Virus record (IMG/VR): IMGVR_UViG_3300028920_000034
Coordinates: 89,115 to 153,114 of that record
Origin: a virus
Direction: 5' to 3' (one strand)
Length of the DNA: 64,000 nucleotides
This document shows, in pieces, positions 1-64,000 of this stretch. Under the pieces are notes generated by a model. That model was not told where the DNA came from. It saw only the letters and a list, made by a program, of their open reading frames with translations, and searched no databases. A program made the position numbers and the translations under genes. Positions within the stretch are counted from its first letter, which is position 1, and every line of letters begins with the position of its first letter.

Positions 1-663
1 ATTGAACCGATGGGCCTTGTCCCGGATGCCCGAAATGGACACGCGCTTCTGGTGACGCATCCGGAGCTTCTTGAACCAGTCGCGGAGCTTGCTGGCATCC
101 GTCTCCCAGTCCATGACCGTCTTGTCTTGGCGGTCACTGATGCCACTCAGGAGACGAGACCCCTCGGGGCTATCGTACATGAGGAGAGTCATCCGCGCGT
201 AGTAGCCGGGCTCTCCCCCGTCACGCAGGTACATCCGGTAGGCGCGATCATCGTCACGCCACACGGTCTCGTCCGAATGCTCCCTGGTGAGCCGAATCGC
301 CGGGTCCTTAGAGCTCCGCACCCACACGACACCGTTCGGTGAGCTCTCTCGCCGGTACTTCGCCGCCCGGGCCCAGGAGTCAATCATGCGCTCGGCCTTG
401 CCGTAGGTCTCCCACGCCTTTCCGTCATCCTGGATCGGCCCATCGTAGCCGTACTCCAGGTCTCCCCAGGAGCCCCACCTGGTGAGGTGCCTATCGGCCC
501 GCTTGAGAAGCGAGTCAATGTCCTCTGGGGGAGGGCCGTAGCGGTAGTCTGCCGGATCGTACTGATCTTTCCGAAGCGTGGCCCGGTACTTCCCGCCGAT
601 GAACCGCGCCTTGGCTTCGGTCACCAGGGCGCCGGCCGCGTGTAGGCGCTCGCGGAGCTGCAT
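1..663 (-). CDS. Probable internal head protein, 3' end cut by window edge
   Basis: An open frame starts with ATG at 663-661 and runs without a stop to base 1 (221 codons), so the C-terminus lies outside the window. The ATG overlaps the stop of the gene before it (ATGA). Residues 1-16 form an amphipathic start (LRERLHAAGALVTEA) ending in V-T-E|A. This resembles the leucine/glutamate element plus prohead-protease site seen in the 14900-30841 block. The rest is basic and aromatic, rich in W, Y, R and K, with no family I recognise. Capsid targeting is inferred from the N-terminus only; it could also be a neck or tail protein. Confidence 0.6.
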   Translation of the reverse strand, partial: MQLRERLHAAGALVTEAKARFIGGKYRATLRKDQYDPADYRYGPPPEDIDSLLKRADRHLTRWGSWGDLEYGYDGPIQDDGKAWETYGKAERMIDSWARAAKYRRESSPNGVVWVRSSKDPAIRLTREHSDETVWRDDDRAYRMYLRDGGEPGYYARMTLLMYDSPEGSRLLSGISDRQDKTVMDWETDASKLRDWFKKLRMRHQKRVSISGIRDKAHRFN

Positions 664-1070
664 CAGGTCTCCCCGAGGGCCGCCGGGGCGAACATCACGG
701 TGGCCCGCAGCTCGGTGGTGGTGGGCGTGCCCGTGGTCACCAGCTTGAGCTTCTGGCCAGGCAGGAGAGTGACCCGATTCGCAGCGAGGAGAACGTACAC
801 CACACTCGAGGTGCCAGTGAGCCACGCCATATCCCCGGCCACCGGGTCCACGATGTTGAGGGTCCAGGTGGACTGCCCGGCACCCTTGAACTGGAACCCC
901 ATCACCTCCACGGCCCGTTTCTCGGAGCCGGTGAACTCGAATAGGCCACCATGACTGTTCACGGTGTCCTTTGGGTACACCTTCACGCCGTCTGTGGTGA
1001 CCGGATCAGTGGTCGGGAGCACGCCATCGAAGTTGTCGCCAACGTCCATGACTTGTGTGATTGCGAACAT
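663..1070 (-). CDS. Small beta-rich virion protein, function unknown
   Basis: This 135-residue protein has many V, T and G residues and a predicted beta-rich pattern. The segment at about 60-115 (TWTLNIVDP, VVYVLLAANRVTLLPGQKLKLVTTG) looks like a compact sandwich domain of the kind found in decoration or head-tail proteins. It lies directly after a 94-residue gene (1 bp apart) and overlaps the next gene, so it is part of the head/neck operon. No signature motif identifies it. Position and composition suggest a structural role. Confidence 0.6.
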   Translation of the reverse strand: MFAITQVMDVGDNFDGVLPTTDPVTTDGVKVYPKDTVNSHGGLFEFTGSEKRAVEVMGFQFKGAGQSTWTLNIVDPVAGDMAWLTGTSSVVYVLLAANRVTLLPGQKLKLVTTGTPTTTELRATVMFAPAALGET

Positions 1071-1071
1071 G

Positions 1072-1356
1072 CTACGCCTCCACCATCCCGCGATCCCACA
1101 GGGACGCGATGTAAGGCTTCACGCCCTTGCCCTTGGCCACCAGCTCGCCCCACCGGCACCCCGTCTCGAAGTCGAAAGCGGAGTACACCGGGGCGCGATA
1201 CAGGGCGCCGTTCCGGAGGTAGTATTCGTGCCCGTCCAGGAACCCAAGATGGCCCCAGCTCCACTTCATGCCCTGGTAGGTCGGGTGCTCGTAAGGCTGC
1301 ACCCCATGGACCATTTCCTGGAGCTCCTGGAAGTCCTCGGTGATGTTCTTCGCCAT
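1072..1356 (-). CDS. Hypothetical protein in head-neck operon
   Basis: A 94-residue protein rich in aromatic residues (W, Y, F, H), beginning MAKNITEDFQELQEMVHG. The start is preceded by GGAGACGACCC. I recognise no family. It sits between the neck-like gene at 1371-2126 and the beta-rich gene at 663-1070 with near-zero spacing, so it is probably a small virion or assembly protein. Confidence 0.55.
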   Translation of the reverse strand: MAKNITEDFQELQEMVHGVQPYEHPTYQGMKWSWGHLGFLDGHEYYLRNGALYRAPVYSAFDFETGCRWGELVAKGKGVKPYIASLWDRGMVEA

Positions 1357-1370
1357 GTGGGTCGTCTCCT

Positions 1371-2126
1371 CTACCCAGTGATGATGGCCGGCGGAGGCAT
1401 CAGGGCCATGAGCTCCCTGTCCAGCCGCTCAAAGTCCGCCTGGGCCTCCTGGAGCAAATTGTCACCATCCAAGCTCACATTGCCCTGGGCCGCCGGCAAG
1501 CCCCCGGTGTACTTGCCGCGAATCCTGCCCAGGATGTACTTGGACTCCGCCAGGGCACGCTCCCTGATCAGGAACGCATCCTGGGGAGGAACCATGGACA
1601 GGTACTTCGAATCGAACGGGGTCTCGTACTTGTAGACGATCTTCTGCGCCACCATGTTGTCGCTCGGACGCGGCGTGATGGTGAGCACCTTCGTTTGCGA
1701 GTTGAAAATCCAGTCCGCGTCCACGGACAGCACCCGCGCGCCCGTCTCCCTCATCTGTTGCCACTGGACGATCCCACTGTAGAAACCACCCTGCCCCTCG
1801 TTCTGGAGATACCAGTCATAGGGATAGCCTTGCACGTCCAGGAACCCATCCCAAAGGTACTCCAGGTCCCACCCGTAGTCCGCCACGAAGTAAATGTCGA
1901 TGATGCCCACCACGGGCGGATCTACCGCGCTCAGATCGTACTCGGACTGATCGGTGACCAGTTGGAGCTCGGCCTCCTTGTACCAGCCCCTGTAGGCGCT
2001 CCACCAGATGAACGCATCGGTGATCGCCTGGTCCACCTGCTCCTCGTCCAGCTCCACGCAGACCACCGGGTGACCCAGCTTCCGCATGATGAACGAGCGG
2101 ATGTTTTCGATACCCAATGTGGCCAT
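1371..2126 (-). CDS. Neck / head-completion-like protein
   Basis: A 251-residue acidic protein. Its N-terminus has the pattern of T4-like neck or connector proteins: a helix (IRSFIMRKLGHP), then VELDEEQVDQAITDAFIWWS, which is a 'D-x-x-I-x-D-A' helix typical of head-tail adaptors. The C-terminus has a helical segment (RERALAESKYILGRIRGKY) followed by a coiled stretch. It lies downstream of the capsid genes, where T4-like phages encode neck proteins (gp13/gp14 position). The role is inferred from fold-like pattern and position, not from a diagnostic motif. Confidence 0.5.
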   Translation of the reverse strand: MATLGIENIRSFIMRKLGHPVVCVELDEEQVDQAITDAFIWWSAYRGWYKEAELQLVTDQSEYDLSAVDPPVVGIIDIYFVADYGWDLEYLWDGFLDVQGYPYDWYLQNEGQGGFYSGIVQWQQMRETGARVLSVDADWIFNSQTKVLTITPRPSDNMVAQKIVYKYETPFDSKYLSMVPPQDAFLIRERALAESKYILGRIRGKYTGGLPAAQGNVSLDGDNLLQEAQADFERLDRELMALMPPPAIITG

Positions 2127-2924
2127 CTAGTACCCCGTATCCAGGTCCCCCTCTAGCTCCACAGCGTCGAGATCTTCCTGTACCACCCATGCCGGCCATC
2201 CCTCGAGCTCGGTGTGCTCCACCAGGCGCACACTGTCGGTGAATACATCGATCTCACCGAGGGCCGGGAAGTTGACGGTGACAAAATGCGGGCGAACGTC
2301 CACCACGTCCCCGCGCATCCCGTGGAACGGCTTGTCCTGGCCCCTGGCGGCCACAACCTCCACCGTGGTGCCGCGTCTCACCTTGCCGCGGACCTTCGGC
2401 GCCTTGCGCTTCTCGCCCAGCACGGTGCGGGCGTACTCACCCTCCCAGGTGTTGCCAGTGATCACGTCCTGGACAACACCGAACAGCGGATCTCTCCACT
2501 CGTTCGCCGCCGCCGCCGCTTCCTTTTCGGCCTTGGCCATGAGCTCCGCGCGCTTGCGGGCGCGCCCGGCCCGGATGTTGCGCCGCTTGCGCTTCCGGAA
2601 GCCCATGAGCTTCTCGTACTCCGCCTGACCCTTGGACTCCCACCACCGCCAGCTCGCCGTGGCCAGCCGAGTGAAAAACTCTTCGCTGTGCAGATCCATG
2701 GTCGGATCGTTCCGGTACTTGTACCGGAGCCCCTTGAGGAGCCGCTGGAAACCCTTGATCGCCACCCGCTTGGTGTTGTTGTCCTGGCCGTAGGTCTTGA
2801 AGGCGTGGGCCTGGATGATGTTGTTGAGCTCCCGCCCAGGAGGGAACCGCTTGCTCGGGTCGCTGTGAACAGCCACCTCGTCCAAGTAGGTGCCCCAAAG
2901 CCGGGGCCGGGCTGGCCAGATCAT
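2127..2924 (-). CDS. Head-neck operon protein with basic helical middle and KOW-like C-terminus
   Basis: 265 residues. The start chosen is the ATG at 2924, which has GGAGG five bases upstream; a TTG twelve bases earlier overlaps that Shine-Dalgarno and was rejected. The middle (about 95-150) is strongly basic and helical (KRKRRNIRAGRARKRAEL). The C-terminal part (about 180-245) has a KOW-like pattern (G-x-x-G-x-V-V-D-V, HFVTVNF). The stop abuts the next gene. Its transcript passes through the conserved hairpin element at 2938-3005 just before this start. Function unknown. Confidence 0.6.
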   Translation of the reverse strand: MIWPARPRLWGTYLDEVAVHSDPSKRFPPGRELNNIIQAHAFKTYGQDNNTKRVAIKGFQRLLKGLRYKYRNDPTMDLHSEEFFTRLATASWRWWESKGQAEYEKLMGFRKRKRRNIRAGRARKRAELMAKAEKEAAAAANEWRDPLFGVVQDVITGNTWEGEYARTVLGEKRKAPKVRGKVRRGTTVEVVAARGQDKPFHGMRGDVVDVRPHFVTVNFPALGEIDVFTDSVRLVEHTELEGWPAWVVQEDLDAVELEGDLDTGY

Positions 2925-2937
2925 GAGCGCCTCCAAG

Positions 2938-3005
2938 TTGGCACAAGATGTGCTTCTGCTTAATTAACCTTATCTCCCCTCTTAGAAGAGAAGAGTCTTG
3001 AGTGT
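2938..3005 (-). repeat. Copy 1 of a four-copy hairpin element
   Basis: Read on the minus strand this contains CAAGACTCTTCTCTTCT, then AAGAGGGGAGATAAGG, then TTAATTAAG and GTGCCAA near the end. The stem pairs CTCTT with AAGAG. It lies just after the stop of the gene at 3015-3284 and before the start at 2924. The other copies are at 14454-14525, 23459-23530 and 50931-51005. The hairpin bases differ between copies while pairing is kept. Confidence 0.8.
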
Positions 3006-3014
3006 CCCTGACGC

Positions 3015-3284
3015 CTACTTGCGTAAACGCATCGCCGCCGGAAGCCCATCGTTCAGAAGATCGTAGAGCTGGTTACGGTACACCCACGCCTTTTGGAGCA
3101 CCTTGGTGGCATGGTTCTGCGCCGCCTTGGGCAGCTCATCCCATTCGGCCCCCTGATAGGCTTTCAGGATCTTCATGATGGGCCTCATGGACGATTCGAG
3201 CTGCGTCAGCTCCACGATGATGCCACCGGAGCCCTGCTTCGCCTCGTCCAGGAGTTCCACCACGTTGTCGATACGGTCCTGCAT
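3015..3284 (-). CDS. Small helical head-region protein
   Basis: An 89-residue mostly helical protein (MQDRIDNVVELLDEAKQG...). It begins with a leucine/aspartate-rich helix somewhat like the capsid-targeting elements elsewhere in the window, but lacks a clear L-x-E|A site apart from L-D-E|A at 12-15. It follows the gene at 3289-3924 by 4 bp. No family recognised. The first helix could be a targeting element, which I hold as weak. Confidence 0.55.
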   Translation of the reverse strand: MQDRIDNVVELLDEAKQGSGGIIVELTQLESSMRPIMKILKAYQGAEWDELPKAAQNHATKVLQKAWVYRNQLYDLLNDGLPAAMRLRK

Positions 3285-3288
3285 CGGC

Positions 3289-3924
3289 TCACTCCTTGGG
3301 GGCGTTCTTCGCCTGGCGCACGATGGTGCGGGCCGTGGCGAGGTTCATGCGGGCCCCGGTATCACGCACGCGCTGGAGAAGAACGGCCGGGTCTGCGTTG
3401 GCCACGGACTGCACCGTGGGGAAACCTGCCTCCGCCAAGGACTCGGCCCGGCTGCCGCCCACGCCGTTGATCACCGTCAGGTCCTCCGGCTCCACATCGT
3501 CCTCGAGCTCCTCCTCGGGCTCCTCTTCGGGCTCGGGCTCGGGCTCGGGGGCCGGGGGCACGATGGCCTTCGGCTTGGGCGCGGGGGGCTCGGGCTTGGA
3601 GCCGGTCTCCACCAGCTTCTTCTTGCCGTCGCCGGCCGCTGGCTCCTCGCTGCGCTTGAAGGCTGCCGTAGTGGTGCCCTTGGGGGGCTCCACGTCGCGC
3701 TTGGGCCGCTCGGCCCGGGCCGTGCCCCCGGTGGTCACCTGGTCACCCGTGGGCGCGTAGACGAGCTGCGGGGGGATGTTGGGGAAAAGCTGGGTGGTGT
3801 ACTTCTCCCAGTGGTCCCCTTCCACCACGGTCTCATCGGTGAACAGCACCCCGTTGAGCTTGAACCGCTCCGCGGGGTACTCGGGGTTGCGTTTGTACTT
3901 CCGTGCGTTGGCTCGGGTGGCCAT
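3289..3924 (-). CDS. Capsid-region protein with Pro/Glu linker and C-terminal helix-hairpin-helix
   Basis: 211 residues in three parts. Residues 1-60 are basic, then contain beta-type sequence (RFKLNGVLFTDETVVEGDHW). Residues 75-150 form a long P/E/K-rich linker (PEPEPEPEEEPEEELED). Residues 150-205 match a helix-hairpin-helix fold: DLTVINGVGGSRAESLAEAG, with the G-V-G-x-x-x-A-x-x-L hairpin. HhH domains usually bind DNA or mediate protein contacts. The gene lies between two capsid-region genes, so a head protein that touches DNA or another subunit is plausible. Confidence 0.65.
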   Translation of the reverse strand: MATRANARKYKRNPEYPAERFKLNGVLFTDETVVEGDHWEKYTTQLFPNIPPQLVYAPTGDQVTTGGTARAERPKRDVEPPKGTTTAAFKRSEEPAAGDGKKKLVETGSKPEPPAPKPKAIVPPAPEPEPEPEEEPEEELEDDVEPEDLTVINGVGGSRAESLAEAGFPTVQSVANADPAVLLQRVRDTGARMNLATARTIVRQAKNAPKE

Positions 3925-3998
3925 GGCATACTCCTCCCTACGGTCTCATCGAATGTCCAATCTGGGGTAGGCCGAGCACCGGCGTGTTCCGCCAGGTG

Positions 3999-4559
3999 CT
4001 AGGAAACGCTGAACGTCGCGGCGTGCTGGTCCGACGTGTCCACCATGCGGCGACCGCCGACAACCCACGCCTTCAGGTACACCACCTGATCGGCCGCCGC
4101 CGGGATGCTCACCGTCACGGAGAGCTCACCTGCGTCGGGGGTCACCGTCAGGCGATTCGTCCCGGCGCCCGCGTCGATGGTCCCGGTGGCCGCCGTGTCC
4201 AGCGTGGCATCCTCGGACGGAATGAGGCAGTCCTCATCATCGAACACGCCGAAGTACATGGCCATGTCGGTGCTGTAGGCGTTGCCGTACAGGTCCTTGA
4301 TGTCGAACCCCACGGCCGCCAGATCTGTGGCGTCCGCCGCCGGGTCCGCCGGGGTCTTGGCCACGGCCACGATGGGCGGATAGTCGTCGTCCTCGAGCTC
4401 GCAGACGATCTGGACGGTGGAGCTGGCGTACAGCTCCTGCATCTGGGCCGCCTCGTCCACCGTGCGACCGGTGAGGGCCTTCGTGGTGCCCGCTGCACAG
4501 CTCACCGCTCCGGGCATCGGAACGGGGTTTGCGCTGCGATTCACACAGGTGATTTTCAT
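3999..4559 (-). CDS. Putative head decoration protein
   Basis: A 186-residue acidic protein directly downstream of the major capsid gene. The last 60 residues (TVTPDAGELSVTVSIPAAADQVVYLKAWVVGG) have the alternating beta pattern of an Ig-like or decoration domain. The N-terminal third has a small beta unit (MKITCVNRSANPVPMPGAV). The position next to the MCP and the beta character suggest a capsid surface protein. No diagnostic motif was seen. Confidence 0.5.
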   Translation of the reverse strand: MKITCVNRSANPVPMPGAVSCAAGTTKALTGRTVDEAAQMQELYASSTVQIVCELEDDDYPPIVAVAKTPADPAADATDLAAVGFDIKDLYGNAYSTDMAMYFGVFDDEDCLIPSEDATLDTAATGTIDAGAGTNRLTVTPDAGELSVTVSIPAAADQVVYLKAWVVGGRRMVDTSDQHAATFSVS

Positions 4560-4668
4560 GTTGGAATCCTCCTCCGCAGTAGCTTGAAACCTGAAGTCGG
4601 ATCCAGCGGGGGTGACTGCCGCGGGAGGTGGTCACCCCCGCTGGGATCCTGAACGACACGATCTCACG

Positions 4669-6168
4669 CTACGGGGTGTTGTCCACCTCGAGGGCGCCGT
4701 AGAAGTTGCTGTTCATCAGCTTCGTGGCGTACCGGGTCCGGAGCCCCTTGCGCGCCTGGAAGTTGCCCGGATCCAGCCAGGTGCTGGTGATCTGGAGCCC
4801 CACGTAGGGGGCGTAGGCGTAACCGCTGTCGAGGAAGGTGCTCCCCTTGAGCCCGACCACAGCCTTGCCAGACTCGAAGTACGGATCCACGATCACGCGC
4901 CAGCGGTTCTGGAGCGTGCCGGCCTCGAAGATCCCGTAGCCCTGGGGGGCGTTCGGGAGCGGGAAGCCGGGGCGCCCGCCTGTGCCGATCCCCTGGATGG
5001 GGTCGGTCTGGGAGAACACGCCCTTGAAGTCGCCGTGGCGGCTCAGGGCCGAGATCACCGTGGACACGTCGGGCGCGCACACGATGAAGTTGCCCGGACC
5101 GCGCTTGGTGCGGGTGTGGATCTCCGTGGCGATCTTGTCCAGCTTGGTGAGGATCCCGGAGTAGTGCTCCACCGGGCTCCGGCCGGGGGGCACCGTCGCG
5201 TCGAAGGTCTCCTTGTTGGTGCCGGCGTCCGCCGCCACGTACAGGTCCTGGATGATCTCGCGGTCGATCTCCAGCCCGATCTCGCTGGCCAGGCCGCCCA
5301 CCAGCTCGGACTCAATGTCCAAGCCCAGCATGGCCCGCATGTCGTCGGCCGCCTCGGAGCTCCACAGCGCCTTGAGCTTCCGGCTCCACGCCTGGACGGG
5401 CTCGAGGGAGATCTCGACGTTCACCTCGGGCACGTTGGCCGACGCCGCCTCCATGGAGAACCAGTAGTTGGCGTAGATGGGGGTGAGGTTCTTCACGTTC
5501 GCGGAGAACGTGATGTTGAAGTCGCCGCTGGCGTAGGTGACCGTGGACGCGGCGCCCGTGTCACCGGCCAGGGTGCCGGATCCGTCCGCATCGTAGATCC
5601 GGAGCACGTTGTCGGACACGTCCACCGTGGTGAACTCGAGGCCCGCGCGGCCGAAGTTGTCCTTCGGCACCACCGGGAACCAGTCCAGGGTCCCGGTGTA
5701 GTTGGCCGTGGATCCGTCTCCGGTGTCCACCAGCTCGTGGTACACGCGCTCCGAGCTGTAGAACCGGTCGAAGTTTTGGATCATGTTCTGACCCGCGGTG
5801 ACCGATCCCTTGCTGGTGCCGTACTTGTACTCGAAGAAGAAGATCCCGCCGATGGGCGCGCTCATCGGCTGGACGCTCACCAGGCCGTTGGCGAACAGGC
5901 TCGCCCACACGCGGCGGACCAGCGGGAAGATGAACTTCACGTAGTCCGGCACGGCCGCCTTGGTGGTGGCCTCGCTGATGATCCCGGACTTCCGCACCTC
6001 GTCGCGGAGGTGGTTCATCTGGTTCTCGAAGAGGCGCGCCAGGTTGCGCCGATCCCAGTCCTCATCGATCCCGTCGAGGAGCCACGCCCACTTCTGCTTG
6101 AGGATCTCGTCCACCCGGTCCTGGCCTCCGAAGCCGCCCGGGGCCTTCACCATGTCTCTTGCCTGCAT
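4669..6168 (-). CDS. Major capsid protein, T4 gp23-like
   Basis: 499 residues, about the usual size for this HK97-fold family. The N-arm (about 21-66, KWAWLLDGIDE, LARLFENQ) ends in I-S-E|A at 64-67, matching the gp21-type site; T4 gp23 is cut after Glu65. VQPMSAP-x-G-G-IFFFE at 99-113 is the family signature. Residues 125-240 form an insertion domain (FDRFYSSERVYHE, DYxxG beta repeats). ELVGGLASEIGLEIDREI at about 285-302 is the conserved spine helix motif. The C-terminal part has YAPYVGLQ and DPGNFQARKGLRTRYA, also typical. Segments similar to 21-88, 98-115 and 128-240 recur in three small genes at 37-47 kb. Confidence 0.93.
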   Translation of the reverse strand: MQARDMVKAPGGFGGQDRVDEILKQKWAWLLDGIDEDWDRRNLARLFENQMNHLRDEVRKSGIISEATTKAAVPDYVKFIFPLVRRVWASLFANGLVSVQPMSAPIGGIFFFEYKYGTSKGSVTAGQNMIQNFDRFYSSERVYHELVDTGDGSTANYTGTLDWFPVVPKDNFGRAGLEFTTVDVSDNVLRIYDADGSGTLAGDTGAASTVTYASGDFNITFSANVKNLTPIYANYWFSMEAASANVPEVNVEISLEPVQAWSRKLKALWSSEAADDMRAMLGLDIESELVGGLASEIGLEIDREIIQDLYVAADAGTNKETFDATVPPGRSPVEHYSGILTKLDKIATEIHTRTKRGPGNFIVCAPDVSTVISALSRHGDFKGVFSQTDPIQGIGTGGRPGFPLPNAPQGYGIFEAGTLQNRWRVIVDPYFESGKAVVGLKGSTFLDSGYAYAPYVGLQITSTWLDPGNFQARKGLRTRYATKLMNSNFYGALEVDNTP

Positions 6169-6229
6169 TTCTGCCTCCTAAATCCGGTTCACGCGCTCAT
6201 TGCGCGTTGGTTTTCCTGGAAGAGATCCC

Positions 6230-7798
6230 CTAGTAGGGCCCCTTGTCGTCGTCGCGTCCTTCGGACAGGCCGCAGAGCTTCCGGAGCTCTTTCTGGCCCA
6301 CGCCGAACAGATCGTAGCCGTCCTCGGTGAGGGGCACCTGGCCGCCGCCACCCTCCGGCATGTGCATGGCGCCCGTGAACCCCTCGGTGAAGTCCTGCGG
6401 GTCCTCGTCCCCCTCGGTGAGGTGGGACAGGCCGCCGCCGAACTCGGACGAGATCTGATCGAACTCGTCCGACAAGGGATTGGCCGCCTCGAAGGATTCG
6501 ATCAGCCGGTCCACGGCACGCTTGCCCTCCAGGCGCACGTTCTCCGCTTGCTCGCGGATGGCGCTGGCCTGGGGATGGGCGTTCAGGCGCTGCTCGAGGT
6601 ACGCCTTGGTGCCCAGGGCCTTGCCGAGCTCCACGGACTTGCCCAGGGCCCGGCGGAGCTTCTCGTTCTCGGCCTTCATGGCCGCGAGCTCCGCGTTCTC
6701 CTCCTCCTGGCGCGTGGTCTCGGTGAGCACCGACTCCACCGTGCTGGCGAGGGCCTCCTTGAACTCTTCGATGGACCCGAAACGGGACAGGTCCCCGAGC
6801 ATCCCGAGGATGTGCTCCTTCGTGTCCACTTCCTCGAGCGTGCCCAGTGCGCGCTCGGCGTAGTAGCGACAGGAGAGCTCCTCGGTGATGCCCACCAGCT
6901 CCTCCACGGCCGCCTCGAGCTGGGAGATCTGCTCCTGAGCCTCCTCGAGCTTGGCCCGGGTGTCAGCCAGCTCCTCGTCCTTGTTCTCCAGGACGGCGTG
7001 CTGGTCCTCGGTGAGCATCAGGGGCCGGAGGAGCTTGATCACTCCCTCGAGGGCGAGCCGCGAGCCGCCCACGGACGGGTCGCTCAGGAGCTCGCTCCGC
7101 ACCTGGTTCTCCACCTCCGCGCGCTGCTCCTGCACCATGGACAGGAGCTTCTCACGCATGTCCTCGGTGTCGGGCGCCGCCGGGGCCGGCTCCACGCCTG
7201 CCACGGCCTCTGCCTGGATCATCTGCACCAGCTCGGGGTGCGTTTCCTTCAGTTGCTCGAGGGTGAGGGGCATGTTCTCCTCCGGATCGTCGGCCTCGGT
7301 GGTGAACTTCGGCCAAGACGTAGCGTTCGCCGGGTCCGCCACGGCGTCAAAGGACAGGAGCCGATAGTCGTCTTGAACCTCGCTCATGCCCTGTTGGTTC
7401 TTGCGGGTGGTCCCCACGCCACGGCTGGAGACGCCCACAACGCCTCCGCTTTCGATGATGGACTTCAGGATGCGCCCGTTGGGGGTGTCGAGCACTCGCA
7501 TCTCCCCGATGACGTTGGTGCCATCGAAGGTCAGTTTGGTGATCAGGTGAGACGCTTCCTTGAGCGTGGTCTTGCCGTCCTGTGGGTGGTCCAGGAGTCC
7601 GAACAAGCTGCTCGTCTTGATCTTGTCCTGGAGCCGGGACAGCTCACGCTCCCAGAGCTTGCCGGAGTACACCCGGCCGTTGGCCGTTGGCACTCCTGCC
7701 CGGGCAAAGGGCCCGCGGGCTACCATGCCCCCGGAGCCCTCCCGGTCCTCCACCAGCTCGAATCGGAATAGCTGGCAGTCTGTGAGTACCTGGTCCAC
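6230..7798 (-). CDS. Prohead protease fused to coiled-coil scaffold (gp21-gp22 type)
   Basis: 522 residues from a GTG start with GGAGG five bases upstream. Residues 1-165 are a serine-type prohead protease of the T4 gp21 (S77) class: NGRVYSGKLWERE, a His in LLDHPQDG (about 71), Ser in GVVGVSSRGVG (about 123), and an Asp in LLSFDAVADP. Residues about 225-470 are Glu-rich coiled coil, as in the gp22 core scaffold. The tail carries likely self-cleavage sites (L-T-E|G, L-S-E|G). T4 encodes these as separate genes. The protease should process the MCP and the many proteins with L-x-E|A sites in this window. Confidence 0.85.
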   Translation of the reverse strand: MDQVLTDCQLFRFELVEDREGSGGMVARGPFARAGVPTANGRVYSGKLWERELSRLQDKIKTSSLFGLLDHPQDGKTTLKEASHLITKLTFDGTNVIGEMRVLDTPNGRILKSIIESGGVVGVSSRGVGTTRKNQQGMSEVQDDYRLLSFDAVADPANATSWPKFTTEADDPEENMPLTLEQLKETHPELVQMIQAEAVAGVEPAPAAPDTEDMREKLLSMVQEQRAEVENQVRSELLSDPSVGGSRLALEGVIKLLRPLMLTEDQHAVLENKDEELADTRAKLEEAQEQISQLEAAVEELVGITEELSCRYYAERALGTLEEVDTKEHILGMLGDLSRFGSIEEFKEALASTVESVLTETTRQEEENAELAAMKAENEKLRRALGKSVELGKALGTKAYLEQRLNAHPQASAIREQAENVRLEGKRAVDRLIESFEAANPLSDEFDQISSEFGGGLSHLTEGDEDPQDFTEGFTGAMHMPEGGGGQVPLTEDGYDLFGVGQKELRKLCGLSEGRDDDKGPY

Positions 7799-7807
7799 GG
7801 TGGCCTC

Positions 7808-8881
7808 CTAGCGGTGACGGATACCGAACATGAGGGCGACTTCGCCGCGGATCCCCTCGAAGGGGTCTTCCTCGTCCTCGTCCTCATCCTCGAAGAACAG
7901 GTCCTCGTCCTCGTCCAGCTCCGCGCCGAACAGACCCTCGCTCTCCACCACCTCCTGCTCGAAGGGCATCCGCCCCTCGTCCAGCGCCACCAGGATGTTG
8001 GTGTCGTCGGCGTAGTTGGCCATGGCGAGGGCTTCCGCGTGAAGCTCCGCGAGGTGCTCGTCCAGGAGCCGCTGGTCCTCCACGCTGATGGTGCCGTCGC
8101 GCTCCTCGAGGGCGCCCAGGAACTCCCGGGCCTCCGCGGCGATGAGCTCGCAGTAGTCGGCCGCCTCGTCCAGCGGGAAGTGAATGTCCACGTAGCTCTC
8201 GTCCAGCTCGCGGAGACCGCCGGCCGTGGCCGTGGCCGCCTTGGCGATGTTGGCGTAGCCGGCCGCGTACTGGGAACTGTCCTCGGTGTGCTCGAGGGCG
8301 TTGATGATGGACCCGAGCTCGGACAGGTCCTGGCCGCCTGGGTACTCGGTGCTCGAGCCGAGCATGGACGCGAAGCTGCGCCGGGCACCCTTCACGGCCT
8401 TTTTGCCCATGGACTTGGCCTTGGCGTAGAGCTTCTTGAGCTTCTTGAAGCGGGAGCTCTTGCGATACCGCTTGGCCTGGGACTTGCCGCGCCCCTTGCG
8501 ATACCGCTTGGCGTCCTTGGCCTTGGCGAGACGCTCGGCGCGAGACGGCTTCTTCTTGCCTTTCTTGAGGAGGTTCTTGAAGAACTTGACGATCTTGAAC
8601 TCGTCCAGCGTCTCCACGTCCTCGGGGAGCTCGTCCAGCTCGTCCTCGGTGACGGTCAGCATGGCCAGCTCCACGTCCTCCGCCGGCACGCCGGCCTTGA
8701 GGGCTTTCTTCTGAAGCGCCGCCATCTTCGTCTTGGCCACGTTCATCTTCTTCTGCATGGCCGCCTGCTTCTTGTCGGGCGCGGGCGGGGCGTCCATCTC
8801 GTCCAGGTGGTCCGTCTCGTCCACCGGAAGACCCAGGTACTGGAAATCCTCGGCCAGGGTGTGGATCGGTCGGTTTTGCAT
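7808..8881 (-). CDS. Prohead core protein with basic centre and acidic C-terminus
   Basis: 357 residues with sharp charge segregation. Residues about 100-170 are very lysine/arginine-rich (KKGKKKPSRAERLAKAKDAK and similar), and the last 40 residues are almost all D/E (DEDEDLFFEDEDEDEEDPFE). Likely protease sites are L-D-E|S and L-D-E|G. It lies between the portal-side gene and the protease-scaffold. This matches the place and charge of T4 core proteins gp67/gp68, though there is no direct sequence match. The basic patch could neutralise packaged DNA after processing. Confidence 0.55.
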   Translation of the reverse strand: MQNRPIHTLAEDFQYLGLPVDETDHLDEMDAPPAPDKKQAAMQKKMNVAKTKMAALQKKALKAGVPAEDVELAMLTVTEDELDELPEDVETLDEFKIVKFFKNLLKKGKKKPSRAERLAKAKDAKRYRKGRGKSQAKRYRKSSRFKKLKKLYAKAKSMGKKAVKGARRSFASMLGSSTEYPGGQDLSELGSIINALEHTEDSSQYAAGYANIAKAATATAGGLRELDESYVDIHFPLDEAADYCELIAAEAREFLGALEERDGTISVEDQRLLDEHLAELHAEALAMANYADDTNILVALDEGRMPFEQEVVESEGLFGAELDEDEDLFFEDEDEDEEDPFEGIRGEVALMFGIRHR

Positions 8882-8926
8882 CGTGCTCCTCCGTGATATT
8901 CGTTGAGCCCCAGCCGGGGCGTCGTT

Positions 8927-9859
8927 TCAGCTCACAAATTCCGTGGCCACCCGACGCACTAGCCGGGCCGTCACTTCCACCTGGGGATACTGCCGCGCCA
9001 CCTGGTCAAACAGCCAGCCGCGCGCCGCCACAGTGTCCGGATCGTTGTCCTTGGCCGCCTCGCTCATCAGGTGGCAGAGAGCCTTGAGCTCCACCAGGTA
9101 ATCGGAAGCGATGGTCTCGAAATGCTCGGCCGGCCGGGCGATGCCCGAAGCCTTGAAGGCACCAGTCGATTGGTACTCGCCCCACGCCTCGGTGGTCTGC
9201 TCCCAGAGCTTCTCCAGGCGCTCGGCCATCACGCCCACGTCCGCCTCCACGGCGGAAGCGTACTCGCTGGCGTCCTCGAGGAGACCGTCACGGTACAGGG
9301 GCTGGTAGCGAGGTTGAGGGGTGTAGGAAAAAGCGGAGCCGGTGGTGCCCCACACCAGGCGCTGAATGCGCTCATGGTCCTCCGCGTAGAACGCGCGCCA
9401 TGGGCGCTCCTGATCGAACATCCCGGAGAGGTGCTCGCGGAGCTCGCGGAGCTGGTCCACCGGGGCCAGCATGGGAGCCGCTTCGATCAAGGTACGGATC
9501 TGATCACGGGCCGATGAGAAGTCCCCAGCCACCAGGGCCTCCACCGCCTCCGATGCAGTGCGCTCCACGAAGCGCCTGCCATCCTGGCGCCCGCGAATCA
9601 CCGGGAGCTCCACTGGCTCCACCTTCGTGATGGAAAACCCGTCACCGGCCGGCTGGTAGCTGGCGCGGTAGACGTTGCCGTCCCCGTTGGCCACCACCAC
9701 ATGCTCATTGAACGTCGCAATCACGTTCAGGTCCTGCCCGGTCTCGGATTCGAATCTTGCGTGGCTGTCCTCTACCGCCTGGATCACTCGACCCACATAA
9801 TCCTCGATGGATCCGCGGGTCACTTCTGCGAGCACATTGGCCGGAATCAGTCCGCTCAT
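8927..9859 (-). CDS. Head-assembly operon protein, function unknown
   Basis: 310 residues, largely helical and acidic, the first gene after a 210-bp gap that contains a sigma70-like promoter. Residues 45-85 have beta pattern (LNVIATFNEHVVVANGDGNV); the rest is helical. A possible processing site is L-I-E|A near residue 125. It sits between the portal and the core protein, so it probably takes part in prohead initiation or is a core component. I do not recognise the family. Confidence 0.5.
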   Translation of the reverse strand: MSGLIPANVLAEVTRGSIEDYVGRVIQAVEDSHARFESETGQDLNVIATFNEHVVVANGDGNVYRASYQPAGDGFSITKVEPVELPVIRGRQDGRRFVERTASEAVEALVAGDFSSARDQIRTLIEAAPMLAPVDQLRELREHLSGMFDQERPWRAFYAEDHERIQRLVWGTTGSAFSYTPQPRYQPLYRDGLLEDASEYASAVEADVGVMAERLEKLWEQTTEAWGEYQSTGAFKASGIARPAEHFETIASDYLVELKALCHLMSEAAKDNDPDTVAARGWLFDQVARQYPQVEVTARLVRRVATEFVS

Positions 9860-9980
9860 CGTGGCCGTCCACTCCCAGTAACGGTGGGCTCAAGGCAGAG
9901 AGATCCGGTGAAATACCAGGAGAGTCTCACTTCTGTGGAGAGATCACCTTTTCGCATCGGATCGCCTCTGAATCCTTGTC

Positions 9981-10010
9981 ATTATCAATACACGGTTCTA
10001 CACGGGTCAA
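9981..10010 (-). promoter_or_regulatory. Sigma70-like promoter of the capsid operon
   Basis: On the minus strand TTGACC (10010-10005) is followed by an 18-bp spacer and GATAAT (9986-9981). This matches sigma70 -35 and -10 boxes closely. It lies about 120 bp upstream of the start at 9859 and would drive the core, protease-scaffold and capsid genes. A T7 run lies just upstream (10014-10020). Confidence 0.6.
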
Positions 10011-10032
10011 GGGAAAAAAACAAGGAGGGTCA

Positions 10033-10050
10033 AACACTTATATAAGTGTT
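10033..10050. promoter_or_regulatory. Perfect 18-bp palindrome after the portal gene
   Basis: AACACTTATATAAGTGTT is a perfect inverted repeat, 20 bp downstream of the portal stop and about 23 bp upstream of the -35 box of the promoter at 9981-10010. As DNA it could be an operator. As RNA it would form a 7-bp hairpin with a 4-base loop, without an immediate U-run. The position suits control of the capsid operon. Confidence 0.5.
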
Positions 10051-10069
10051 GTGTAGGTTCGGATTCGAA

Positions 10070-11782
10070 TCAGCGAGGCATCGGGGACGTGCGGAGCGCC
10101 CCGCGGACTTCGCTCATGAACGCCTGAAGCTGTCCCATCTGCATCCCCAGGCGCCGGTTCTCGGTGAGCACCTGATCCAGTTGGCCCCCAAGCCGTCGCT
10201 CGGCCTCACGGCTTCCTGCAAACAGATCTCGCTCCACACCGTACAGCTCTCGGGGGCGCGGGGGCGCGGAACGGTTGTCCGTGAGCATTCTGTTCGGGCT
10301 CCTGGCGGGGAGTCCCCTTGATTCGAATTGCCCTTGCTGGATCTTCATTTCCTCGGTGAGCTCCTCGCGGCGCTGCACCATCACTTTTTCGATCTCAGCG
10401 TCGGAAAAGTTGAACACGTTGGCGAGGAGCCAGTGCTTCGAAACGAGCTCACCCATCTGGGCAGCGAACGTGGCTCGGGTGTTCTGGATCTCGAGGCGCG
10501 CGAGCTCGAAGATGGAGCTCGGCACCGTCATGGCCAGATCGAAGTCCACATAGGCCGGATCGATCCCCTGGCTGGCGAGGTGTACCTTGGCCACCTTCCG
10601 CATCCCCGCCTTGTACTCGCGCTGGACCCGGAGCACCGTCCGGGCGAACCGCACGTCCTCCTGGGAGAGCGTGGCACGGCTCGGGAGGTTCTCATCGTAG
10701 CCCAGGTACGCCTTCGGAATCATCAGGCTGGCGTGGAGCTTGTCACGGAAATAGGCCACGTCTTCCACACCCGTCCAGGTGGGCGTGTTGAGCACGTCCG
10801 CGCGGACCACCTCACGGCTGTCGCGCACCGGGAGGAAGAAATCCTCATCAGTGGACAGGGGGTTGAATCGCAAGTCGAGCTGGCCGGTCCGTGGGTTCAC
10901 GAACTTCTTTTTCTTGAGCTTCCGGCGCATCTCGTCCAGGTACTTCTCTGCGTTCTCGGTGGACAGCTTGCCCACGTCCACGTAGAACGCGAAGCGACTG
11001 GGAGCTCGGGCCAGCCGGCTGATCAGCGCCGCGTCCTCGAGGAGGATGAGACGCTTCCAAACCCACCTGCACGCCTCGAGGATCCCGATCCCGTACATCG
11101 CCCGGCGCCGGTTGCTCCGGAGCCGCATGTGGACCACGCGCCAGGGCTCGAAGAGGGCCACACCGCTGCGCGGCTCGCTCCCCACGCCCTGGTGGAACTG
11201 CATCCCCTCGAGCTGGTTGGGGTTCACCGTGAAGTTGCCCCTGAAGCTCTGCACGAAGCCCTTGAGCTCGCCCTGTTTCCCCTCGAGGCGTCGGCACGTG
11301 GGAGCTGGCAAGAAGTTGAGCCCCTGGACCCCGCGGGAGTTGACCAGGATCTCCTCGAAGTCGTTTCCGTACTTCACCAGCATCCGGATCGATTCCCACG
11401 CTTCATCGTCCACGTGGAGCCGTTTGTGGAGCATGGTGTCGAGCATCCCGCGGATCTGCTCGTCCCGACACACGGACCACATCACATGGTTGGTGCTCGG
11501 ATCTGGAACCGTCGCATCGTCCGCGTAGATGTTCAATGCCGCGTTGCAGTCCGCATACTCATCCATGCGCTCGTAGTCGATCATCCGCGCCATCAGAGCG
11601 TTGGACACCATCAGGGCGTCCTGGACCACGTTCTGCCCGATGTGCTGGACTTGCAGGTTCCCGAATGGATCCATCGGGAAGTCCCCGACGTTTACCCCTC
11701 CGGCTGCCTCAAGCCGCTCCTCGGTGTCGCGGCTGAAAATCCCCCGAACGTAGTTGACGATCCGATTACCCAGGTTCGCCAT
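10070..11782 (-). CDS. Portal vertex protein, T4 gp20-like
   Basis: 570 residues, close to the T4 gp20 length. Typical segments are present: YADCNAALNIYADDAT near the N-terminus; APSRFAFYVDVGKLSTENAE at about 265, the gp20 'R-x-F-Y-I-D-V-G' signature; the basic KLKKKKFVN; DFFLPVRDSREV; VEDVAYFRDKLHASLMIPKAYLG at about 345; and a long C-terminal helix. Twelve copies should form the DNA-entry vertex. It starts 8 bp after a small membrane gene and ends at the 210-bp regulatory gap. A GATTCGAATC palindrome overlaps its stop. Confidence 0.92.
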   Translation of the reverse strand: MANLGNRIVNYVRGIFSRDTEERLEAAGGVNVGDFPMDPFGNLQVQHIGQNVVQDALMVSNALMARMIDYERMDEYADCNAALNIYADDATVPDPSTNHVMWSVCRDEQIRGMLDTMLHKRLHVDDEAWESIRMLVKYGNDFEEILVNSRGVQGLNFLPAPTCRRLEGKQGELKGFVQSFRGNFTVNPNQLEGMQFHQGVGSEPRSGVALFEPWRVVHMRLRSNRRRAMYGIGILEACRWVWKRLILLEDAALISRLARAPSRFAFYVDVGKLSTENAEKYLDEMRRKLKKKKFVNPRTGQLDLRFNPLSTDEDFFLPVRDSREVVRADVLNTPTWTGVEDVAYFRDKLHASLMIPKAYLGYDENLPSRATLSQEDVRFARTVLRVQREYKAGMRKVAKVHLASQGIDPAYVDFDLAMTVPSSIFELARLEIQNTRATFAAQMGELVSKHWLLANVFNFSDAEIEKVMVQRREELTEEMKIQQGQFESRGLPARSPNRMLTDNRSAPPRPRELYGVERDLFAGSREAERRLGGQLDQVLTENRRLGMQMGQLQAFMSEVRGALRTSPMPR

Positions 11783-11790
11783 CTGTTACC

Positions 11791-11919
11791 TCATCCTCGC
11801 GGCCCCTGGCCTGCATTGAATCCCACCAGAAGCCCGAGCATGAAACCGATCACGAAGCCAAGACTGGCCCCGGACACGAAGTTAGGCGCTACGGGCATCA
11901 TGGGTACTGCTTCATCCAT
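11791..11919 (-). CDS. Small single-pass membrane protein
   Basis: 42 residues with one hydrophobic, glycine-rich segment at about 14-34 (SGASLGFVIGFMLGLLVGF). The gene overlaps the 3' end of the zinc-binding gene before it by 22 bp and ends 8 bp before the portal start. Its Shine-Dalgarno is weak (GAGTGG), which suggests translational coupling. The function is unknown; it could be part of a lysis or membrane-association set. Confidence 0.5.
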   Translation of the reverse strand: MDEAVPMMPVAPNFVSGASLGFVIGFMLGLLVGFNAGQGPRG

Positions 11920-12050
11920 TGCCACTCATCGCTGGCTTGGGATCTAGTCTGAACGCGCCGACACCTCCGGCAATATCGGAACTTCTGCCCCCGGGCCGTG
12001 TACCACGAATGGCCGAAGATCCGGCACAGTATTCCACTGATGCGAGCCAT
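11898..12050 (-). CDS. Small zinc-binding protein, DUF1660-like
   Basis: 50 residues. LCRIFGHSW followed by YCRRCRR gives C9, H14, C27 and C30, the compact C-x4-H ... CxxC layout of small prophage DUF1660 proteins. It has no hydrophobic segment. The stop overlaps the membrane gene downstream. No role is established for the family. Confidence 0.5.
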   Translation of the reverse strand: MARISGILCRIFGHSWYTARGQKFRYCRRCRRVQTRSQASDEWQWMKQYP

Positions 12051-12099
12051 GCTGGTGTCGCTTTCACCCCAAGATACTAGCCGGGATCGCGTGAGAAAT

Positions 12100-12336
12100 C
12101 TATCGCTTGCGGATCCGATACCGACGCGGCTGCTCCGAACGGGGTTCGATGGAGCCGGTACGCTTGCACGTCAGGCACCGCCAGTAGCGCCCCTGTCCGT
12201 CCTCACCGGAGCGAAGCCTACCGCTCCCACAGGTGGGGCAATTCCGAGGCGCTTGGGGCCACACCAGCTCCTCTGGCTCCTCCTCCTGGCCCGCCAGGGG
12301 AAACACCAGATCGAAGGGATCCCGCGCCGCGGTCAC
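12100..12336 (-). CDS. Zinc-ribbon protein, GTG start
   Basis: 78 residues. The GTG start overlaps the TGA of the lipoprotein gene (GTGA), which fixes the start. The C-terminal half carries CPTCGSGRL and YWRCLTCKR, a standard four-cysteine ribbon, followed by a very basic tail. The first 30 residues are acidic. It may bind nucleic acid through ribbon and tail, but nothing more specific can be said. Confidence 0.55.
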   Translation of the reverse strand: MTAARDPFDLVFPLAGQEEEPEELVWPQAPRNCPTCGSGRLRSGEDGQGRYWRCLTCKRTGSIEPRSEQPRRYRIRKR

Positions 12337-12947
12337 GGGCGCGCGGGAGCTGGACGTGAATCGGTTGCCGGAGGGGCCGCGGGTGGCCGTGGCGCCGGGG
12401 CCGGGGGAGCTGCCGCCGGGGCCGGGGGCGCCTGGCAGCCAAACGCCTTCATCATGTCCAGGAACATCTGGACGGTCTTTTTCGCTTTCTCTGGTAGGAA
12501 CTCGAGGGCCTGGGCCACGAAACACGCGCTGGCCTTCACCACAGGTAGCACGTCCAAGGGGAGACCTGACTTCTGGGCCTCCGCCAAGGTGATACTTGCC
12601 TCCGCAGTTGTGAACCCGGCGTTGGCCGTCTTCTCGGCTTGGGGCCACGTGACCGTCATGAAGTGCTTGAACTTGGCGTAGCAGCTCACCCAGGTCGGAT
12701 CCGCGCTGTGGTCCTGCCCCATGCAGGCTCGGTACTTCACCGTCCCCGGCTTGTCCACCTTTTCGCAGATCGGGATCTTGCACGCATCCTGCTTTGCCTT
12801 GTCCGCCGTAGTCAGGCCGATGTTCGCCATGCTCAGGGCCGCCCGGCCCGACTGGACAGCCACCTTGGCCGCGAAGAACTTGTCCGCGCATCCGGTCACC
12901 AGCATCACCGCCAGCACCGCCGGGAGCACTCGCATCATCCGTTTCAT
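12333..12947 (-). CDS. Cysteine-rich lipoprotein with Pro/Ala tail
   Basis: 204 residues. KRMMRVLPAVLAVMLVTG|C is a signal peptide with lipobox L-V-T-G|C at about 16-20, so it should be an outer- or inner-membrane lipoprotein. The mature part has several cysteines (about C58, C63, C76, C88) that could form disulfides. Residues 165-204 are a Pro/Ala linker as in cell-envelope spanning proteins. The start has GGAGG eight bases upstream. It could act as an outer-membrane spanin-like or superinfection-exclusion protein. It is one of three lipoproteins here. Confidence 0.7.
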   Translation of the reverse strand: MKRMMRVLPAVLAVMLVTGCADKFFAAKVAVQSGRAALSMANIGLTTADKAKQDACKIPICEKVDKPGTVKYRACMGQDHSADPTWVSCYAKFKHFMTVTWPQAEKTANAGFTTAEASITLAEAQKSGLPLDVLPVVKASACFVAQALEFLPEKAKKTVQMFLDMMKAFGCQAPPAPAAAPPAPAPRPPAAPPATDSRPAPARP

Positions 12948-12978
12948 CTTGGACTCCTCCTGGCCCCCTCGGGGCCGT

Positions 12979-13254
12979 TCATGGTTCGCCGGGCATCGCC
13001 CGGATGATCTTCCAGTCCCGCGCCGTTTCGCGCCTGGTAGCCGGCCGGCTTCGCACCTGGCGCCTCGAGCACCACACCCGGAACTCCTCCGCAGTACACG
13101 CGCCCACACGCGGGCCCCCGTGACCATTGCGTTCGATGTACTTGAGCTCATCGCCTTGCTTCGCGTACACGCGCCTGGAGTGAGTTGGGCTCTCGAATAC
13201 CAACCTGGCCAACGAATTCAGATCTGCCTCGCCAATGCGAAACGAGCTCGCCAT
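12979..13254 (-). CDS. Hypothetical basic protein
   Basis: 91 residues, start ATG at 13254 with GGAGGGAG upstream. It begins MASSFRIGEADLNSLARLVF and has many arginines in the second half (WCSRRQVRSRPATRRET). No domain recognised. It stands alone between short gaps of about 30-40 bp. Confidence 0.5.
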   Translation of the reverse strand: MASSFRIGEADLNSLARLVFESPTHSRRVYAKQGDELKYIERNGHGGPRVGACTAEEFRVWCSRRQVRSRPATRRETARDWKIIRAMPGEP

Positions 13255-13292
13255 CGGCTCCCTCCTGGTGGCCCAGCCCCGGGCCTCACTCA

Positions 13293-13568
13293 CTACGCCG
13301 GAGGCGTTCCTCCACACGTGCTCACCCCCACGTCTGCATACTCCCACAGCTTGTCCACTGGCACGAAGAACGGCTTGTCCAGGATCTCGAGCTCAAGTGT
13401 CTCCGCCTGGTCATCCCAGGCGTACCCGAGCTTGAACCGAAGGGTCCCGAAGAACTCGACCGCCCCGTCTGGTGTGCTCGGCATTTCGATGGCCGCCGCC
13501 CCGAGGCCAGCCCGGATGGCATCCATCACCTCGGAGGTGACTGCCGTATAAGTCCTGGTGTCCGCCAT
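13293..13568 (-). CDS. Hypothetical protein
   Basis: 91 residues, start ATG preceded by AGGAGG. The sequence alternates helical (VTSEVMDAIRAGLGAAAIE) and beta segments (ETLELEILDKPFFVPVDKL) in a small mixed fold. No family recognised. Confidence 0.5.
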   Translation of the reverse strand: MADTRTYTAVTSEVMDAIRAGLGAAAIEMPSTPDGAVEFFGTLRFKLGYAWDDQAETLELEILDKPFFVPVDKLWEYADVGVSTCGGTPPA

Positions 13569-13651
13569 GCTGTTCTCCTCCTACAGCGAGGAGGGCAGCT
13601 TACCACGGACAGATCGAACGATGAAAGGGCGGGAAAAATGAAACAGTGCTG

Positions 13652-14086
13652 CTACGGTCCGCTCACCCGGACAATCACCGCTCTCTCGCCAGTATTGGCT
13701 CCACCCATGACTCGAATCCCGGACGGGAACGTGTAGTATCGCCCAGCGGCGGGACCATTCGCTCCACCGTCGCCGCCCATCTTCTTGAGCATCTTGTCCA
13801 AGGGCTCCCATACCATGTTGGCCATCGCCACCAGGTTGTCAGGGGCGTTGGGGATGCTTTTGTAGCCGATGTTGAACACCCGGCTGTCCCCCCGCTTGAG
13901 AGCTCGAAGGCGCTTGATCCCCTGCTTCTTGAGCTGGGCTTTGATCTTGTCTGCCATGCTGATGATCTCAGCCACTTGCTCCTCGCTCGCAGCTTCACCC
14001 ATGGCGCCAGTGGCACCAATGGCAGGAAAGTCCACCAGGCCCTGGTGCCCTCGCTCCTCCCGGAGCAATGCGTCTAGCCGATCCAT
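13652..14086 (-). CDS. Hypothetical helical protein
   Basis: 144 residues. The start chosen is the ATG at 14086 with GGAGG seven bases upstream. The N-terminus (MDRLDALLREERGHQG) is an amphipathic leucine/arginine helix similar in style to the capsid-targeting elements, and M-G-E|A follows at about 30, so it may be another packaged protein. The middle is basic and helical, and the C-terminus beta-like. Assignment as a packaged protein is tentative. Confidence 0.5.
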   Translation of the reverse strand: MDRLDALLREERGHQGLVDFPAIGATGAMGEAASEEQVAEIISMADKIKAQLKKQGIKRLRALKRGDSRVFNIGYKSIPNAPDNLVAMANMVWEPLDKMLKKMGGDGGANGPAAGRYYTFPSGIRVMGGANTGERAVIVRVSGP

Positions 14087-14151
14087 CGTTGCCTCCTTGT
14101 TCGCCGGCACGATGGCCGGGGCTTGCTTGAATTCGCGCCCCTATCCTAGCA

Positions 14152-14415
14152 CTACCGGGCGCTCGCATTCCAGTGCTCACCGAGCTGCTGTAGCCGGAGC
14201 TCCAGGAGCTCGCTCTGGCGGAGTCGCTGGCACGCCACCCACACGTGCGCCCAGAACCCCACCGACAACACCATCCCGCACGCGCACACGGCCGCAGCGA
14301 TGTTGTCCATGATGGTGCGGTCCATGATCCCGAACAGCACCGTCCCCAACAGGAACAGCGCGCCGAACACCAGGAACACCCACCCGATCATCTTCGGTTT
14401 CCGATCTTGTTTCAT
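14152..14415 (-). CDS. Two-segment membrane protein, possible holin
   Basis: 87 residues with a basic N-terminus (MKQDRKPK), two hydrophobic segments at about 10-30 (WVFLVFGALFLLGTVLFGIM) and 38-62 (IAAAVCACGMVLSVGFW), and a charged helical tail. This matches the class II holin layout. No endolysin is adjacent (the amidase is at 52.8 kb), so holin is only one option. Confidence 0.5.
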   Translation of the reverse strand: MKQDRKPKMIGWVFLVFGALFLLGTVLFGIMDRTIMDNIAAAVCACGMVLSVGFWAHVWVACQRLRQSELLELRLQQLGEHWNASAR

Positions 14416-14453
14416 GGCTCCAATCTCCCCGGGCCACCACGGCCCGCAAATCA

Positions 14454-14525
14454 AACCCTCAAGACTCTTCTCCTCTAACAGAGAGAGATAAGGTTAAGTA
14501 AGAAGAAGCAACAGCCGTGCCAAGT
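14454..14525 (+). repeat. Copy 2 of the hairpin element, opposite orientation
   Basis: Reads on the plus strand ACCCTCAAGACTCTTCT, then CCTCTAACAGAGAGAG, ATAAGGTTAAGTAAG, AAGAAGCAACAG and CCGTGCCAAG. The stem is CTCT-AAC-AGAG. It lies in the 78-bp gap between the stop at 14533 and the gene at 14152-14415, opposed to the gene direction. It shares CAAGACTCTTCT with copy 1 and the AACAGCCGTGCCAAG end with copy 4. Confidence 0.8.
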
Positions 14526-14532
14526 TGAGGTG

Positions 14533-14796
14533 CTACTTGCGGCGCTGGGCATCGAAGGCCGCACGGGTGGCCTCCACCATCGCCCTGGTGGCACCGTTGA
14601 TGTGCTCCCACACGCCGTCCAGCGTGGCCTCGGAGAGCTGGCCTCGCTCGAGCTGGGTTGCGAGCTGGGTGGCCTGGGCCCCAAGGGCGCGGAGGGCCGA
14701 GACGGCACTCTCGCGGTCCTCGCCGGCCGCCGGCCGGACAGTGGGCACGTCCGCCCGCATCCGAACCTCCTCTTTCAACTGTGCCGCGTAGCTCAT
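14533..14796 (-). CDS. Small helical protein
   Basis: 87 residues, almost entirely helical and alanine/leucine-rich, with coiled-coil tendency at about 30-75 (SALRALGAQATQLATQLERG). It is the first gene after the promoter-like sequence at 14856-14883. No family recognised. Its length and helix content would suit a chaperone or small regulator. Confidence 0.5.
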   Translation of the reverse strand: MSYAAQLKEEVRMRADVPTVRPAAGEDRESAVSALRALGAQATQLATQLERGQLSEATLDGVWEHINGATRAMVEATRAAFDAQRRK

Positions 14797-14855
14797 GGTA
14801 CACCTCGTCGGGCCGCTTTCGCTTGCTTGCCCTTAACTACCCTTATCGTGCCCGA

Positions 14856-14883
14856 AATATGGAGGGGATACAAGCCCTGTCAA
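14856..14883 (-). promoter_or_regulatory. Sigma70-like promoter with overlapping hairpin
   Basis: On the minus strand TTGACA (14883-14878), a 16-bp spacer, then CATATT (14861-14856). The -35 box lies within an inverted repeat AAGCCCT-TGAC-AGGGCTT (14872-14889) that follows the stop at 14900. The region could therefore end the internal-protein transcript and start the next one 60 bp upstream of the gene at 14796. Confidence 0.5.
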
Positions 14884-14899
14884 GGGCTTAGACGAAAAG

Positions 14900-17131
14900 C
14901 TACCTGGTGATGTACTGCGCGTTCACGGTCGCGCGCTGCGTCACCTTGGCCGGATCGCCATCCTTGGAGTGGTTCCAGTTTCCGATCTGGAGGTACACGC
15001 GCGCCTGGTGACCCACCTTGTGGGTGGGGAGCTTGGGCTGCCGTTTCTCGTAGATGATGCTCTGCATCCCGAGCATCTTCCTGGGCCCCTCGTCCACGGA
15101 CCAGCCGTGCGAACTCGCCCAGCCCTGGATGGCTCGCTTGAGCTCCCAGAGCTCCTTGCTCGAAAGCGGCTTCTTGCGCGTGCTCAGGGCGCTACTCATC
15201 TGGGTGTACTGATGTGGTGAGCCCTGATACTCCACCTTGCTGGTGAACTTCGGGCGCTTGATCCCAAGGGGCCGGAGCAATGGCCACAGGGCCGCCAGGT
15301 CCTTGGGCACGGTGTCACCCTTGATCAGCTTGGGGCGCGCCGCCTCGTCCAGGTCCTCGAGCCCAGCGTCCTGGCGGAGCTCACCCAGGAGCCCACCGAG
15401 GTTGTCCTCGTCCTCCACGGACACGACGTTGCGGTTGCCGCCGGTGGCGATCTCCTCCTTGAACAGATCGGTGAGGGGGCGCCAATCGTACTTCCGGTCC
15501 CCCTTCCACACCTTCCGCATGTCCACCATGGTCTCGTCCAGCATCTTGGGCTTGACGTTGGCGTTCTTGTGCTCGGTGTAGGTGGACACGCTGAATTCGG
15601 TCATCCTGGGCGGAATTCGCACGATCATGGTGTGCTTCCCCAGCTTGGACTTCGTGACCCACCGCCCGGACACGGTGCCACCGGTGCCCTTGTCCCCGGT
15701 GAACCCCTTGACGCTGCCACCGATGGCCTTGCGGACCGCCTGGTCCAGCATCTTGATGATCATCATCTTGGCCTGGTGAAGCTGCTCGGGGCTGGCTGCC
15801 TCCCCGAGCTCCTGGTCCTCGAGCTCCATCCGCCCGCGCCCGCGCCCGGTCCCGTGCGGACCCTTGCCGTCCTGGACGCCGCTGCCCCGAGGTTTTCGAC
15901 CACACTTGCCCTTGGCCTCCTCGAGCTCACCGAGGAGCTCACCGAGGGAGTCCTGACCCTCGTTCGCGGCGAACGGGCTACGCTTGTTGCCCGTGCCCAG
16001 CACGTACCAGCTCCCGGTGTTCGGGTCCTCGAAGTAACCCTTTTCCCCGCTCAGACCGTGGCCACCGTGGAACACGAGTCCCTGGCGCTCGGCCCACTTT
16101 TTCAGGTAGCCCTCGGAGCCGCGCTTCACCAGCACATAGCCTTGCGAGCTTCCCCGGTCAGGCGCCTTGTAGAGGCCCGCGTGCTTTTTCATGATGCCCT
16201 CGTCCAGCTCCCGCCCCTCGGGGAACAGCCCGGGCTGGCTGCCGGAGGGCATCTTGCTCGCCTTGCGGCGCCGCTTGTCGCGCATCTTCACGCGCTGCGA
16301 GGGCTCGTAGTAGTCCTTGCTGGTGAAGTAGCGATTGAAGATCTCATCCGCCATCATCCGGCCGGAAATCCGCAGCATGATCCCGTAGAACACCAGAGCC
16401 GCGTTGTCCGGGACAGCCCGAAGGTAGCTGCCCATCTTCGGGTGAACCTTGCTGGCGTTCCGAAGGAACATCTGAAATGCCTTGCGGGGAGCCCTGGCGA
16501 TCACGTCCTGGGCATCGGGGATGTTGTCCGCGCCGAAAATGGCCGGGAGCTCCTCACGCGGCGCCGCTTCGATGGCGTCTCGAGTCTTCTTGAATAGGAG
16601 CATCTCAGGCCCGTGGCCGCCCTCGTCCTTCATCATTTTCAGCAATGGCGCGTCCACCTTGAACGAGCCAAGGCGACTGCGTTTCCCGCCGCTGCCCGTG
16701 GCCGCCCGCTTCTGGCGCTCGTTCAGGAGCCCAGCGTGGAACAGGATGTTGTCCGACTCCTCGAGCACCACCCCCATGAGGGCGCCCATCCGTTGCTCGT
16801 CCGTGCTCTCCCAGAGGTGCTTTCCCCACTTGCGCTGAATGTCCATTGCCACCTTTCGGGGCGTGAGCCCCTTGGAGCGCCACTTGAATCCGTGGTGTCC
16901 CTCTTCCGTTTCGCTATCGACCCAGGACTCCACGCTCAGGGCCCCTCCGCTGCGAATCGGCATGATGTAGATCACGCCGAAGGGCACGTTCACCCCGATG
17001 GTGTCCGAGCCTTTGGTCCGGGAGTAGCTGGGGTTGGCGCCCACGGTTCCGTTGAGAATTCCGGCCACCTCGCCCCACCACTTCATGAACCCCGTCTTGT
17101 CTTCGCGAGCAATCTTGTCCAGCGTTTTCAT
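14900..17131 (-). CDS. Large internal head polyprotein with several capsid-targeting/cleavage elements
   Basis: 743 residues. Five gp21-type sites are visible: L-E-E|S (123-126), L-D-E|G (309-312), L-E-E|A (403-406), L-G-E|A (442-445) and L-D-E|A (594-597). Three are preceded by leucine/glutamate helices: RMGALMGVVLEE, SLGELLGELEE and NLGGLLGELRQDAGLEDLDE. The intervening modules are basic mixed alpha/beta domains. Cutting at all sites would give about six pieces of 35-190 residues. It is the last gene of the 16-kb block. The modules match no family I know. The polyprotein reading is inferred from the repeated motif, which fits the protease encoded at 6230-7798. Confidence 0.7.
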   Translation of the reverse strand: MKTLDKIAREDKTGFMKWWGEVAGILNGTVGANPSYSRTKGSDTIGVNVPFGVIYIMPIRSGGALSVESWVDSETEEGHHGFKWRSKGLTPRKVAMDIQRKWGKHLWESTDEQRMGALMGVVLEESDNILFHAGLLNERQKRAATGSGGKRSRLGSFKVDAPLLKMMKDEGGHGPEMLLFKKTRDAIEAAPREELPAIFGADNIPDAQDVIARAPRKAFQMFLRNASKVHPKMGSYLRAVPDNAALVFYGIMLRISGRMMADEIFNRYFTSKDYYEPSQRVKMRDKRRRKASKMPSGSQPGLFPEGRELDEGIMKKHAGLYKAPDRGSSQGYVLVKRGSEGYLKKWAERQGLVFHGGHGLSGEKGYFEDPNTGSWYVLGTGNKRSPFAANEGQDSLGELLGELEEAKGKCGRKPRGSGVQDGKGPHGTGRGRGRMELEDQELGEAASPEQLHQAKMMIIKMLDQAVRKAIGGSVKGFTGDKGTGGTVSGRWVTKSKLGKHTMIVRIPPRMTEFSVSTYTEHKNANVKPKMLDETMVDMRKVWKGDRKYDWRPLTDLFKEEIATGGNRNVVSVEDEDNLGGLLGELRQDAGLEDLDEAARPKLIKGDTVPKDLAALWPLLRPLGIKRPKFTSKVEYQGSPHQYTQMSSALSTRKKPLSSKELWELKRAIQGWASSHGWSVDEGPRKMLGMQSIIYEKRQPKLPTHKVGHQARVYLQIGNWNHSKDGDPAKVTQRATVNAQYITR

Positions 17132-17135
17132 CCTG

Positions 17136-18035
17136 TCACCTCTTGCGCGTCGTCACGGACAGCTTGGCCACGCCGAACTGGACGTTGGGCACCTGGGCCG
17201 TGATGGTGAAGTAGCCCGGCACGGTCACCAGGAGGGTGTCCTCCTCGTCCGCCAGGGCCGGCTGTTCGATGTACTTGCCGCCCAGTTTCGGGGCGAGCTT
17301 GCGGAGGGCGCTCCGGAGGTTCGCCCACTGGTCTCCCTTGGCCTCGCGATAGACCGGTTTGTACCAGGCCCGCTTCACCCAGTGGGGAGCCTTCGTGTTG
17401 CGGCGCCAGCCTTTGTCCTTGAGCCACTGGTCCAAGATCGGCATGAGCTCCCACGGGTCACGCCGCTGGGCATTGGCCTCGAGGATCAGATTACCGAGCT
17501 CGCGGACTGCCTGGAGGATGTGCTCCACCTGGGCGAACCGGGTATGCCTGGCCAGAAAACACTTCTCGCACTGGTAGTCCGTCTTGCGCTTCACGCCGCC
17601 GCACGTGGGGCACCTGGTCCGCTTCTTGACTTTGCGCTCCCCGCTGCCCAGGTCCACAGGGATGCTTTGCTGGTGGAGCTTGGCGCACCGTGGACACCAC
17701 TTCGTGCCCTTGCCGGCCGTCTTGGCCAGCTTTCGCTTGCAGTCGATACAGCGCCCCAGGAGCTCACCCGTGTGGGCCTCCTTGCGCGTGGGGGGCAACC
17801 TGAAGTCGGCCAGCTTCTGGCGACGTGTCGCCGGCTCTGGCGGGGGCTCGAGGGGCTCCGGGTCCGCCTGAGCCGGCGCCTGGCGAGGTGGCCTCCGGGG
17901 GTTGGGCACACGTCGCACGCGCGTGCGGGCTCTCGTGGCCCGCTTGCGCTCGGCCGCCCCGGAGAAGTCCAGGCCGATCTGGCTCACCTGGGCCCTGAGC
18001 TCCATCAGGAGCTCCTGGATCGCCTCAAGGTTCAT
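17136..18035 (-). CDS. Internal-protein-block protein with double zinc ribbon
   Basis: 299 residues from ATG 18035. The N-terminal helix MNLEAIQELLMELRAQVSQI resembles the block's targeting element, though the following site (about residue 27, D-F-S-G|A) is not canonical. Residues 30-80 are an Arg/Pro-rich linker. Two zinc ribbons follow: CIDC...CPRC at about 94-118, then CPTCGG...CEKC at about 140-157. The last 130 residues are basic and mixed. Ribbons plus basic linker suggest nucleic-acid binding. If packaged, it would enter the host with the DNA. Confidence 0.6.
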   Translation of the reverse strand: MNLEAIQELLMELRAQVSQIGLDFSGAAERKRATRARTRVRRVPNPRRPPRQAPAQADPEPLEPPPEPATRRQKLADFRLPPTRKEAHTGELLGRCIDCKRKLAKTAGKGTKWCPRCAKLHQQSIPVDLGSGERKVKKRTRCPTCGGVKRKTDYQCEKCFLARHTRFAQVEHILQAVRELGNLILEANAQRRDPWELMPILDQWLKDKGWRRNTKAPHWVKRAWYKPVYREAKGDQWANLRSALRKLAPKLGGKYIEQPALADEEDTLLVTVPGYFTITAQVPNVQFGVAKLSVTTRKR

Positions 18036-18037
18036 CC

Positions 18038-18697
18038 CTACCACCCCGGCGCCGGGCGCGCCTCGCGCGGCTTGAGCTTCACCTGGCCGTGAAGGAGCTG
18101 CATCCCGTATTCGGTCCAGAACTCCTTGGGGTTGTAGAACGAATCGATCTCCTGCCCCTGCTTCGCCAGGAGCACGAAGGGGAGGCGCTGGCTCTGGACT
18201 GCCTCGCTTCTGCGCCCGAGGCTCCACCCGTTGGGCAGGAGCACCGTGGTCTGCGGGTACATCTTGAGGGTGGCCAGCGTCTTGCGGAACACCTCCTGGG
18301 CGTCCAGCCCCTCGAGCTCATCCCAGCGCCCCGCCGTGGGGCCCTGGTAGAAGTAGCTGTAGGACTTCCCAGCGCGGCGGATCTTGACCACCGATCTCTG
18401 ATCGGCAAGGCGAGGGCGCGCCTCCATCAGCCCGGACTCCTCGCGGAGCTGCCCGAGGAGCTCACCGAGAGCGTCCCCCTCGAGCATTTCGATGTTGCCC
18501 ATCTTGCGGGGGCTGCCCTTCGGCTCTCCGCTCTCCAGGTCCAGCTCGAGGTAGTAGAGGTTGCCACCCTTGCCGGGCTTCTTGAGGCTCACCACGTAGG
18601 ACTTGGCATCCGCTCCCGCGGTCACCACCTCCCACTCCTGGCCGTCCACTTCGATGGTCTCGTAGGGAACGGGGAGCATGTACTGGGTTGGGGCCAT
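18038..18697 (-). CDS. Internal head protein with central targeting/cleavage element
   Basis: 219 residues. Residues 1-70 form a small beta domain (VDGQEWEVVTAG, KSYVVSLKKPGKGGNLYYLEL). Then comes the block's element ALGELLGQLREESGLMEA (76-93), with L-M-E|A at 90-93. A C-terminal alpha/beta domain of about 125 basic residues follows. The element is internal, so the N-terminal domain would be cut off or both parts would be packaged. No homologous family recognised. Confidence 0.65.
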   Translation of the reverse strand: MAPTQYMLPVPYETIEVDGQEWEVVTAGADAKSYVVSLKKPGKGGNLYYLELDLESGEPKGSPRKMGNIEMLEGDALGELLGQLREESGLMEARPRLADQRSVVKIRRAGKSYSYFYQGPTAGRWDELEGLDAQEVFRKTLATLKMYPQTTVLLPNGWSLGRRSEAVQSQRLPFVLLAKQGQEIDSFYNPKEFWTEYGMQLLHGQVKLKPREARPAPGW

Positions 18698-18706
18698 GGG
18701 GTCCTC

Positions 18707-19330
18707 CTACCGCTTCTCGCGGGTGGCGCTGAGTACCTTGAACGCCTTGTCCTTGCGGAGGCGTTTCAGCTCCAGGCCGGTGACGCTGGTGATCTCGTAG
18801 ACGGTGCCGTGCTTCGGGTCCTCGCGGGAGCCCACGTTGCCGTACTCCTCCGCGCGATACCAGGGGTCCGTCTCCCTGGTCATCTTGCCGGTGGGCGGAT
18901 TCACCGCCTTCACCTCCACACGCCACCGCACGTAGTCCTCCTCTTTCTCCTGGGGCTGCTTCTTGCCGGCGAGGAGGGCCTTGAGCTTGCGAGCGCGCTC
19001 GGGGTGGTACTTCTGATAGCCGGACTTGAGCCAGGTCTCGGTGCCCTGGCGGATCAGGTCATCCGCGATAGGGCGCTGAATGCGCTGCTCCTTGCCCATC
19101 GAATAGAGCTGTTTGTAGGTCACCGCATCGTCCGTCACCCGGGTCACGAAGATGCCACTGGGCGAGCTCGAGGCGCCCATGAAATACACCTGGTTCGGGA
19201 AGATGGTCATCCCGCCGAGCTTGCGGAGACCGCCGGACCCGATGGCGTACATGGTCTCGTCCAGGGGCTCGTCCGAGCCGCCGCGGATCTGCTCGAGTAG
19301 CCGGGCCAGCTTCTGGGTTCTGATGCTCAT
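18707..19330 (-). CDS. Internal head protein with N-terminal targeting element
   Basis: 207 residues. TQKLARLLEQIRGGSDEPLDE|T at 5-26 is the block's element in N-terminal position, with T rather than A/G/S after the site. The rest is a basic alpha/beta protein (FPNQVYFMGASSSPSGIFVTR; a K/R-rich stretch at about 120-140). GGAG precedes the start. It lies 10 bp upstream of the next gene and ends 10 bp after the AAA+ gene. No family recognised. Confidence 0.65.
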   Translation of the reverse strand: MSIRTQKLARLLEQIRGGSDEPLDETMYAIGSGGLRKLGGMTIFPNQVYFMGASSSPSGIFVTRVTDDAVTYKQLYSMGKEQRIQRPIADDLIRQGTETWLKSGYQKYHPERARKLKALLAGKKQPQEKEEDYVRWRVEVKAVNPPTGKMTRETDPWYRAEEYGNVGSREDPKHGTVYEITSVTGLELKRLRKDKAFKVLSATREKR

Positions 19331-19342
19331 CGTGTTCTCCTG

Positions 19343-20254
19343 CTACTTGACCGCCAGGTCACCCTTGGCGATGTGAATGGTGGCCACCTTGGTGAGCCCC
19401 ATGAACTTCAGTGCGCGCTTGGCCCCGGAGGCGTCCGGGGCCGTCATCACCAGGTGGAAGTCCGCCTGGCGGGGCTCCTGCATCCCGGGGAGCTGCACCT
19501 GCTTCAGGCGCACCGCCTGGCCGATGGCCTCGAGGGCCGGCCGCCGCATCTCTGCCCCCTCGTCCAACAGGAGCACCCCCTGGTTGGCCATGGTGAGCTC
19601 GCCTTCCACGTAGCGGCCGTTCCGCACCGTCCCGATCAGGCCCTTCATGCTCACCGTGTAGTGCGGGGCGCGAAGGGGCCCCTTCACCATCTCCGCGATG
19701 CGCCTGGCGATCATGATCCTCCCGGACCCTGGCTGGCCGGTCAGGATGATCGGAATGTCCTGCATGATGGCCTTCAAGATCTGGTCCACCACCTTTTTCC
19801 GGACCGTCAGGTCCCGGAACTGGGTCATCCCGGGCCGGCTCGCGCGGGCCTCGGTGAGCGGCTCCGGTTCGCTGGCTCGCGGCGCGCGGATGGTCTCCAG
19901 GAGGGTGCCCAGCTTGGCCGCCCTGGTCTCCTCCACCGGGCCCAGCTCGCTCAGGTACAGATACCCTGTACCGTCACCGGACTCGACCACGCACGCGGCT
20001 CCGCCGTCCGGGAGCTCGAAGCATGTCCGGCCGCTTTTGCTCACGGACTCCTCGAGCCCGAGCAATCCAAGGGCATGGGCAAAGCCTTTGCAGTCCTTGC
20101 TCTCGGTGAACGCGATCCACGCCGCTCCCGCCGGGGGGTCCGGCACTCCCAACGCATGGTCCCCATGCTTCGTGTAGGCCACGCTGTAGCCGCTGCGTTG
20201 CATCCGCCGGCTGATGGCCAGCATGGTCTTTCTGTACGGATGGCTGCGTCTCAT
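19343..20254 (-). CDS. Internal head protein with MoxR/ComM-like AAA+ domain
   Basis: 303 residues. Residues 1-105 are a domain similar to the N-terminus of the protein at 20970-22334 (RSGYSV...PDPPAGAAWIAF against KHGFKV...PNPPEGTKWLTF). Residues 113-136 are the targeting element, ending L-T-E|A. Residues 150-300 resemble Mg-chelatase/ComM AAA+ ATPases: Walker A-like GQPGSGRI (173-180), RAPHYTVSMKGLIG, and Walker B LLLDE (228-232). The Walker A lysine is Arg and the Ser/Thr is Ile, so ATP hydrolysis is doubtful. After processing, the AAA+ part would be the mature packaged product. Confidence 0.7.
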   Translation of the reverse strand: MRRSHPYRKTMLAISRRMQRSGYSVAYTKHGDHALGVPDPPAGAAWIAFTESKDCKGFAHALGLLGLEESVSKSGRTCFELPDGGAACVVESGDGTGYLYLSELGPVEETRAAKLGTLLETIRAPRASEPEPLTEARASRPGMTQFRDLTVRKKVVDQILKAIMQDIPIILTGQPGSGRIMIARRIAEMVKGPLRAPHYTVSMKGLIGTVRNGRYVEGELTMANQGVLLLDEGAEMRRPALEAIGQAVRLKQVQLPGMQEPRQADFHLVMTAPDASGAKRALKFMGLTKVATIHIAKGDLAVK

Positions 20255-20264
20255 GTGTCTTCCT

Positions 20265-20960
20265 TTACGCCGGCTTGTACTTGATCTCCACGGTGTCTCC
20301 CAGAATGCCTCGGAAGCCACTCCGGCTCGGGTCTCCGCGCCAATACTCGCGCCCCTTCAGGTAGCCCCATGTCGGATAGGGCTTCCTTCCTCGCGTGTTG
20401 TAGAGCTCGAAATGCTGATCTGCCTTTGATTTCGCCGGAAGGGGAACCTGTGCCCCCTTGAGCACACGTTCTTTTCGGACCACCTTGCGCTTGCGCTTGT
20501 CATACACCTCGTAATACTCGCGCACCGTCACCTTTGCGAGGGCCCACTTGCCAGGATCGGCTGGAACTGGCGACGGCTTGGCCGCTGGTTTACGTTTCAC
20601 TCGGGGCGGGGGCGCCCACGCGGGGAGATCTCCGCCAGGCCCATCGAAACCCATGGCCCACTTGGGCACCTCGTCCTCGCCCAGTGCCTCTTCGCGGAGC
20701 TCACCGAGGAGCTCGCCCAGGGAGTCATGGTCCTCCTTGATCCCCTTGAGCACCCATGCCATGGCGTCTTCCTTGGTTTTGAAGCCGCTGGCCTTCACGT
20801 CACGGTTGCGGTAGTTGCGGACCAGCACGTCGCCGCGGGCCGCGCCCCACCCGGCTGCCATCGTTTTCCAGACGGAACCGAGAACCTTGTTCCCGCGCAT
20901 GACTTCGTAGCTGTTGCCCTCATCGTTGTACTTTGGTGGAACCAATCTCGCCTTGGCCAT
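20265..20960 (-). CDS. Internal head protein with central targeting element
   Basis: 231 residues. Residues 1-75 are a basic alpha/beta domain (NSYEVMRGNKVLGSVWKTM, AMAWVLKGI). The element DSLGELLGELREEALGEDE lies at 79-97, with L-G-E|D as the only candidate cut. The C-terminal 130 residues begin with a Pro/Lys linker and are very basic (YDKRKRKVVRKERV), suiting DNA contact in the head. The core SLGELLGEL is identical to one of the elements in the 743-residue polyprotein. Confidence 0.65.
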   Translation of the reverse strand: MAKARLVPPKYNDEGNSYEVMRGNKVLGSVWKTMAAGWGAARGDVLVRNYRNRDVKASGFKTKEDAMAWVLKGIKEDHDSLGELLGELREEALGEDEVPKWAMGFDGPGGDLPAWAPPPRVKRKPAAKPSPVPADPGKWALAKVTVREYYEVYDKRKRKVVRKERVLKGAQVPLPAKSKADQHFELYNTRGRKPYPTWGYLKGREYWRGDPSRSGFRGILGDTVEIKYKPA

Positions 20961-20969
20961 GATGCTCTC

Positions 20970-22334
20970 CTACTTCGTGAGTCCGCTGATGGTGAGCCAT
21001 TTCGCCTCGCCGTCCTTGCCGGCGTAGAAGCCCACCAGAGTCACTCGGCCGCTCCCGGTGGACTTGTACTCCTCGTTCACGGCGAGGCGCCACCCGAGGT
21101 ACTTCGATCCGGATGGTGCGTACTTCTGCACCATGGCCTTGGCATGGCGTCCAATCTGCACCGGGTCGATAAGCGGAAGCCCTTGCATGTTGCTCGGAAT
21201 CTTCGCCTCACCCAGGAACTCGCCTTCCAGCTCAGTGGCCTCGTACTGCATGGCCCGCTTCACCTGGAGAGGCTTCACCCACGCCGGGTGGCCGTCCAGG
21301 TCCCCGTAGGGGTTGAAACAGACCAGGTAGTGGCCTCTGTCCATGCTCCCCCGGATCAGCTTGAGGAGCGCCGCGGAGCCACCGGGGGCGATCAGCCGAA
21401 CCAGGTCGCGCGGAAGGGGCCCCTGGGCGTCACCCTTGGTGGGGTACACGCGCACCACCTTGAACTGTTGGCCGTCCGCCTCGAAGGGCTGCCCGGGGCG
21501 CGGAAGGGGCGCCCGCTCCTCGAGGTACTCTCCTCCCAGCTCAAAGTCCTCCCTCACATTGGACTTGGGCTTCTTTCCGTCCTTGAGGGCCTGAACGATC
21601 TGGCGCGCAATCACCCTGGCACTGTTCCAGTGCGGATCCTTCACACCGTACAGCTTGGCCAGGTACTGCATTTCAGGCACCGTCAGGTTGGCCGCCTCCA
21701 TCTTGCGCTGGAGGATGACAGCGAACGCATCGAAGCCGTACTGGTCACCCGGATACTCGCCGTCCAGGTGCCCCTTGCCCATCCGCTTGTGATAGGCGTA
21801 GAACTCCTTGGCCATCTTGTGCAGGTCCGCACCCGTGGCCTCCTCGAGACTGTCCTCGCTGCGAAGCTCACCGAGAAGTCTCTTGAGCTTCCCAGCCATC
21901 GCATCGCCCTCCAGTTGGCTGGGCGCGATCTCGCTCAGGAACACGTACCCGGTAAACGTGGCCATCGGCTTGAACGCTCCACGGAACGGATCCAACACCA
22001 CGTAGGCGTAGACACCCTTGCCAGGGCCGATGAACTCTTCGCGCTCCACGCCGTTGATGTTCCCGCTTCCCTCGTGTCGCCACCCACCGCCGCGCTGCAT
22101 GGCCGTGGAAAGCAAGGAGCGGAACTCATCGTACTGAGCTGGACCACCGGGAATCGGATAGCCCATGCCGTCCTTTTCCCGGTTGGTGTACTCGAAGGTG
22201 AGCCACTTGGTACCCTCTGGCGGATTCGGAATGCGGAACTGGCGCACTCCGCCGGACCGCCCTTTCACCTTGAAGCCATGCTTCTTGAGCGAAGATCCGA
22301 TGGCGGAGATCAGCTTTGGGTAATGCTTGCTCAT
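20970..22334 (-). CDS. Internal head polyprotein, three modules
   Basis: 454 residues. Module 1 (1-140) is paralogous to the N-terminus of the AAA+ protein next door. The element GKLKRLLGELRSEDSLEE|A follows (148-166). Module 2 (166-370) is helical then beta-rich. L-G-E|A at 374-377 precedes module 3 (377-454), a beta-rich domain (YLGWRLAVNEEYKSTGSGRV, VGFYAGKDGEAKWLTI). The two sites fit the gp21-type consensus. No module matches a family I recognise. Confidence 0.7.
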   Translation of the reverse strand: MSKHYPKLISAIGSSLKKHGFKVKGRSGGVRQFRIPNPPEGTKWLTFEYTNREKDGMGYPIPGGPAQYDEFRSLLSTAMQRGGGWRHEGSGNINGVEREEFIGPGKGVYAYVVLDPFRGAFKPMATFTGYVFLSEIAPSQLEGDAMAGKLKRLLGELRSEDSLEEATGADLHKMAKEFYAYHKRMGKGHLDGEYPGDQYGFDAFAVILQRKMEAANLTVPEMQYLAKLYGVKDPHWNSARVIARQIVQALKDGKKPKSNVREDFELGGEYLEERAPLPRPGQPFEADGQQFKVVRVYPTKGDAQGPLPRDLVRLIAPGGSAALLKLIRGSMDRGHYLVCFNPYGDLDGHPAWVKPLQVKRAMQYEATELEGEFLGEAKIPSNMQGLPLIDPVQIGRHAKAMVQKYAPSGSKYLGWRLAVNEEYKSTGSGRVTLVGFYAGKDGEAKWLTISGLTK

Positions 22335-22343
22335 GGTGTTCTC

Positions 22344-22910
22344 CTACCGGTACTTGCCACCGCGGATTTGAAAGCTGTCCTTGGGCGCACGGCCGGTCTT
22401 CTTGTCGCCGTACATCTGAAGGGCGCCCGGGGTGTAGCCTTCGATCATCTCGCTGTCCGCAATGGTGACAAACGTGCCGATCTGCCCGGCAATATCCCCA
22501 GGGGTGCTGTCATCGGACATGGCTTGCTCGCCCGTCTTGTAGATGCTCCCGCCCTTCATGGTCTTCCCGGTGGCCCGATACTTGAGCACCGGCTCACGGT
22601 CCCACCACTGGAGCTCCACGGCCATGGTGTAGCTGCCACCGTATCGCCCGCTCGCGCGCACGCGGAGGATCTTCCCCTTCACCCCCCACTTGTACTTCGC
22701 CAGGGAGAGCTTCGCCGCGTTGGACAGCGGGCCTTTAAGCCGGCGCGCCGCTTCCTCGAGCACACCCACCATCATGGCGTCCCGGCGAGCTGCCAGAGAG
22801 CCAGCCGTGGCCTCGTCCAGGACGGCTTCGGTCTCGTCCACTAGATCCATCTCCACGTCGTGCCCCTCGCGGAGCATCCCCAGAAGATTGAGTAGCTTGC
22901 TGGTGTCCAT
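22344..22910 (-). CDS. Internal head protein with N-terminal targeting element
   Basis: 188 residues. The start ATG at 22910 lies just after the previous stop. SKLLNLLGMLREGHDVEMDL is the N-terminal element, and L-D-E|A at 31-34 is the cut. The mature part is basic, helical at 35-75 then beta-rich (KGKILRVRASGRYGGSYTMA). It belongs to a gene run with spacings of 8-12 bp. No family recognised. Confidence 0.65.
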   Translation of the reverse strand: MDTSKLLNLLGMLREGHDVEMDLVDETEAVLDEATAGSLAARRDAMMVGVLEEAARRLKGPLSNAAKLSLAKYKWGVKGKILRVRASGRYGGSYTMAVELQWWDREPVLKYRATGKTMKGGSIYKTGEQAMSDDSTPGDIAGQIGTFVTIADSEMIEGYTPGALQMYGDKKTGRAPKDSFQIRGGKYR

Positions 22911-22918
22911 GGTACGCC

Positions 22919-23368
22919 TCACTTCCAGTCCGGGAGCTCCACCGCCACCGCCTTGAAAAGCTCCTCCGCGGCACCACCGAGATACCCGTGGCACTCGTTC
23001 ATGTCCTTGTTGACCTTGAGCATGAGCTCCACCATGTCAGGAATGCTGCGACCGTCACCCCGACCAGCTTGTTTCATTGCCGGCTCGAGTTGCTTCATCA
23101 GCTTCTCGGCCTTGGCCAGGTCCGCACGATGGGACTTCACCATATCGTGGAACGCTTCGATGTTGGCCATGAGCTGTTTGTACTGTGGGGGCTTGAACGC
23201 AGGCTTCCACCTGGACTCATCCAGCTCCTCGTCCTCCCCGAACATCTCGGGCTCGTACTCCTGGAGCCAGGCATCGAAGCCCTCCGCGGGCTCATTGGTC
23301 TCCTCGGGCTCGAGGCCGAGCTGGGAGCGGATGGATTCGATCAGGTCTCTTCCGGTCTCGGTGGGCAT
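22919..23368 (-). CDS. Internal head protein with N-terminal targeting element
   Basis: 149 residues. GRDLIESIRSQLGLEPEE (6-23) is a clear copy of the N-terminal element found in the genes at 29-31 kb. An acidic stretch runs to L-D-E|S at 49-52. The mature part is a basic helical protein (EAFHDMVKSHRADLAKAEKL). GGAGG precedes the start. It is the first gene after the hairpin element copy 3 and the motif at 23407-23426 also seen before 30841. Confidence 0.7.
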   Translation of the reverse strand: MPTETGRDLIESIRSQLGLEPEETNEPAEGFDAWLQEYEPEMFGEDEELDESRWKPAFKPPQYKQLMANIEAFHDMVKSHRADLAKAEKLMKQLEPAMKQAGRGDGRSIPDMVELMLKVNKDMNECHGYLGGAAEELFKAVAVELPDWK

Positions 23369-23406
23369 TGTCGCCTCCTGGTGTGTTCTGCCTAGTGTCC
23401 TGCATA

Positions 23407-23426
23407 TCCTACATGGCGGACACCTG
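23407..23426 (-). promoter_or_regulatory. Shared upstream motif (first copy)
   Basis: On the minus strand CAGGTGTCCGCCATGTAGGA, 39 bp upstream of the start at 23368. An 18/20 match lies at 30906-30925, 65 bp upstream of the start at 30841. Both precede the first gene of an internal-protein run. A weak TTGTCA lies just upstream here but not at the other copy, so a phage-specific promoter or operator is more likely than a sigma70 promoter. Confidence 0.4.
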
Positions 23427-23458
23427 ACAAGTCACGCGGATTTTTGGCCCCCCGATTT

Positions 23459-23530
23459 TTGGCACGCCTGTTGCTTCTTCTTAATTAACCTTATCTCTCC
23501 CTTTGGAGAGTAAGAGTCAAGAGGGTCTCC
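23459..23530 (-). repeat. Copy 3 of the hairpin element
   Basis: On the minus strand GGAGACCCTCTTGACTCTTA, then CTCTCC-AAA-GGGAGAG (stem), ATAAGGTTAATTAAG, AAGAAGCAACAG and GCGTGCCAA. It begins 7 bp after the stop at 23537. Two GATTTTTGGC motifs (about 23438-23448 and 23453-23463) lie just downstream. It shares 20 bases exactly with copy 4 at the hairpin-proximal end. Confidence 0.8.
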
Positions 23531-23536
23531 GGTGGG

Positions 23537-23665
23537 CTAGTGGCGTCTTGGGCCGCCCAGAATGCGCCCGATGGTGCGCCACGCCGCGAGCCATGCGAGC
23601 CATGCGAGGGTGCCAGCCACGGCTACGGCGCCGGTGCCCACCAGGAGCCATCCCCACCAGGGCAT
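23537..23665 (-). CDS. Small Trp-rich membrane protein
   Basis: 42 residues with one hydrophobic segment, WGWLLVGTGAVAVAGTLAWL, and a basic C-terminus (RTIGRILGGPRRH). The ATG overlaps the stop of the upstream gene (TGATG), which supports it as a real coupled gene. It could be a small holin-type or lipoprotein-partner protein given the two lipoprotein genes just upstream. Confidence 0.55.
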   Translation of the reverse strand: MPWWGWLLVGTGAVAVAGTLAWLAWLAAWRTIGRILGGPRRH

Positions 23666-23958
23666 CAGGACCCAAGGCGCGTGGTGATCTGCTCACCGGC
23701 GGAGATTGGCAGGACGCTCAGGTATCCCTCGAGCCAGTCCGGGTCGCATCCCTCCGCGGGAAGCGCCAGCACATCGTCGGGGTTGCCGTCCGGGCGCACC
23801 GCCTGGCGCATTGCCTCCTTGGCCGCCTGGCGCCCGATCATCCATTGCTCGCGCTGGGCCAGCGTCTTGTCCGCCATGCTGGTGACGCCCGGGGTGGCCT
23901 CGTCCGGCTCACCGAGTAGGGTTCTCGCTGCGACAATCGGATCGGTCTCTTCTGGCAT
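23665..23958 (-). CDS. Hypothetical acidic protein sharing a motif with a packaged protein
   Basis: 97 residues, start ATG at 23958 with GGAGG six bases upstream. The C-terminus DWLEGYLSVLPISAGEQITT matches DWREGYLSALPLEVAVQARR in the 547-residue internal protein at 27496-29139. An L-L-G-E|P sequence lies near residue 16, but P after the site makes cleavage unlikely. The role is unknown. Confidence 0.55.
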   Translation of the reverse strand: MPEETDPIVAARTLLGEPDEATPGVTSMADKTLAQREQWMIGRQAAKEAMRQAVRPDGNPDDVLALPAEGCDPDWLEGYLSVLPISAGEQITTRLGS

Positions 23959-23981
23959 TGGTTCCTCCTGTGCCCCCGATT

Positions 23982-24575
23982 CTACTCGGGGCGCGCGCAC
24001 GCGGCAACGGCCGGGGTGGCCCAGGGGTTGTTGTGCTTCGGATAGAGCACCACCCTGGCGAGCTCGGCCTTGAACAGCTTGAGGTTCGGAGCCGTCACCA
24101 CGATGCGTCCCCACTGGACCGTCGCCCGGAAGTTGCACACGCACGGGCACGCGGGAGTAGGCGTGCGAAGCCCACAGCACTCGTCCTTGATCTGGAGTCC
24201 CTTGGCTCGGCAGAGCTCGCACCTGGCGAGTGAGGGGACGAGCTGCTCCCCGGAGCACTTGGACACGTACCAGTCCGGGGGCACCATGACGGCGAAGCTC
24301 CGGCGACGAATCTCCTTGATCTCCCCGGCCGCCACCAGGCACGCCTCGAGGTGGTCCACCAGGGTGTCCACCCGGGCCCGGAACGCATCGGTGTCCTGGT
24401 CCGCGGGGGTCCAGATGGGTGTGCCCTTGGGCGTGGCGCGCCACTTGTCGCACTGGGGCATCTTGTAGCTGGTGGGGCTGGACAGGAAGGCGCTGTAGGG
24501 CTTGACCAGCTTGGGGCAGCCGCACGCCGCCAGGGCCACCGCGGCCCCGGCCAGGAGCATGGTGAGGCGCCTCAT
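23982..24575 (-). CDS. Cysteine-rich lipoprotein
   Basis: 197 residues. MRRLTMLLAGAAVALAA|C is a lipoprotein signal with lipobox L-A-A|C. The mature region has about 13 cysteines, including CELCRAKG, DECCG and CPCVC, so it should be disulfide-rich in the periplasm or on the outer membrane. Its ATG overlaps the stop of another lipoprotein gene. Roles such as o-spanin, receptor masking or superinfection exclusion are possible; none is shown. Confidence 0.7.
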   Translation of the reverse strand: MRRLTMLLAGAAVALAACGCPKLVKPYSAFLSSPTSYKMPQCDKWRATPKGTPIWTPADQDTDAFRARVDTLVDHLEACLVAAGEIKEIRRRSFAVMVPPDWYVSKCSGEQLVPSLARCELCRAKGLQIKDECCGLRTPTPACPCVCNFRATVQWGRIVVTAPNLKLFKAELARVVLYPKHNNPWATPAVAACARPE

Positions 24576-25045
24576 CGGAACACGGTGTTGCAGTCGGGCA
24601 CCAGCTCGGTGGGCCTTGAGGCCGAGACGTTGTGCTGGATCTTGACTTCCTTGGAGCTCCCCGGCTGGACGGTCACCCCCTTTCGGGAGTTGGTGGAAGC
24701 CGTGTAGTCCGAGCTCACGGTGGTGTCCCCGTCCGTGTGGCTGCCGCCATCGAACTTCAGGTGGCACGTCACGTCCCCGGTGACGGCCTTGGCCGTGGGG
24801 TTGTGGAGCCAGACGGTCACGGTCACGAAGTAGGTGCAGCCGGTGTTGTCGCACTGGCCGGGCAAGATCCACAGTTTCTTGACCACGGTTTGGTGGGGTC
24901 CTGCCTGGGCTGGGTCCCCGCGGTAAGGCTTGTCCTTGGATTCCTGGGTTCCTCCGAACACGTCACACCGCTTGCAGCCGCCGCCGGTGAGGAGCCAAGC
25001 GATGGCCAGGAGCACCACCAGGATAAGGGTCAGGGTCCGGTTCAT
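24572..25045 (-). CDS. Lipoprotein with beta-sandwich-like domain
   Basis: 157 residues. NRTLTLILVVLLAIAWLLTGGG|C is a signal peptide with lipobox T-G-G-G|C near residue 24. The mature domain has four further cysteines and a beta pattern (YFVTVTVWLHNPTAKAVTGD, GVTVQPGSSKEVKI) like small Ig or FxLYD-type extracellular modules. GGAGG precedes the ATG. It is transcribed into the next lipoprotein gene, suggesting the two act together at the envelope. Confidence 0.7.
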   Translation of the reverse strand: MNRTLTLILVVLLAIAWLLTGGGCKRCDVFGGTQESKDKPYRGDPAQAGPHQTVVKKLWILPGQCDNTGCTYFVTVTVWLHNPTAKAVTGDVTCHLKFDGGSHTDGDTTVSSDYTASTNSRKGVTVQPGSSKEVKIQHNVSASRPTELVPDCNTVFR

Positions 25046-25191
25046 GATTCACCTCCGGTGCAGAGCATCGTAGCCCACCAGGTGAGCTGCCCGGAATAAT
25101 TTTCGGCCGATTTTCACCGCTACCGGCCACGCCGTGGGGGTTTTGCCTGTGCTTTTCAGTAGGTTGCGCCTGATTTTCGGCGCGTGATGAA

Positions 25192-25227
25192 ACCCTCAAT
25201 CGGGTCGCCAAAACCGGAAGTGAGGGT
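25192..25227 (-). terminator. Possible terminator-like hairpin
   Basis: Directly after the stop of 25227-26261 the minus strand has ACCCTCA, a 22-base loop, then TGAGGGT followed by TTCATC. The 7-bp arms are perfect but the U-run is poor. The 181-bp gap also holds two GATTTTC motifs (about 25098-25120 and 25171-25181). This may separate the internal-protein genes from the lipoprotein genes. Confidence 0.35.
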
Positions 25228-26261
25228 CATGCGCGCTTGGCCAAGAGGGCCTCGAGGGCCCGCTTCTTGGCCTTGAGCTTGCGCTCGAGCTCCTCCGCCT
25301 CGCGCCCGGCCGCGCGGTCCCGGTAGCTCATGCCACGCTCTGCCAGCCGCCGCTCACGCCAGTCGTGCGTCACTCCGAACCCGGAGTCCTTGCGGGCCTC
25401 CGCTTCCGTCTTGCGCCTCGAGTACACGAAGGCGTCCCCGCAGCTCACCTTGAAGTTGGTGCCGTACTTCCCACCCGAGGGCCCCACCTCTACCGGCGGG
25501 GGCTGCATCTTCTGGATCTGCTTCCAGATGGTGCTGTACTTCTTGGCCCGGTCCTTGAGGGCCGCGAGCTTGCGCTCCCACTTGGCGATGGTCTTCGCCG
25601 CGCTGGCGCCGGCCTTGGCTGTTGGCAGCAATGAGCTGCCCTTCATGCAGTTCGTCCCCACCACAGCCGTCCGCTTGTCTGCGAGCTGGACGGTGGCATG
25701 GACTTCGTGGGGGCGCCCGCACCTGGCGCACCAGCTCTCGGTGCCCGAGCCCTTGATCGGCACCCAGCGGTCATCGATCTCCTCATAGTCCCGGGTGTCC
25801 ACCACGTCCAAGATCTTGACGATGGTGTCCGGGTCCAGGCCGCCCTTCCAGCGCGTGCGCCGCTGGCGCGGGGGCTTGCGCTTGCTCGTCTTGGCAGCGA
25901 AGTCCAGTACGATCTGGCTCGCTTCGCCCAGGAGCTCCTTGGCGCCCGGGGCGAGCTCAATGGCGATGCTTTGAACGTGTGCCATGTACCCTGGTTCCCG
26001 TGGCACGCGATAGCCGTCCGCGGTCCTGAGAACGGCCAGGCCCTTGTCCACCAGAGACTTGCAGGCGTTGTAGTCCCGGCCGCCCCCACGTGTTCCGTGT
26101 GCAGACCGTGGCCCATGATAGGACCATGCCTCCGCCGTGTAGTAGCCTCTGGATGGATCCAGGAGCTGCTTCAAGATCTTCTGTTCCGTCTTGTTGAGCC
26201 TGGAGCGCCGTGGTCGCGCTTCCGCCAGAAGTTGCGCGAGCTCCTCGAGTAGTTGCTTCAT
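25227..26261 (-). CDS. Internal head protein with winged-helix-like and zinc-binding parts
   Basis: 344 residues. KQLLEELAQLLAE|A (2-15) is the N-terminal targeting element and cleavage site; a second L-G-E|A lies at 111-114. Residues 20-90 look like a winged helix (LNKTEQKILKQLL, ACKSLVDKGLAVLRTADGYRV). Residues 160-210 carry WCARCGRP and a later Cys (GTNCMKG), a likely zinc site. The C-terminal 100 residues are a Lys/Arg-rich coiled coil. Together these suggest a DNA-binding protein packaged with the genome. Confidence 0.65.
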   Translation of the reverse strand: MKQLLEELAQLLAEARPRRSRLNKTEQKILKQLLDPSRGYYTAEAWSYHGPRSAHGTRGGGRDYNACKSLVDKGLAVLRTADGYRVPREPGYMAHVQSIAIELAPGAKELLGEASQIVLDFAAKTSKRKPPRQRRTRWKGGLDPDTIVKILDVVDTRDYEEIDDRWVPIKGSGTESWCARCGRPHEVHATVQLADKRTAVVGTNCMKGSSLLPTAKAGASAAKTIAKWERKLAALKDRAKKYSTIWKQIQKMQPPPVEVGPSGGKYGTNFKVSCGDAFVYSRRKTEAEARKDSGFGVTHDWRERRLAERGMSYRDRAAGREAEELERKLKAKKRALEALLAKRA

Positions 26262-26264
26262 GGC

Positions 26265-27494
26265 TCAGTCCCTGTTGAGCACCTTGGACACCAGGCGCTC
26301 GTATTCCACGCCTTGCCCGACATGATGCTGATCGTCGTCCTCGAATTCAGCGAACGGATCGTGCCCCGCTTGCTCGAGATAGTAGCTCACGTACTCGCGC
26401 TTGGCCGCGCCAGCGGGGACCGTCTTGAGCCAGTTGACGAACAGCTCTCCGCCGTAGGCCATCTTCGTGGCACGCTTGGACGCCTTGGCGCCCTTGGTGG
26501 CGAGCTGCTTCACGGCCGTGAGGTAGGCCACGGTCCACATCTGCCCGGCCTTGCGTTGCTTGCTCTCGTCCCACCCGAGGCTGTCCAGGATGTTGGCCAG
26601 CGAATTGGTCTCACCCATGTCGCAGTTGATCGACGGGCGCCGCTTCCACTGCTCCCAGCCTTCCAGGATGCCACCTCCGAACGCCTCGGATGCCTCCTTG
26701 GACCGCTGATCGATCTGCGCCCTGGCCACCACAGCCATCGCCTCGCGGATTTCTCCCACGATGCGCTCGAGCACCTGGAGCCCCTCCTTGTAGAGCTCCT
26801 TGTACTTGCCTTGCCCGCGCATCTCGTGAGGCATCTTCTGGGCGAGTACCCGGTCCTGGGCCGGGGAGAGCTCGCGGCCGGTCTGGAGCTGGGCCACCAG
26901 GGACTGAAGGAAGTCGTCGTCCTGGTAGGTGGGGATGGCTTGGATCTTGGAGATCATCGGAGCGTTCTTCTGGGCCCTGGCCTCCTGGGCCTTCCGCTCA
27001 CCGTGGGCATCGTACAGGGTAGGCGCATCACCGTCGCGCTCGAAGGTGGTCTGCTCCACCCCGATCACTTCGCCGCCGTGATGCGAGTCCGCCTCCTTGC
27101 CCCGGCCAGCGCGCACCTTGAGCTTGGCCCGAGCCACCACTCCTCCGCCGTCCACCACGAAAGCGAAACCGTAGTAGCGGACCTTGCTGGCCGTCCGTGT
27201 GCCGAAACCTTGAATCCGGTCGGTCACCATGACGGCCATGTCGTTCGGGCCCTTGAGGTACGGCCGGGCCCACTGCTTCACCAGTGGGTTCGCCTTGAAC
27301 CACCTGTCCTGGAGCTTGCGGTAGAGGAACTTCGCCTGGGCCGGAGACTTGAACTTGCCCCCGTTGTACTTGGCCAGGGAGTTGAGGGACTTCATCATGT
27401 CCTGTGGGTCGGGCCCACCGAGCCCCTCCACCAGCTCTGCGAGCTCCTCGAGGAGCATTAACGGGTATCGCTGTTTGTAGGTGGCCTTGTTCAT
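26265..27494 (-). CDS. Internal head protein, large
   Basis: 409 residues. The start ATG at 27494 lies 1 bp after the upstream stop. The N-terminal element is LMLLEELAELVE|G (12-24). The rest is basic, mostly helical, with a beta stretch at about 100-150 (ASKVRYYGFAFVVDGGGVVA). The C-terminus is acidic (FAEFEDDDQHH). No family recognised. Spacing to neighbours is 1-4 bp, so it is co-translated with the block. Confidence 0.65.
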   Translation of the reverse strand: MNKATYKQRYPLMLLEELAELVEGLGGPDPQDMMKSLNSLAKYNGGKFKSPAQAKFLYRKLQDRWFKANPLVKQWARPYLKGPNDMAVMVTDRIQGFGTRTASKVRYYGFAFVVDGGGVVARAKLKVRAGRGKEADSHHGGEVIGVEQTTFERDGDAPTLYDAHGERKAQEARAQKNAPMISKIQAIPTYQDDDFLQSLVAQLQTGRELSPAQDRVLAQKMPHEMRGQGKYKELYKEGLQVLERIVGEIREAMAVVARAQIDQRSKEASEAFGGGILEGWEQWKRRPSINCDMGETNSLANILDSLGWDESKQRKAGQMWTVAYLTAVKQLATKGAKASKRATKMAYGGELFVNWLKTVPAGAAKREYVSYYLEQAGHDPFAEFEDDDQHHVGQGVEYERLVSKVLNRD

Positions 27495-27495
27495 G

Positions 27496-29139
27496 CTACT
27501 CGCTGTCCTCGAGGGCCATCGCTGCCGCGGATGGCCGGCTTTGGAGCTTACGCACCAGGTCCTTGAGGAGCCCTTTCGCGCGCCATGCGCCCGCGCGGGC
27601 CTTGCCCACCAGCTCGGCTGCGTCCCGGGCATCGATCATTGCCGCCCGCGGGGGCGGGGGGTCCATGCGTCCGAGTAGGTCCGCGAGGGAGTCCGCGCCA
27701 CGCAGGTCCACCTGGGCGTCCATGGCTGCCCGGGCGATGTACTCGAGGGGGTTGGCCTTGATCTGGTGAGCCGCGCCGCTCGGGAGGTGCAGCTTGACGG
27801 CCTCGAGGAGCCCCCCGAGGGTGTCCGTGGACTCCTGGGCGCGGAGCTTCTTGAGGTGGGCCTCCATGGATCGGATGGTCTGCTCGAGCTTGCCCTTGAG
27901 CTTGCGCTCATCACGGGAGAGCTCCCCGGCCATCCTGGCGATGGTCCGGTATTCGGCCTTGATCGAAGCGAGCTCCGCCTCGAGCCGGTCAGCGACCGTG
28001 GCCTTGGCCTCCCCGAACATGCCGGTCTGAATCGGGTCCGGACGCCGCTTCTCGGAGCCGCCGGCCCCGGGGCTGATGGTGACCGTCATGGAATCGTAGA
28101 TTGCCTGGTGGGCGATCTCCACCTGGGCATTGCCCTTGCGGTAGATCCACCTGTTGCGATGTTCCCAGCCGCCCGGCTTGAACCCCGCCTCGGTGAACCC
28201 CTTGCGCTGGAGCCATTCGATGATGGCCTTCCGGCACTCATGGGGGCGCCCCACGTCGTCCTTGGACAGCACCATGCCTTGGCCGCCCTTGCCCGGCTCC
28301 ACCTTGAACCGGCCGTACCGCTTGATCGCCTTGGCCAGCGCCATGGCGAACGCCACGTCCGGATCCACCAGGGGCCGGCTTTCCCCGAATAGTGCTCCCT
28401 GGCCGGTGAACTCGCGCCGGGCCGGCTTGTGCGCGCTGGGGCCTTCGGGCCCGCGTAGCTGGATGTTCCGAGAGTAGATGATCCGAATCCCCTTGAACGG
28501 GGTGGACGATTCGATGCTCACCTCGTCCCGGTCCCGCTTGTAGATCTGCCGGTAGGGCTTGCCCCACTCGAAATCGTCCGGCTTGCCGGTCGTCTTGGCG
28601 AGCTTGAAGCCCTGACCCAGGAGGAACCGCTTGAGCTTGCGGCGCACCTCCTCGCCCTTGTTGCCCACGTCGTCGCACTTGAGGGCGTAGCTCATCGGGC
28701 CAGCAGTGTCCTGGTACTTCCAGGAGCCGGTGCCTTTGAGCTTCTCCTTGAGCTTCTCCCCGAAGTCGGCGCCCTTGGACTCCTCGAGCTCGATGCCCTC
28801 CCCGAGGCGCCGCCGGGCCTGGACAGCCACCTCGAGGGGTAGCGCGGACAGGTAGCCCTCCCGCCAGTCCTTGTTGTCGGACTTCTGGGGCACCTGGACG
28901 GCGAGCTTGGCTCCGCCTCGCCGCATGTCCACCCGGGCCGTGGCCGCGCCGGCCTTGAACGCCTTGCTCAAGGTGTTCACGCCCGTCTTGGACTTGAGCT
29001 GGGCGAGCTTGGTTTGCAGGGCCGCCACGTTGCTCGCGTCCCGATGTAGGTCTCCGAACCGGCGCTTCTTGCGCCCTTCATCGAGCTCCATGCCGGCCGC
29101 TTCGCGGATACCCTGTAGCAGATTGTCCAGATGGTTCAT
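27496..29139 (-). CDS. Internal head polyprotein with tandem duplicated domain
   Basis: 547 residues. The N-terminal element is NLLQGIREAAGMELDE|G (6-22). Further sites are L-E-E|S (118-121), F-G-E|S (251-254) and F-G-E|A (375-378). Residues 150-254 and 265-378 look like a tandem duplication: each has a helix ending in a 'GF' turn, a W-x3/4-R-x-IY strand, and ends in G-x-[LM]FGE|[SA]. Then come a coiled coil (380-435) and two leucine elements (TLGGLLEAVKL, SLADLLGRM). The ATG overlaps the upstream stop. Confidence 0.7.
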   Translation of the reverse strand: MNHLDNLLQGIREAAGMELDEGRKKRRFGDLHRDASNVAALQTKLAQLKSKTGVNTLSKAFKAGAATARVDMRRGGAKLAVQVPQKSDNKDWREGYLSALPLEVAVQARRRLGEGIELEESKGADFGEKLKEKLKGTGSWKYQDTAGPMSYALKCDDVGNKGEEVRRKLKRFLLGQGFKLAKTTGKPDDFEWGKPYRQIYKRDRDEVSIESSTPFKGIRIIYSRNIQLRGPEGPSAHKPARREFTGQGALFGESRPLVDPDVAFAMALAKAIKRYGRFKVEPGKGGQGMVLSKDDVGRPHECRKAIIEWLQRKGFTEAGFKPGGWEHRNRWIYRKGNAQVEIAHQAIYDSMTVTISPGAGGSEKRRPDPIQTGMFGEAKATVADRLEAELASIKAEYRTIARMAGELSRDERKLKGKLEQTIRSMEAHLKKLRAQESTDTLGGLLEAVKLHLPSGAAHQIKANPLEYIARAAMDAQVDLRGADSLADLLGRMDPPPPRAAMIDARDAAELVGKARAGAWRAKGLLKDLVRKLQSRPSAAAMALEDSE

Positions 29140-29447
29140 GGTGTGCGTTCTTCCTTGGCTGCCGCCGCCTGGACTTCCTTGGCCTTGGCTTCGATCCCCT
29201 TGGCGAGGGCGATCACCGCCTTCAGGTCTCGGCCTTTGACGGCCTTGACGAGCTTCAGGAGCTTGCCGTGGATCTCGCCAGTGCAGTTGGCGATCTCTGG
29301 CCACTGGTCCTTGCGTGGCTTGGGGTCGAGCCGTCCCGCCGGGGCGCTTCCACGGTGGCGTCCGGCGAGAATATCGTCAGCGCCCCACCGGGTCTCGTCC
29401 ACTGGCTCGAGCCCGGCCGCTTGGCGAATCTCCTCGGTGATGCTCAT
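29136..29447 (-). CDS. Small internal head protein
   Basis: 103 residues. SITEEIRQAAGLEPVDE|T (2-19) is the N-terminal element. The mature part is basic, with a C-terminal lysine/alanine helix (LAKGIEAKAKEVQAAAAKEE), like T4 internal proteins in size and charge. The stop overlaps the start of the 547-residue gene (ATGA). Confidence 0.65.
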   Translation of the reverse strand: MSITEEIRQAAGLEPVDETRWGADDILAGRHRGSAPAGRLDPKPRKDQWPEIANCTGEIHGKLLKLVKAVKGRDLKAVIALAKGIEAKAKEVQAAAAKEERTP

Positions 29448-29454
29448 GGTGCTC

Positions 29455-30315
29455 CTACTTCGCGGCGAGGATCTTCGCGCCAGCGAGATTCACCACATCG
29501 AACTCGGAGCCATAGCCGGTGTCCCGCCCGCGGTAGACCTTCACGTGCAGTGGCTTGGGCGAATAGATGTTCAAGCGGTCCTCGAAGTCCTGTCCATCGG
29601 TGGCCATGCGGATGGCAGCCTTGAGGCGCTTGAGCCCCTTGATCGTGCCGCCAGAGCCCTGGACCATGCCGGTGTACTTCTTGCCGTTGGCAGTCTGAAT
29701 CGTGAACGTGAGACCGTCCTTGTTGTGACTGGCCATCGCCTCGGTGAGCCCGGCCGCTTGGCGCACATCTTCCACCAGGTCCGCGGAGAACTCGGTGTCC
29801 TCATGCCGAGCTCGCTCCACCTTCCTGACGCCCTCATAGGCTGCCTTGGTGGCCGCCACCGAGGCTTCGATGGCCTCTTTCAGCTTGTAGGGGATGCCCT
29901 CTTTTCGGCTGTCGATGCCCTCCATGCCAGCCACCACCTGGTTGGCATAGTGGGCTGCCAGCTTCGCGTTTGCCCCAACGGTGCCCCGCTTCGGATTGTA
30001 GGGGGAGCGAACCTCGTCCAGCTCGGTGTCCTCCGTGTGGCCCTTGAGGGCCCACTGGAGAGCTGTCACCAGGTTGTCCACGTTGGCACCCTTGGCTTGC
30101 TCCCGCTTGGCGAACACCCAAACGCTGTTGAGCTTCTTGGCTGGCACGTTGTTCTTGAGCCAGTTGGCGAGCTTTTTGATGTGGGTGTTGCTCCACCTGG
30201 CAGGGTTGGTTTTGATCCCCGCGTTGCTGGCGAAGCTGGAAACGATTTTGGTAAGGGCTGGGTCCACCGCTTCGCCCAGCCCGGCTTCGGCGCGGATGCT
30301 TTCGATGATGTTCAC
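29455..30315 (-). CDS. Internal head protein with two targeting/cleavage elements, GTG start
   Basis: 286 residues from GTG at 30315 with GGAG seven bases upstream; no ATG precedes the element. Element 1 is NIIESIRAEAGLGE|A (2-16). Element 2 is DLVEDVRQAAGLTE|A (179-193). Each is followed by a basic module: 17-170 helical, 194-286 beta-rich (LTFTIQTANGKKYTGMVQG). Processing would release two separate proteins. The two elements are alike enough to suggest duplication or gene fusion within the block. Confidence 0.72.
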   Translation of the reverse strand: MNIIESIRAEAGLGEAVDPALTKIVSSFASNAGIKTNPARWSNTHIKKLANWLKNNVPAKKLNSVWVFAKREQAKGANVDNLVTALQWALKGHTEDTELDEVRSPYNPKRGTVGANAKLAAHYANQVVAGMEGIDSRKEGIPYKLKEAIEASVAATKAAYEGVRKVERARHEDTEFSADLVEDVRQAAGLTEAMASHNKDGLTFTIQTANGKKYTGMVQGSGGTIKGLKRLKAAIRMATDGQDFEDRLNIYSPKPLHVKVYRGRDTGYGSEFDVVNLAGAKILAAK

Positions 30316-30325
30316 GATGGAGCTC

Positions 30326-30841
30326 CTACTTCTCGACGGTGAGGCCCTTTTCCGCCAGGTAGGCGAGAATGGCCTTGGTGAACATGGCACGGATGCGCTG
30401 GCTCATGGGTTTTGACCAGTCGCCTTTTTTGGCCCAGCCGGTGCCGTAGGCTTTGATCAGCTTGCGCTTGACTGCGACTGCCGCAGCGGCGGAGAGCTGG
30501 TCCAGCTTGTTGTCACTGAGGATGAGGTTGTCATCCTGGGTGAGGCCCTCCTCGAGCTCGGTGTCCACGTCTTCGCGGGTGGTGGTGACGCTCATGGGCT
30601 TACCGCCCGCGAGCCCGGCGATCCGATTCACGTACATGGACACCTGGGAGACCCGGTTGAACACGTTGAGGGCCTGGCGCCGCTTCACGAAGTCGCCCAG
30701 CGTGTTCACGTTGCGCGCGAGTCGGTGCATGGCCTGATCCACCTTGCGCCAGGTGCTCGCGTCCATTTCGGCTTCGGTGAGGTTCTCTTTGGGCTCGAGG
30801 CCCGCGTGGCTCCGGATCTCTTCGATCAGATTCTGGCTCAT
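30326..30841 (-). CDS. Internal head protein, first gene of the block
   Basis: 171 residues. SQNLIEEIRSHAGLEPKENLTE|A (2-24) is the clearest copy of the N-terminal element. The mature part is basic and helical (VKRRQALNVFNRVSQVSMYV, AVAVKRKLIKAYG). GGAGG precedes the ATG. The 226-bp gap upstream holds the shared motif at 30906-30925 and probably the promoter of the block. The family is not known outside this block. Confidence 0.7.
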   Translation of the reverse strand: MSQNLIEEIRSHAGLEPKENLTEAEMDASTWRKVDQAMHRLARNVNTLGDFVKRRQALNVFNRVSQVSMYVNRIAGLAGGKPMSVTTTREDVDTELEEGLTQDDNLILSDNKLDQLSAAAAVAVKRKLIKAYGTGWAKKGDWSKPMSQRIRAMFTKAILAYLAEKGLTVEK

Positions 30842-30905
30842 GGACTTCCTCCTGGGAGTTGCCCATTACCATACCAGAGGCGATCCCAACGGGGAAGCCT
30901 CCTTG

Positions 30906-30925
30906 TCCTACATCACGGACACCTG
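30906..30925 (-). promoter_or_regulatory. Shared upstream motif (second copy)
   Basis: On the minus strand CAGGTGTCCGTGATGTAGGA, 65 bp upstream of the start at 30841. It matches the motif at 23407-23426 in 18 of 20 bases. The surrounding gap (30842-31067) also has AT-rich GATTTTTT patches at about 30988-31003 and 31035-31043. It is a candidate late-gene control site. Confidence 0.4.
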
Positions 30926-31067
30926 GCCACGGATTCGGATCAACTCGACACCTGGAAGGCCGAGCCGCCGCACCCACACCTGGGTCCCGATTTACGATTT
31001 TTTGCCGCCAGAGAATACCTGAGCCATTCGATCCGCATTTTTCGCGGGTGCCCCTCCCCAAGGCACA

Positions 31068-31244
31068 TCACTCTGTATCAGGACTGTACGGGTCCTGTAT
31101 CCAGTCTGTATCGCCGTCCAGCTCCTCCAAGGTCGGGGCCCGCGGACTCCACCCGAACGGCCCCTCCACCGGCTCCACCAGCTCCATCTCCTTCCGCACC
31201 TCCCGCGCCAGCTTCCACCCAGCCATGCTCACCAGCTCGCCCAT
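31068..31244 (-). CDS. Small acidic protein
   Basis: 58 residues from ATG 31244, which has GGAGG eight bases upstream; the GTG three codons earlier would sit on the Shine-Dalgarno. The N-terminal half is helical (LVSMAGWKLAREVRKEMELV), the C-terminal half acidic. Function unknown. It is the only gene in the 30842-32024 interval. Confidence 0.45.
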   Translation of the reverse strand: MGELVSMAGWKLAREVRKEMELVEPVEGPFGWSPRAPTLEELDGDTDWIQDPYSPDTE

Positions 31245-31259
31245 GTCGCTCACCTCCTA

Positions 31260-31940
31260 CCTACCTAATGGGCGCTACGGGCCAGATGTTGCCGTTCCGG
31301 TCCGATTTTTTTCGCGGCGAGGCGCGGGGAGCTCGTCCACAGCTCCGGCCACCGGCCGGCGTACCCCACACGCTTCCCCCCACGCTTGGAACCTCCCCAC
31401 GGCTCTCCTACACTTACCCCCACGCCTCCCACGGCTCCACCAGGACGCTCGCCCACAACCCCACCCCAGTACCCCGAAACCTACCGCTCGCTCCGCTCGC
31501 ACCTCACCTGGACAAGCAACCCCGAAACGCCCCAGACCTTCCACCGCATCACCCACACCTTCCACCGCACTCCCAAGACTTTCCCCCGCACTTCCCCCGC
31601 ACCAGCGCATCGCACCAGCGCCCCGCACTCGCGTTCGCCTCGCCCGCACGCACGTGCGTCACACCCTCTGGGGAAAAAAACACCCCCCCAATGTGAGAGG
31701 GTCCCGCACGGGGTCCCGGAACCCGGATTCGAATCCACTTTCTTGACTGGATCCATCCGGAATACCCCCCCTCCACCCCTGGGGTGTCGGATCCACAGTC
31801 GGATCCACAGCACCGAGGCGCCGGTGGCCTCGAGGCGCGCCGCCCCCCGGGCCGAGCCCGGCCGGGATCCACTCCGCCCCCGGTGGCCAGACTGGGATCC
31901 ACAACGGCGAGGCGCCGCCCCCGGGCCGGGGCCCGCTGCA
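31260..31940. other. 680-bp non-coding C-rich tract with short repeats
   Basis: No credible gene is seen. From about 31350 to 31640 the plus strand is rich in C and A and poor in G, so the minus strand is G/T-rich. It holds short repeats: CCTTCCACCGCA at 31537-31548 and 31558-31569 (21-bp period), CTTCCCCCGCAC, and CACCAGCGC twice. GCCCGCACGCACGTGCG at 31642-31658 recurs at 33780-33796. GGATTCGAATCC lies at 31725-31736. Strand skew and repeats would suit an origin, packaging site or R-loop-forming region. Confidence 0.45.
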
Positions 31941-32024
31941 CTCACGTTCGGGGAGCTCGAGGTAGACGCGCCCGGGGCTGGCCCGGGCCGGGGCAGGGTC
32001 GCGCGGGGGACGCGCCCGGGGCGG

Positions 32025-32552
32025 TCAGGAGCGGGTGGCCTCGGGGCCCTGGGCCGTGGCCATCGGTGGGCACCACAGCCGGAGCTGCTCCTCCTCGAAG
32101 GCGCGCCATCGGTCCCTGGCCTCGAGGGCAAGCTCCGCCGCCTGGTCCGCCGTGTAGGGGGACGCCTGGGTGGGTGACCACAGGAGCCGGCCCACGGTCC
32201 GCCACACGTCCAGCTCGAGCCCGATGGCCAGCACGCCGTGAGGCACGTACAGCCGGAGCTGGGGCTCGCCCACCTGGGCCGCCGGCACCACCAGCCGATC
32301 TCCCACCTGGCGGATAGGTGGCTCGGTTCTGTCACCCTGTCCCCACGCCCGGGCGAACACCTTGCGCGCCTGGTCCGCCATGGCATCACCGAGTCGGGCC
32401 GCCGGGCCACCGAGGAAGCCCACCAGGTCCCCATCGGTCAGGGGCTCGGGCTCCTCCATCTGGCTCGCCCAGAGCTGGCCCTCCGCGTCCAGTCCTATCA
32501 GGCCCCCTGGCAGCCCCACCTCGGTTCCGTCCTTGAGTCGCATCGAATCCAT
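32025..32552 (-). CDS. Hypothetical protein downstream of repeat region
   Basis: 175 residues, start ATG at 32552 with GGGAGG eight bases upstream. A mixed alpha/beta N-terminal half (GLPGGLIGLDAEGQLWASQM, GDRLVVPAAQVGEPQLRLYV) and a helical C-terminus (ADQAAELALEARDRWRAFEE). No family recognised. It is isolated between non-coding stretches of 360 and 780 bp. Confidence 0.55.
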   Translation of the reverse strand: MDSMRLKDGTEVGLPGGLIGLDAEGQLWASQMEEPEPLTDGDLVGFLGGPAARLGDAMADQARKVFARAWGQGDRTEPPIRQVGDRLVVPAAQVGEPQLRLYVPHGVLAIGLELDVWRTVGRLLWSPTQASPYTADQAAELALEARDRWRAFEEEQLRLWCPPMATAQGPEATRS

Positions 32553-32707
32553 CAGCTCAACCTCCCTGGCGTCTGGCGCCCACTGTAGGTGCCCCGCCCG
32601 GGCTCCCTTCCCCCGGCCCGCCGCCGCCCCGCTTCGGGCTCCAGGGTAGGGTGTAGGCTACACCATGGCGATCCCCAGGGCAAGCCCCGACGCACCCGGC
32701 GAGCATC

Positions 32708-32751
32708 GCTCCCAGGCCCGTGATTTTCGTTCTTTCGTCAATGATTCCGTG
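32708..32751. repeat. 44-bp direct repeat, copy 1
   Basis: Starts GCTCCCAGGCCCGTGATTTT and ends AATGATTCCGTG. It matches 32869-32912 in 42 of 44 bases. The 365-bp interval 32553-32917 that holds both copies has no gene. A shorter related sequence (CAATGATTCTGTCA) lies between them at about 32836-32849. Confidence 0.75.
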
Positions 32752-32868
32752 ACCAGCTACCCCCGGTTCCGACCCCTCGAGGCCCCGGTGGCCCCCAGTG
32801 GCCCCCCTCGAGGCGCCCCGCTGCACCGAAAAACGCAATGATTCTGTCAGGCGCTCCCTGCCCCTGGC

Positions 32869-32912
32869 GCTCCCAGGCCCGTGATTTTCGTTCTTTCCTT
32901 AATGATTCCGTG
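32869..32912. repeat. 44-bp direct repeat, copy 2
   Basis: The second copy ends 5 bp before the stop codon of the gene at 32918. The two differences from copy 1 are in the T-rich centre (TTTCCTTAATG against TTTCGTCAATG). The copies lie in the same orientation 161 bp apart. They could be protein-binding sites for packaging or replication, or paired regulatory sites. Confidence 0.75.
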
Positions 32913-32917
32913 GAAGG

Positions 32918-33748
32918 CTACTCGGGCTCGTCATCACTGAACGCCACCAGCTCCCCGGCCAGGCTGGCCGCCGCTGCATCCTGGCTCCGCTGGCTGGTGA
33001 GGAACCGGTGGAGCACCCCGAGCACCTTGGTGCGCCGCCTGGGGTCCAGGAGGGCCTCCTGAACGTCCTGGCGCCCGGCGAAGCGCCCCTTGACTACCCC
33101 GGCCAGGCGCTCCTCGAGGGTGGCCCGCTGCTCCTCGGGGCCGCCCCCGAGTCCACCGAGGCGCTCGCGTAGGCCCCCGTGGACACGTAGGGTCTGGCGC
33201 ATCTCGCCCATGAGCTCCCGCACGTCCCGGAACGTCTTGGGCCTCACCCCTGGGTTGGTAGTCCCCACCTGGGTGGGCTCGGTGTCCCCGTCCAGGCCCC
33301 CCTCGCCCGGGCTGGGCAGCGCCACCTGGGGCGCGCCCCCGAGTTCCTCCGCGCCCACGGTGCCCGGGCTGGGCGCCACGCCGGTGGCCTCGCATAGCAG
33401 AGCCTTTTCAACGCGGTATAGCTCCCCGAGCTCCACCAGCTCCCCCAGGGCCGTCTCGAGGGCCGTGGCCGCGCGCACCTGCATGGCGCTCATCTGGGTG
33501 GGGTTCATCACCTCCGCGGGGGCGAGGGCCGCCTTGGCGTAGCGTGAGATCTCCTGGCGTAGCAGGTCGTGAGCCACGTCCCCAAGGAAGCCGTTGGCGT
33601 GGATCCGCCTCGCCACCTCCGCCGCCGGGTAACCCTCGCGGATCCACTCCACAATGTCCGGGAGGATCGGTAGCTGGCGGATCCGCTGTCCCGGCTCGGG
33701 GCCGCGCCGCCTCGGGGCCTCGTCCGCTCTGTCGCTGATGGTCACCAT
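32918..33748 (-). CDS. Possible small terminase-like DNA-binding protein
   Basis: 276 residues, ATG with GGAGG five bases upstream. Residues 25-75 contain a helix-turn-helix-like stretch (ILPDIVEWIREGYPAAEVAR, RIHANGFLGDVAHDLLRQEI) of the type found in small terminase subunits and phage regulators. Helices follow, then a Gly/Pro linker (about 130-175) and an arginine-rich helical C-terminus (RQTLRVHGGLRERLGG). Direct repeats flank it downstream and iteron-like repeats upstream, suiting a site-specific DNA-binding role. A transcription regulator is an alternative. Confidence 0.4.
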   Translation of the reverse strand: MVTISDRADEAPRRRGPEPGQRIRQLPILPDIVEWIREGYPAAEVARRIHANGFLGDVAHDLLRQEISRYAKAALAPAEVMNPTQMSAMQVRAATALETALGELVELGELYRVEKALLCEATGVAPSPGTVGAEELGGAPQVALPSPGEGGLDGDTEPTQVGTTNPGVRPKTFRDVRELMGEMRQTLRVHGGLRERLGGLGGGPEEQRATLEERLAGVVKGRFAGRQDVQEALLDPRRRTKVLGVLHRFLTSQRSQDAAAASLAGELVAFSDDEPE

Positions 33749-33768
33749 GGGGGCCTCCTACTGGATCT

Positions 33769-33825
33769 GATTCGAATCTGCCCGCACGCACGTGCGCCTC
33801 TGGATCCAGATCTGGGATTCGAATC
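33769..33825. promoter_or_regulatory. Palindrome cluster upstream of 32918-33748
   Basis: GATTCGAATC occurs at 33769-33778 and 33816-33825, with GCCCGCACGCACGTGCG (33780-33796) and GGATCC and AGATCT palindromes between. The 17-mer and a GATTCGAATC also occur at 31642-31736. The cluster lies just 5' of the start at 33748 and could be an operator or replication-related site. An imperfect inverted repeat GTTTACGGGG...CCCTGTAAAC lies upstream at 33885-33912, after an A8 run at 33852-33859. Confidence 0.45.
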
Positions 33826-33956
33826 CGGGCCCCGCGCGGGAGAGCGTGCGTAAAAAAAAGGGGGTGTAGGACGTGAAAACGGGGGTTTACGGGGATCTCG
33901 TACCCTGTAAACACGCTCGGGGTCATCTGGAAACGATAGCAGTTGCGGCAGGTTGT

Positions 33957-34061
33957 TAGGCGTTAGGCGTAGCTGTAGGCAAGGGGAGAGCGTAGGCGTA
34001 GCTGTAGACATGGACAGCATGGACGGCGTAGCTGGGCAGCTCGAGGTGAAGCTGTAGCTGG
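33957..34061. repeat. Iteron-like short direct repeats
   Basis: TAGGCGTAGCTGTAG occurs twice (about 33964-33978 and 33993-34007), preceded by an overlapping GGCGTTAGGCG. GGCGTAGCTG occurs again at 34025-34034, and GAAGCTGTAGCTGG at about 34048. The 465-bp interval 33749-34213 has no gene. Regular short repeats next to palindromes resemble an origin or a multi-site operator. Confidence 0.5.
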
Positions 34062-34213
34062 TGAGCTTGGTGCCTACGGTGCTCTGCATAGTGACTCTAG
34101 GATAGCTTCTATTGTGGGTTGGATCTAGTCCCCCGCCGAATCGCCCCGCACCGCCATGGTTACTCTGGACGTTTCCTTCGTGTCCCGGCCAACGGGTAGT
34201 AGTGGGGTGTATA

Positions 34214-34369
34214 TCAGTTGCCACAGCGGGATAGTAGGGCCAGCGAGCCCACGATGTAGGCCAGCCAGAGCACCGTGGCCACCGTATCCCATGGGGTCCA
34301 CCCGACCCACCTGGTGGCCGTGGTCTCGGTTCCGTCCCCGTTGCTCCTGGTGCTGGTGCGGTAGCTCAT
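34214..34369 (-). CDS. Small membrane protein
   Basis: 51 residues. A polar Thr/Arg-rich N-terminus is followed by one hydrophobic segment at about 27-46 (DTVATVLWLAYIVGSLALLS). The ATG overlaps the upstream stop (ATGA), supporting it as real and translationally coupled. Function unknown. Confidence 0.55.
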   Translation of the reverse strand: MSYRTSTRSNGDGTETTATRWVGWTPWDTVATVLWLAYIVGSLALLSRCGN

Positions 34370-34563
34370 GGAGTCTCTTCCCGGGCCGCCTCGAGGCCCT
34401 TGTAGAGGAGCACTCCGAACGCCTGGGAACGGCTGGTCTGGACGCCTGGGGGGAGCTCCCGCTGTAGGGTCACCTGGTAGCGGTCCACCAGCTCGAGGAG
34501 CTTTGGGTCCAGCGTCACGGCCACCCGGACCTTCCGGTGGCGCGTCCTCTTGGGCTTGCTCAT
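34366..34563 (-). CDS. Ribbon-helix-helix-like regulator
   Basis: 65 residues. A basic N-terminus (KPKRTRHRKV) is followed by a beta strand (RVAVTLDP) and two helices (KLLELVDRYQ; SRSQAFGVLLYKGLEAARE). This is the order of MetJ/CopG-type ribbon-helix-helix DNA-binding proteins. It ends a run of overlapping genes next to the repeat region, where its operators may lie. Confidence 0.5.
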   Translation of the reverse strand: MSKPKRTRHRKVRVAVTLDPKLLELVDRYQVTLQRELPPGVQTSRSQAFGVLLYKGLEAAREETP

Positions 34564-34763
34564 CCGAGCCCCCGCGCCCGGGCGCACTCCGGACAGTAGT
34601 ACCACTCCATGGTGCCCACCGACGTGGTGCCCACCGCGTGCTTCACCCAGCCCGAAGAGGCGATCTCCGGGTGGGGCTTGATAGTCGCCCCGCAGTCGTC
34701 GCACTCGAGCTCGAGGAGCACCCGCTCCCCCGTGTCCTCCCTGGTGGCGTAGATTCGTCCCAT
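34560..34763 (-). CDS. Zinc-ribbon protein
   Basis: 67 residues with CDDC at 21-24 and CPEC at 57-60, a single ribbon. The N-terminal 20 residues are beta-like. It overlaps its downstream neighbour by ATGA. Confidence 0.55.
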   Translation of the reverse strand: MGRIYATREDTGERVLLELECDDCGATIKPHPEIASSGWVKHAVGTTSVGTMEWYYCPECARARGLG

Positions 34764-34766
34764 GGG

Positions 34767-35039
34767 TCACCCGCTGGCCAGGCATCGCTGCCATGCCGCT
34801 GCCTTCCTGGTGATGGTGTCCAGGGCCAGGTCCAGGGCCTCCTGCTTCGCTTCATCCGCGCCCCGCGCCTTGAGCTCATGGCGCTCCAGGCCAAGCTCAT
34901 AGCACGTCACAAACCAGCCTCCCAGGCCATGGTAGCGGTGAACGGTCAGGCGCCCTGGCGCCCCCTTGAGCTCCCAGACGCTGGGCTCCACCTCGCCCTG
35001 TTGCCCCCGGCTGTACGATGATTCGTCTACCCATTCCAT
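34767..35039 (-). CDS. Hypothetical protein
   Basis: 90 residues. A beta-rich middle (GRLTVHRYHGLGGWFVTCYE) and a C-terminal amphipathic helix (ADEAKQEALDLALDTITRKA). It resembles in outline small phage proteins that wrap a three-strand sheet with a helix. No family assigned. Confidence 0.5.
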   Translation of the reverse strand: MEWVDESSYSRGQQGEVEPSVWELKGAPGRLTVHRYHGLGGWFVTCYELGLERHELKARGADEAKQEALDLALDTITRKAAAWQRCLASG

Positions 35040-35042
35040 AGG

Positions 35043-35246
35043 TCATCTCCTGTAGTCTTCCACCACCGGGGTCCCCCGGCACAGTGGGGTTGGCCTTGGC
35101 CCCCGCCCGGTGGGCTCTGGTACGTCATGCCAGACGGCTGTGCAGACCGGATAGTCCACCCACCAGAGCTCCCACACCCCGCCGTACCAGCGCCTGTACC
35201 ACTGGAAGTCGCCCAGGATGGCTCGGCAGAATGTACTCCTGAACAT
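35043..35246 (-). CDS. Small Trp/Tyr-rich protein
   Basis: 67 residues, ATG at 35246. The N-terminal half is rich in aromatic residues (FQWYRRWYGGVWELWWVDYP), followed by a Pro/Arg tail. No hydrophobic helix or domain recognised. Confidence 0.45.
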   Translation of the reverse strand: MFRSTFCRAILGDFQWYRRWYGGVWELWWVDYPVCTAVWHDVPEPTGRGPRPTPLCRGTPVVEDYRR

Positions 35247-35251
35247 GGGTT

Positions 35252-35599
35252 CTAGTCCCCCGCCCCGCGCCGACCCGGGCACAGGTTCACATCATGGGCG
35301 CAATCGTCCACCGGGTCGTCATAGCAGACCTGGTAGCCCACCGGGAGCCCGCACAGGTCCACGTCGTGCGCGCAGTCCCCTGGCTCCACCTGGTAGCAGA
35401 TGCGCTCCGTGGCGCCCCCCTTCGGCCCCGCGGCCACCGGCTCACACCGGCAAGGTGGGCACTCCACTCGCTCCCCGGCCCGGGCCTCTGGCCAGGGAGG
35501 CACCGTGTGGGCCACCAGCGCCGGCAATCGCCAGGCCGCCATCAGGGCCACCAGGAGCACCACTACGGGCACCGGCCACGTCCAGGATGGCCACTTCAT
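35252..35599 (-). CDS. Membrane-anchored cysteine-rich protein
   Basis: 115 residues. Residues 8-30 are one transmembrane segment or uncleaved signal (VPVVVLLVALMAAWRLPALV). The outer part has CPPCRC, then a repeated unit, DCAHDVDLCG and DCAHDVNLCP, about 20 residues apart. Probably periplasmic and disulfide-bonded. The C-terminus RRGAGD is a shortened form of the tails of the next two genes. Confidence 0.55.
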   Translation of the reverse strand: MKWPSWTWPVPVVVLLVALMAAWRLPALVAHTVPPWPEARAGERVECPPCRCEPVAAGPKGGATERICYQVEPGDCAHDVDLCGLPVGYQVCYDDPVDDCAHDVNLCPGRRGAGD

Positions 35600-35627
35600 G
35601 GCTCTCTTGTCTCCCCGGCCCCGCGCC
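35596..35627 (-). repeat. 32-bp junction repeat, copy 1
   Basis: Identical to 36024-36055. It spans the last codons (GAGETREP, stop), the ribosome-binding region and the ATG of the following gene. The copies are 428 bp apart. Confidence 0.85.
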
Positions 35628-36027
35628 CATCGTAGAACCACGCATGATGATGGCCGGTGGTACACACGAAGAAACCGCGCCCGTCTGGCATCCAGCCCTC
35701 TGGCTCTGGCGAGAAGAGGGGGTGCCACTCCTTGGCAGGGGCCCCGCACTCGGGGCAGTTCTGCCGCGGGGGCACCACCACCTGGCTCCGCCCCTCCGGG
35801 GACATGGCGCAAGCCAGCCCACGCATGACTTCGCCCTCTTCCAGGATGTCTTCGGGGCAGGTGTAGAAGCCCTTGATCGGCACCTTGCCAGCCGCCTCAT
35901 GCTTCGCGTAGGCCGCTCTGCACAGGAGCTCCGCGTAGTCCATGGACAGGACTTCCTCTCTCCGTGCCCGCGCCCCTGGCTCCAGGTCCACCTCGTCGGT
36001 ACACCACCACTTCTGCATATCACTCAT
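35596..36027 (-). CDS. Zinc-binding hypothetical protein
   Basis: 143 residues. CPEC at 91-94 with C122 and H126-128 makes a likely zinc site; earlier cysteines are at 9, 36, 57 and 73. The sequence ends GRGAGETREP, identical to the end of the next gene upstream through an exact 32-bp repeat. The ATG overlaps that neighbour's stop. Confidence 0.55.
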   Translation of the reverse strand: MSDMQKWWCTDEVDLEPGARARREEVLSMDYAELLCRAAYAKHEAAGKVPIKGFYTCPEDILEEGEVMRGLACAMSPEGRSQVVVPPRQNCPECGAPAKEWHPLFSPEPEGWMPDGRGFFVCTTGHHHAWFYDGRGAGETREP

Positions 36028-36055
36028 GGCTCTCTTGTCTCCCCGGCCCCGCGCC
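36024..36055 (-). repeat. 32-bp junction repeat, copy 2
   Basis: Exact copy of 35596-35627 at the equivalent gene junction. The bodies of the genes are unrelated, so only the junction is shared. Confidence 0.85.
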
Positions 36056-36317
36056 GCTCGGCCACCAGGTGGTCCAGCCAGGCCATGCCCACCCGGACCA
36101 TCTCGAGCTCCCACCGATGGTACAGCTCCGCCTGGGCCGCCCGCGGTAGGTCTGCCCGGAACCGGATCACCATGTGTTCCTCTGGCTTGTCCGAGCACTC
36201 CAGGACGGTCTCATAGGTGGTCAAGTCCGTGCGCCACACCGCCGGCTTGAAGCAATGCGGACAGCACATCACTGGGGCTGGTGGCTCCCATGGGGGCCTG
36301 GTGTCAGTGGGTGTCAT
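36024..36317 (-). CDS. Zinc-binding hypothetical protein
   Basis: 97 residues. CCPHC at 18-22 and a further Cys near 41 (LECSDKPEEH) suggest a zinc site. The second half is helical (AELYHRWELEMVRVGMAWLD). It ends RRGAGETREP, the duplicated tail. Confidence 0.55.
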   Translation of the reverse strand: MTPTDTRPPWEPPAPVMCCPHCFKPAVWRTDLTTYETVLECSDKPEEHMVIRFRADLPRAAQAELYHRWELEMVRVGMAWLDHLVAERRGAGETREP

Positions 36318-36523
36318 GGGTCCTCGCTCCGGTCCAGTACAATGGTCCCCTTCGTGCCATCGAAGATGATCCCACACGGTTCACACGCGCAAAACCAGAC
36401 GGCGTGCTCCACCACGTTGTAGATCGTCCTGCACCGCGGGCACCTGACCTTGACGTACTCCGGCTCACTGGCTCGGCCCGGCCGGCTCCCGGTGCATAGT
36501 CGGCTCGCTTTTCTCCGCCTCAT
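36314..36523 (-). CDS. Zinc-ribbon protein
   Basis: 69 residues. CPRC at 28-31 and CACEPC at 45-50 give a ribbon. The N-terminus is basic (RRRKASRLCTGSRPGR). ATGA overlaps at both ends. Confidence 0.55.
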   Translation of the reverse strand: MRRRKASRLCTGSRPGRASEPEYVKVRCPRCRTIYNVVEHAVWFCACEPCGIIFDGTKGTIVLDRSEDP

Positions 36524-36723
36524 GGGGTCCTGTCCCTCGCCCTCCGCGGCCGGTACGCCTCGGGGTGGGCCGCCCGGACGCGCCTGCATAGCTCCTGCCA
36601 CGCCTCGTGTCTGCCGAGCCCAGGCTCGAAAGTGGCAATCTCATCCAGTAGCTCGGGGATGCTCATGTGGGCCACGCAGGGTAGGTCTGGCTCACACCGC
36701 TGGCACTCGCGTGGCTTGCTCAT
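36520..36723 (-). CDS. Small Cys/His protein
   Basis: 67 residues. C7, C10, C16 and H19 form a compact zinc knuckle at the N-terminus (ECQRCEPDLPCVAH). A helical part (EAWQELCRRVRAAHPEAY) and a basic tail follow. Confidence 0.5.
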   Translation of the reverse strand: MSKPRECQRCEPDLPCVAHMSIPELLDEIATFEPGLGRHEAWQELCRRVRAAHPEAYRPRRARDRTP

Positions 36724-37019
36724 GGGGTGCCTTCCTTCACCATGGCCTCCCCGGCCAGATCGATATGTGAGCTCCACCCGACGTGCTGGCAATCCTGGCA
36801 CACGTACTCCCGCTGTAGGTCGCTGCTTCTGGCTCCCCGCGCGTGATGCTTCTTGGGTGGGTTGGGCCTGGTCTTCCCGGTGAGGAGCACCCGGCTCGCC
36901 CAGCCCTTGTCCCGCTGGTGCCACCACCACCCAGAGTATTCTGTCAAACGCCCCTGGCGCCGCCGGCACTTCCAGCACCGGAAGCTCAAGGGGCTCCCTG
37001 GTCCGCTGCTACGCCCCAT
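36720..37019 (-). CDS. Zinc-ribbon protein
   Basis: 99 residues. CWKCRRRQ at 15-22 and CQDCQH at about 74-79 form a widely spaced ribbon around a basic, Trp-rich centre (EYSGWWWHQRDKG). Overlaps the next gene by ATGA. Confidence 0.55.
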   Translation of the reverse strand: MGRSSGPGSPLSFRCWKCRRRQGRLTEYSGWWWHQRDKGWASRVLLTGKTRPNPPKKHHARGARSSDLQREYVCQDCQHVGWSSHIDLAGEAMVKEGTP

Positions 37020-37022
37020 CGG

Positions 37023-37271
37023 TCAAAGGTCCTTGTGCTGATAGCATGGCTTCCCAGGGAAGCATCCAGGGCACCCCTCCTGAGCCTTCCTGGCAAGCCA
37101 GTTGTTGTGAGCCCTGATGGCCTGGCAGATGTCACAGGCGCAATGCTTGTTGGGTAGGCCGCCCTTCATCTTGGCCTCCTTGATCGCGATCAGGAGCTCG
37201 CGTTCTTCCTCGAGCTCGGCCACCATCTCTTCGGCCAGGTTGGCCTCGTCCTCGTACTTGTAGAACCCCAT
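37023..37271 (-). CDS. Small helical protein with cysteine cluster
   Basis: 82 residues. Residues 5-38 are an acidic helix (EDEANLAEEMVAELEEEREL). Residues 43-80 carry CACDIC and CPGCFPGKPC, so a zinc site is likely. Confidence 0.5.
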   Translation of the reverse strand: MGFYKYEDEANLAEEMVAELEEERELLIAIKEAKMKGGLPNKHCACDICQAIRAHNNWLARKAQEGCPGCFPGKPCYQHKDL

Positions 37272-37274
37272 CGG

Positions 37275-37676
37275 TCATCCCTTCATGTTCGGGTCTCGTC
37301 TCAGGCACTTGAGGCACTGATTCGTCATTGGATCTACCGACTTGACCGCATGACACCGGATGCAGTCCTCCCAGGCTTCTGGCTCCCCATGCTCGTAGAA
37401 GAACACGCCGTCCGCCGGGGCCGTCATCGGTTGGATGGTGAAGCACTCCCGGATGATCTTGCTGGTGGGGGACTCCCAGGTGGGGTCCGCCACGCTGTGG
37501 AGTGTCCCTTCGGCCCCACAGCTCGGACACTGCTGTCCGCCAGGCTCCCACCTGGCCACGGGTGGGTCTCCCTCCACCACGGCCGGATTGGCCAGGAAGC
37601 ACGCCCGGCACATGCCGTTCAAGGGCTTCCCTCGCATGGACTCGAGGAGCTCCTGGACTCGGTTGTCACGCTCCAT
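37275..37676 (-). CDS. Zinc-ribbon protein carrying an MCP-like segment (MCP 98-115)
   Basis: 133 residues. Residues 81-96, IQPMTAPADGVFFYEH, match the MCP signature VQPMSAPIGGIFFFEY (MCP 99-114). Four cysteine pairs surround the segment: CRAC (23-26), CPSC (50-53), CIRC (105-108) and CLKC (121-124). The QPM-[ST]-x-P-x-G pattern is a hallmark of gp23-type capsid proteins. It lies among overlapping small genes, far from the capsid operon. It could be a decoy for a host sensor, an assembly modulator, or debris of an MCP duplication. Confidence 0.65.
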   Translation of the reverse strand: MERDNRVQELLESMRGKPLNGMCRACFLANPAVVEGDPPVARWEPGGQQCPSCGAEGTLHSVADPTWESPTSKIIRECFTIQPMTAPADGVFFYEHGEPEAWEDCIRCHAVKSVDPMTNQCLKCLRRDPNMKG

Positions 37677-38109
37677 GCTTCGCCTCCTCGCTGCGCTCCA
37701 CGGCCGCCCTGTAAAGCCGCTCGGCCTCCTGGAGCCGCTCCCAGGCTTCCCGCCTGGTCTCGCTCTGATGGCCGCCTGGGAGCTTCGTGTTGTCCACCAG
37801 CTTCACCCGGGCAAGCCGGGGCCGCATGTCCCCACCGCAGACCAGGCACTGGGGCCCATCCCCGCGCCGGTCGTTCAAGGGGTCCACGGTGGACTCGCAG
37901 GAGCACCTGGGTGGCTCCCAGGCTTCGTGGCGGCACCTGATGGAGCAACAGAGCTTGCCGCTCACCACCTCCCAGCGCCGGCCGTTCATCTTGAGGCTCA
38001 TAGCTTCCCTGGCCGCCGCGTAGGCCCGGCTCGGGTGCCCAGGGGTCACCACCTGGCTCCATCCCACGTCTCCGCACACGTCGCAAACCACTACCATCTT
38101 GATCGCCAT
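37666..38109 (-). CDS. Multi-cysteine protein
   Basis: 147 residues. CDVCGD at 9-14, CCSIRC at about 53-58, CSC, and CLVCGGDM at about 88-95 suggest two zinc sites. The C-terminal 40 residues are a charged helix (RREAWERLQEAERLYRAAVE). TAATG overlap with the gene upstream. Confidence 0.55.
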   Translation of the reverse strand: MAIKMVVVCDVCGDVGWSQVVTPGHPSRAYAAAREAMSLKMNGRRWEVVSGKLCCSIRCRHEAWEPPRCSCESTVDPLNDRRGDGPQCLVCGGDMRPRLARVKLVDNTKLPGGHQSETRREAWERLQEAERLYRAAVERSEEAKHGA

Positions 38110-38447
38110 TAAACCGGCTCCCTTCCGGCTTCGCCCGCCATCGGGTCTGGCCACTTCTGGCTGCTCACGTGTCCGCAGTCATCGCACCTGGTGATCACCG
38201 TGCCACCCAGGTAGGCGTTCCCCTTGCGCTTGGGCATCGCCACCCCGGTGGTGGTGTTCTTGCTCCCGCACGCATCGCAGGAGACCGGCTCGCTGGCGCT
38301 GTAGGTGGGCTCCTGGGGTGGCTCCTGTTCGAACATCCGATTGCGCTCGTAGCACTCCCGGCAGACGGACAGGAGCCGCCCGGTGGTCTCGCCCTTCATC
38401 ACGGGGTTGTCGCAGTCCGTGAACGCGCACTTCGGTCGGTTGCTCAT
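38109..38447 (-). CDS. Double zinc-ribbon protein
   Basis: 112 residues. Pairs at C7/C12, CREC (about 29-32), CDAC (about 58-61) and CDDC (about 88-91) would form two ribbons. The second half has the order of TFIIS-like ribbons (NAYLGGTVITRCDDCGH). Overlaps the MCP-like gene upstream by ATGA. Confidence 0.55.
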   Translation of the reverse strand: MSNRPKCAFTDCDNPVMKGETTGRLLSVCRECYERNRMFEQEPPQEPTYSASEPVSCDACGSKNTTTGVAMPKRKGNAYLGGTVITRCDDCGHVSSQKWPDPMAGEAGREPV

Positions 38448-38902
38448 GGCAGCTCTCCCGGCGCCCCGCACCCGGGGCACCCGTTGACGTTGGGCAGGTA
38501 GGCGCGCCCGCAGTAGCCGCACGCCACGGCCGCCGGCCCGCGCTCGCCGGTCTCCTTGCCCATCGGCTCCACACCCACGGCCAGCATGTTCATGCAGTAG
38601 TCCGCCAGGAGCTGTGCCCCCGGGGCCGCGTTCTTGGCCAGCACCACGGACACCTGACCGCTCTGGTAGTCCACCGTACACCTGCCCCCGGCGTCCCCGT
38701 GGAGCTCGCCGTTGCCATCGGTGTCCTCGAGGCGCATCTTGCCGCGCTTACCCTTGATCGTGAGCACCAGCGTCTTGGGCACCACGGGCGTCCAGGTGAG
38801 CACCCCTTCCAGGTGAGCTTGCTTCTTGCCGGCTATGGCCACCGCCTCCTGGTAGACGTGCTCACTCGAGTAGTACCGGTCAAAAGACTGGATCAGGTTC
38901 AT
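38444..38902 (-). CDS. Stand-alone MCP insertion-domain homologue with C-terminal zinc ribbon
   Basis: 152 residues. Residues 3-107 align along their length with MCP residues 129-240: LIQSFDRYYSSEHVYQE against MIQNFDRFYSSERVYHE, then TWTPVVPK against DWFPVVPK, DTDGNGELHGD against DADGSGTLAGD, and YQSGQVSV against YASGDFNI. Residues 128-146 add CGYCGRAYLPNVNGCPGC, a ribbon absent from the MCP. The start overlaps its neighbour (ATGA). It is thus an isolated capsid domain expressed as a small protein. Options are a capsid decoration protein, an assembly regulator, or a decoy of the MCP. Confidence 0.8.
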   Translation of the reverse strand: MNLIQSFDRYYSSEHVYQEAVAIAGKKQAHLEGVLTWTPVVPKTLVLTIKGKRGKMRLEDTDGNGELHGDAGGRCTVDYQSGQVSVVLAKNAAPGAQLLADYCMNMLAVGVEPMGKETGERGPAAVACGYCGRAYLPNVNGCPGCGAPGELP

Positions 38903-39411
38903 CGCTTCGCTCCAGTCCCGGTCCCGCGCCGGAACCGGCCGTAGGCCACCCGGTAGTCCGGGTCCTTGAGGAGTCGCCCGGGGTCCCACCCGTCCGTCTC
39001 ACCACTGGCGTAGGCGATGATGGTGCCCTCCGCGGCGAGGCGCTTGGCGTGGTCCAGGTAGTACCGGCTGGCAGCCGTTCCGGTGGCCAGGAGCTCGCCC
39101 GTGTCCCGGTTGTAGCAGAGCTCCACGGTGGTGGGCTTGGGAGGCTCTGTGGGCTCCTCGAGCTCGGCCTCGATGGGCGCCGGTGGCGCTCGCCCGGTCT
39201 CGCCGGCCATTATGGGGACAATCTCCCCGTCCTCGAGCATCACCTCCACCCGGTCCGTAGCTGTCACATAGCTAGCATCCCCGGGCTTCATGAGGGGGCT
39301 GTCCGGCTCGAGCAAGTTGATCCCCGTAGTAAGCGCCCAGTCCACCTCCCTCTGAGTGAGCCCGGTGCCTGGCACCTTGGGCGATCCGGTCCACCTGTGG
39401 TTCTTGCTCAT
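38899..39411 (-). CDS. Hypothetical protein
   Basis: 170 residues. N-terminal helical half (TQREVDWALTTGINLLEPDS), an acidic Pro-rich linker near 75-95, then a mixed domain (TVELCYNRDTGELLATGTAA, TIIAYASGETDGWD). It has no zinc motif. Function unknown. Confidence 0.5.
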   Translation of the reverse strand: MSKNHRWTGSPKVPGTGLTQREVDWALTTGINLLEPDSPLMKPGDASYVTATDRVEVMLEDGEIVPIMAGETGRAPPAPIEAELEEPTEPPKPTTVELCYNRDTGELLATGTAASRYYLDHAKRLAAEGTIIAYASGETDGWDPGRLLKDPDYRVAYGRFRRGTGTGAKR

Positions 39412-39414
39412 GGC

Positions 39415-39690
39415 TTACCTTCCTCGAGGGCATCCCGGGCCGCGCCCTCCGCTTGGTACTTCGCGCTCCGAATGTTCATCCCATGGCCACACGTGGGTGA
39501 AAATGTGGCGCATCGGCCCCAGGTGAACCTCCCTCACCTCCACCCCGACCGCCTTGGCCACGTAGGCGATGGCCGCCATGGCAAGCTGTCCGCCATGGTG
39601 ACGGTCATCGTGCTCTGGGGTCCAGTTCTCCACAGTCACCTGGCGCTGGCGCTCCGCCGCGATCAGGTCCACTCCGCTTGCTCCGCTCAT
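39415..39690 (-). CDS. Conserved phage protein of the 'AERxRQ...EHDD' type
   Basis: 91 residues. LIAAERQRQVTVENWTPEHD followed by DRHHGGQLAMAAIAYVAKA matches a short helical family common in phages (DUF550-like). Its members keep E-R-x-R-Q, W-T-x-E-H-D-D and an Ala-rich helix. These resemble all-alpha NTP pyrophosphohydrolases, but activity here is not shown. Start overlaps the deoxyribosyltransferase-like gene (ATGA), consistent with nucleotide metabolism. Confidence 0.6.
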   Translation of the reverse strand: MSGASGVDLIAAERQRQVTVENWTPEHDDRHHGGQLAMAAIAYVAKAVGVEVREVHLGPMRHIFTHVWPWDEHSEREVPSGGRGPGCPRGR

Positions 39691-40079
39691 GGTCTCACTC
39701 CGTTCGGTTCTACCAGACTGATCTCGAGCACCAGCCGATCCGCTGCGTCCTGTGGGGACATGCCCACCAGGTCCACCACTGGCAGCCCCTTGGCCCGGGC
39801 CGTCTCCGCCTCGCCGGTCATCCCGGTGGACCACTGTGGGCCCACAGCGATCACTCCACCGAACAGGCCCACCAGGCGCCGGCCGATGGCCAGGGAGAGC
39901 TCTCTGTCCCCTGGATAGTGGTCGTCCATCCCGGCCGCCATGGCGTACCAGGGCGCCACGGCGTGAATCCCGGACCGGACCAGGGCCCGCTGGTAAGCCA
40001 GCACGGACGCCAGGTTCGCTTGTATCCCTGCGTGGGTCTTCGCGCCCACTGGGTGGGCGATGTACCAAAGCCGCTTCAT
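39687..40079 (-). CDS. Nucleoside 2-deoxyribosyltransferase-like protein (DUF4406 type)
   Basis: 130 residues. WYIAHPVGAKTHAGIQANLA at the start, then AVAPWYAMAAGMDDHYPGDR, then a beta strand GGVIAVGPQWSTGMTGEAET. This is the order of the 'hemi-Rossmann' deoxyribosyltransferase/DUF4406 family, where the YIAHPV...N motif and S-x-G-x-x-x-E form the nucleoside site. Probably acts on nucleosides or NAD-like molecules. Confidence 0.6.
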   Translation of the reverse strand: MKRLWYIAHPVGAKTHAGIQANLASVLAYQRALVRSGIHAVAPWYAMAAGMDDHYPGDRELSLAIGRRLVGLFGGVIAVGPQWSTGMTGEAETARAKGLPVVDLVGMSPQDAADRLVLEISLVEPNGVRP

Positions 40080-40083
40080 GGTT

Positions 40084-40383
40084 TCATGGTTCCTTGTCCT
40101 TGTGGCGCTCAGGGCGATCCCTCACCCGCGGCATGGGCTCCCGGAGCTTGCCCCAGGAGTCCACCCCGGGTGGGTCCATGAACCAGTCCTTGAGCCACTC
40201 GAATTGCTCGGCTGGCAGCGCCCGGATCACCTCGCCGCACTCCGCGCACACCCAGGCCGGCCCACCGCGATCCCACCACGGGCGCCCATCGTTGTCCTGG
40301 ACGTTGGTAGTCCGCATGAACGCCAGGCTTGCAGCGAGCTGGATCGTGTCCTTGTCGCACTGGTAGCAGAAGATGGTTTTCAT
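40084..40383 (-). CDS. Zinc-ribbon protein
   Basis: 99 residues from ATG 40383, which overlaps the upstream stop. CYQCDKDT at 6-13 and CAECGEVI at about 44-51 form a ribbon. A helical Trp/Phe-rich part and a basic tail follow (RVRDRPERHKDKEP). Confidence 0.55.
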   Translation of the reverse strand: MKTIFCYQCDKDTIQLAASLAFMRTTNVQDNDGRPWWDRGGPAWVCAECGEVIRALPAEQFEWLKDWFMDPPGVDSWGKLREPMPRVRDRPERHKDKEP

Positions 40384-41033
40384 GAACAGGTACAGCTCCT
40401 TCCGCACTCGGGACACGGCTCCAGGTTCCCTGGCCCGTTGTCCTTGCACGCCTGGCGCACCTCCATGGCGAACCCGCGGATGTTTCCGGCCACCAGGGTC
40501 CGCTCCCGGTCGCTCAGGGAGTCCATGGGGAGCCCGCTGATGTACTTCTCCACGTCCACGGGATCTGCATCCTCGTCCTCCATGGGTTCGGTCTCCGGAC
40601 CCACCAGCACCGCCCCGGCTTCCGCGAGGAGCTCGTCCCGCGCCTGGTAGCCGTCATCGGGGCCGCCGGACACCTCTGGCACCGTCACGTTCTCCAGTGG
40701 AGTCGCGATCACCCTGTGGTCCAGCTTCCCCACGGCCTCCCAGATGGGCTTCACGGCCGCCTCGAGCTCCGCCAGCCCGAGGGGTTGCCCCTCCGCTTCG
40801 ATGGCCGCGTTGCACGCCGCCTCCACCACGTCCAGGTAGGTCCGGTTGGCGCGCCCGCGCTCACAGGAGCGCCCATAGGCTTCGCCGTCCGCCAGGGCCC
40901 CGGCGATGGCCGCGCTGGTGTCGCCGTCCAGGGCTTCCTTCAGGCTTTCGTTCACCTGGCGCAGATGGGCGAGGAACCCCTTGAGCTCCTCCACGCGCGC
41001 CTCGAGTCGCTTGATCTTGTCCTGGTCACTCAT
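40380..41033 (-). CDS. Coiled-coil protein with C-terminal cysteine motif
   Basis: 217 residues. Residues 5-37 are a coiled coil (KIKRLEARVEELKGFLAHLR). The centre is acidic and helical. The end, CPECGRSCTC, is a half-ribbon that could pair in a dimer. Function unknown. Confidence 0.5.
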   Translation of the reverse strand: MSDQDKIKRLEARVEELKGFLAHLRQVNESLKEALDGDTSAAIAGALADGEAYGRSCERGRANRTYLDVVEAACNAAIEAEGQPLGLAELEAAVKPIWEAVGKLDHRVIATPLENVTVPEVSGGPDDGYQARDELLAEAGAVLVGPETEPMEDEDADPVDVEKYISGLPMDSLSDRERTLVAGNIRGFAMEVRQACKDNGPGNLEPCPECGRSCTCS

Positions 41034-41370
41034 GGTCCAGTGGTTCCTCCATCCCGCTCGGGCCGTACAGCCAGATCACCTCGCTCACCTTGATCCCGCC
41101 ATCGTAGTCGGTCCCGTAGTCGATGCTGTCGATGCGCTCGCTCCACAGGCATCCGCAGACCAGCGCCCCGGCCGCGTTGTCCGGGATGCCACCCGGCTCA
41201 TCCGCCAGCACGTCCCGGAGCTCCTCCTCGAGCTCGGTTTCGTTGTCGAACCACGGCACGTCATGGGCCGCAGTGGCAGCCATGTTCACGATGATCCACG
41301 TCTGTGGTTCCTCTGGGTCTGGCCCCAGCCAGAGCCACACCGGCTGACTTTGGTGGTACGCCTGGCTCAT
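41026..41370 (-). CDS. Hypothetical acidic protein
   Basis: 114 residues, ATG at 41370. Acidic and Trp-rich, with a helix (ETELEEELRDVLADEPGG) and CGC near residue 73. No domain recognised. Overlaps the neighbours on both sides. Confidence 0.5.
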   Translation of the reverse strand: MSQAYHQSQPVWLWLGPDPEEPQTWIIVNMAATAAHDVPWFDNETELEEELRDVLADEPGGIPDNAAGALVCGCLWSERIDSIDYGTDYDGGIKVSEVIWLYGPSGMEEPLDHE

Positions 41371-41657
41371 GGCTTGGAACCTCCATCGCCATCCGGCCCC
41401 TCGAAGTAGCCCGTGTGCCACGGCGCGTGGAACCGATACGGATCGCTCACGCTGGGCAGCGTGGAGAGCTTCGGAAACCCCGGGGGCTTGAGGTTCATGT
41501 GGATCGTCTTCTGGGCCTCGCTCACGTGTAGCCGGGCCGTGTCGCACGCATCGGAGCCATGCTTCGATCCGTCCCGCGCGTAGTCCTGGGAGAGCTCCAT
41601 GAGCTCAATCTGGATCTGGGCCAGGCGCATCATGATGCTAGTCGCCCGCTTGATCAT
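41367..41657 (-). CDS. Hypothetical protein
   Basis: 96 residues. An N-terminal helix (SIMMRLAQIQIELMELSQDY), a helical middle (HVSEAQKTIHMNLKP) and a Pro/His-rich tail. No family recognised. Overlaps the start of its neighbour. Confidence 0.45.
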   Translation of the reverse strand: MIKRATSIMMRLAQIQIELMELSQDYARDGSKHGSDACDTARLHVSEAQKTIHMNLKPPGFPKLSTLPSVSDPYRFHAPWHTGYFEGPDGDGGSKP

Positions 41658-43056
41658 CGCCGTCCTCCTTGGTTGCCGCCGGGTGGCGGAGGGCCACCCT
41701 GGCCGCGTCCGCCAGACTCACCACGCTGATGGCCCACCAGCCGCACGTTCCGATCCCGCGCCCCAGGCCAGCGCACGTGAACGCCCAGGCGAAATCCAGG
41801 CTCCCCTCCGGCACCTGGGCCTCTATCATCACCGGCTTGCCGCACTCCGGGCAGCCGTTCCGTAGCACGCTGTCCACCAGGGTGTACGGGTCCAGCTCGC
41901 CGTCCAGCACCGGCTTGCCTGGTGGTGGGTGGAGCTGGTCTCGGAGGCGCCCGTTCTCCTCGTACAGCCGGCCCACCGTCTTGACCAGCCGCTCCCTCAC
42001 CTGGGCCTCCGTGTCCGGCGTCTGGAACCGGCCGCACGCCGGACAGAGCCCGTTGGAGCCGTTGTCCCCGCACACCTGGCAGCCCACCTTGCCCGACTTG
42101 GCTTCCCTGAGTTCGGCCCGGGCCTCCTCGAGCTCGGTGGCCAGCGTCACGCACGTCCCGGGGCACGGCTGTCCATCGTGGGTGAGGTAGAGCTTGTCCC
42201 GGGTGGCCTGGTCCATCTCCTCCACGGTGCGGACAGCCACATCCTTCACGTCCTCAAAGGACAGAAGCATGTTGCCCGATAGGTGGGTGTGGAGCTCCAG
42301 GGTGTCCTGGTCCTTGGCGTGGCCCACCAGGTGATCCATGGACTCCCAGTTCACATCCGCACCACCATCGCCCCGATCCCGCACCTTCACGATGCTCGCC
42401 TGGAGCGGCGTATAGGGGGTCATGGGCGACATGATGCCTTGCTCCATGCCCGGGATGATCACCGGGAGCACCACGCCGTCCCCCAGGACAACATGGCCCA
42501 CCAGGCCGCCCTGGCGCCGCGCCTGGTCCGAGTTGATGGCCAGGGGCACATGGACCACCGGCTCGCCGCCAGGGCTTCCCAGGGTCACCTCGCTGGCCTC
42601 GAGGGTCACGGTGCCATCGTCCCCGAGGCCCACCCGCGCCACGGGGATCTCCTTGTCCTCCTGTGGCGCGTACTCCATGCCCAGGTCTGGGTTGCGCTTC
42701 GGCTCCTCCATGGGCCCGAGGCCCACCAGCTCGCGCGCCCCGTTCATCGCCTCCCAGAGCTCCCCATCGGACACCGTGGGCTTGAGGCCCACGTGCTCCC
42801 TGGCCGCCTGGAGCTCGGGGCTGTTCAGGGCTTCGGAGAGCTCCCTGTGAACCGCGTCCGCCAGGCTGGTGATGCCCTTGTGTCCAGGATGCGTAGGCGT
42901 GGGGCTTTCCTCGAGTCGCATCCCAGCCTGGCACCATTCCTTGCCGCACTTGGGGCACCGCCAGTCTGCGAACCCGGCAATCTTGGCGAGCTCCACCCGG
43001 CACTCCGGACAGCTCGGCTGGGCTTGCTTGCCGCTCCACTTCTTAGTTGGGGCCAT
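41638..43056 (-). CDS. Large multi-zinc-ribbon protein
   Basis: 472 residues. The start is ATG 43056, with GGAGG five bases before it. Ribbon 1 is CPEC (16-19) with CPKC (34-37). A helical, acidic central part follows, then a beta-rich segment (about 150-240). Ribbon 2 is CQVC...CPAC near 325-340, a coiled segment follows, and ribbon 3 is near 395 (CPECGKPVMI...CAGLG). The modular build suggests a scaffold or nucleic-acid-binding protein. It is the largest gene in this stretch. Confidence 0.5.
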   Translation of the reverse strand: MAPTKKWSGKQAQPSCPECRVELAKIAGFADWRCPKCGKEWCQAGMRLEESPTPTHPGHKGITSLADAVHRELSEALNSPELQAAREHVGLKPTVSDGELWEAMNGARELVGLGPMEEPKRNPDLGMEYAPQEDKEIPVARVGLGDDGTVTLEASEVTLGSPGGEPVVHVPLAINSDQARRQGGLVGHVVLGDGVVLPVIIPGMEQGIMSPMTPYTPLQASIVKVRDRGDGGADVNWESMDHLVGHAKDQDTLELHTHLSGNMLLSFEDVKDVAVRTVEEMDQATRDKLYLTHDGQPCPGTCVTLATELEEARAELREAKSGKVGCQVCGDNGSNGLCPACGRFQTPDTEAQVRERLVKTVGRLYEENGRLRDQLHPPPGKPVLDGELDPYTLVDSVLRNGCPECGKPVMIEAQVPEGSLDFAWAFTCAGLGRGIGTCGWWAISVVSLADAARVALRHPAATKEDGDDQAGD

Positions 43057-43408
43057 GGTCCCCTCCTTTACCGCCATCGATCACGGTGGGAGTCCACCGC
43101 TGGGCACTGCTCTCCTCGGTGCTCTCCCCGTGGAGCTGCACCTGCACCACGGCGTCCCACGGCACCGAGCACCACCGGTAGCCCTCGCCAAAGCGTAGCG
43201 TCCCGCTGATGGCCTCCTGGGTACACTCCAGGTCCATGATCGGGGTAGGCGCATTGCGCCCGAAGTCCAGAGCCAGCACCTCGCCGCCACGGAACCGCTC
43301 CGGCACCACCACGCCTTCGGCTTCCAGGCGAAACGCCACGCGCACCATGTAGCCCTTGTTCAGGCCCTCCATGATCGCCGCCCGAGCTCGCTCGCCTTTC
43401 TCGCTCAT
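43043..43408 (-). CDS. SspB-like ClpXP adaptor homologue
   Basis: 121 residues. VRVAFRLEAEGVVVPERFRG, EVLALDFGRNAPTPIMDLEC, then EAISGTLRFGEGYRWCSVPW and DAVVQV follow the strand order of the SspB fold, especially the alpha/delta-proteobacterial type (I-P-D-L-x-V...G-I-S-G-T-L-S-F...V-P-W-x-A-V). SspB delivers ssrA-tagged and other substrates to ClpXP. The C-terminus lacks the usual Leu-Arg-Val-Val-like ClpX-docking tail. If so, it may bind substrates without delivering them, or use another docking site. Confidence 0.5.
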   Translation of the reverse strand: MSEKGERARAAIMEGLNKGYMVRVAFRLEAEGVVVPERFRGGEVLALDFGRNAPTPIMDLECTQEAISGTLRFGEGYRWCSVPWDAVVQVQLHGESTEESSAQRWTPTVIDGGKGGDHGPN

Positions 43409-43761
43409 CGCTCCCACATCCTTCCTGTGGCCCGCTGGTAGGCTTCGCGCACCATGTCCGGCCACCAGGGTGGCCCCTTCATGTAGGTCTCCATGCAGTC
43501 CAGCGTCCGCTTGCACTCGGGGCACGCCCCGTTCGGCGGACCCTCCATCCAGCGCACCTGGCCGCAGAACCCACACCGGCGGTAGCCGTCCTTGCGCCCC
43601 GGCCACCACCGGCGAGGGATGTTGATCGTCACCCCGGGCAGCGGCCGGAGGTGGGTCACCTGTGGGCTCCACCAACGCGCCGGACGCCAGTTGTATCGAT
43701 CCAGCCCGTACACGTTCACGGAAACAGGCCCGATGTTCACGGATAGCAGGTTCTTGTTCAC
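43405..43761 (-). CDS. Zinc-ribbon protein, GTG start
   Basis: 118 residues from GTG 43761, which overlaps the upstream stop (GTGA). CGFCGQVRW at about 65-73 and CPECKRTL at about 81-88 form a ribbon. The N-terminal half is beta-like (NLLSVNIGPVSVNVYGLDRY). Confidence 0.55.
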   Translation of the reverse strand: MNKNLLSVNIGPVSVNVYGLDRYNWRPARWWSPQVTHLRPLPGVTINIPRRWWPGRKDGYRRCGFCGQVRWMEGPPNGACPECKRTLDCMETYMKGPPWWPDMVREAYQRATGRMWER

Positions 43762-43991
43762 AGCTTCCCTCCGCTTGGTGGCAGCCCGAAGGGGTTGTCT
43801 TCGATGGCCAGGTGCCACCACTTGAAGTCCTCCGCCTTCACCGGCCACCATCGGCCGCACTCGCACTCCCAGCCGATGCGATCCACGTCCCTGTTCTTGC
43901 TCAAGCTGTAGACCGGCTTTGCTCCCTCTCGCCCACAGTCCCAGCACACCCCGCCGATCTGTAGCGTCTTGTGAACACCTCGCTTGGCCAT
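43758..43991 (-). CDS. Zinc-ribbon protein
   Basis: 77 residues. CWDCGREG at 16-23 and CECGRWWP at about 43-50 form a ribbon followed by a Trp-rich helix. Overlaps at both ends. Confidence 0.55.
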   Translation of the reverse strand: MAKRGVHKTLQIGGVCWDCGREGAKPVYSLSKNRDVDRIGWECECGRWWPVKAEDFKWWHLAIEDNPFGLPPSGGKL

Positions 43992-44179
43992 CACGGCCTC
44001 CCTTCGGGCCACGGTGGCCCACCCTGGCAGTACGGGTCCACGTCGCCCCAGTCCTCCACAGGGGGGCATCCGCACTCGAAGACGTGAGCATCGTGGATCC
44101 GGCACCAGTAGTCCTCGCAGTTGTCGCATGGGATCCACGCCGGGTAGCACTGGCCCTCCGCTGTGGTCTCTGGTCTCAC
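43991..44179 (-). CDS. Small cysteine-rich protein, GTG start
   Basis: 62 residues. Cysteines at about 11, 18, 21, 26, 36, 38 and 51 (PCDNCEDYWC; ECGCPPV) with a His between suggest a zinc-binding miniprotein. The GTG overlaps the upstream TGA. Confidence 0.5.
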   Translation of the reverse strand: MRPETTAEGQCYPAWIPCDNCEDYWCRIHDAHVFECGCPPVEDWGDVDPYCQGGPPWPEGRP

Positions 44180-44673
44180 GCCTTGCCCTCCACCGCCAGC
44201 ATCACCCTGGCCACCGGCCGCTGGCACTTCGGGCAGACCGGCTCCTCCTGGTAGCTGTCGCCCAGGAACCCTTGCTCGCACACCTCGCACTCGAGCTCCC
44301 TGGGTTCACCCTGGGCGTATGGATGGCCAGGCGGGGGCGGATGCAAGTCCTGAACCCCGGCGATGCCCACCGCGTTGCCGTAGTAGTCCGTGGCCAGCCA
44401 CACCACGCTCCTCGAGGATTCGGCGCCGGCCACTAGGCCCTCCGCCGGTGTCCCCTTGAACGCATCCGGGTGGAACGGGTCCCGGGCAAGCTCCCAGTGG
44501 TCTGGCGCGGAAAGGACCCAGAACATGCTCGGCGGATAGGCCACCAGGAGCTCCTCTGGCGAGCTGTAGCTGTCCTCCCTGCCCGTCGCCGTCACCACCT
44601 CCACCTTGCCTTCCAGGATCTCCCCGCGCGCCACCTCGCGGCCGTTCCAGCCCTCTGTGATGGTGATCAGCAT
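44176..44673 (-). CDS. Protein with beta N-terminus and C-terminal zinc ribbon
   Basis: 165 residues. The N-terminal 110 residues are beta-rich (LITITEGWNGREVARGEILE; VVWLATDYYGNAVGIAGVQD). CEVCEQGF and CPKCQRPV at about 130-155 form a ribbon. Function unknown. Confidence 0.55.
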   Translation of the reverse strand: MLITITEGWNGREVARGEILEGKVEVVTATGREDSYSSPEELLVAYPPSMFWVLSAPDHWELARDPFHPDAFKGTPAEGLVAGAESSRSVVWLATDYYGNAVGIAGVQDLHPPPPGHPYAQGEPRELECEVCEQGFLGDSYQEEPVCPKCQRPVARVMLAVEGKA

Positions 44674-45032
44674 CCGTCGCCTCGCTTCCCTGGAGTGAAC
44701 ACGTCCTGCCTCCCTCGCTCCATGTGAGCCACCAGGTCCACGCCCCAGACCCTCTGCGCCACGTCCACCCAGTTGCCGAGCCCAACGGCGCGCCCTGGAT
44801 TCTCTTCGTGCCACGCTTGAGCCCGCTTCGTGGCCTCCGCGGCAATCTCCTGGGCCGCGCTGAATGGCATCCCGATGAGGGGTGAACTCAGGTCCCCGCT
44901 GGCGAACCTGGTGTTGGCTTTGCCCACCATTTTCAGCACGCCGGCACAAGTCTCGCACACGGGCGCGCCCGCCCACGCGGCGCCGTCCCACCTGGTGTCC
45001 AGGCCATCGTCTCCGCACTGTGAGCACTTCAT
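44667..45032 (-). CDS. Zinc-ribbon protein with helical C-terminus
   Basis: 121 residues. CSQCGDDG at 3-10 and CETCAGVL at 26-33 form a compact ribbon. A helical part (AQEIAAEATKRAQAWHEENP) and a basic tail follow. ATGA overlap with the next gene upstream. Confidence 0.55.
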   Translation of the reverse strand: MKCSQCGDDGLDTRWDGAAWAGAPVCETCAGVLKMVGKANTRFASGDLSSPLIGMPFSAAQEIAAEATKRAQAWHEENPGRAVGLGNWVDVAQRVWGVDLVAHMERGRQDVFTPGKRGDGC

Positions 45033-45295
45033 CGCTTTCGCTCCACCAGCTCCACCGTGGCCATGGCGTCCAACATCCGGCCAATGGCCATCACGTTCTT
45101 GTCGGTGAACCGGACGCGCATCGTCACGTCCATGGACTCCACCGCGCCATCGTGGTCGAATCTCCGTTCCACGTTGTGGATAAACCCCACCGCCCCACGC
45201 TGTCCCGCGCGCACCGAAGGCGGCTCCTTCCCCTCGAGCCGCGCCAGCGCCGCATCGAACAGCGCCTGGTCATCGATCACGTACTCAGCACACAT
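45029..45295 (-). CDS. Hypothetical protein
   Basis: 88 residues. Helix (QALFDAALARLEGK), a beta hairpin (VDVTMRVRF-like), and a helix at the end (GRMLDAMATVELVER). No cysteine motif. No family recognised. Confidence 0.5.
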   Translation of the reverse strand: MCAEYVIDDQALFDAALARLEGKEPPSVRAGQRGAVGFIHNVERRFDHDGAVESMDVTMRVRFTDKNVMAIGRMLDAMATVELVERKR

Positions 45296-45587
45296 CGTAC
45301 TCGCTCCTGTGATTGCCGCCGCCCCGGTCATACTGGAGAGCCGCTCGCAGAACAAAGCGCACGTCCTTGGGCAGTAGCATCGGCTGTCGGCACCCGTCTG
45401 GCTCCCAGGGGTGGCCCATCGCCCCGCACGCACCGTAGGGCACCACGGTCCGCTTGCGGAGGATCACCTTCACACGCCCGCGCTCGTCCAGCCAGCTCGG
45501 GGGGATCCCCCTGGTGGACGGAACGCGCCGCTTCTTGTTCCCGCAGAACCAGCACCTCACGGTGCGCCGCTTGGGTTTCAATTCCAT
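45285..45587 (-). CDS. Zinc-finger-like basic protein
   Basis: 100 residues. Basic N-terminus (KPKRRTVRCWFCGNKKRR) with CWFC at 12-15, then C54 and H59/C66. The middle is rich in Lys and Arg. Possibly nucleic-acid-binding. Confidence 0.5.
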   Translation of the reverse strand: MELKPKRRTVRCWFCGNKKRRVPSTRGIPPSWLDERGRVKVILRKRTVVPYGACGAMGHPWEPDGCRQPMLLPKDVRFVLRAALQYDRGGGNHRSEYDVC

Positions 45588-45793
45588 CGCTCCTTGTCTG
45601 GCTCCGGTGGTGGCTCCGAGATCACATCGTACCGGTTCACGGACCCCTCGCGGAGCACCTGGTAGGCACACTTCTCGGCACGCTCCAGGTAGTCCTTGAC
45701 CGCCTCTGCCCGGCGCCGCTCCGCCACGGACCACACCCACAGGCCAGCTACCACCGCAGCGAGCACCAAGATCAGCACCGCCGCGACGATCAT
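45578..45793 (-). CDS. Membrane-anchored small protein
   Basis: 71 residues. N-terminal transmembrane segment (IVAAVLILVLAAVVAGLWVW), then a charged helix (AERRRAEAVKDYLERAEKCA), so the C-terminus is probably cytoplasmic or periplasmic with a coiled helix. This resembles inner-membrane spanin layout, but no partner is adjacent. Confidence 0.55.
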   Translation of the reverse strand: MIVAAVLILVLAAVVAGLWVWSVAERRRAEAVKDYLERAEKCAYQVLREGSVNRYDVISEPPPEPDKERWN

Positions 45794-46023
45794 GGCATTG
45801 GCTCCACGGCGTCCCTGGGCACCTCGAGCTGGATCGTGATCGTGCGCCCGCGCCCGGGCCGCTTTCGCATGAACGGGGAGCCGTCCTCCGGTGGCCCTTC
45901 CACCACCTCGGTTTCGACCTTCACCTCGGTGATCTCAGCGCCTCCCTTGAGGTAGGCGTCCAAGGTCCCAACCACGTCATCGCGCCGCTCCTGGGTGGTC
46001 ATCTTCCGCATGGACATTTTCAT
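45790..46023 (-). CDS. Hypothetical protein
   Basis: 77 residues. The ATG at 46023 overlaps the upstream stop and was preferred over a GTG six bases earlier. A helical N-terminus and a beta-rich C-terminus (RTITIQLEVPRDAV). No family recognised. Confidence 0.5.
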   Translation of the reverse strand: MKMSMRKMTTQERRDDVVGTLDAYLKGGAEITEVKVETEVVEGPPEDGSPFMRKRPGRGRTITIQLEVPRDAVEPMP

Positions 46024-46157
46024 CTGCACCGCTTCACCTCCTCCGCCATGGTGAGAGCCAGAGCCACGGGGAACAGCGCCACGGCTAGACCGAACCAGAG
46101 CCCCGCCTTGGCCACGTGACCGGCCGCCTTGAGCCAGTCCATGGATTCAGCCGTCAT
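46020..46157 (-). CDS. Small membrane protein
   Basis: 45 residues from ATG 46157, with GAGG six bases upstream. One hydrophobic segment, AGLWFGLAVALFPVALALTM, followed by EEVKRCR. Confidence 0.5.
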   Translation of the reverse strand: MTAESMDWLKAAGHVAKAGLWFGLAVALFPVALALTMAEEVKRCR

Positions 46158-46491
46158 GCTGTCCCTCATCGAAGGCGAACACCTGGTGCTCGCGCTCGCC
46201 ATCCTTCACCAGCACAGGGTTGATCCGCAGTAGTCCCCCTCCCGCGTAGTTGCATGGGGACTTGCCGCCGAACGCATCGTTGTCCATGTGGCCGTTCCAG
46301 CGCCCGATGCAGGAGAAGTAGGCCGTGCTGGGCTGCACGTCTACCCCATGATCATGGAGCTCCTTGAAGTCCTCCACGGACTGGACGTGGCCGCAGCTCG
46401 GGCAGACGAATCGCCACTTCATCTGGTCATCCCCGAACAGCTCGATGCCATGGGCTTCCCACTCTTCCTTTGTCATGATGATGCGCTTCAT
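46147..46491 (-). CDS. VVA0879-family zinc-ribbon protein
   Basis: 114 residues. MTKEEWEAHGIELFGDDQMK, then WRFVCPSCGHVQSVEDFKEL matches the VVA0879-type phage family, which keeps E-L-F-G-x-D-x-x-x-W-x-F-x-C-P-x-C-G-x-x. A second half follows (SCIGRW, CNYAGGGLLRINPV). The family is frequent in phages but has no known biochemical role. Confidence 0.65.
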   Translation of the reverse strand: MKRIIMTKEEWEAHGIELFGDDQMKWRFVCPSCGHVQSVEDFKELHDHGVDVQPSTAYFSCIGRWNGHMDNDAFGGKSPCNYAGGGLLRINPVLVKDGEREHQVFAFDEGQHDG

Positions 46492-46796
46492 AGCGTGATG
46501 ATCCGCTTGGGTTCATCGTCCTCTGGCGCTCCCTGGCCGCTGCACCGCGGACAGATGAAAGTCTGCACCGGGCTTGCGAGCACCAGGAGCACACCCTTGA
46601 GGGCCTTGATCTGCTCCTCGGACTCTAGGGCCACCACCTGGTTCTCCTGGTTCACGCCCACGGGCTGAATCTGGATCGGCACCCCGAGGGTAGCCTTGCA
46701 GTGGGGGCACGCTGCCGTGATGGTGGGCACCATGTGGCCTACGGGCACCTCCCAGGGGTTCTCCACGTCCGCGTTCGGGTCTCTCTCTTCGCTCAT
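46488..46796 (-). CDS. Zinc-ribbon protein
   Basis: 102 residues from ATG 46796. CPHCKATL at about 29-36 and CPRCSGQG at about 80-87 flank a helix (ESEEQIKALKGVLLVLASP). The GGAGG upstream lies eight bases from this ATG. Confidence 0.55.
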   Translation of the reverse strand: MSEERDPNADVENPWEVPVGHMVPTITAACPHCKATLGVPIQIQPVGVNQENQVVALESEEQIKALKGVLLVLASPVQTFICPRCSGQGAPEDDEPKRIITL

Positions 46797-46800
46797 CGTG

Positions 46801-46911
46801 TCATCCTCCAATCATCGAAGAAACCATCAGTAGGATCCCGACCACCACGGCCAGGAGCACCGCGCCCACCAGGAGGCGCTTCCAGAATCCGGTCACCGCC
46901 GGGTCACTCAT
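46801..46911 (-). CDS. Very small membrane protein
   Basis: 36 residues. After DPAVTGFWKR one hydrophobic segment fills the rest (LLVGAVLLAVVVGILLMVSS). The ATG overlaps the neighbour's coding end, and its stop abuts the next Shine-Dalgarno. A minimal single-pass protein. Confidence 0.5.
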   Translation of the reverse strand: MSDPAVTGFWKRLLVGAVLLAVVVGILLMVSSMIGG

Positions 46912-47095
46912 GGGGCTTGCCCTCCTCAATCATCCGGATCACCCGCGCCAGCCGAGCCACTGCCCGGTCGAAAGCCATGGGCTCCGCCAGCCGCTCGCGG
47001 TCCACCTGGAGCCCCCACGCCTTGAGGGCCCGCGGAATGCTCTCCTTGAGCCGCTCCTCACGCTCCTGGGCTGTTGGCATCCGCTCAACTCGCAT
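46904..47095 (-). CDS. Small helical basic protein
   Basis: 63 residues if the ATG at 47095 is used; a second ATG at 47080, four bases after the upstream stop, is also possible. Arginine-rich helices (REERLKESIPRALKAWGLQV; DRAVARLARVIRMIEEG). Function unknown. Confidence 0.5.
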   Translation of the reverse strand: MRVERMPTAQEREERLKESIPRALKAWGLQVDRERLAEPMAFDRAVARLARVIRMIEEGKPHE

Positions 47096-47507
47096 CAGGA
47101 AACACCTTGTGGACAAGCGGGAAAATGAACTTGGTGTACTTCTCCACGTCGTCTGGATCGATACCTTTGCGAGCATGATCCTTGACCGATTCCTTGAGCC
47201 TCCTGGATTCAAGCTCAAATAGCCTGGCCAAGATAAGCGCCCTGTCGTCCACTCCCTCCACCATCCATGCCCACTTTTTCAGCGTATTCTCGGGCGATCC
47301 ATAGTTGTCTCTGCATACCTCACAGTCGGGATCATTGCAGATCGGGAGCAAGCTCATGTGAAGATCCGACAACGCACAGCACGCATCGCAGTCTTCGTTG
47401 CCAACCTCTATCCCGTCTTCCACGTAACAGGTGTGCTTGAGCCTGGCTTCAATGCCGCGCCTGATCTCAGCAAACCTGACTTCATCGTAGCTGCTCGGGT
47501 GACTCAT
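47085..47507 (-). CDS. MCP N-arm homologue fused to cysteine-rich N-terminus
   Basis: 140 residues. Residues 77-134 match MCP 26-86: KKWAWMVEGVDD with LARLFELE against QKWAWLLDGIDE with LARLFENQ, then YTKFIFPLVHKVF against YVKFIFPLVRRVW. The gp21-type cleavage site of the MCP (I-S-E|A) is replaced by GIDPDDVE, so the arm should not be processed. Residues 1-70 carry cysteines (CYVE, CDACC, CNDPDCEVC), probably zinc-binding. The segment corresponds to the MCP propeptide and the first part of the mature protein. Confidence 0.75.
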   Translation of the reverse strand: MSHPSSYDEVRFAEIRRGIEARLKHTCYVEDGIEVGNEDCDACCALSDLHMSLLPICNDPDCEVCRDNYGSPENTLKKWAWMVEGVDDRALILARLFELESRRLKESVKDHARKGIDPDDVEKYTKFIFPLVHKVFPDAS

Positions 47508-47689
47508 CTCTCTGCTCCCGCTGGCACCAGGTTCCCCTGAAAGCCGCAGTCATGGCACTTGGCCGTGTCCGACACGTAGGGCTTGCGCCAGATCACCTTT
47601 CCGCACCTGGGGCACTTCATCTTGCGCCACGGCTTCCTCGGTGGAGCGTAGCGTCTAGGTGCCTTCGGGGGCTTACGTTTCGTCGCCAT
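47504..47689 (-). CDS. Basic zinc-ribbon protein
   Basis: 61 residues. Very basic N-terminus (KRKPPKAPRRYAPPRKPWRK), then CPRCGKVI at about 26-33 and CHDCGFQG at about 45-52. Overlaps the MCP-arm gene start by ATGA, so the two are translated together. Confidence 0.55.
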   Translation of the reverse strand: MATKRKPPKAPRRYAPPRKPWRKMKCPRCGKVIWRKPYVSDTAKCHDCGFQGNLVPAGAER

Positions 47690-48203
47690 CGTCCTTGTCC
47701 TTGCCGCCGTCCAGGCACCGCAGCTCCAGGGTGGCCTTCGGCACTGGCCACGCGCCTATGTGTTCAGAGGTGCCTACCCCGAACCCGGGAATCTCCGCCC
47801 TGGTCATCGGGTCCATCTCGTACCGGTCGCACCGCCGGCAATACCAGCCGTCCTCATGGACGTTCAGGGTCTCCTCGAGTAGATCGTGGCACACCCGGCA
47901 CACCGGGATCGTGGAGCCGATCATCATGTCGATGTTGGCCGCCACCGAACCGTCCGGCTGCCCCTCGCCCACCACCACAGACCCACCTGGCCGGCGAGCT
48001 CGAGGGGGCACGTCCGCCGGGGAGCCCTCCGCCAGCACCAGCGCCCACCACCCGCGGAGCTCGTCTTCGTTCCCAGTGGGGTAGTCCGCCCGATGGCACT
48101 GGCACCGGAACGCAGGCACCAGCGCCCGCTGGAACCCGAGGAGCCCTTCCGCCACCACCGGCTTCATCCGCTCGCCGCACCTGGGGCACTCGAGGATCAC
48201 CAT
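47673..48203 (-). CDS. Zinc-ribbon protein
   Basis: 176 residues from ATG 48203. CPRCGERM at about 6-13, CQCH near 36, CRVCHDLL near 103 and CRRCDRYE near 122 form two sites. The C-terminus is acidic. Function unknown. Confidence 0.5.
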   Translation of the reverse strand: MVILECPRCGERMKPVVAEGLLGFQRALVPAFRCQCHRADYPTGNEDELRGWWALVLAEGSPADVPPRARRPGGSVVVGEGQPDGSVAANIDMMIGSTIPVCRVCHDLLEETLNVHEDGWYCRRCDRYEMDPMTRAEIPGFGVGTSEHIGAWPVPKATLELRCLDGGKDKDDGDET

Positions 48204-48370
48204 GGCCACGGCCCTCCCTCGCGGATCGCGCGCTCCCAGGCCCTCCGGTTGCGCCGGTACTCCAGCTCGTTTCTCACCACCTCACCGATCCTTGAGAACG
48301 CCCTGTAGAGCATCATGATCGCCTCGAGAATGAACACCTCGAGGAGCTTGCGTAGCGCAACCCAGCTCAC
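48197..48370 (-). CDS. Small helical protein, GTG start
   Basis: 57 residues from GTG 48370. It is amphipathic (WVALRKLLEVFILEAIMMLY), then very basic (ELEYRRNRRAWERAIREG). The first helix is hydrophobic enough for membrane association. Ends in an overlap with the next ATG. Confidence 0.5.
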   Translation of the reverse strand: MSWVALRKLLEVFILEAIMMLYRAFSRIGEVVRNELEYRRNRRAWERAIREGGPWPW

Positions 48371-48371
48371 G

Positions 48372-48683
48372 TCACCCTCCAGATAGCCCGTGGCGCGGCC
48401 GGCACGCCCAGATAGCCGGCCTGGCGTCCACCGGGCCTCGCCCGCGGCGCAACGGCTCCACGTGCGGAGCCAGGGGCACCAAGTCCCACACGGGTGGCCG
48501 TGGTGGCGGTAGACATGGCTCTGGGTCTGGCACCGAGGAGCCGCTCGAGCTCACGTGGAACACCACCGTTCGGTCGCTGGTGGCGTTGGGCGGATCTCCC
48601 GCCCACGTGTAGCTCACCATCTGGTAGCCGTTGGGGCACGTGGGGCTCGAGTCCACGGTCCGGCTGGGGGGTAGAGCTGCCAT
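48372..48683 (-). CDS. Hypothetical Pro-rich protein
   Basis: 103 residues. The ATG overlaps the phosphoribosyltransferase stop (TGATG), which supports this frame over the alternatives. N-terminal half beta-like (GYQMVSYTWAGDPPNATSDR), C-terminal half Pro/Arg-rich. No family recognised. Confidence 0.4.
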   Translation of the reverse strand: MAALPPSRTVDSSPTCPNGYQMVSYTWAGDPPNATSDRTVVFHVSSSGSSVPDPEPCLPPPRPPVWDLVPLAPHVEPLRRGRGPVDARPAIWACRPRHGLSGG

Positions 48684-49321
48684 CAGACGTAGAACACCGC
48701 GCCCCGTCGAGACGCGCCTTTGTCCGGGCGATAGTGGGCCACAGTGGCGCCGAAGATCGGCCCGCGGTATCCGGCCTGGTGGAGCACCTCCGCCGCAGCT
48801 CGCAGCGTGGCGCCGCTGGTGAACACGTCGTCAACGATCAGCACTCCCGCCGCCTCCGGCACTCCCTTCACGGCCATGGTCCTCACGTGCTCCTGGTAAC
48901 CCGTCCCGGCATTCACGCCCCCGGCCCGGCGCCGCATCCGACTGGACTGCACGGCCACGGCACGCTCCACCAGGTCCACCGCGCGCTTGCCCGCGCCCGC
49001 GCGCACAAGCGCGTTGGCCAACACCATGTTGCTCGGGCGCCCGGACGCGCTTCGTGGAGCTGCCGTCACCACGCCCTTGAAGCCCTTGAGCCCAGGGTGC
49101 CGAGCGAGGGCCTCCGCCCCGGCGCGGATCGCCGCCTGGTCCCCGGCCTTGAGCCGTTCGATCAAGTCTTGGGTGGCATCCGTCTCCGGCGATGCGCCCC
49201 GGTGCTTTGTCCGGCTCAGGTACAGCATGGCGGAGTACACCGGGAACCGACCCATGCCCTTCCCGGACAGTGACTTCCGAAGCTCCTCGAGGAGCACCTG
49301 TAGGCGTGCTGTCATGGTCAT
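48683..49321 (-). CDS. Phosphoribosyltransferase-fold protein (ComF-like)
   Basis: 212 residues. VLIVDDVFTSGATLRAAAEV at about 160-180 is the PRPP-binding loop of type I phosphoribosyltransferases. VVTAAPRSASGRPSNM is the preceding loop. The N-terminus (LQVLLEELRKSLSGKG) resembles the block's targeting helix but has no clear L-x-E|A site. Phage phosphoribosyltransferases usually act in nucleotide or NAD salvage; ComF-like members are linked to DNA uptake. Substrate unknown. Confidence 0.7.
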   Translation of the reverse strand: MTMTARLQVLLEELRKSLSGKGMGRFPVYSAMLYLSRTKHRGASPETDATQDLIERLKAGDQAAIRAGAEALARHPGLKGFKGVVTAAPRSASGRPSNMVLANALVRAGAGKRAVDLVERAVAVQSSRMRRRAGGVNAGTGYQEHVRTMAVKGVPEAAGVLIVDDVFTSGATLRAAAEVLHQAGYRGPIFGATVAHYRPDKGASRRGAVFYV

Positions 49322-49347
49322 GGGCAAATCCTACCATCCGAGCCATC

Positions 49348-50649
49348 CTAGTCACCACCCATCTCCTCGAGCGCAAGGTCTGCAAATAGGGGACCGAATA
49401 CACCGGCGATCCGACGCCTGGCAGTATCCGCCCACTTCGGATCCAGCTCCACACCCACGAAGCGCCTGGACAAAGCCACCGCCGCCGCACCAGTAGTCCC
49501 CGAGCCACAATACGGGTCCAGCACCACGTCTCCCTTCCTGGAGCCGATGGTGATCAGGTACTGCATGAGCTTGGTAGGCTTGACAGTCGGGTGCTGATTG
49601 TCACCCACGCCCCGGTTCTTCTCCCGCTTGGACGGCTTGGGCACCAGGAGCCATGGAAACGTCCGGCGCACCCTCTCCGGGAGCTCGGCCATGGCCTTGG
49701 CGTGCCATGCGTCCAAGTCGAAGTAGCGAGACGCCGAACCGGCGTCTCTTGCATACTCACGCTGCATCTTCCCAGCCTTCCCATAGATGTTTCCATCGTT
49801 AAACCCATGGTAGCTGCCGCTCATTTTTCCGCTCTTGCAAATCCTCCCATCATCCAACGCATCGTCCTCTACCAGCACGTTGGCGGGGAAGCGGCCACCG
49901 CCGGGGCAACTACTTCCGTGGTCCACGTCCTGAAATCCGCCGCCGTGGTAAATGTTGCCGTCACCTATTTCGCGCCTATGTGTCCAGTGACTCCCTTTGG
50001 TACTGCCGGTAATCGGTATCCGCCCATCGTCCAGCCACGTACACCCCTTCCCATTGTTGAGCGCCTGGTCGAGATAGGTCTTTTGCGCCAGCGGCTTCAT
50101 GACCACGATCACCGGCTCGACCGCAGGCTTGGGCTGGAAGCCTCCATAGGCACCGTCCAATGCCTTCGCCTCTGGTGTCGATGGCTCCGTTACATTCGGA
50201 GACATTGAAGCACTGTTCCATCGAGCATGATGCTCCGCGTTCTTCCCAGGGTCACGAAAGTTTGGGTTCCTTCCAACAACCTCCCTTTCCGCCCCCGCTC
50301 GCTTGTCGGCTGCCTTGCTAAGGTTCTGCGCCTTTGGAAACCCGCTGGCGTACACCCAGTAGATCGACGTGAACCCAGCCTCGAAACCTGCCTCACCAAG
50401 CCGAACGATCATCTGGGCCATGCAGTCCTGGCGCGGGGTGCAAAGGATGAAACCGAACGCCCCTGGCTTCATCACCCGGAGGCACTCGCGCCATGCGTCC
50501 ACCGGAGGCACCGCGCGGTCCCAGTCGCGGTTCATGAACTTGAGACCGTATGGGGGGTCGCAACACAGCACGTCCACGCACTCGTCCGGGAGCTCGGCCA
50601 GTCGCTCCTGGCAGTCCCCCGTGAGGATTGTCACCCTGTCCAGTTTCAT
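49348..50649 (-). CDS. DNA methyltransferase, DPPY class (beta-type N4/N6)
   Basis: 433 residues. CCDPPYGLKFMNRDWD at about 30-45 holds the catalytic DPPY, and DPYCGSGTTGAAAVALSRRF at about 380 the AdoMet-binding FxGxG-like motif, so the catalytic motif precedes the AdoMet motif (beta class). TVKPTKLMQYL is also typical. The centre (about 150-290) is a target-recognition domain. It probably methylates adenine (N6) or cytosine (N4) to protect phage DNA from host restriction. No cognate endonuclease is nearby. Confidence 0.85.
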   Translation of the reverse strand: MKLDRVTILTGDCQERLAELPDECVDVLCCDPPYGLKFMNRDWDRAVPPVDAWRECLRVMKPGAFGFILCTPRQDCMAQMIVRLGEAGFEAGFTSIYWVYASGFPKAQNLSKAADKRAGAEREVVGRNPNFRDPGKNAEHHARWNSASMSPNVTEPSTPEAKALDGAYGGFQPKPAVEPVIVVMKPLAQKTYLDQALNNGKGCTWLDDGRIPITGSTKGSHWTHRREIGDGNIYHGGGFQDVDHGSSCPGGGRFPANVLVEDDALDDGRICKSGKMSGSYHGFNDGNIYGKAGKMQREYARDAGSASRYFDLDAWHAKAMAELPERVRRTFPWLLVPKPSKREKNRGVGDNQHPTVKPTKLMQYLITIGSRKGDVVLDPYCGSGTTGAAAVALSRRFVGVELDPKWADTARRRIAGVFGPLFADLALEEMGGD

Positions 50650-50930
50650 CGCCCGCGCTCTGCCTCCACCCGGGCCGCCCCGAGGAGCCCGTAGCCGGCA
50701 ATGTCCCGCCAGGGGGACTCGCCCAGGGCGTCCCTGTCCGTGGCGATCCGGAACAGCTTGTCCACCACCCGCGTCACCGCCAGGGCATCATCCATCTGGT
50801 CCGGGGCAATACCGTCCGGATACAGGGTACGCATCACCTGGCCGCTTCGCCCGAACGCATCGCCGTAGGCCGCCTGCTTCTCGGTGACCAGCCGGCCGAT
50901 CTCGCGGCCCAGTTTTTCAAAGTCTGCCAT
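50646..50930 (-). CDS. Conserved phage protein, DUF1599/Nmad-like
   Basis: 94 residues. KQAAYGDAFGRSGQVMRTLY, then YDDALAVTRV-like and DKLFRIATDRDALGESPWRD with IAGYGLLGA, matching a common phage family related to nucleotide-modification-associated domains. The gene overlaps the methyltransferase start (ATGA), so a shared role in DNA or nucleotide modification is likely. Confidence 0.6.
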   Translation of the reverse strand: MADFEKLGREIGRLVTEKQAAYGDAFGRSGQVMRTLYPDGIAPDQMDDALAVTRVVDKLFRIATDRDALGESPWRDIAGYGLLGAARVEAERGR

Positions 50931-51005
50931 CGGAGACCCTCTTGACTCTTATTCCCCTACAGAGGGAGATAAGGTTAATTAAGAAGAAGCAACAGCCGTG
51001 CCAAG
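50931..51005 (+). repeat. Copy 4 of the hairpin element, opposite orientation
   Basis: Plus strand GGAGACCCTCTTGACTCTTA, then CCCT-ACAG-AGGG (stem), AGATAAGGTTAATTAAG, AAGAAGCAACAG and CCGTGCCAAG. It fills the gap between the stop at 51006 and the ATG at 50930. The left end forms that gene's ribosome-binding region (AGAGGG in the RNA). Confidence 0.8.
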
Positions 51006-51218
51006 TCAGTGCGCGCTGTCATAGGGCACGCTGTCATGGGCCGCCTGGTACGTCCGGCACCAGTCGAGCACCTCGTCTTCGGCCACCGGCCAGGAGACCC
51101 CACAGCAATTCCACCAGATGCTGCACCCCTCGAGGGCATCGTTCATGTCCTCGTTCCGGTCGCATGTGGCGCGAGCTCGCTGTGGAGCTCTCCCGCACCG
51201 CCAACAGGTCGCACTCAT
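51006..51218 (-). CDS. Small zinc-binding protein
   Basis: 70 residues. CWRCGRAP at 5-12, then C33 and WWNCCGVSW at about 36-44 form a zinc site. The C-terminus is acidic. The ATG at 51218 follows the upstream stop by 7 bp. Confidence 0.5.
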   Translation of the reverse strand: MSATCWRCGRAPQRARATCDRNEDMNDALEGCSIWWNCCGVSWPVAEDEVLDWCRTYQAAHDSVPYDSAH

Positions 51219-51225
51219 GTGCGAG

Positions 51226-51483
51226 TCACCTGGCCCCGGCCCGGCGAACATGCCGCTTGGGGGTCACGCTCCTGGGCCCATCGAAGAGACCGGCGAGCCA
51301 GAGCTGCGCCAGGTCGGGGTCCACCTCCCACTGGTGGCCGCACTCGGGGCAGAGCCACCTGGGCTGGGCACGGGTCACCATGCCGCTCACTTTGTTCACC
51401 CCGGCCGTGGTCATGGTGGCCATGGTCTGGATCTGCTCCCGGCACCGGGGGCACTCTTCGGGTACATGCTTCGCTACTGCCAT
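51226..51483 (-). CDS. Zinc-ribbon protein
   Basis: 85 residues. CPRCREQI at 11-18 and CPECGHQW at about 45-52 form a ribbon. The tail is basic (RSVTPKRHVRRAGAR). GGAG precedes the ATG at 51483. Confidence 0.55.
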   Translation of the reverse strand: MAVAKHVPEECPRCREQIQTMATMTTAGVNKVSGMVTRAQPRWLCPECGHQWEVDPDLAQLWLAGLFDGPRSVTPKRHVRRAGAR

Positions 51484-51496
51484 CTGATTGCTCCTG

Positions 51497-52012
51497 TCAT
51501 TGACACCCTTGTGTCCTGGTCCACGCAAGGACCTTTTTCAAAGTCTTGCTCCACTGGTTTCCGGCGCCCTTGTCCCGCAGATAAATCTGCTCAATCTCGT
51601 CCATCGCTGCCCGGATCTCGCCCTTTGTTGGTATGGATTCATCCTTTGGTTTACTGGGCAAATCTCTCAGTTTGTCTGGATACGGAACATCGGTCACCTG
51701 CCAAGCCATTGCACTCTTTCCAGACGGATTTTTGGCACGGATCTTTGGGTGTGGCTCAACCAGTCCAGCCTTTTGCAGCGTTCGCCTCCGAGCTGTAATG
51801 CCGTTTGGATCAATGTCCAGGGCCTCACGGATCTGCACATCCGACTGAAGCGGGTTTTCCTTGATGTAATCGTAGACTCGCCGGCACTGGCTCTCCACCT
51901 TCGGCGCCACAGCTTTCGCAGATTCCTTAGATGTTTCAGATCCTACCTGATACGGCGCGCCGACGTACCCGTGAGCATCATCATCATCGTGATCATCGTG
52001 ACCATCGCTCAT
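51497..52012 (-). CDS. Winged-helix DNA-binding protein
   Basis: 171 residues. Residues 1-15 are Asp/His-rich (DGHDDHDDDDAHG), a possible metal-binding patch. Residues 38-85 are a winged helix (QCRRVYDYIKENPLQSDVQI; DPNGITARRRTLQKAGLVEP). The C-terminus is a basic helix. The DNA here is less GC-rich than in the neighbours, suggesting a separate origin. Regulator or replication-related protein. Confidence 0.6.
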   Translation of the reverse strand: MSDGHDDHDDDDAHGYVGAPYQVGSETSKESAKAVAPKVESQCRRVYDYIKENPLQSDVQIREALDIDPNGITARRRTLQKAGLVEPHPKIRAKNPSGKSAMAWQVTDVPYPDKLRDLPSKPKDESIPTKGEIRAAMDEIEQIYLRDKGAGNQWSKTLKKVLAWTRTQGCQ

Positions 52013-52016
52013 CGGT

Positions 52017-52613
52017 TCACTCCCACGTCATGTCCTCACCATCAGCCGCATCGGAGTCGAGCTCCTCGAGCTCGTTCAGGTAGGGCTGGCACGCCGCCAC
52101 CACGCGCTGGCACATGGCCACGCCCATCTGGCCAATGTGGCAATGGCGAGGGGAAAGGTTGAGCTGGTCCGCCAGCCAGGTGTAAGCGGACTTGCGATGC
52201 CCTGGGCGCCCCCACGGCGGGTCCGGGTGGTCCCGCCAGAGCGGATCGAAGGCAGCATGGGCCGCCATCTTCGCCTGGCGAAGCTCGCTGTCAGCGAGGC
52301 GCCCCAGAGCGTTCTTCGTGCCATCGTGGCACCCGACCCACGCCTTGCACTTCCAGCACACCCACATCCAGCCGTAGTTGCGGCCGGGGCCGTAAACCTT
52401 GCTGGACTTCACCAGCTCCGCGTCCTCGCCACAGTAGTCGCACTGGACCGGCCCGCGGATGTTGTCCTCGCGGATCACCCGGTCCGCATCCGCAGCCGTC
52501 TCAAGGTACAGCACGTTCCCGCGACTGAACCCAGGCCCCATCCGCTCATCGCCCTCCCGGATCGTGAGCGGATCGGCCATGGCCTCGAAGCTGTGATCGT
52601 GAGAGTCACCCAT
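52017..52613 (-). CDS. DUF3268-family zinc-finger protein
   Basis: 198 residues. After 50 acidic residues: CDYCGEDAELVKSSKVYGPG, YGWMWVCWKCKAWVGCHDGT, NALGRLADSELRQAKMAAH, AFDPLWRDH, then CHIGQMGVAMCQRVVAAC. This is the layout of the DUF3268 zinc-finger family common in phages and prophages. Probable nucleic-acid binding; function not established. Confidence 0.75.
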   Translation of the reverse strand: MGDSHDHSFEAMADPLTIREGDERMGPGFSRGNVLYLETAADADRVIREDNIRGPVQCDYCGEDAELVKSSKVYGPGRNYGWMWVCWKCKAWVGCHDGTKNALGRLADSELRQAKMAAHAAFDPLWRDHPDPPWGRPGHRKSAYTWLADQLNLSPRHCHIGQMGVAMCQRVVAACQPYLNELEELDSDAADGEDMTWE

Positions 52614-52825
52614 CACTCGCCTCCATCCCCTGGTGTGAGCCACTTCGGCACCTTCGTGGGGTCCTCGCCGTAGTCGAGAATATCGTACAGGGCGTCGATG
52701 TTGCGCCCGTGGACGCGGGGCTTGTTGTAGCGATGCAAGATCCTGGCGTAGGCCAGGATGGCATCCCGCATCCGGTTGGAGCTCTCCGGGAGCTCCTGGC
52801 ACTTGCTACAGCCCCGGTACTTCAT
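52613..52825 (-). CDS. Small protein with N-terminal CxxC
   Basis: 70 residues. CSKC at 6-9, then a helical basic domain (RMRDAILAYARILHRYNKPR). The start overlaps the endolysin stop (TGATG). Function unknown. Confidence 0.5.
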   Translation of the reverse strand: MKYRGCSKCQELPESSNRMRDAILAYARILHRYNKPRVHGRNIDALYDILDYGEDPTKVPKWLTPGDGGE

Positions 52826-53706
52826 CACTGCACCCGGAACCCCTTGGTGGGGGAGCGGGGATCCCAGCTCTGCGGAATCTGGAACCCGGTCCCGAACGTG
52901 GTGCCGCCCCAGCCGTTGGAGTCACCAGGGATCGCCCCGGACTTCTCCATCCAAGGCACGGCGATCTTCTGCCACGCCTCCCAGCCCGGATCGCACTCGC
53001 GCTGGTCCGACGCCTGGCGATGCGCGTAGATGTACTTGAACGGCCGGTCGTTGTCCTTGAAGCCGTCCAGGATGAGGTTGAGAAGCACCCCGGCCGCCTT
53101 GATCTGCTCAGGGGTGATCGGGTCGGGCCCACCGCCTGGCTTCCACCAGTAGCCCGGGTAGCCTTCGGGATTGCCGTCCAGCTCGATCCCCAAGGTCCAC
53201 AGGCTCGGCCGATGGCCGTGCCAGATATGAAGATCCCACGGGTGGCACAGGACGATCCGACCCCCCAGGGTGACGTGCATGTGGGCGTTCACCTTGAAGT
53301 AGCGTTCCGGGTTCTCCCCGAGCCGACACGCGGTCCGGTGGAGCACCACCCCGGTGAGCTCGGGCCACCGGTGGCCCTTGTCCGGCACCCCGTTCTTCGG
53401 CGGGGCAAGCTGGCCGCGGTAATCGAACACCTCCACCCCATCGATCACCGTCATGGGCTCGCTGGGCTTCTGGTCCTCTGGAGTGTCCAGTCTCGCGTGC
53501 ATCGCCTCCATGGTCTTCGGGCCCACGATCCCGTCATCGGTCACACCAAGGTCCGACTGAGCCTTCCTGGTGGCCTCGTCCGTCTCGTCCCCGAAGCCGC
53601 CATCCGCGCCCCACTTGGGGAGCTTATAGCCCGCGTCCAGGAGTAACTCCTGCCACCGCCGCACACCTGGCCCACGGTCTCCCTTCAAGATCCATTGGTT
53701 GCTCAT
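52825..53706 (-). CDS. Endolysin: peptidoglycan-binding domain plus N-acetylmuramoyl-L-alanine amidase
   Basis: 293 residues. Residues 8-65 are a PG_binding_1 repeat (GVRRWQELLLDAGYKLPKWG; DGGFGDETDEATRKAQ; DGIVGPKT). Residues 95-250 are an amidase_2 domain: GVVLHRTACR with a zinc-ligand His, NAHMHVTLGGRIV, and YAHRQASDQRECDPG with the second His and a further ligand region. No signal peptide is seen, so it needs a holin. It cuts the amide between MurNAc and L-Ala. ATG 53706 follows GGGATAG. Confidence 0.88.
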   Translation of the reverse strand: MSNQWILKGDRGPGVRRWQELLLDAGYKLPKWGADGGFGDETDEATRKAQSDLGVTDDGIVGPKTMEAMHARLDTPEDQKPSEPMTVIDGVEVFDYRGQLAPPKNGVPDKGHRWPELTGVVLHRTACRLGENPERYFKVNAHMHVTLGGRIVLCHPWDLHIWHGHRPSLWTLGIELDGNPEGYPGYWWKPGGGPDPITPEQIKAAGVLLNLILDGFKDNDRPFKYIYAHRQASDQRECDPGWEAWQKIAVPWMEKSGAIPGDSNGWGGTTFGTGFQIPQSWDPRSPTKGFRVQ

Positions 53707-53740
53707 CGGTCTATCCCTTCCCGGCCGCACTGGCCGTTAG

Positions 53741-53962
53741 TCAGTCTGCTCTGCGTTCCCAGGCAACCGCGCCGCAGTCGCACGCCATCCGCTCGCACCC
53801 TGGCTGAATCCACAGCCGCTTGCCGCACTCTCGGCACGTGTGCTCATTGAACACGATGTGGACAGGCTTCCGCTCCTCCGGCTCAGGTTCCTCTTGGAAC
53901 CTTGCACGCTGGCGAGCACGCGCCCGGCGCTGCACATCTCTCCATAGCTCCTCGCTGTTCAT
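53741..53962 (-). CDS. Zinc-ribbon protein
   Basis: 73 residues. Basic N-terminal helix (WRDVQRRARARQRARFQEEP), then CRECGKRL at about 43-50 and CERMACDCG at about 56-64. Overlaps the coiled-coil gene start (ATGA). Confidence 0.55.
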   Translation of the reverse strand: MNSEELWRDVQRRARARQRARFQEEPEPEERKPVHIVFNEHTCRECGKRLWIQPGCERMACDCGAVAWERRAD

Positions 53963-54315
53963 CGCGTGCCAAGCGCCATGCGGAGCACCTTTTCCATGGC
54001 GTCCTTATGGCCCTCCAGGTAACCCTGGTGCTCCTTGTCCAGGAGCGCCTGTGCGCGCTCCTTGCGGACCATCTTCTCGTGAATATCTCGAAGGCGCTGG
54101 TCCTTTTTCTCACTCTCCGCGCGGAGAGCGTTGTACTCGGTTCTGAGACTGCGGAGCTCCTTGTCCAAGCTGATCACTTGGATCCGCAAGTCTTCATACT
54201 CCTGTGCGATCAGCTCACGGCTGTGAAGCGCCCACGCGAGCTGCCTTGACACGCCAGCCTTCGTGCCCGGTTCATCCGGAGGAGCCTCAAGTGAGATTAC
54301 TTTCGGTTTGTTCAT
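53959..54315 (-). CDS. Coiled-coil protein
   Basis: 118 residues. Long coiled coil at about 25-100 (SRELIAQEYEDLRIQVISLD; LRSLRTEYNALRAESEKKDQ). The N-terminal 20 residues are Pro-rich. It could be a chaperone or structural helper. Confidence 0.55.
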   Translation of the reverse strand: MNKPKVISLEAPPDEPGTKAGVSRQLAWALHSRELIAQEYEDLRIQVISLDKELRSLRTEYNALRAESEKKDQRLRDIHEKMVRKERAQALLDKEHQGYLEGHKDAMEKVLRMALGTR

Positions 54316-54520
54316 CATCGGCCTCATCCTGGCCCGCCAGTTGGGCCTCCAATCGTTTGTTCTCTTCCACCAACAGGTCCACGTATCGCTCGAGCTCACT
54401 CTCCCGCTGGCGGGGCCACCCGGCCCAGGCACACACAATGACAAAAATCGGCAACAGCACCGTCAGCATCACCATGGCGCCCAGCACCACGTAGACCCAC
54501 CATGGGATCGTGAAACCCAT
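54287..54520 (-). CDS. Membrane protein with coiled tail
   Basis: 77 residues. N-terminal transmembrane segment (WWVYVVLGAMVMLTVLLPIF; VIVCAWAG) then a coiled segment (ERYVDLLVEENKRLEAQLAG). This is the outline of a holin-associated or Rz-type protein, 600 bp downstream of the large gene and 800 bp upstream of the endolysin. A lysis role is plausible. Confidence 0.55.
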   Translation of the reverse strand: MGFTIPWWVYVVLGAMVMLTVLLPIFVIVCAWAGWPRQRESELERYVDLLVEENKRLEAQLAGQDEADDEQTESNLT

Positions 54521-55725
54521 CAGAACGTCGGCAAAGCCCCGCCAAGCCGGGGACGGGGGTGCCCACACTCCTCCTTGCGGAACTGAATGCTGGCCTCCTC
54601 CACCTCGAAGGGGTTGCCATGGGCGATGTACGCCACGTCTGTCACCAGAGTGAGGTGGAGCTGCCCGTTGCCGGTCCGGAGCCGTTCGATGTTGGCCTTG
54701 GCGCCCCAGTACCAGGACGCGGGGCCACCGTTCTCGCGCCGGAGCTCCGCGCACACCGGGCGCTCCTCTTGGATCGCCCTGTCCAGCATGGCGCCCACGT
54801 CGGGAAGGTTCTCGCTGTCACGCGCCGCCACGGTCACGGCCACATGGTCGGGCTTTCCGTCCAGGCCCACCCGGTACTCCACCTTGGCCAGCGCCGGGCT
54901 CCACGCAAAGGGACCCACCTGGAACCGCCAGTTGCGCTTCACATCCTCCGCCGCAACCGTCGCAGCCCAGCCGCCCTTGATCCCGCGCACGTCCGCCACG
55001 GGGTTGAGGGCCGTAATGAATTCGGGACGGTCCACCCGCTTCATGTACTTCTGATCCAGGTCCGCTCCCACCAGATCCTTTGGAATGCCCAACGCGCCCA
55101 CCAGCTCACGGTCCAGATCGCGCGCCACCTGGCCCGCCATAGCGTCCATGATGGTCTTCTCTGCCGAGCCGCCGAACACATCGGTGAACTCCTCGAAGGA
55201 TTCGATCAGCCGTGCCCCCGGCCGGGTGAAGCTGCCGCGCTTGTTCTTGGCTTCCGCACGGAGCTTGAGCTCGCGTTCGATCTGGTCCTTGAAGCGGTCC
55301 AGATGCTCGGGCGCGATCACCTCGCGTTCGATGGCCTGGCGCACCATCTTGTCCACCGCACGCTCGAAGGCGTCCACCAGATCGATCACCATGGGCGCCG
55401 GCACCACGATGGTGTCCGCGGTCACACCTGGCGCCCCGCGGCGCTTGTCACCGTCCAGCTCGCTGGCAATGGTCCCCAGGCACCACTTGTCCCCGATGCC
55501 CAGGTAGTCGTCCAGGTTGATGATGTTGGATAGCACCCGCGTGGGCATCCGCACCGTGTTGTTGTAGTACCCCTGGTTATGGTACTTGCGCTGGGCGTGT
55601 TTGTACGCCTCCTTTGCGATCTTCGCCTTGTGGCGCGCATCGTCCATATCCCACCCGGCCGCCTCCATGGCGTCCAGCACCTGGACCGCCCTGTGAAGCA
55701 CACTCTCTTCGTGTTTTCCGCTCAT
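54520..55725 (-). CDS. Large hypothetical protein with weak MCP-like helix
   Basis: 401 residues. Helical N-terminus and centre, a beta-rich C-terminal half (RNWRFQVGPFAWSPALAKVE; HVAVTVAARDSENLPD). AMAGQVARDLDRELVGALGI at about 195 resembles the MCP spine GLASEIGLEIDREIIQDL (only a local match). No family recognised. It may be another protein borrowing an MCP motif, or the match may be chance. ATGA overlap with its neighbour. Confidence 0.5.
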   Translation of the reverse strand: MSGKHEESVLHRAVQVLDAMEAAGWDMDDARHKAKIAKEAYKHAQRKYHNQGYYNNTVRMPTRVLSNIINLDDYLGIGDKWCLGTIASELDGDKRRGAPGVTADTIVVPAPMVIDLVDAFERAVDKMVRQAIEREVIAPEHLDRFKDQIERELKLRAEAKNKRGSFTRPGARLIESFEEFTDVFGGSAEKTIMDAMAGQVARDLDRELVGALGIPKDLVGADLDQKYMKRVDRPEFITALNPVADVRGIKGGWAATVAAEDVKRNWRFQVGPFAWSPALAKVEYRVGLDGKPDHVAVTVAARDSENLPDVGAMLDRAIQEERPVCAELRRENGGPASWYWGAKANIERLRTGNGQLHLTLVTDVAYIAHGNPFEVEEASIQFRKEECGHPRPRLGGALPTF

Positions 55726-56294
55726 TGCTCCCTCGCTTTCTTCGTGCGCTCGCGCCCCCGCGCCCGCGCTTGGCTGATTCGGTCTCGGATGCCCCGGAGG
55801 GCCTCGCGGTCATCGTTGCCCACCAGGGCCACCAGCTCCGGCGGAACCGCCGCGCCCATCGCACGGAGCTCCACCCGGATGGCGTCCATCAGGGCCGCGT
55901 ACTCCTCGAGGAGCCCCTTCACGTGTCGGTACACCTGGGCCGGGTACTCCCACTCGCCCTCGTCCGGCGTGGCGAACGGCTCACGCTCCTCGCCTGGCTT
56001 CGGATAGACCAGCCGCCACAGCATGGTGAGGGCATCGGTCTCCGCGTCCGTGAGCTGGACGTAGGTGCGTCTGGCTTCGATGCCATGCTTCGCCCACTTC
56101 CGCACCAACTCGAGCTGGCGGGGCATCCCCTCATCCTCGTCCTCTCCGCCACTGATACGGCTCACCACGGTAGCGTGGTAGAGCTTCCCTGGATCGTGTG
56201 TTCCGTCCTCTGACACCCACTGGGGGAGCACGCTCCCGCCCAGCTCGGCAATGGGATCGGAGGGGGTCCAATCGTCAAACATCATACCCTCCAT
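55722..56294 (-). CDS. Hypothetical helical protein
   Basis: 190 residues. First gene after the sigma70-like promoter at 56320-56349. An acidic N-terminal part, a helical centre (ELVRKWAKHGIEARRTYVQL; VYRHVKGLLEEYAALMDAIR) and an arginine-rich end (RDRISQARARGRERTKKARE). Function unknown. Confidence 0.5.
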   Translation of the reverse strand: MEGMMFDDWTPSDPIAELGGSVLPQWVSEDGTHDPGKLYHATVVSRISGGEDEDEGMPRQLELVRKWAKHGIEARRTYVQLTDAETDALTMLWRLVYPKPGEEREPFATPDEGEWEYPAQVYRHVKGLLEEYAALMDAIRVELRAMGAAVPPELVALVGNDDREALRGIRDRISQARARGRERTKKAREQ

Positions 56295-56319
56295 CTGGCC
56301 CGCAAGGGGGCCATAAGCG

Positions 56320-56349
56320 AATATAAGCGAAAGGCTTTGCGCGCGTCAA
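56320..56349 (-). promoter_or_regulatory. Sigma70-like promoter
   Basis: Minus strand TTGACG (56349-56344), an 18-bp spacer, then TATATT (56325-56320). It lies in the 51-bp gap before the start at 56294. It likely drives the middle part of the small-gene array. Confidence 0.6.
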
Positions 56350-56552
56350 GATTCGGTGCTCCTTGGCTGTTTTGAACAGCACTTGCAGAGGCGCTTGGAC
56401 GGCTTGCGGCGCACGATCCACGGCACCTGTTGACCACTTGCCGTGGTGCCGTTCGCCGTGTTCAGTGGGATACCACAGATGGTCACGTCGCCCTCGCTGG
56501 TCGCCCGGACCAGGTGGTACACCTTGCCGCCGAAGTCAGCCCAGATCTCCAT
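56346..56552 (-). CDS. Small Cys-containing protein
   Basis: 68 residues. N-terminal beta part (IWADFGGKVYHLVRATSEGD), a Cys near 27, then CKCCSKQP near the end: a zinc site in two halves. Overlaps its neighbour by 17 bp. Confidence 0.5.
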   Translation of the reverse strand: MEIWADFGGKVYHLVRATSEGDVTICGIPLNTANGTTASGQQVPWIVRRKPSKRLCKCCSKQPRSTES

Positions 56553-56691
56553 CCTCGTCCTCGTCTTTTCCCCCGTGGCTCCGGACCGCCGCGCTGATGG
56601 TGGACAGCGCAAGGGACGCACCCAGGACGCTGATCACCAGGTAGACCAGTCCCCACACGGGGTGGTGGTGTAGGAAGTCCCACATGGTCAT
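56536..56691 (-). CDS. Small membrane protein
   Basis: 51 residues. TM-type segment (PVWGLVYLVISVLGASLALS) then a charged acidic tail (GGKDEDEDGDLG). The ATG overlaps the ASCH gene stop (ATGA). Confidence 0.55.
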   Translation of the reverse strand: MTMWDFLHHHPVWGLVYLVISVLGASLALSTISAAVRSHGGKDEDEDGDLG

Positions 56692-57413
56692 GAGTTGATC
56701 CCTTCCAGGACTCGCAGTGGCTTGAATCGAATCACCCACACCCAGGGGTTCTTCTCCCAGCCGTACCCGCGGCCCAGGTTGATCCGGTCCCACAGATTGG
56801 CGAATCCGTCGATGAGGGGGCCACGGCTCGGGTCCCTGGCGTGCTGAATCCTGGCGCACCCGGTTCCCTCCGCCAGACACCCTTGCTCGGTGATCTCCTG
56901 GACGCGCTCGGGCCAGCATGACACCACCTCGAGCTCCATCCCGCAGAAGCGCCTGGGGAGGTGAATGTTTGGCCGCTTGCGACCCCAGAGCTCCTCTCGC
57001 AGGTCCATATCAATCCAGTTGCGCTCATACCAGATCGGCGCATCCGGGGGCAGGTTGCTCGGGGACAGGCGATCATGCCTAGCCGCCGTCCACCAATTCT
57101 CACGCACCCACAGCTTCACGCCCACCTGGTAGCGCGGATAGATTCGGTGGACGGTACGCTCGCCGCTGCCATCCCACTCCCAGGTCCGTGGCACCTTGAG
57201 GTACGGGCCTGGGTTGCCAACGGGAGACGGGCCCGGATCGATCCACGCTTCATCCCAGCGCAGCTCTGCCCAGGCGTACTTCGCCGCTGGAGCTCCATCG
57301 AAAAGCGAGTTGGCGCTGGTGATCACCCGGCGCGTTTCCGTCTTGTTGCCCACGGCTGCCGCAAGGGCCATCACCGGAGTGAAGTGAAGCGGTAGCTCCT
57401 CGAGAATCGTCAT
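56688..57413 (-). CDS. ASCH-fold phage protein
   Basis: 241 residues. KTETRRVI near the N-terminus, then YQVGVKLWVRENW (the 'G-D-x-L-W-V-R-E' strand), RPNIHLPRRFCGMELEVVSC, VQEITEQGCLAEG and FANLWDRINLGRGYGWEKNP with WVWVIRFK. This is the phage ASCH-like family often found next to nucleotide and zinc-ribbon genes. ASCH domains are thought to bind RNA or modified nucleosides. Confidence 0.7.
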   Translation of the reverse strand: MTILEELPLHFTPVMALAAAVGNKTETRRVITSANSLFDGAPAAKYAWAELRWDEAWIDPGPSPVGNPGPYLKVPRTWEWDGSGERTVHRIYPRYQVGVKLWVRENWWTAARHDRLSPSNLPPDAPIWYERNWIDMDLREELWGRKRPNIHLPRRFCGMELEVVSCWPERVQEITEQGCLAEGTGCARIQHARDPSRGPLIDGFANLWDRINLGRGYGWEKNPWVWVIRFKPLRVLEGINS

Positions 57414-57420
57414 GGTCTCC

Positions 57421-57687
57421 TCACGTCACACCTCGCCCAGCCCACAACACGAAGCGGAGGCGCCCCTCTGTACGCGCCTGGAGCTCGTGAAACTGGGTTT
57501 TCGATAGATGGATCCCGCCGTACCCGCACCCCTCCTCGCCCGACCAGAACACGCAGTAGTAGCCGCTGGTCTCCGGCATGTAGTTGTACCGCACCAGATC
57601 GATCACCGGGTGCTCCTCGAGGAGCCGCAGTACATCCTCCACGCACATCAGCCGCAAGTAGCCGTTGGAGGTTCGCTTGGTAGTCAT
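57421..57687 (-). CDS. Hypothetical protein
   Basis: 88 residues. Helix (VEDVLRLLEEHPVIDLVRYN), then beta strands (GYYCVFWSGEEGCGYGGIHL) and a helix. A compact alpha/beta protein. No family recognised. Confidence 0.5.
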   Translation of the reverse strand: MTTKRTSNGYLRLMCVEDVLRLLEEHPVIDLVRYNYMPETSGYYCVFWSGEEGCGYGGIHLSKTQFHELQARTEGRLRFVLWAGRGVT

Positions 57688-57699
57688 GCCGAGATTGTA

Positions 57700-58053
57700 T
57701 CACCAGCGCCCCCCGCGGTATTGCACCTCTGGACCCCAGCACGCGCGGTCCTCCCAGAGCTTGTCATCGGGGTGTAAGTGGGCCTTGGAGTCCACGATAG
57801 TGATCTGCACGTTGCCGTCCGGTGGCGTCCCCAGCACAGGGTGAGGCACCAGGCCATCGATCTGGAACGTGTACCGCTCCAAGATCTTGCCCGGGTCACC
57901 ACCGATCTCCTCCGCCAGGTGCAACAGAATCTGCCGCAGACCAGCTTGCAGGTGCCCCTCGGTGGCCTTCGTGGCCGGGTGTCCCTCCTGTACCCATCGC
58001 TCGAGTCCGGCCATCACCCGTCGCTCGAATTCCTGTGCTATCCAGGCGTGCAT
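57700..58053 (-). CDS. Hypothetical alpha/beta protein
   Basis: 117 residues. Helices (AQEFERRVMAGLERWVQEGH; HLQAGLRQILLHLAEEIGGD), then strands (ERYTFQIDGLVPHP; NVQITIVDSKAHLHPDDKLW). The TAATG overlap with the previous gene supports the start. No family recognised. Confidence 0.5.
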   Translation of the reverse strand: MHAWIAQEFERRVMAGLERWVQEGHPATKATEGHLQAGLRQILLHLAEEIGGDPGKILERYTFQIDGLVPHPVLGTPPDGNVQITIVDSKAHLHPDDKLWEDRACWGPEVQYRGGRW

Positions 58054-58616
58054 TACCCGGCCCTCCTCGCCGCCTTGATCTTCGCCAGGTAGCCCTGGCA
58101 GATCGTCGCCAGGAGCTCCCCGTGGAACTCCTCGCCCACCTCGCGCTTGGCCTTGTTCATCGCCCTGGTGAGCACCCGCCGCTGGCGTCCATCCATCCAG
58201 AATGCCACCGTCTTGGGCGCCGCCTCCACAGGCTCCCCGTAGACGCGAGCTCGCAGCTCCGCCACGGTGTGCTCCCGCGCCCACCGCAACCAATGGTCCG
58301 CACCCTCACGATGCGGCCCCATCCGGGCCAGGAGCACCGCCTTGCACCGCCCTAGCCGAGCCAGGGTCTCGCGCTGGGCCTTCAGGAGCCGCTGGTCACT
58401 GGCCCACCTGGCGATGGCCATCAGCTCGTAGGTGACCCCGGCCGTGAGGCCCACCTCGTTCTCCGCATAGTCCGCCCAGGTGTCCCAACCCCACTCATAG
58501 TGGAACTGGCCACCGCGGATCGCCAGGAGCACCTCCCCGAGCCGCATCAGCTCACCGTGGGCATTGCCGGCCAGGCTTCTCACCAGCCGTCTCAGATCAG
58601 CTTTCGTCTGTTCCAT
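58053..58616 (-). CDS. Helical DNA-binding-like protein
   Basis: 187 residues from ATG 58616, which has GGGAG upstream. Residues 40-90 (WGWDTWADYAENEVGLTAGV, TYELMAIARWASDQRL) have a helix-turn-helix pattern seen in phage and plasmid proteins of the 'W-x-x-Y-x-x-E-x-G-L/L-s' type. The rest is arginine-rich and helical. Possibly a regulator. Confidence 0.5.
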   Translation of the reverse strand: MEQTKADLRRLVRSLAGNAHGELMRLGEVLLAIRGGQFHYEWGWDTWADYAENEVGLTAGVTYELMAIARWASDQRLLKAQRETLARLGRCKAVLLARMGPHREGADHWLRWAREHTVAELRARVYGEPVEAAPKTVAFWMDGRQRRVLTRAMNKAKREVGEEFHGELLATICQGYLAKIKAARRAG

Positions 58617-59037
58617 CTTCGCTCCCTTCATCTGGCGCCAGCCCCACCGGCACCGTTTCAGTGAAACGCATCACCACGAAGTCCTTGGGTCGGTCCACGA
58701 TCACTGACTGCGGACACCCGCACTCACCCGTGGTGTGCAGTAGCATCTTGTCCTCCGGTATCTTGAGCTCCGGGAAAACCACCGTGATGTGGTAGAGCCC
58801 CTCCTGGACCGGGCACTCCTCCACCGTCACCTCGTCCCGTAAAAAATCTGGCTTCTCGCGGTCACCGTACACCATCTGGTAGAGCGTGTTGCCCCAGTCC
58901 ACGTCCTTGAGCCGATCCACCAGGTCCCTGTCGTTCCGGCGCCCCACCATCCAGTCCGTGGCGAGCTCCACCGACTGGCGCACATGCTCGTACACCATGT
59001 AGAGCTGCACATGGGAATTGTGCTGTCGGTCGCTCAC
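58597..59037 (-). CDS. Hypothetical protein, GTG start
   Basis: 146 residues from GTG 59037, overlapping the upstream TGA. A helical first half (YMVYEHVRQSVELATDWMVG), then a beta-rich half with TTGECGCPQ. Function unknown. Confidence 0.5.
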   Translation of the reverse strand: MSDRQHNSHVQLYMVYEHVRQSVELATDWMVGRRNDRDLVDRLKDVDWGNTLYQMVYGDREKPDFLRDEVTVEECPVQEGLYHITVVFPELKIPEDKMLLHTTGECGCPQSVIVDRPKDFVVMRFTETVPVGLAPDEGSEDGTDES

Positions 59038-59396
59038 AGTGGCACCTTCCCGAGCACCGCCCCGGTCTCCATCGCAAACAGCGTCCGGCACGTCGGACAG
59101 ATCAGCGTCTTGGCCGGCACCGTGTCCATGCTCGCCTGGCACGCCGGGCAAAGCACCTTCACCTTGGCGGGCCGCTCCACCTTGGCCGGACTGATCCCGC
59201 GGCTCACCGGCTGCTCCTGGCCCACCGCCTTGGCCATCTTGGCTTGCTGTGCAGACCACTGCATCAGCTCGAGCACCGTGGCCTTGCTCGGAAGCGCCCC
59301 GGTCTCACCGAGCCAGTCCGCCACCAGCTCGTCCAGCATGTTGTGGAGCTCCTGGTGACGCGCCCGGTGCTCCTCTGCCGTCATCGTCTTACCCAT
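59034..59396 (-). CDS. Zinc-ribbon protein
   Basis: 120 residues. Helical N-terminus (EEHRARHQELHNMLDELVAD). CPACQASM at about 83-90 and CPTCRTLF at about 99-106 form a ribbon. Confidence 0.55.
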   Translation of the reverse strand: MGKTMTAEEHRARHQELHNMLDELVADWLGETGALPSKATVLELMQWSAQQAKMAKAVGQEQPVSRGISPAKVERPAKVKVLCPACQASMDTVPAKTLICPTCRTLFAMETGAVLGKVPL

Positions 59397-59697
59397 CGTG
59401 GATCACTCTTTCCCAGCCACAGTTGACGCACTTGATCGCCGTCACCCACTCGCCGGAACCCACCTGGAACCTGTCCCCGCCGCAGCCCCGGCACACCACG
59501 CGCTTCATGGGTGTACTCGGTGCGCCGCGCCGCCCGTGGTAGCCGGCCAGGTGGAACGTGTGATCGTCCACCTCGTCCCACCAGGGCTTCTCCGGCTCCG
59601 CGTCGTCGCACTCCAGGTCACCCCACGGCTCCTCCACGCGCTGGCCGCGCGGATGCCAGGCATGGCTGTGCAGCTCGTTACAGCGACGGCACTTCAT
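59389..59697 (-). CDS. Double-cysteine-pair zinc protein
   Basis: 102 residues. CRRCNELH at 3-10, CRGCGGDR near 69-76, CVNCGWER near 90-97, with a His/Trp-rich acidic centre. Overlaps the neighbours at both ends. Confidence 0.55.
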   Translation of the reverse strand: MKCRRCNELHSHAWHPRGQRVEEPWGDLECDDAEPEKPWWDEVDDHTFHLAGYHGRRGAPSTPMKRVVCRGCGGDRFQVGSGEWVTAIKCVNCGWERVIHDG

Positions 59698-60100
59698 TGG
59701 CTTTGATCACTTCGATCTTGGCGCGGAGCTCGGACAAGGACTCGCGCACCTCCCGGTCCTCGTCCTCGTCCCCGGTGAGCACACTCTCGAGGCGCCTCAC
59801 ACCGTCCTCGAGCTTCTCGAGCACCTTGGCGTTGAGCCCGTTGGACACCGTGGTGAACGCACGTGCGACCGTGAGACCGTTCCCGTGCGGCTCTCGCCCC
59901 TTCATGACAGCGAGCTCCGCCTCCATCTCGTCCACCACCGTAGCAAGCGCCCTGCCAGCCAGGGCCATGTTGACCACCTGTTGGTACAGGGTATCCATCA
60001 GGTCCGCGAGCTCCCGGAGCATCGCTTCGTGCTGGGCCGCCTGGCCGATCTCCTCCATGGCGCGATCCATCGCGCGCTCGAATGGGCTCTGTCCGCTCAT
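59678..60100 (-). CDS. Helical coiled-coil protein
   Basis: 140 residues, nearly all helix (ERAMDRAMEEIGQAAQHEAM; LEDGVRRLESVLTGDEDED). No zinc motif. Function unknown. Confidence 0.5.
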   Translation of the reverse strand: MSGQSPFERAMDRAMEEIGQAAQHEAMLRELADLMDTLYQQVVNMALAGRALATVVDEMEAELAVMKGREPHGNGLTVARAFTTVSNGLNAKVLEKLEDGVRRLESVLTGDEDEDREVRESLSELRAKIEVIKANEVPSL

Positions 60101-60333
60101 CGCTTGCCTCCCTTCGGCTTCGGCTTGCTCGGCTTCGCCGGGGGCGCGAGCCCTGGGCGCTTGAACACAGCCGTGTAGAGGTGCGGACCGGACACGTGGT
60201 GAATCATGGTCACCAGCTCCCAGCCCTCACGGCCACGGCTGGACAGCCACATCCCCAAGCTGGCTTCGCTGTCCGCCGCGTACTCCTCGGTGCGGTACTC
60301 CCACGGCTGGCGCCGTGGCTTGTCAGGATCCAT
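60097..60333 (-). CDS. DUF4177-like protein
   Basis: 78 residues. WEYRTEEYAADSEASLGMWL, then GREGWELVTMIHHVSG and YTAVFKRP: the DUF4177 pattern (L-N-x-x-G-x-x-G-W-E-L-V). A Lys/Pro-rich tail follows. The ATG at 60333 was chosen because the upstream TTG overlaps GGAGG. Confidence 0.6.
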   Translation of the reverse strand: MDPDKPRRQPWEYRTEEYAADSEASLGMWLSSRGREGWELVTMIHHVSGPHLYTAVFKRPGLAPPAKPSKPKPKGGKR

Positions 60334-60378
60334 CTTCGCCTCCAATCATCCCGGCCGAAACCGGGCCATCATAGCAGT

Positions 60379-60504
60379 CTACTCGCCGTTCTCTGCCTGC
60401 CCCCTGTGCAACAGGAGCCACAGGAGGAACATCCCTGGGGCTGTCCACTCTGGAGCGCCCACCGCCACCCGCACCACCTCGAGCACAAAGTCGTCCAGGA
60501 ACAT
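60379..60504 (-). CDS. Very small membrane-associated protein
   Basis: 41 residues. Helix (DDFVLEVVRVAVGAPEW), then GMFLLWLLLHRG. The ATG overlaps the upstream stop (TGATG). Function unknown. Confidence 0.5.
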   Translation of the reverse strand: MFLDDFVLEVVRVAVGAPEWTAPGMFLLWLLLHRGQAENGE

Positions 60505-60809
60505 CAGTAGGGCACCCCTTCCCCAGCTTGCTCGCTGGCAATGTGCTCCAAGAGGGCATCGATCAGGTCCTCCTGGCGCTTTGCTTCGCTCTCGCGCCTA
60601 CGCTCTCGGGCCTCACTGGCCGCCCTCTCCATCCGCATCTGGGCATGGCGCATCACCAGCCACTCCACCTTCAGAGCCATCTCCCACGGAGACGGGTCAC
60701 CCCGGCCCTGGCGGTAGACCATGTGCCAATCGCGCCCCTCGAGGCGCACGTGGCCGTCCTGACCGCGCTGGCCGATCACCACAATGGGCTGCCCGTTGTC
60801 GCTACTCAC
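60504..60809 (-). CDS. Hypothetical protein, GTG start
   Basis: 101 residues from GTG 60809 with GGAGG five bases upstream. N-terminal beta part (PIVVIGQRGQDGHVRLEGRD), then a charged coiled helix (QMRMERAASEARERRRESEA). Function unknown. Confidence 0.55.
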   Translation of the reverse strand: MSSDNGQPIVVIGQRGQDGHVRLEGRDWHMVYRQGRGDPSPWEMALKVEWLVMRHAQMRMERAASEARERRRESEAKRQEDLIDALLEHIASEQAGEGVPY

Positions 60810-61194
60810 CGATGCCTCCCAGGAGCCCGACGCCCCGGTTCAGGTACACCAGCCCGAGCACCTGGGTGCCTCGCTGTACGCGGTACACGTGGAGCCGTGG
60901 CTGCACCAGATTCAGCTCCACAACCGTCCTCTCACCGAAACCCCTGGAGCCATCCGGGAACTGGGTGATCAGATCATCGCGTCCGTACTTCACGTCCACG
61001 TCCAGTCGGCTCACGGCCCCAGGGGTCTGCTCGAATACGGCCTTGGCTGCCTCAAAAACGGGCCCGAACGCCTCTCCGGATAGGGTGCTCCACTCGAGGG
61101 TGCCCACGTGGACAAAACTGAGCTGCTCCAGTGAGCCCAGAGCATCATCGCTGGGCGGAGGTGGGAGCTCCCTTCCTTTCCACCTGTGGCTCAT
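60802..61194 (-). CDS. Hypothetical protein
   Basis: 130 residues. Mixed alpha/beta (FVHVGTLEWSTLSGEAFGPV; VVELNLVQPRLHVYRVQRGT). The ATG overlaps the upstream stop (ATGA). No family recognised. Confidence 0.5.
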   Translation of the reverse strand: MSHRWKGRELPPPPSDDALGSLEQLSFVHVGTLEWSTLSGEAFGPVFEAAKAVFEQTPGAVSRLDVDVKYGRDDLITQFPDGSRGFGERTVVELNLVQPRLHVYRVQRGTQVLGLVYLNRGVGLLGGIGE

Positions 61195-61394
61195 ATCAGC
61201 TCCCTGTCGATGGCGAGCCACTCGGGGATTTCGATGTTGCCGCTGTCGCCCTCCTCTTCCACCTCGGTGTAGAGGAGCTGGCTCCTCGGAATCCACGCCT
61301 CGGTGTCACCGTCCACTAGGCACAGGATGGCATCATCCGTATCGGCCAGCACTTCCTCCACGTAGATCTCCACTGGATCGTCGCTCCGGCTCAT
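61191..61394 (-). CDS. Small acidic beta protein
   Basis: 67 residues. DDAILCLVDGDTEAWIPRSQ then GNIEIPEWLAIDREL is a short fold seen in phage and bacterial proteins ('A-I-L-x-x-x-D-G-x-x-x-W-I-P-x-S-Q'). GGAGGGG precedes the ATG. It overlaps the next gene upstream by 62 bp. Confidence 0.6.
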   Translation of the reverse strand: MSRSDDPVEIYVEEVLADTDDAILCLVDGDTEAWIPRSQLLYTEVEEEGDSGNIEIPEWLAIDRELI

Positions 61395-61626
61395 CGAACA
61401 CCCCTCCTGGATCCATCGGTGGCCGGAACAGATCGTACAGGCCACTGAAGGCGAATCCAATGTGACGTAGCTCCTGCATCCCACGCTCGCCCGCCAGTCG
61501 CCCCGCCAGCCCACAGATCTCGCGGAAGGTCTCCTGGCTGCACCTCCCCTTGAGCTCGGTGCAGATGTAGCCCATGGCAACAGCCAACCGTGAGTAGTCG
61601 GCCCTGGACACTTCTTTCGACTCCAT
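61333..61626 (-). CDS. Hypothetical helical protein
   Basis: 97 residues from ATG 61626 with GGAGGGG upstream. Helical (YSRLAVAMGYICTELKGRCS; IAFAFSGLYDLF-like), with an Arg/Gly-rich tail lying in the long overlap. First gene after the terminase. Confidence 0.5.
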   Translation of the reverse strand: MESKEVSRADYSRLAVAMGYICTELKGRCSQETFREICGLAGRLAGERGMQELRHIGFAFSGLYDLFRPPMDPGGVFDEPERRSSGDLRGGSAGRYG

Positions 61627-61702
61627 GTTTCCCCTCCCCCGCTCCAATCAGCGCCAGTGTTCTCATCGTTCCCATCTCTCTCACCAGCCGCGCATCACGC
61701 GG

Positions 61703-63766
61703 TTATCCTGATAGTGGCATCAGCCAATGATGTTGACCGGGCCCACGCTTGACCGGCCCCTCTTCCTTCCCCTTTTCCAGAGCGTAGTCCTTGCGGAGCC
61801 ACTCGTCTGGCATGGACACGTCCTCCCAGGTGGAGATCCCCATCTTGAGCGGAATGGGCATCAGGGCCTGATCCCTGGACAGCGTGAACGCCACGCCGGC
61901 CACCGCATCGGAAACATCCTTGGACTCACCCTCGAGGTGGTCCACTTTCTGGCGCACCTTGTCATGGACCACGCGCTGCATCTCGCGGAGGAACGGCTCA
62001 TAGGCGTACATATTCATCCGCCCCTCGTAGAACGCCGCCCTGAGCTCCATGTAGGGGTCCAGCGTCCGGTCCATGGACTGGAGCTTCGTTTCCACCCCGC
62101 GCTGGAGCTCGAGGTACTGGCGCATCTCCGCACTCTGATACTGGTCCGTGGTGGCCAGGGCGAACTGGAACCCGTGATCCATGAACGAGTAGATCAGCGT
62201 CCGAATGTCCGCGAGGATAATGTCATCCCCAGGCGGAGGAACGATCCTCAACAGGAAGTCGATGTAGATCTCCGGCGCGTCCTCCACGAAAACCACGCCG
62301 TCATCGTCGCGCCGCTCCACCTGGACGGTCCCGGCCACGTGGCCGATGGCGAGCCCGGTGGCATCGTGATTCAGCGAGGTGTCCAGGTGTAGGTGCCGCG
62401 GGGCCTCTGGGTTCACGATGGGGCCCTCGAATTGGCTCACGTTGCCCTGGCTGTCCTTGCTCGAGTACATCCGTGTGAGCTGGCGCCAGTCCACCTTGGC
62501 CAGCGTCTGTGGGTTCCACTCGAGGGTGGCCATCGGATGGCCGCGCGTCTCGTCAATGGCATCGTACAGGGTCTCACGTCGCTGAATGAACGGGCTGATG
62601 CTCACCGTGGCCACACCCGCCAGGTCCTGCAATGCGCTGTCCAGGTCCTCCTCGAAGTCCCGCCTGAAATCAATCGGCACCTGGACGATCCGGCACCCAT
62701 CGTAGTCCGGATCGTTGTCAATGCAGCCCTGGAGCCGAACACGCTCCTCGTCCCTGGAGATCAGCCGGCTTTGTAGGCGCTCGTTGCCCACGAATACACT
62801 GAAGGTCTCCTCGGAAAACAGATGGCCAGGCTTCGCCTCCCACAATGCGTACTCCCGCACCAGGATGCTCGGGTCCGTGGCGCTGGCCGCAATCCGCCGC
62901 TCGGTGAACGCATCGGTGTGTGACTTGGAGCTGATCATCATCAGCACGCCGGGGAGCTTGCCGCTTCGGCTGTAGCGGGACTTCATCCGGCGGAGGATCA
63001 TCTGGTACAAGGTCTCCGCGTGGCTGTGGCGCTCCCTCCGCTTCGCCCCGTAGCGGATCTTGCTCACGCGCGGGGGCGTGCTCTGAAAGAAATTCACCTC
63101 GTCCAAGATCCCGCCGAACGTATTGAGCGAAAGCGCGGAGCTCATGCTCGAGGAGCTCGCCGCCACCCAGATATTGTTTGGAAACCTGAGCTCGCTCAGG
63201 GTGGGCCGGTAGGGAAACTCGTCCATGAAATACCGGCTGGACATGATTTTCGTCTTGATCCCGCCGAAGACAGCCCGGCGCGCCAGCTTCTCGTTCACCG
63301 AGATACAACAGAACGCGATCTCAGAACCCTTTTCCAGCCCGAACACCGCCTGGGGATCCCGAAGGCAGCTCATCTGGTAGATCATGTAGCAGAGGGCCAC
63401 CGAGGCGAACGTGTTTTTTCCGCAGCCGATGGAGCCGCTGATGATGGCCTCATGGTAATCACCCTTGAACAACTCGCGGAGATCTCGATGCCAGCATGGA
63501 TAAAGAGTCTTTCCAATGTGCCCGAGGAAATACTCGTCTCGCAGGAAGGTATCAATGTCCACGCAATGGCGGTCATACATAGACTCGTCCAGCGCGGCAA
63601 ACTCCTTGACCACCTCCGCGCCATCGGCCGCCATGTGCTCCTCGACCAGCCGAATCAGCGCCTCGCGCTCATTCACGTCAAGGGACTTGAGCTCCTCCTC
63701 GAGTAGCGCGAGCTCCTCCTCGGGGATGATTTCACTTCGGGCACGGCCGTCCTGGCGTTTCAACAT
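61703..63766 (-). CDS. terL: Terminase large subunit
   Basis: 687 residues. ATPase part: Walker A GSIGCGKNTF at about 111-120, and Walker B GILDEVNFF at about 215. Nuclease part: LDTSLNHDATGLAIGH at about 455 (first catalytic Asp), DIRTLIYSFMDHGFQFALAT with TTDQYQS, and ESKDVSDAVAGVAF near 640 (third acidic site). It cuts concatemeric DNA and pumps it through the portal. TAG of the gene before abuts its ATG, and GGAGG lies within. A CCGCG-TGATG-CGCGG hairpin follows the stop. It is about 50 kb from the portal gene. Confidence 0.9.
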   Translation of the reverse strand: MLKRQDGRARSEIIPEEELALLEEELKSLDVNEREALIRLVEEHMAADGAEVVKEFAALDESMYDRHCVDIDTFLRDEYFLGHIGKTLYPCWHRDLRELFKGDYHEAIISGSIGCGKNTFASVALCYMIYQMSCLRDPQAVFGLEKGSEIAFCCISVNEKLARRAVFGGIKTKIMSSRYFMDEFPYRPTLSELRFPNNIWVAASSSSMSSALSLNTFGGILDEVNFFQSTPPRVSKIRYGAKRRERHSHAETLYQMILRRMKSRYSRSGKLPGVLMMISSKSHTDAFTERRIAASATDPSILVREYALWEAKPGHLFSEETFSVFVGNERLQSRLISRDEERVRLQGCIDNDPDYDGCRIVQVPIDFRRDFEEDLDSALQDLAGVATVSISPFIQRRETLYDAIDETRGHPMATLEWNPQTLAKVDWRQLTRMYSSKDSQGNVSQFEGPIVNPEAPRHLHLDTSLNHDATGLAIGHVAGTVQVERRDDDGVVFVEDAPEIYIDFLLRIVPPPGDDIILADIRTLIYSFMDHGFQFALATTDQYQSAEMRQYLELQRGVETKLQSMDRTLDPYMELRAAFYEGRMNMYAYEPFLREMQRVVHDKVRQKVDHLEGESKDVSDAVAGVAFTLSRDQALMPIPLKMGISTWEDVSMPDEWLRKDYALEKGKEEGPVKRGPGQHHWLMPLSG

Positions 63767-63979
63767 CTAGCGGTCCTCCGGTGATCTAGTGTCCCGCGCC
63801 CCGAGGTGGTGGTCAACGGTAACCGTGAATACCCTACCCTCACGGTCCCGCACCTCCATCCCAGCCGGAAGAACCACATCGCCATCCTGGATCACCGGCT
63901 CCCGCTGGCGAAGCCAGTAGCACAGGTGGACCACCAGGCCGCCCAGCACCATACCGATGAACAGGCACGCCACGCTCAC
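63767..63979 (-). CDS. Membrane-anchored small protein, GTG start
   Basis: 70 residues from GTG 63979 (GAGGA seven bases upstream). One transmembrane segment (ACLFIGMVLGGLVVHLCYWL), then a beta-type domain (DVVLPAGMEVRDREGRVFTV). It is co-transcribed with the terminase. Bases 63980-64000 belong to the end of another gene or a short leader and cannot be assigned. Confidence 0.5.
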   Translation of the reverse strand: MSVACLFIGMVLGGLVVHLCYWLRQREPVIQDGDVVLPAGMEVRDREGRVFTVTVDHHLGARDTRSPEDR

Positions 63980-64000
63980 ATGCCCATCCTCATCGCCGCA

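Follow-up and report, generated by a model that had tools for sequence, protein, structure and literature searches.

Full-length paralogues of capsid proteins are already known. The vertex protein gp24 of T4, a paralogue of the major capsid protein (MCP) gp23, is a full-length structural protein with an HK97 fold that is encoded beside gene 23. From gp23 itself 65 N-terminal residues are removed, its insertion domain sits on the neighbouring subunit, and its N-arm and N-fist contact neighbours (PMC9958956). The internal proteins IPI-III of the T-even phages have been described as a varied group of defence proteins (PMC3012670). What directs them to the core of the prohead is a short conserved tag of about 10 aa at the N-terminus, which is cut off. 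Sensing of the MCP is known from several defence systems (PMC9712102, PMC11312562, PMC12926258): CapRel-SJ46 contacts its P/A domains (PMC9712102), and Sau-Thoeris senses MCP hexamers that are held by E-loop/P-loop contacts (PMC11312562). The Gol region of T4 gp23, which activates the host protease Lit, is part of the MCP itself. Finally, Ig-like/insertion-domain modules of phages are mobile. In the open-access literature we found no description of small phage genes that are assembled around segments of the capsid protein of the same phage.

Three genes of this kind, here named A, B and C, are present in the window, the whole stretch of 64,000 nucleotides that was analysed, which belongs to a large T4-like phage. 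Like gp24 they descend from the gp23 family and reside in the genome that also encodes the MCP, but they contain pieces of only 17-114 of the 499 MCP residues joined to cysteine modules, and they are located 31-43 kb away from the MCP gene. None of them reaches Pfam Gp23, so they are not full-length paralogues of the gp23/gp24 type. The following list gives the capsid genes and the array with A, B and C.

4669..6168, minus strand: MCP of the gp23 type, 499 aa, donor family of the pieces (Pfam PF07068 [Gp23], E=4.6e-69; PHROG 138, E=1e-69)
5965..5982, minus strand: putative prohead-protease site IISE|AT after MCP E66 (sequence; analogy with T4 gp23)
6230..7798, minus strand: prohead (head maturation) protease of the capsid operon (PHROG 207, E=8e-51)
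10070..11782, minus strand: portal protein of the capsid operon (PHROG 213, E=7e-56)
33700..51600, minus strand: array in which A, B and C lie, about 30 small genes, most of them rich in cysteines (compared with the relative G001, several gains or losses of single genes)
37275..37676, minus strand: gene B, 133 aa, CxxC-CxxC, MCP piece, CxxC-CxxC (BLASTP; 95% identical orthologue in G001)
37389..37445, minus strand: MCP-like part of B (MCP 96-114) with the conserved QPMxAPxxGxFF motif (BLASTP E=0.005; 0/4000 shuffles reach the score)
38444..38902, minus strand: gene C, 152 aa from the ATG at 38902, MCP piece and C-terminal zinc ribbon (BLASTP; G001 comparison)
38573..38902, minus strand: MCP-like part of C (MCP 128-241, E-loop and insertion domain; BLASTP E=2.3e-20, 38%; AF2; Foldseek)
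38468..38521, minus strand: CxxC...CxxC zinc-ribbon tail of C (sequence; weak Pfam zinc-ribbon matches, E 0.035-0.4)
47085..47507, minus strand: gene A, 140 aa, rich in cysteines at the N-terminus, MCP piece at the C-terminus (BLASTP; G001 comparison; composition)
47100..47279, minus strand: MCP-like part of A (A 77-136 = MCP 25-88; BLASTP E=1.1e-8, 41% identity)
47313..47429, minus strand: cysteine cluster of A (C27, C40, C43, C44, C57, C62, C65; sequence)

The original prediction that three genes contain MCP segments is borne out by BLASTP: with the MCP as query against the 515 window ORFs of at least 50 aa, the best non-self matches are exactly A, B and C. In an all-against-all comparison of the window ORFs the two top pairs are C-MCP and A-MCP, and comparable pieces from any other gene were not found. 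The MCP-profile scores (A 27.1, B 7.3, C 63.3 bits) were reached by none of 4000 shuffles, with a top shuffle of 2.7 for B, and together with the E-values they document the common ancestry of the matched segments with the MCP. Chance had been declared excluded; for A and C the E-values and the shuffles accordingly reject it, whereas B is borderline on its E-value (53% identity over the 17 aa of MCP 98-114), which alone is only moderately significant. The match of B is supported by its orthologue in G001, which also matches the MCP (E=0.001), and by other phages in which this MCP stretch is found again. As predicted, the pieces are free of overlap and nearly adjoin on the MCP, and all lie within its first 241 of 499 residues; in a simple model, three random intervals are disjoint and all located in the N-terminal half with p ~0.0017. 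The prediction erred with respect to their order, since the genes follow each other as A, C, B along transcription. The location of these small zinc-motif genes in an array far from the capsid operon and the absence of their cysteine pairs from the aligned MCP parts were both found as described.

Gene C likely starts at the ATG at 38902 and not at the GTG at 38989 (ORF 38444-38989), because it then begins at an ATGA overlap. Structure prediction, which had been proposed as a check, was run for C, and its MCP part is modelled by AF2 as an all-beta, self-standing domain with a pLDDT of about 93. The Foldseek matches of this model are MCPs and a sheath protein. For C we predict the fold of the E-loop/insertion domain of the MCP. 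The model of the full-length MCP is poor (pLDDT 60), and only the helices of the pro-region and the domain at 140-240 can be used. The same fold is present in tail proteins of this phage and in sheath and MCP models; C differs from such mobile modules by the MCP-specific flank NLIQSFDRYYSSE, which it keeps ahead of the domain, and by being encoded in a small gene of its own together with a zinc ribbon.

The MCP piece of A spans the pro-region to the start of the N-arm, and the alignment shows that the cleavage site IISE|AT is deleted. In the MCP, E66 is invariant among relatives, and cleavage after this residue is putative, by analogy with T4. No Pfam zinc match was found for A, and its cysteine cluster would bind zinc judging from the sequence. 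Among the three genes, only A has a foreign base composition (GC 0.53, z = -4.8 versus the array). A kinship with the internal proteins, diverse accessory proteins themselves, would lie in the short tag; the putative tags of A, B and C are differing MCP segments that are mostly not N-terminal, A carries its segment at the C-terminus and lacks the cleavage site, and neither B nor C has an N-terminal targeting sequence with a protease site.

Selection was measured on B, the only one of the three with a second copy, which is found in G001, a relative with 99% MCP identity. The dN/dS of 0.078 documents strong purifying selection. The MCP part of B changes faster than the remainder (4/6 amino-acid changes within 21/133 codons), and the zinc parts are better conserved; B additionally shows a weak 23-residue HNH-like match in PHROG (E=0.0037). 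Genes A and C are missing in G001, and the comparison reveals a clean presence or absence of single ORFs between conserved neighbours, with ATGA stop-start overlaps (at both ends in C). The selection on B, the single-gene differences and the composition of A show that the three genes are intact cassettes and not one decaying MCP copy. Apart from B in G001, no close relatives were found for A and C in IMG/VR or for B in IMG/VR and GTDB. A pattern scan for C-like starts returned none; a scan for A-like ends yielded 35 loci, and those fitting the MCP profile are full or truncated MCPs.

We tentatively favour the explanation, to which we assign somewhat less than an even chance, that A, B and C act by capsid-segment mimicry. 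The three would be accessory genes with a function, exchanged one by one as cassettes, that combine a captured contact segment of a gp23-type MCP with cysteine modules that bind metal. These segments may be those parts of the MCP that reach to partners, namely the pro-region facing the scaffold core in A, the N-arm/QPM segment in B, and in C the E-loop and insertion domain resting on the neighbouring subunit. Each segment would most likely dock where the MCP segment docks, i.e. on the scaffold or on the P-loop/neighbour side of another MCP, and the outcome could be that head assembly is tuned or capped, or that the zinc module is brought to the head during assembly, inside it or on its surface. 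The scaffold gene is assigned to 7808-8881 by its position. That the proteins bind zinc, dock on partners in the capsid and affect assembly or targeting is what we infer.

The search of relatives for small MCP-segment genes, which had been proposed along with the original prediction, showed that such genes recur. The zinc-motif gene D in the virus G029 combines the MCP N-arm with a CxCxCH...CC motif (E=1.4e-5), and its 55% identical orthologue in G043 has retained both parts (E=6.5e-7). In Xanthomonas phage XacN1, a cultured relative, ORF261 and ORF451 score 33.4 and 31.1 bits with Pfam Gp23 (cut-off 24.4), but they match just 34-37 of its 376 positions and are therefore not full-length paralogues. 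ORF261 carries the QPM/N-arm stretch and ORF451 the segment MCP 225-261 from the globular body. The 595-kb phage LR756511 has one or two MCP-piece genes, including a zinc-motif ORF with a C-terminal MCP piece; the pattern of contact segments is hence not universal. Short ORFs with portal pieces are present in G023 and LR756511, while T4 and most cyanophages tested are without MCP-piece genes. The frequency of the QPM/N-arm piece partly reflects detection bias, because conserved motifs are detected more easily. These distributions suggest that A, B and C belong to an undescribed type of phage accessory protein. With a chance slightly below even, large gp23-type phages own a whole class of such genes, in which segments captured from the MCP, the portal or both, as head proteins of the same phage, would be combined with small, often zinc-binding modules and would mimic capsid contacts so as to control head assembly, enter the head or blind capsid-sensing immunity. 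What is new is the kind of gene observed rather than a proven mechanism. If the mimicry is true, these genes would reveal ways in which phages adjust head assembly or respond to capsid-sensing immunity, and would represent natural peptide ligands for capsid contact sites.

The genes could also be chimaeras without relation to the capsid, in which illegitimate recombination joined bits of the late, abundant head genes to small genes for zinc proteins and the fusions were kept for another role, such as binding of nucleic acids or proteins by the zinc part. The high plasticity of the array with its many single-gene gains and losses, the mobility of the insertion domain in the tail proteins of this phage and the better conservation of the zinc parts of B are in agreement with this scenario, as are the portal pieces and the origin of the pieces from several MCP regions. 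However, the donors are not random: XacN1 contains short pieces from the MCP only and, like the window, none from non-head genes, leaving aside relatives of the fibre/adhesin type. Moreover, the N-arm piece occurs in three unrelated gene contexts, the same portal region was captured in two phages, and the MCP part of D persists in its distant orthologue. We thus regard chimaeras of this kind as rather unlikely, and a shuffling of fragments from all genes is rejected on the same all-against-all comparisons. The XacN1-type donor survey is unusable for the present phage, since greedy gene picks in GC-rich genomes drop real genes, e.g. its MCP. Short pieces of TerL were not found, which is a weak control because the model misses TerL in the group of this phage.

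The MCP-sensing defence systems raise the question of whether the soluble pieces serve as decoys, occupying host sensors of the Lit/Gol, Thoeris or CapRel type without presenting the activating arrangement. The position of the genes in a hypervariable accessory array would suit this role. B, D and ORF261 share the QPM/N-arm stretch, the counterpart of the Gol region of T4 gp23, here placed in separate small proteins; a Gol-like peptide, however, activates Lit and does not block it. The P/A domains contacted by CapRel are absent from A, B and C, and XacN1 and LR756511 carry other MCP and portal pieces. Immune decoys are accordingly improbable and stay among the rivals because C, as a putative mimic of the E-loop/insertion domain, could disturb the hexamer contacts that Thoeris senses.

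Equally directed outwards would be an interference with co-infecting relatives, whose heads, built from divergent MCPs, the pieces could enter or poison. Since A and C share no more than about 40% identity with their own MCP, a different partner could be favoured, and the foreign composition of A and the differences between close relatives are compatible with it. Yet the match of A and C to their own MCP is similar to, or better than, that to other MCPs, and we consider such interference very unlikely. In trees the pieces form long unresolved branches inside or close to the MCP clade of this phage.

The decay of an MCP copy, which the original prediction had listed as an alternative and which would have left remnants shattered by insertions, would explain the disjoint, nearly adjoining pieces but is highly improbable given the intact, ATGA-coupled frames, the selection on B, the foreign composition of A only, the gene order, the added zinc modules and the independent recurrence in other phages. 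Two further origins were rejected. Copying of abundant MCP mRNA by a reverse transcriptase is contradicted by the lack of RVT_1 in four genomes, and an intron or homing origin by the lack of HNH matches; in this phage and G001 neither domain was detected. Nothing exon-like is seen at this locus. Such events do exist, as the MCP of SP-15 is split by an endonuclease gene.

A BLASTP comparison of the major capsid protein (MCP) with all window ORFs of at least 50 aa returned three small cysteine-rich genes, here called C, A and B, as its top non-self matches. They belong to an array of about 30 small genes on the minus strand (33700-51600), within the 64 kb that the window covers of the 153,114-bp virus record. 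The relevant features are:

4669-6168, minus strand, MCP of the gp23 type, 499 aa (Pfam PF07068, E=4.6e-69)
6230-7798, prohead protease, adjoining the MCP gene
10070-11782, portal, in the same neighbourhood as MCP and protease
37275-37676, minus strand, B, matching MCP residues 98-114 (E=0.005)
38444-38902, minus strand, C, matching MCP residues 128-241 (E=2.3e-20)
47085-47507, minus strand, A, matching MCP residues 25-88 (E=1.1e-8)

For each gene, 0 of 4000 shuffles reached the real MCP-profile score, which confirms the three matches named in the original prediction. All pieces are drawn from the N-terminal 241 of the 499 MCP residues and, as had been stated, almost adjoin without overlap; the claimed MCP order fails for the genome, where the genes are transcribed as A, C, B.

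The seven cysteines of A lie within its first 65 residues, and its C-terminal MCP-like part comprises the pro-region and the beginning of the N-arm, with the putative MCP maturation site (IISE|ATT, E66) deleted. B consists of two CxxC pairs, RECFTIQPMTAPADGVFFYEH and two further CxxC pairs. C starts at the ATG at 38902, opens with NLIQSFDRYYSSE and continues with the insertion domain and a CxxC...CxxC tail. The cysteine spacing suggests that all three proteins bind zinc, Pfam zinc matches being weak. An AlphaFold2 model of C, computed from C plus MCP relatives, has a short helix followed by an all-beta domain in the MCP part (pLDDT ~93) and a zinc tail of low confidence. From the viral library, Foldseek retrieved a predicted tail sheath protein (E=3.4e-6) as well as MCPs, the best at E=4.4e-6 and the others weaker, and from the PDB it retrieved the P1 head protein (probability 1.0 but E=0.03). 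The whole MCP was modelled poorly (pLDDT 60), with two exceptions, the 140-240 domain and the helices at the N-terminus. In T4, the insertion domain is placed in the E-loop and leans on the adjacent subunit, N-arm and N-fist contact neighbours, and maturation strips the first 65 MCP residues (PMC9958956). Based on alignment and analogy with these parts, the pieces in A, B and C would represent those regions of the MCP that reach out. The insertion-domain module is also present in three structural-type ORFs outside the window (54536-55570, 57439-58428 and 78427-80634 of the record), and many relatives have long ORFs with comparable repeats.

A search of related virus records with MCP profiles recovered further small MCP-segment genes. 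Gene D of G029 (IMGVR_UViG_3300017987_000003; MCP ~37% identical) encodes 141 aa with a CMCDCH...CC motif and LPMIKKTYPVLKAEDIVSVQPMTA (MCP-profile E=1.4e-5) and sits in another small-gene array, at a distance of ~42 kb from the MCP. G043 has an orthologue of D with 55% identity, which aligns with MCP 71-134 (E=6.5e-7). Xanthomonas phage XacN1 has a C-terminal MCP N-arm piece in ORF261 (61% identity with the phage's own MCP) and MCP 225-261 as the second half of ORF451, both above the Pfam Gp23 cut-off. The uncultured 595-kb phage LR756511 harbors a cysteine-pair ORF with a piece of the MCP C-terminus (E=1e-4) and a second, weaker match in a 171-aa ORF. The sole extra MCP match is gp24 in T4 and a second, near full-length one close downstream in POP12 and Thanatos-1; no short MCP pieces were seen in the cyanophages tested, nor in the tested Pelagibacter, Rhizobium and other phages. 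By eye, the N-terminal part of ORF261 (AP018399 151297-152082) resembles a degenerate start of the large-terminase ATPase (PHROG terminase E=0.07 only). A 72-aa gene beside a tail-type gene in G005 (20193-20411; L079:1193-1411) starts with RKRGYLSELTTSSDVPSIVKPF, a stretch resembling the region around the maturation site of the MCP (E ~3e-4), and G009 has a weaker match of this kind (51345-51539, E=0.1). In Bacillus phage SP-15 (L146, 25318-28184) an endonuclease gene splits the MCP gene, annotated as two joined pieces.

No other window gene has donated comparable pieces, and in XacN1 the MCP is the only donor, fibre/adhesin-type relatives aside. A portal control search of the same 27 records revealed two short pieces, both with the portal stretch FYxDVGxLxxxxAxxxxxKxxxxxKK:

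G023:4562-4804, portal-piece ORF (E=4e-12 against its own portal)
LR756511:410487-410744, portal-piece ORF

Head-protein pieces is therefore the better name for the class, the MCP being its main donor. The TerL control, a weak one, yielded no short pieces, and counts per MCP region are biased because conserved stretches are detected more easily. The portal ORFs of G008, G025 and G030 (1907, 1466 and 1713 aa) match the portal in three segments with long stretches between them in one open frame, as if interrupted by large insertions, possibly inteins.

Our preferred, still tentative, reading is that A, B and C mimic capsid contacts. Each protein would dock where its captured MCP segment normally docks, and docking would tune assembly or bring the zinc module to the head. 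T4 internal proteins carry a targeting tag (PMC3012670); the proposed likeness is an MCP segment carrying a zinc module to the head. Chimaeras whose role is unrelated to the capsid are a somewhat unlikely alternative. A putative role as immune decoy is distinctly unlikely: the dependence of Thoeris on E-loop/P-loop contacts (PMC11312562) speaks for it, but CapRel binds other MCP domains (PMC9712102) and Lit is activated by Gol. Interference with competitors is very improbable. A, B and C fit none of the known kinds tested, being neither full capsid paralogues nor internal proteins with a cleaved N-terminal tag nor pseudogenes, and a limited search of the open-access literature found no report of such head-protein-piece genes.

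The close relative G001 (IMGVR_UViG_3300029258_001212, 153,540 bp; MCP 99% identical) aligns over most of the window, largely at ~82-98% DNA identity. B is present (95% identity), A and C are absent, and at both of their loci the upstream gene of G001 joins the downstream gene directly, stop and start overlapping as ATGA. Between those same neighbours the window has a complete A or C, starts and stops again overlapping. At least two more array genes (37023-37271 and 43043-43405) are likewise absent from G001, with less tidy junctions. The GC content of A is 0.53, whereas the array averages 0.657 (z -4.8), so that A is probably a recent import that arrived already fused. A pseudogene does not agree with the overall dN/dS of 0.078 for B (window versus G001), and decay of an MCP copy into such remnants is scarcely credible. 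The MCP-like part of B changes faster (0.21) than its remainder; at one I/V difference there, however, the G001 copy has the residue of the MCP, and one A/V difference yields a residue that other MCPs have at this position. Dispersed repeats of ~70 bp, possibly promoter regions, occur in the window (2951-3006, 14455-14525, 23459-23530, 50931-51004 and 52003-52075) and in many copies across G001. An ORF at 36979-37719 of the record is related to the window's DNA methylase (49348-50649), with 63 aa aligned at 44% identity.

Follow-up and report, generated by a model that had tools for sequence, protein, structure and literature searches.

Major capsid proteins (MCPs) are described as triggers of several anti-phage systems, including Lit and CapRel (PMC9712102). 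In the account given for Lit, the 29-residue Gol region of T4 gp23 binds domains II and III of EF-Tu and lets Lit cleave EF-Tu; the same report describes this region as the most conserved part of gp23 (PMC3014915). For CapRel-SJ46, the zinc-finger-like domain is described as binding both the MCP and a 66-aa phage protein, namely Gp54 (PMC9712102, PMC11578894). A search of the open-licence literature found no phage that uses pieces of its capsid protein as a countermeasure.

Here we describe three small cysteine-rich genes, A, B and C, in the IMG/VR virus record IMGVR_UViG_3300028920_000034. Genes A and C have captured different segments of a T4-type MCP, and gene B likely carries a third. All coordinates refer to the window, i.e., the 64,000-nucleotide stretch that was analysed (positions 89,115 to 153,114 of the record), unless another record is named. 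The first and last 147 bases of the record match at 99.3% (window 63854-64000 is the end), and thus the 153-kb sequence may represent a nearly complete, circularly permuted genome. The window also contains AT-rich dispersed repeats of about 70 bp in both orientations (TTGGCAC...TTAATTAACCTTATCTC...; 2938-3006, 14455-14525, 23459-23527 and 50936-51006), which are possibly promoters or other control elements, and two 54-nt direct repeats that are 89% identical and 161 bp apart (32707-32760 and 32868-32921).

Gene B and its resemblance to the capsid protein

Gene B (37275..37676, minus strand) encodes 133 aa from an ATG start, with AGGAGG immediately upstream, and combines an MCP-like linker with four CxxC pairs, namely CRAC, CPSC, CIRC and CLKC. 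The reading frame and the four-pair cysteine layout claimed in an earlier note on this DNA are thus confirmed, on the minus strand, and so is the position given there for the MCP motif: in the gene B sequence, IQPMTAPADGVFFYEH is found between CPSC and CIRC. The simplest arrangement of the pairs suggests two separate ribbons, both recognised by their sequence pattern and putatively zinc-binding. The probable first ribbon, CRAC...CPSC, spans residues 23-53 (37518..37610, minus strand), and the probable second, CIRC...CLKC, spans residues 105-124 (37305..37364, minus strand). With this pairing, the motif would lie in the linker between the ribbons and not within the loop of either one. Comparison with the Pfam zinc-ribbon families gave only matches below cut-off for A, B and C, though CxxC pairs are present.

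The earlier note had further proposed that a zinc scaffold presents the motif as a loop, with structure prediction as the check. The AF2 model of gene B is poor (mean pLDDT 52), with residues 82-97 the worst among the inner stretches, and it lends no support to a scaffold-presented loop. What stands of this proposal is that the motif is flanked by probable ribbons; the displayed loop is neither shown nor excluded by the model, and the sequence favours a linker.

The source family of the captured segments is represented in the window by the phage's own T4-type MCP of the Gp23 family (4669..6168, minus strand; 499 aa), which matches Pfam Gp23 (PF07068) with an E-value of 4.6e-69 and the PHROG major head protein with 9.9e-70. 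Its residues 96-114 read LVSVQPMSAPIGGIFFFEY. This MCP carries VQPMSAPIGGIFFFEY, and a similar segment was found in gene B, in agreement with the conserved MCP stretch that the earlier note had recognised there. The segment comprises residues 79-96 of B (FTIQPMTAPADGVFFYEH; 37389..37442, minus strand), equivalent to MCP 96/97-114, and the match to the own MCP is 17-19 aa long. It was recovered in a blastp search of every stop-to-stop frame in the window (47% over 19 aa, E 0.02), in a profile search with nine MCPs that covered all 2699 frames in the 153,114-base record (11.4 bits, E 0.0085), and in a comparison of 47 small Cys-rich frames with every frame of that record (E 0.013). The best domain score in 60 residue-shuffled copies of all frames was 9.3. 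In a sister phage, the equivalent protein scores 14.5 bits (E 2.7e-4; MCP profile, 40 kb searched). Gene B retains the Q, P, M, P, G, F and E of the MCP stretch, is altered at G107 and Y114, both invariant in seven MCPs, and shows no preference for the own MCP over other MCPs. Because B exceeds all 60 shuffles but has E-values of 0.0085-0.02, its match, taken alone, makes chance unlikely and is suggestive, short of conclusive.

Genes A and C carry further capsid segments

Gene A (47085..47507, minus strand; 140 aa) has a Cys-rich N-terminus, with CDACC and CEVC within residues 27-65 (47313..47429, minus strand), followed by residues 77-136 (47100..47279, minus strand), which are homologous to MCP 25-88, i.e., the propeptide/N-arm region. 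Its similarity to the own MCP is 41% over 68 aa (E 2e-8; profile E 1e-5, 2699 frames). Gene C (38444..38902, minus strand; 152 aa), whose start ATG overlaps the upstream stop (ATGA), has the reverse layout. Its residues 1-108 (38579..38902, minus strand) are homologous to the MCP beta-insert domain and flank, i.e., MCP 128-241 (38% over 114 aa, E 4e-20; profile E 9e-21, 2699 frames), and the C-terminal Cys pairs form a probable zinc ribbon, CGYC...CPGC, at residues 128-145 (38468..38521, minus strand). Similarity at the level of an MCP-derived segment is thus evident for A and C and borderline for B. Membership in Gp23 (PF07068) applies to the MCP reading frame and not to A, B or C, none of which has a PF07068 hit; these genes hold fragments and are not MCPs. 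We also considered whether gene C carries a generic phage beta domain. This was rejected, as its match to the MCP (5e-20) compares with 0.001 or weaker for the genome's other beta-domain proteins. The MCP beta-insert domain also occurs in other, probably structural, proteins of the same phage, at positions 54536-55570, 57439-58428 and 78427-80634 of the whole record.

The MCP pieces in A, B and C, namely 25-88, 96-114 and 128-241, do not overlap. A profile of MCP 242-499 searched against all frames of the 153-kb record found the MCP alone, the next frame having an E-value of 5.3. If three such pieces are placed uniformly, the probability of non-overlap is 0.35, which is weak evidence alone, and the post hoc probability of non-overlapping pieces that also all lie in the first half is 0.002. 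All three genes belong to the frames with at least two CxxC pairs, which make up 28 of the 338 minus-strand frames of 100-300 aa. In the comparison of the 47 small Cys-rich frames with every frame of the record, strong matches were confined to A and C, both against the MCP; a few further matches had E-values of 0.017-0.049. The minus strand at about 34500-60500 contains many small genes with two or more CxxC pairs, and the whole record has 36 minus-strand Cys-rich frames of up to 300 aa. The earlier note's description of B as a grafted MCP epitope agrees with the MCP signature, but it overlooked two further Cys-rich genes. Since the pattern covers most of MCP residues 25-241 across three genes, a grafted epitope is an understatement. 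Such repeated capture of one structural gene's pieces by one gene class would be unusual even without a decoy role.

Alignment to T4 gp23 places the B motif at QPM 115-117, and gene A ends in a stretch aligned to ...MVRRAIPN of gp23. If the Gol limits are residues 93/94-122, as we take them to be, the beginning of the matching stretch would fall in A and its end in B. With these assumed limits, each of the two genes aligns to only a part of the 29-residue region.

The origins of the pieces appear to differ. In a tree of MCPs (loci L050 and L062, with no usable MCP reading frame, were excluded), the gene C segment clusters with this phage's MCP (UFBoot 90) and its branch is long, at 1.30 substitutions per site; gene C has a GC content of 0.68, which is the native composition. 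The gene A segment has no supported placement: it joins a distant MCP at UFBoot 51, although in pairwise comparison it scores best against the own MCP. The GC content of gene A is low (0.53). Gene B has too few residues for placement. Because C is of native composition and falls with the own MCP lineage, whereas A is of low GC and does not, the two probably have separate origins, with capture more than once. The same contrast weakens a candidate explanation in which A, B and C are remnants of one broken MCP paralogue. In the related phage record G005, a 79-aa basic protein without cysteines matches MCP 56-93 (E 8e-4; 13.9 bits, compared with a best of 6.2 in 20,000 shuffles). At least one further small phage protein thus contains an MCP N-terminal piece. 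This protein adjoins tail-tube-like frames (L091 1477-1713; G005:20195-20305 region).

Relatives and the sister phage

Gene B has relatives at one locus in IMG/VR, in the sister phage, and none were found there for A and C. A DNA pattern for QPMxxP with two downstream CxxC pairs, written with the CAG codon only and hence not exhaustive, matched 34 stretches in IMG/VR. Of these, 33, for the most part ordinary MCPs, lack CxxC in the frame that encodes QPM, and one is the sister's B. Among the 120 matches listed in a tighter motif scan, 119 are in an MCP-type context without CxxC in the QPM frame, and the remaining one is again the sister's B; a further DNA pattern of QPM with CxxC gave, among at least 120 matches, two short in-frame matches and no B-like protein. 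The earlier note regarded a wide distribution of QPMTxP motifs in unrelated zinc proteins as evidence against its reading. By the CAG-codon pattern, zinc proteins with a QPM-type motif are not widespread in IMG/VR. In INPHARED, tblastn with B gave five weak rows at chance level (E 2 or worse), A had no match, and C gave three rows, of which the one significant row is an ordinary Streptococcus phage MCP (4e-5). The genome contigs contained no relatives of A and B, and 18 related records, mostly short fragments, contained no A-, B- or C-like gene; in these 18 records the A1 profile found MCPs, beta-domain proteins and one 79-aa frame only. PADLOC gave no hit for A, B or C.

The sister phage, IMGVR_UViG_3300029258_001212 (153,540 bases), is about 90% identical; its MCP is 99% identical and its B 95% identical. 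The two copies of B differ by 19 synonymous and 6 nonsynonymous codon changes, and 5 of the 6 nonsynonymous changes fall within residues 81-101. Judged from these changes, B is overall under purifying selection. B is therefore maintained as a coding gene, with weaker constraint on the motif linker than on the Cys parts. The sister phage lacks both A and C. The differences are clean single-gene indels, with the flanking genes adjacent and ATGA stop/start overlaps at the junctions; with one sister phage found, they represent either gain or loss.

Possible roles of the captured segments

Our favoured but tentative reading, which we hold with considerable doubt, is that A, B and C are Cys-rich accessory proteins whose captured MCP segments act as partial mimics or decoys toward an MCP-sensing host factor. 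In such a mechanism, the captured segment would engage a factor whose usual ligand is nascent MCP, with the zinc ribbons stabilising the fusion or supplying a second contact. The most probable partner would come from the host and sense or bind newly made MCP, i.e., a sensor of the EF-Tu/Lit type or the CapRel type, which the decoys would occupy without triggering it. The presence of A and C in only one of the two sisters, their accessory location and the fast divergence of C fit a decoy role without proving it. Against it, A and C contain much besides the Gol-like region, which none of the three genes has in full; furthermore, the motif linker of B is less constrained than the Cys parts, and A and C have no relatives in IMG/VR. 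The more specific version, in which zinc-stabilised mimics were repeatedly cut from the MCP, cover most of residues 25-241 including both sides of Gol, and together form a decoy set against host MCP sensing, we regard as unlikely.

The main rival is head assembly, because the segment limits lie near those of predicted MCP modules. MCP segments would here dock zinc-ribbon proteins on proheads or MCP intermediates, and the proteins would be packaged, tune assembly or block competitors' capsids; we consider this somewhat unlikely. The structure model of the MCP, which is mostly of low confidence (mean pLDDT 50, useful mainly at 141-237), has helices at 14-93, a stretch without predicted structure to 127, a helix at 128-133 and a confident beta domain at 141-237, and is poor elsewhere. 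By our presumed HK97-fold assignment, A corresponds to the propeptide/N-arm helices, B to the strand entering the E-loop region and C to the insert domain. The cysteine-free G005 protein is also consistent with a function in the head, as it indicates that N-arm pieces recur in small phage proteins. Conversely, A, B and C belong to a region of small accessory genes and are separated from the head genes by 31-41 kb; the sister phage does without A and C; and the I-S-E-A stretch of the MCP, which resembles what we take to be the site motif of the T4 prohead protease, has no counterpart in A in the alignment.

Alternatively, the MCP fragments could be relics, joined to zinc-ribbon genes by illegitimate recombination and devoid of any capsid-related function, such that the zinc parts alone matter. 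The clean ATGA junctions would suit a chance exchange of cassettes, and both the faster change of B's motif region and the high divergence of gene C point the same way. This explanation is nonetheless quite improbable, considering that one gene class made two or three captures from one gene, that the pieces are confined to the first half of the MCP without overlap (again P 0.002 under uniform placement, post hoc), that the MCP alone, among all frames in the record, is strongly matched by Cys-rich frames, and that the C frame stays open across 108 diverged MCP-like residues. It is very unlikely, lastly, that only A and C are MCP-derived and that the 17-residue resemblance in B is due to chance or convergence. 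The E-values of just 0.0085-0.02, the lack of preference for the own MCP and the changes at G107 and Y114 would be expected if it were; however, B matches the most diagnostic stretch of the MCP with seven characteristic residues kept, exceeds every shuffle, scores better in the sister copy, and belongs to the same gene class in which A and C show that MCP pieces occur.

If A, B and C do bind partners of the MCP, they could serve as probes of the capsid-protein region that a sensor recognises, and the capture of partial genes by zinc-ribbon carriers would constitute a new route of counter-defence. MCP duplication is known in T4-like phages, where the vertex protein gp24 is a paralogue of gp23; gp24 is, however, a structural paralogue of full length, unlike the fragments joined to Cys pairs here. 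The prophage protein Tab, the tail assembly blocker, is described as stopping invading phages from assembling virions, but its target is the tail, and a capsid-derived sequence is not part of the description considered here (PMC10884400). Competitive mimicry against defence would be common to A, B and C and to Ocr, Dmd and pseudo-ToxI, which, as described, mimic DNA, an antitoxin protein or an antitoxin RNA and not the phage's own capsid protein (PMC10286901). CapRel-SJ46 offers a possible likeness, in that a zinc-finger-like domain binds the MCP at a site overlapping that of a small phage protein; in the reported system, though, this domain is in the host sensor, and Gp54 activates it and does not block it (PMC9712102, PMC11578894). 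The Gol region of T4 gp23 lies within a full capsid protein, whereas here the pieces reside in separate small Cys-rich proteins, none with the full stretch; the likeness is that the region is conserved, and that both the motif of B and the end of A align within the corresponding stretch of gp23.

Follow-up and report, generated by a model that had tools for sequence, protein, structure and literature searches.

Gene A and its capsid-type arm

The window analysed here is the whole 64,000-nucleotide stretch of DNA taken from a virus record of 153,114 bases, and all positions are those of the window unless another handle is given. It holds a small gene, gene A, part of which is homologous to the N-terminal arm of the major capsid protein (MCP).

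47085–47507, minus strand: gene A, a 140-aa ORF with a Cys-rich N-terminal part followed by an MCP N-arm homologue
47313–47429, minus strand: Cys-rich, metal-binding-like stretch of gene A (C27, C40, C43, C44, C57, C62, C65)
47100–47279, minus strand: MCP N-arm homologous part of gene A (residues 77–136, corresponding to MCP 25–88)
47187–47198, minus strand: LKE|S, a gp21-type cleavage consensus in gene A (residues 104–107)
4669–6168, minus strand: MCP of the gp23 family (Pfam Gp23, 4.6e-69), with the predicted processing site ISE|A

Gene A shares an ATGA overlap with the upstream gene and an 11-nt overlap with the downstream gene. What is the evidence that it carries a capsid arm? Over residues 77–136 it is 39% identical to MCP 25–88 (E = 7e-9, tblastn within the window). 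An arm profile built from 30 related MCPs, with gene A left out, matches it at E = 2e-12, N-arm motifs included, and a full-length MCP profile lacking the window's own MCP matches it at E = 9e-10. By alignment, the arm corresponds to about residues 7–107 of T4 gp23. The propeptide of T4 gp23 is 65 residues long (PMC9026906), so the stretch comprises the propeptide and the first mature residues. Both the capsid N-arm homology of this ORF and its extent had been proposed in a preliminary description, and both are borne out. Conservation of individual arm residues, which that description had proposed as a check, gives a mixed picture: set against 11 MCP arms, gene A has retained K78, W79, E84, G85, A94, E98, P130 and V135 and has lost the near-invariant N99 (of the FENx motif), R133 and L139.

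Gene A stops near MCP residue ~90, the HK97-fold capsid core that follows the arm is absent, and there is no match to Pfam Gp23. It resembles the propeptide and N-arm of T4 gp23 in the positions of the KW, EG, FE, P and V motifs and differs from gp23 in having no capsid core behind the arm and a Cys-rich part in front of it. T4 also has a second MCP-related gene, encoding the vertex paralogue gp24 (E = 5e-19 to gp23, blastp), but gp24 is a full-length capsomer whereas gene A has the arm only. A structure model of gene A, built from an alignment that includes MCP rows, has helices at residues 90–113 and 118–135 (block pLDDT 61–87), and a fold search with this model gave no PDB match. The N-terminal part has seven cysteines, including two CxxC motifs; a search of it against Pfam and NCBIfam found no domain, and from its sequence it is possibly a metal-binding piece.

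The preliminary description called the arm a copy, which is misleading. The GC content of gene A is 53%, against 65% for the window, and in a tree of arms it falls outside the clade of its own MCP, with a branch length of 2.6 changes per site, too long for the source lineage to be placed. A sister genome is available for comparison, in a record of 153,540 bases that is co-linear with this one, mostly at 82%–95% DNA identity, and has an MCP 99% identical. It lacks gene A, and the gap coincides exactly with the limits of the gene and has junctions of the ATGA type. Hence, low GC, the long branch and absence from the sister indicate a diverged homologue rather than a fresh copy. The sequence suggests that gene A is probably a laterally acquired, single-gene accessory cassette, although loss in the sister is a possible alternative to gain here. 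With a flanking gene as bait for alternative versions of the site, the sister genome was the sole match.

Gene A is known in one copy only. No relatives were found in viral_contigs, among 50,697 phage records, or in genome_contigs, the last searched with an arm alignment based on a single peptide pattern. Isolated arms or insertion domains were also not found, with matches in 51 loci all being long MCP frames or frames cut by a contig end. An arm profile run against 20 further phage records (several are partial; the sister genome and Rhodothermus phage RM378 are among them) found no isolated arm, only MCPs and one spurious match (G013, E = 0.002), where the ORF overlaps other frames and a wider profile gives no support. 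A literature search found nothing relevant on captured capsid fragments in phages.

A cleavage motif and the prohead protease

T4 gp21 cleaves after L/I-x-E (PMC9026906). The preliminary description held that the processing site of the MCP is replaced in gene A and that the arm is uncleavable. The first claim stands in part: when gene A is aligned to its own MCP, ISE|A has no counterpart, yet LKE|S at residues 104–107 fits the L/I-x-E consensus expected of gp21 substrates. The second is not supported, and depends on comparing gene A with its own MCP only. The motif [LIFM]-x-E-[ASGTNED], sought between the FENx and FP(L/I) motifs, is present in all 48 parsed MCP arms (a set that includes some duplicates of one contig), starting 7 to 18 residues past the start of FENx. 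In the window's MCP, ISE|A lies at 17 residues; in gene A, LKE|S lies at 7 residues past the start of FE(N/L)x, a spacing shared with 13 of the 48 arms. Similar motifs occur by chance in 12% of shuffled sequences, so LKE|S is no proof that gene A is cleaved. The genome does encode a protease of the gp21 family.

6230–7798, minus strand: prohead protease (gp21/Peptidase S77; Pfam 5.7e-20, PHROG 207 1.2e-50)

The C-terminal part of this protease, of more than 300 residues, has no convincing Pfam domain and is maybe a fused scaffold.

Other capsid pieces in an accessory region

Gene A lies in a region, 34–57 kb, where small CxxC proteins abound (6.0 CxxC per 1000 aa, vs 0.8 below 31 kb) and gene-sized differences from the sister genome are numerous. 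Two further genes here are relevant.

38444–38902, minus strand: gene C, a homologue of MCP 128–242 with a C-terminal zinc-ribbon-like tail
37275–37676, minus strand: gene B, a CxxC-rich protein with the motif FTIQPMTAPADGVFFYEH, like MCP 96–114 (weak, post hoc)

Gene C matches MCP 128–242 at E = 8e-18 with phmmer and 5e-21 with a profile. The match takes in the insertion domain together with the strand that precedes it, and the C-terminus of the protein has a zinc-ribbon-like CxxC pair. Like gene A, gene C is absent from the sister genome, again with a gap that fits the gene exactly and with ATGA-type junctions. Among annotated phage records, the MCP of Streptococcus phage vB_SagM-GXN1 matches it best (E = 1e-4). 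A structure model of gene C, based on an MCP alignment, had the phage P1 head as its best PDB match, which was rejected at only E = 0.014 and TM 0.39. The domain alone also occurs in other virion-type proteins; the first ~13 residues of gene C match MCPs only. The domain is a beta domain from the insertion region of the MCP (MCP 142–239; gene C 38444–38902) and recurs in other virion-type proteins both in this phage and in related phages.

G000 54536–55570 and 57439–58428 (L005, L006): virion-type proteins with this beta domain

Gene B is a weaker case. Its similarity to MCP 96–114 has E = 0.08 with phmmer and 7e-4 with a profile of a segment picked after the fact, so its sequence is only suggestive of an MCP piece, at about 104–130 of T4 gp23 by alignment. 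Gene B is kept in the sister genome, with dN 0.02 vs dS 0.24. The MCP segments of genes A, B and C do not overlap and together take up a span of about 220 residues; when three segments of this kind are placed at random in the MCP, the same is seen in 0.2% of trials, a post hoc figure that counts the weak gene B. It looks like capsid parts are reused outside the capsid, with one other small gene (C) clearly, and a third (B) possibly, carrying an MCP piece.

The surroundings have other features of note. Phosphoribosyltransferase-like and DNA methylase genes occupy a stretch, 48683–50665, for which the sister genome, in the parts compared, has no matching DNA. A repeated element of ~75 bases consists of TTGGCACGnnnnTTGCTTCT, like a sigma-54 −24/−12 promoter, followed by a conserved hairpin-like leader. 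It has 12 copies in the genome and occurs in the sister genome too; one copy, at 51006 on the minus strand, is immediately upstream of an ATG at 50930.

Window 23457 (plus strand), 51006 (minus), 14525 (minus), 2939 (plus, one mismatch): copies of the element
L003 15781 (plus), 1753 (minus); L004 5020 (plus); L005 4733 (plus), 12580 (plus): copies of the element
L006 2393 (plus), 10704 (plus); L007 12418 (minus): copies of the element

Possible roles of the capsid-type arm

What might gene A do? The preferred explanation, to which we give a probability of roughly 0.4, is that its product is an accessory protein that docks at the prohead core by means of a captured arm, and that it may be processed at LKE|S. 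The propeptide and N-arm would have been taken long ago from a gp23-type MCP and fused behind the Cys-rich part. The arm would still fold as helices and dock where MCP arms do, at the prohead core, a neighbouring MCP or the protease, which would let the protein join the prohead or modulate it, perhaps with cleavage at LKE|S in that setting. Other MCP parts would have been reused in parallel by gene C and possibly gene B. This reading is suggested by the arm profile match, the eight retained residues and the predicted helices; by the position of LKE|S together with a Peptidase S77 in the genome; by the exact insertion of the gene with coupled start and stop codons; and by gene C as a second clear MCP part in an accessory gene. 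There is also precedent in T4, where propeptides known as capsid targeting sequences (CTS) bring proteins to the core, and gp21 cuts these propeptides at L/I-x-E (PMC9026906). The internal proteins IPI–III and Alt, which enter the head in this way, resemble gene A: they too are non-capsid proteins that combine a propeptide-like part with an L/I-x-E site (PMC9026906), and the effect of the arm would be comparable. However, a CTS is an N-terminal peptide of 10–19 residues, whereas gene A has a C-terminal MCP arm and so lacks the N-terminal targeting peptide of such cargo. The docking reading is also weakened by the three lost residues, by the frequency of LKE|S-like motifs in shuffled sequences, by the MCP rows in the model alignment and the lack of a PDB match, and by the single known copy. 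Another small T4 protein, the gp21 inhibitor Inh, acts on the prohead protease, a role that an arm mimic could have; as an MCP-derived precedent it was rejected, since Inh has no sequence similarity to gp23.

There are several alternatives to docking. It is possible, if rather unlikely, that gene A is a neutral by-product of illegitimate recombination between a foreign MCP fragment and a small Cys-rich gene, leaving the arm without a job. The fast turnover of the region, its wealth of small CxxC proteins, the low GC of gene A and its absence from the sister and from the 50,697 phage records would all fit. The arm consensus has nevertheless been retained over a very long branch, and a second clear MCP-fragment gene lies nearby, whereas fragments of other structural proteins were not found in the region 34–57 kb by phmmer, with which MCP pieces are easier to detect. 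Rapidly turning over accessory genes are also typical of conflict with hosts or competitors, and it is conceivable, though improbable, that MCP fragments act in trans as decoys that occupy MCP partners. On the host side, the target could be a capsid-protein sensor of the Lit/Gol-EF-Tu or CapRel type; in co-infecting phages, it could be head assembly. Host sensing of MCPs has precedent (PMC9712102, PMC3014915), and the possible gene B motif belongs to the same first quarter of gp23 as Gol. On the other hand, in the known cases it is the MCP or a piece of it that sets the sensor off, so making such a piece might hurt the phage; the host of this phage has no known sensor; and a dominant-negative arm could also damage the phage's own head.

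The preliminary description offered a further reading, in which a non-cleavable arm would delay or regulate how the phage's own MCP assembles. While the missing counterpart of ISE|A is in its favor, the presence of LKE|S and the strong divergence from the own MCP make it very improbable. In a broader sense, a regulatory or mimic role is possible from the sequence. It is doubtful, but conceivable, that small Cys-rich proteins are maintained in the lineage as a set, each built on its own, non-overlapping MCP segment (~25–88, 96–114 and 128–242), and act in trans on capsid assembly or on capsid-sensing host defences.

What are the implications? Genes with MCP fragments can occur away from the structural cluster, and surveys that use the MCP as a marker gene could misread them. 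If the fragments work, pieces of the capsid would be serving again as stand-alone accessory proteins, and their links to head maturation or to capsid-sensing defences could be tested.
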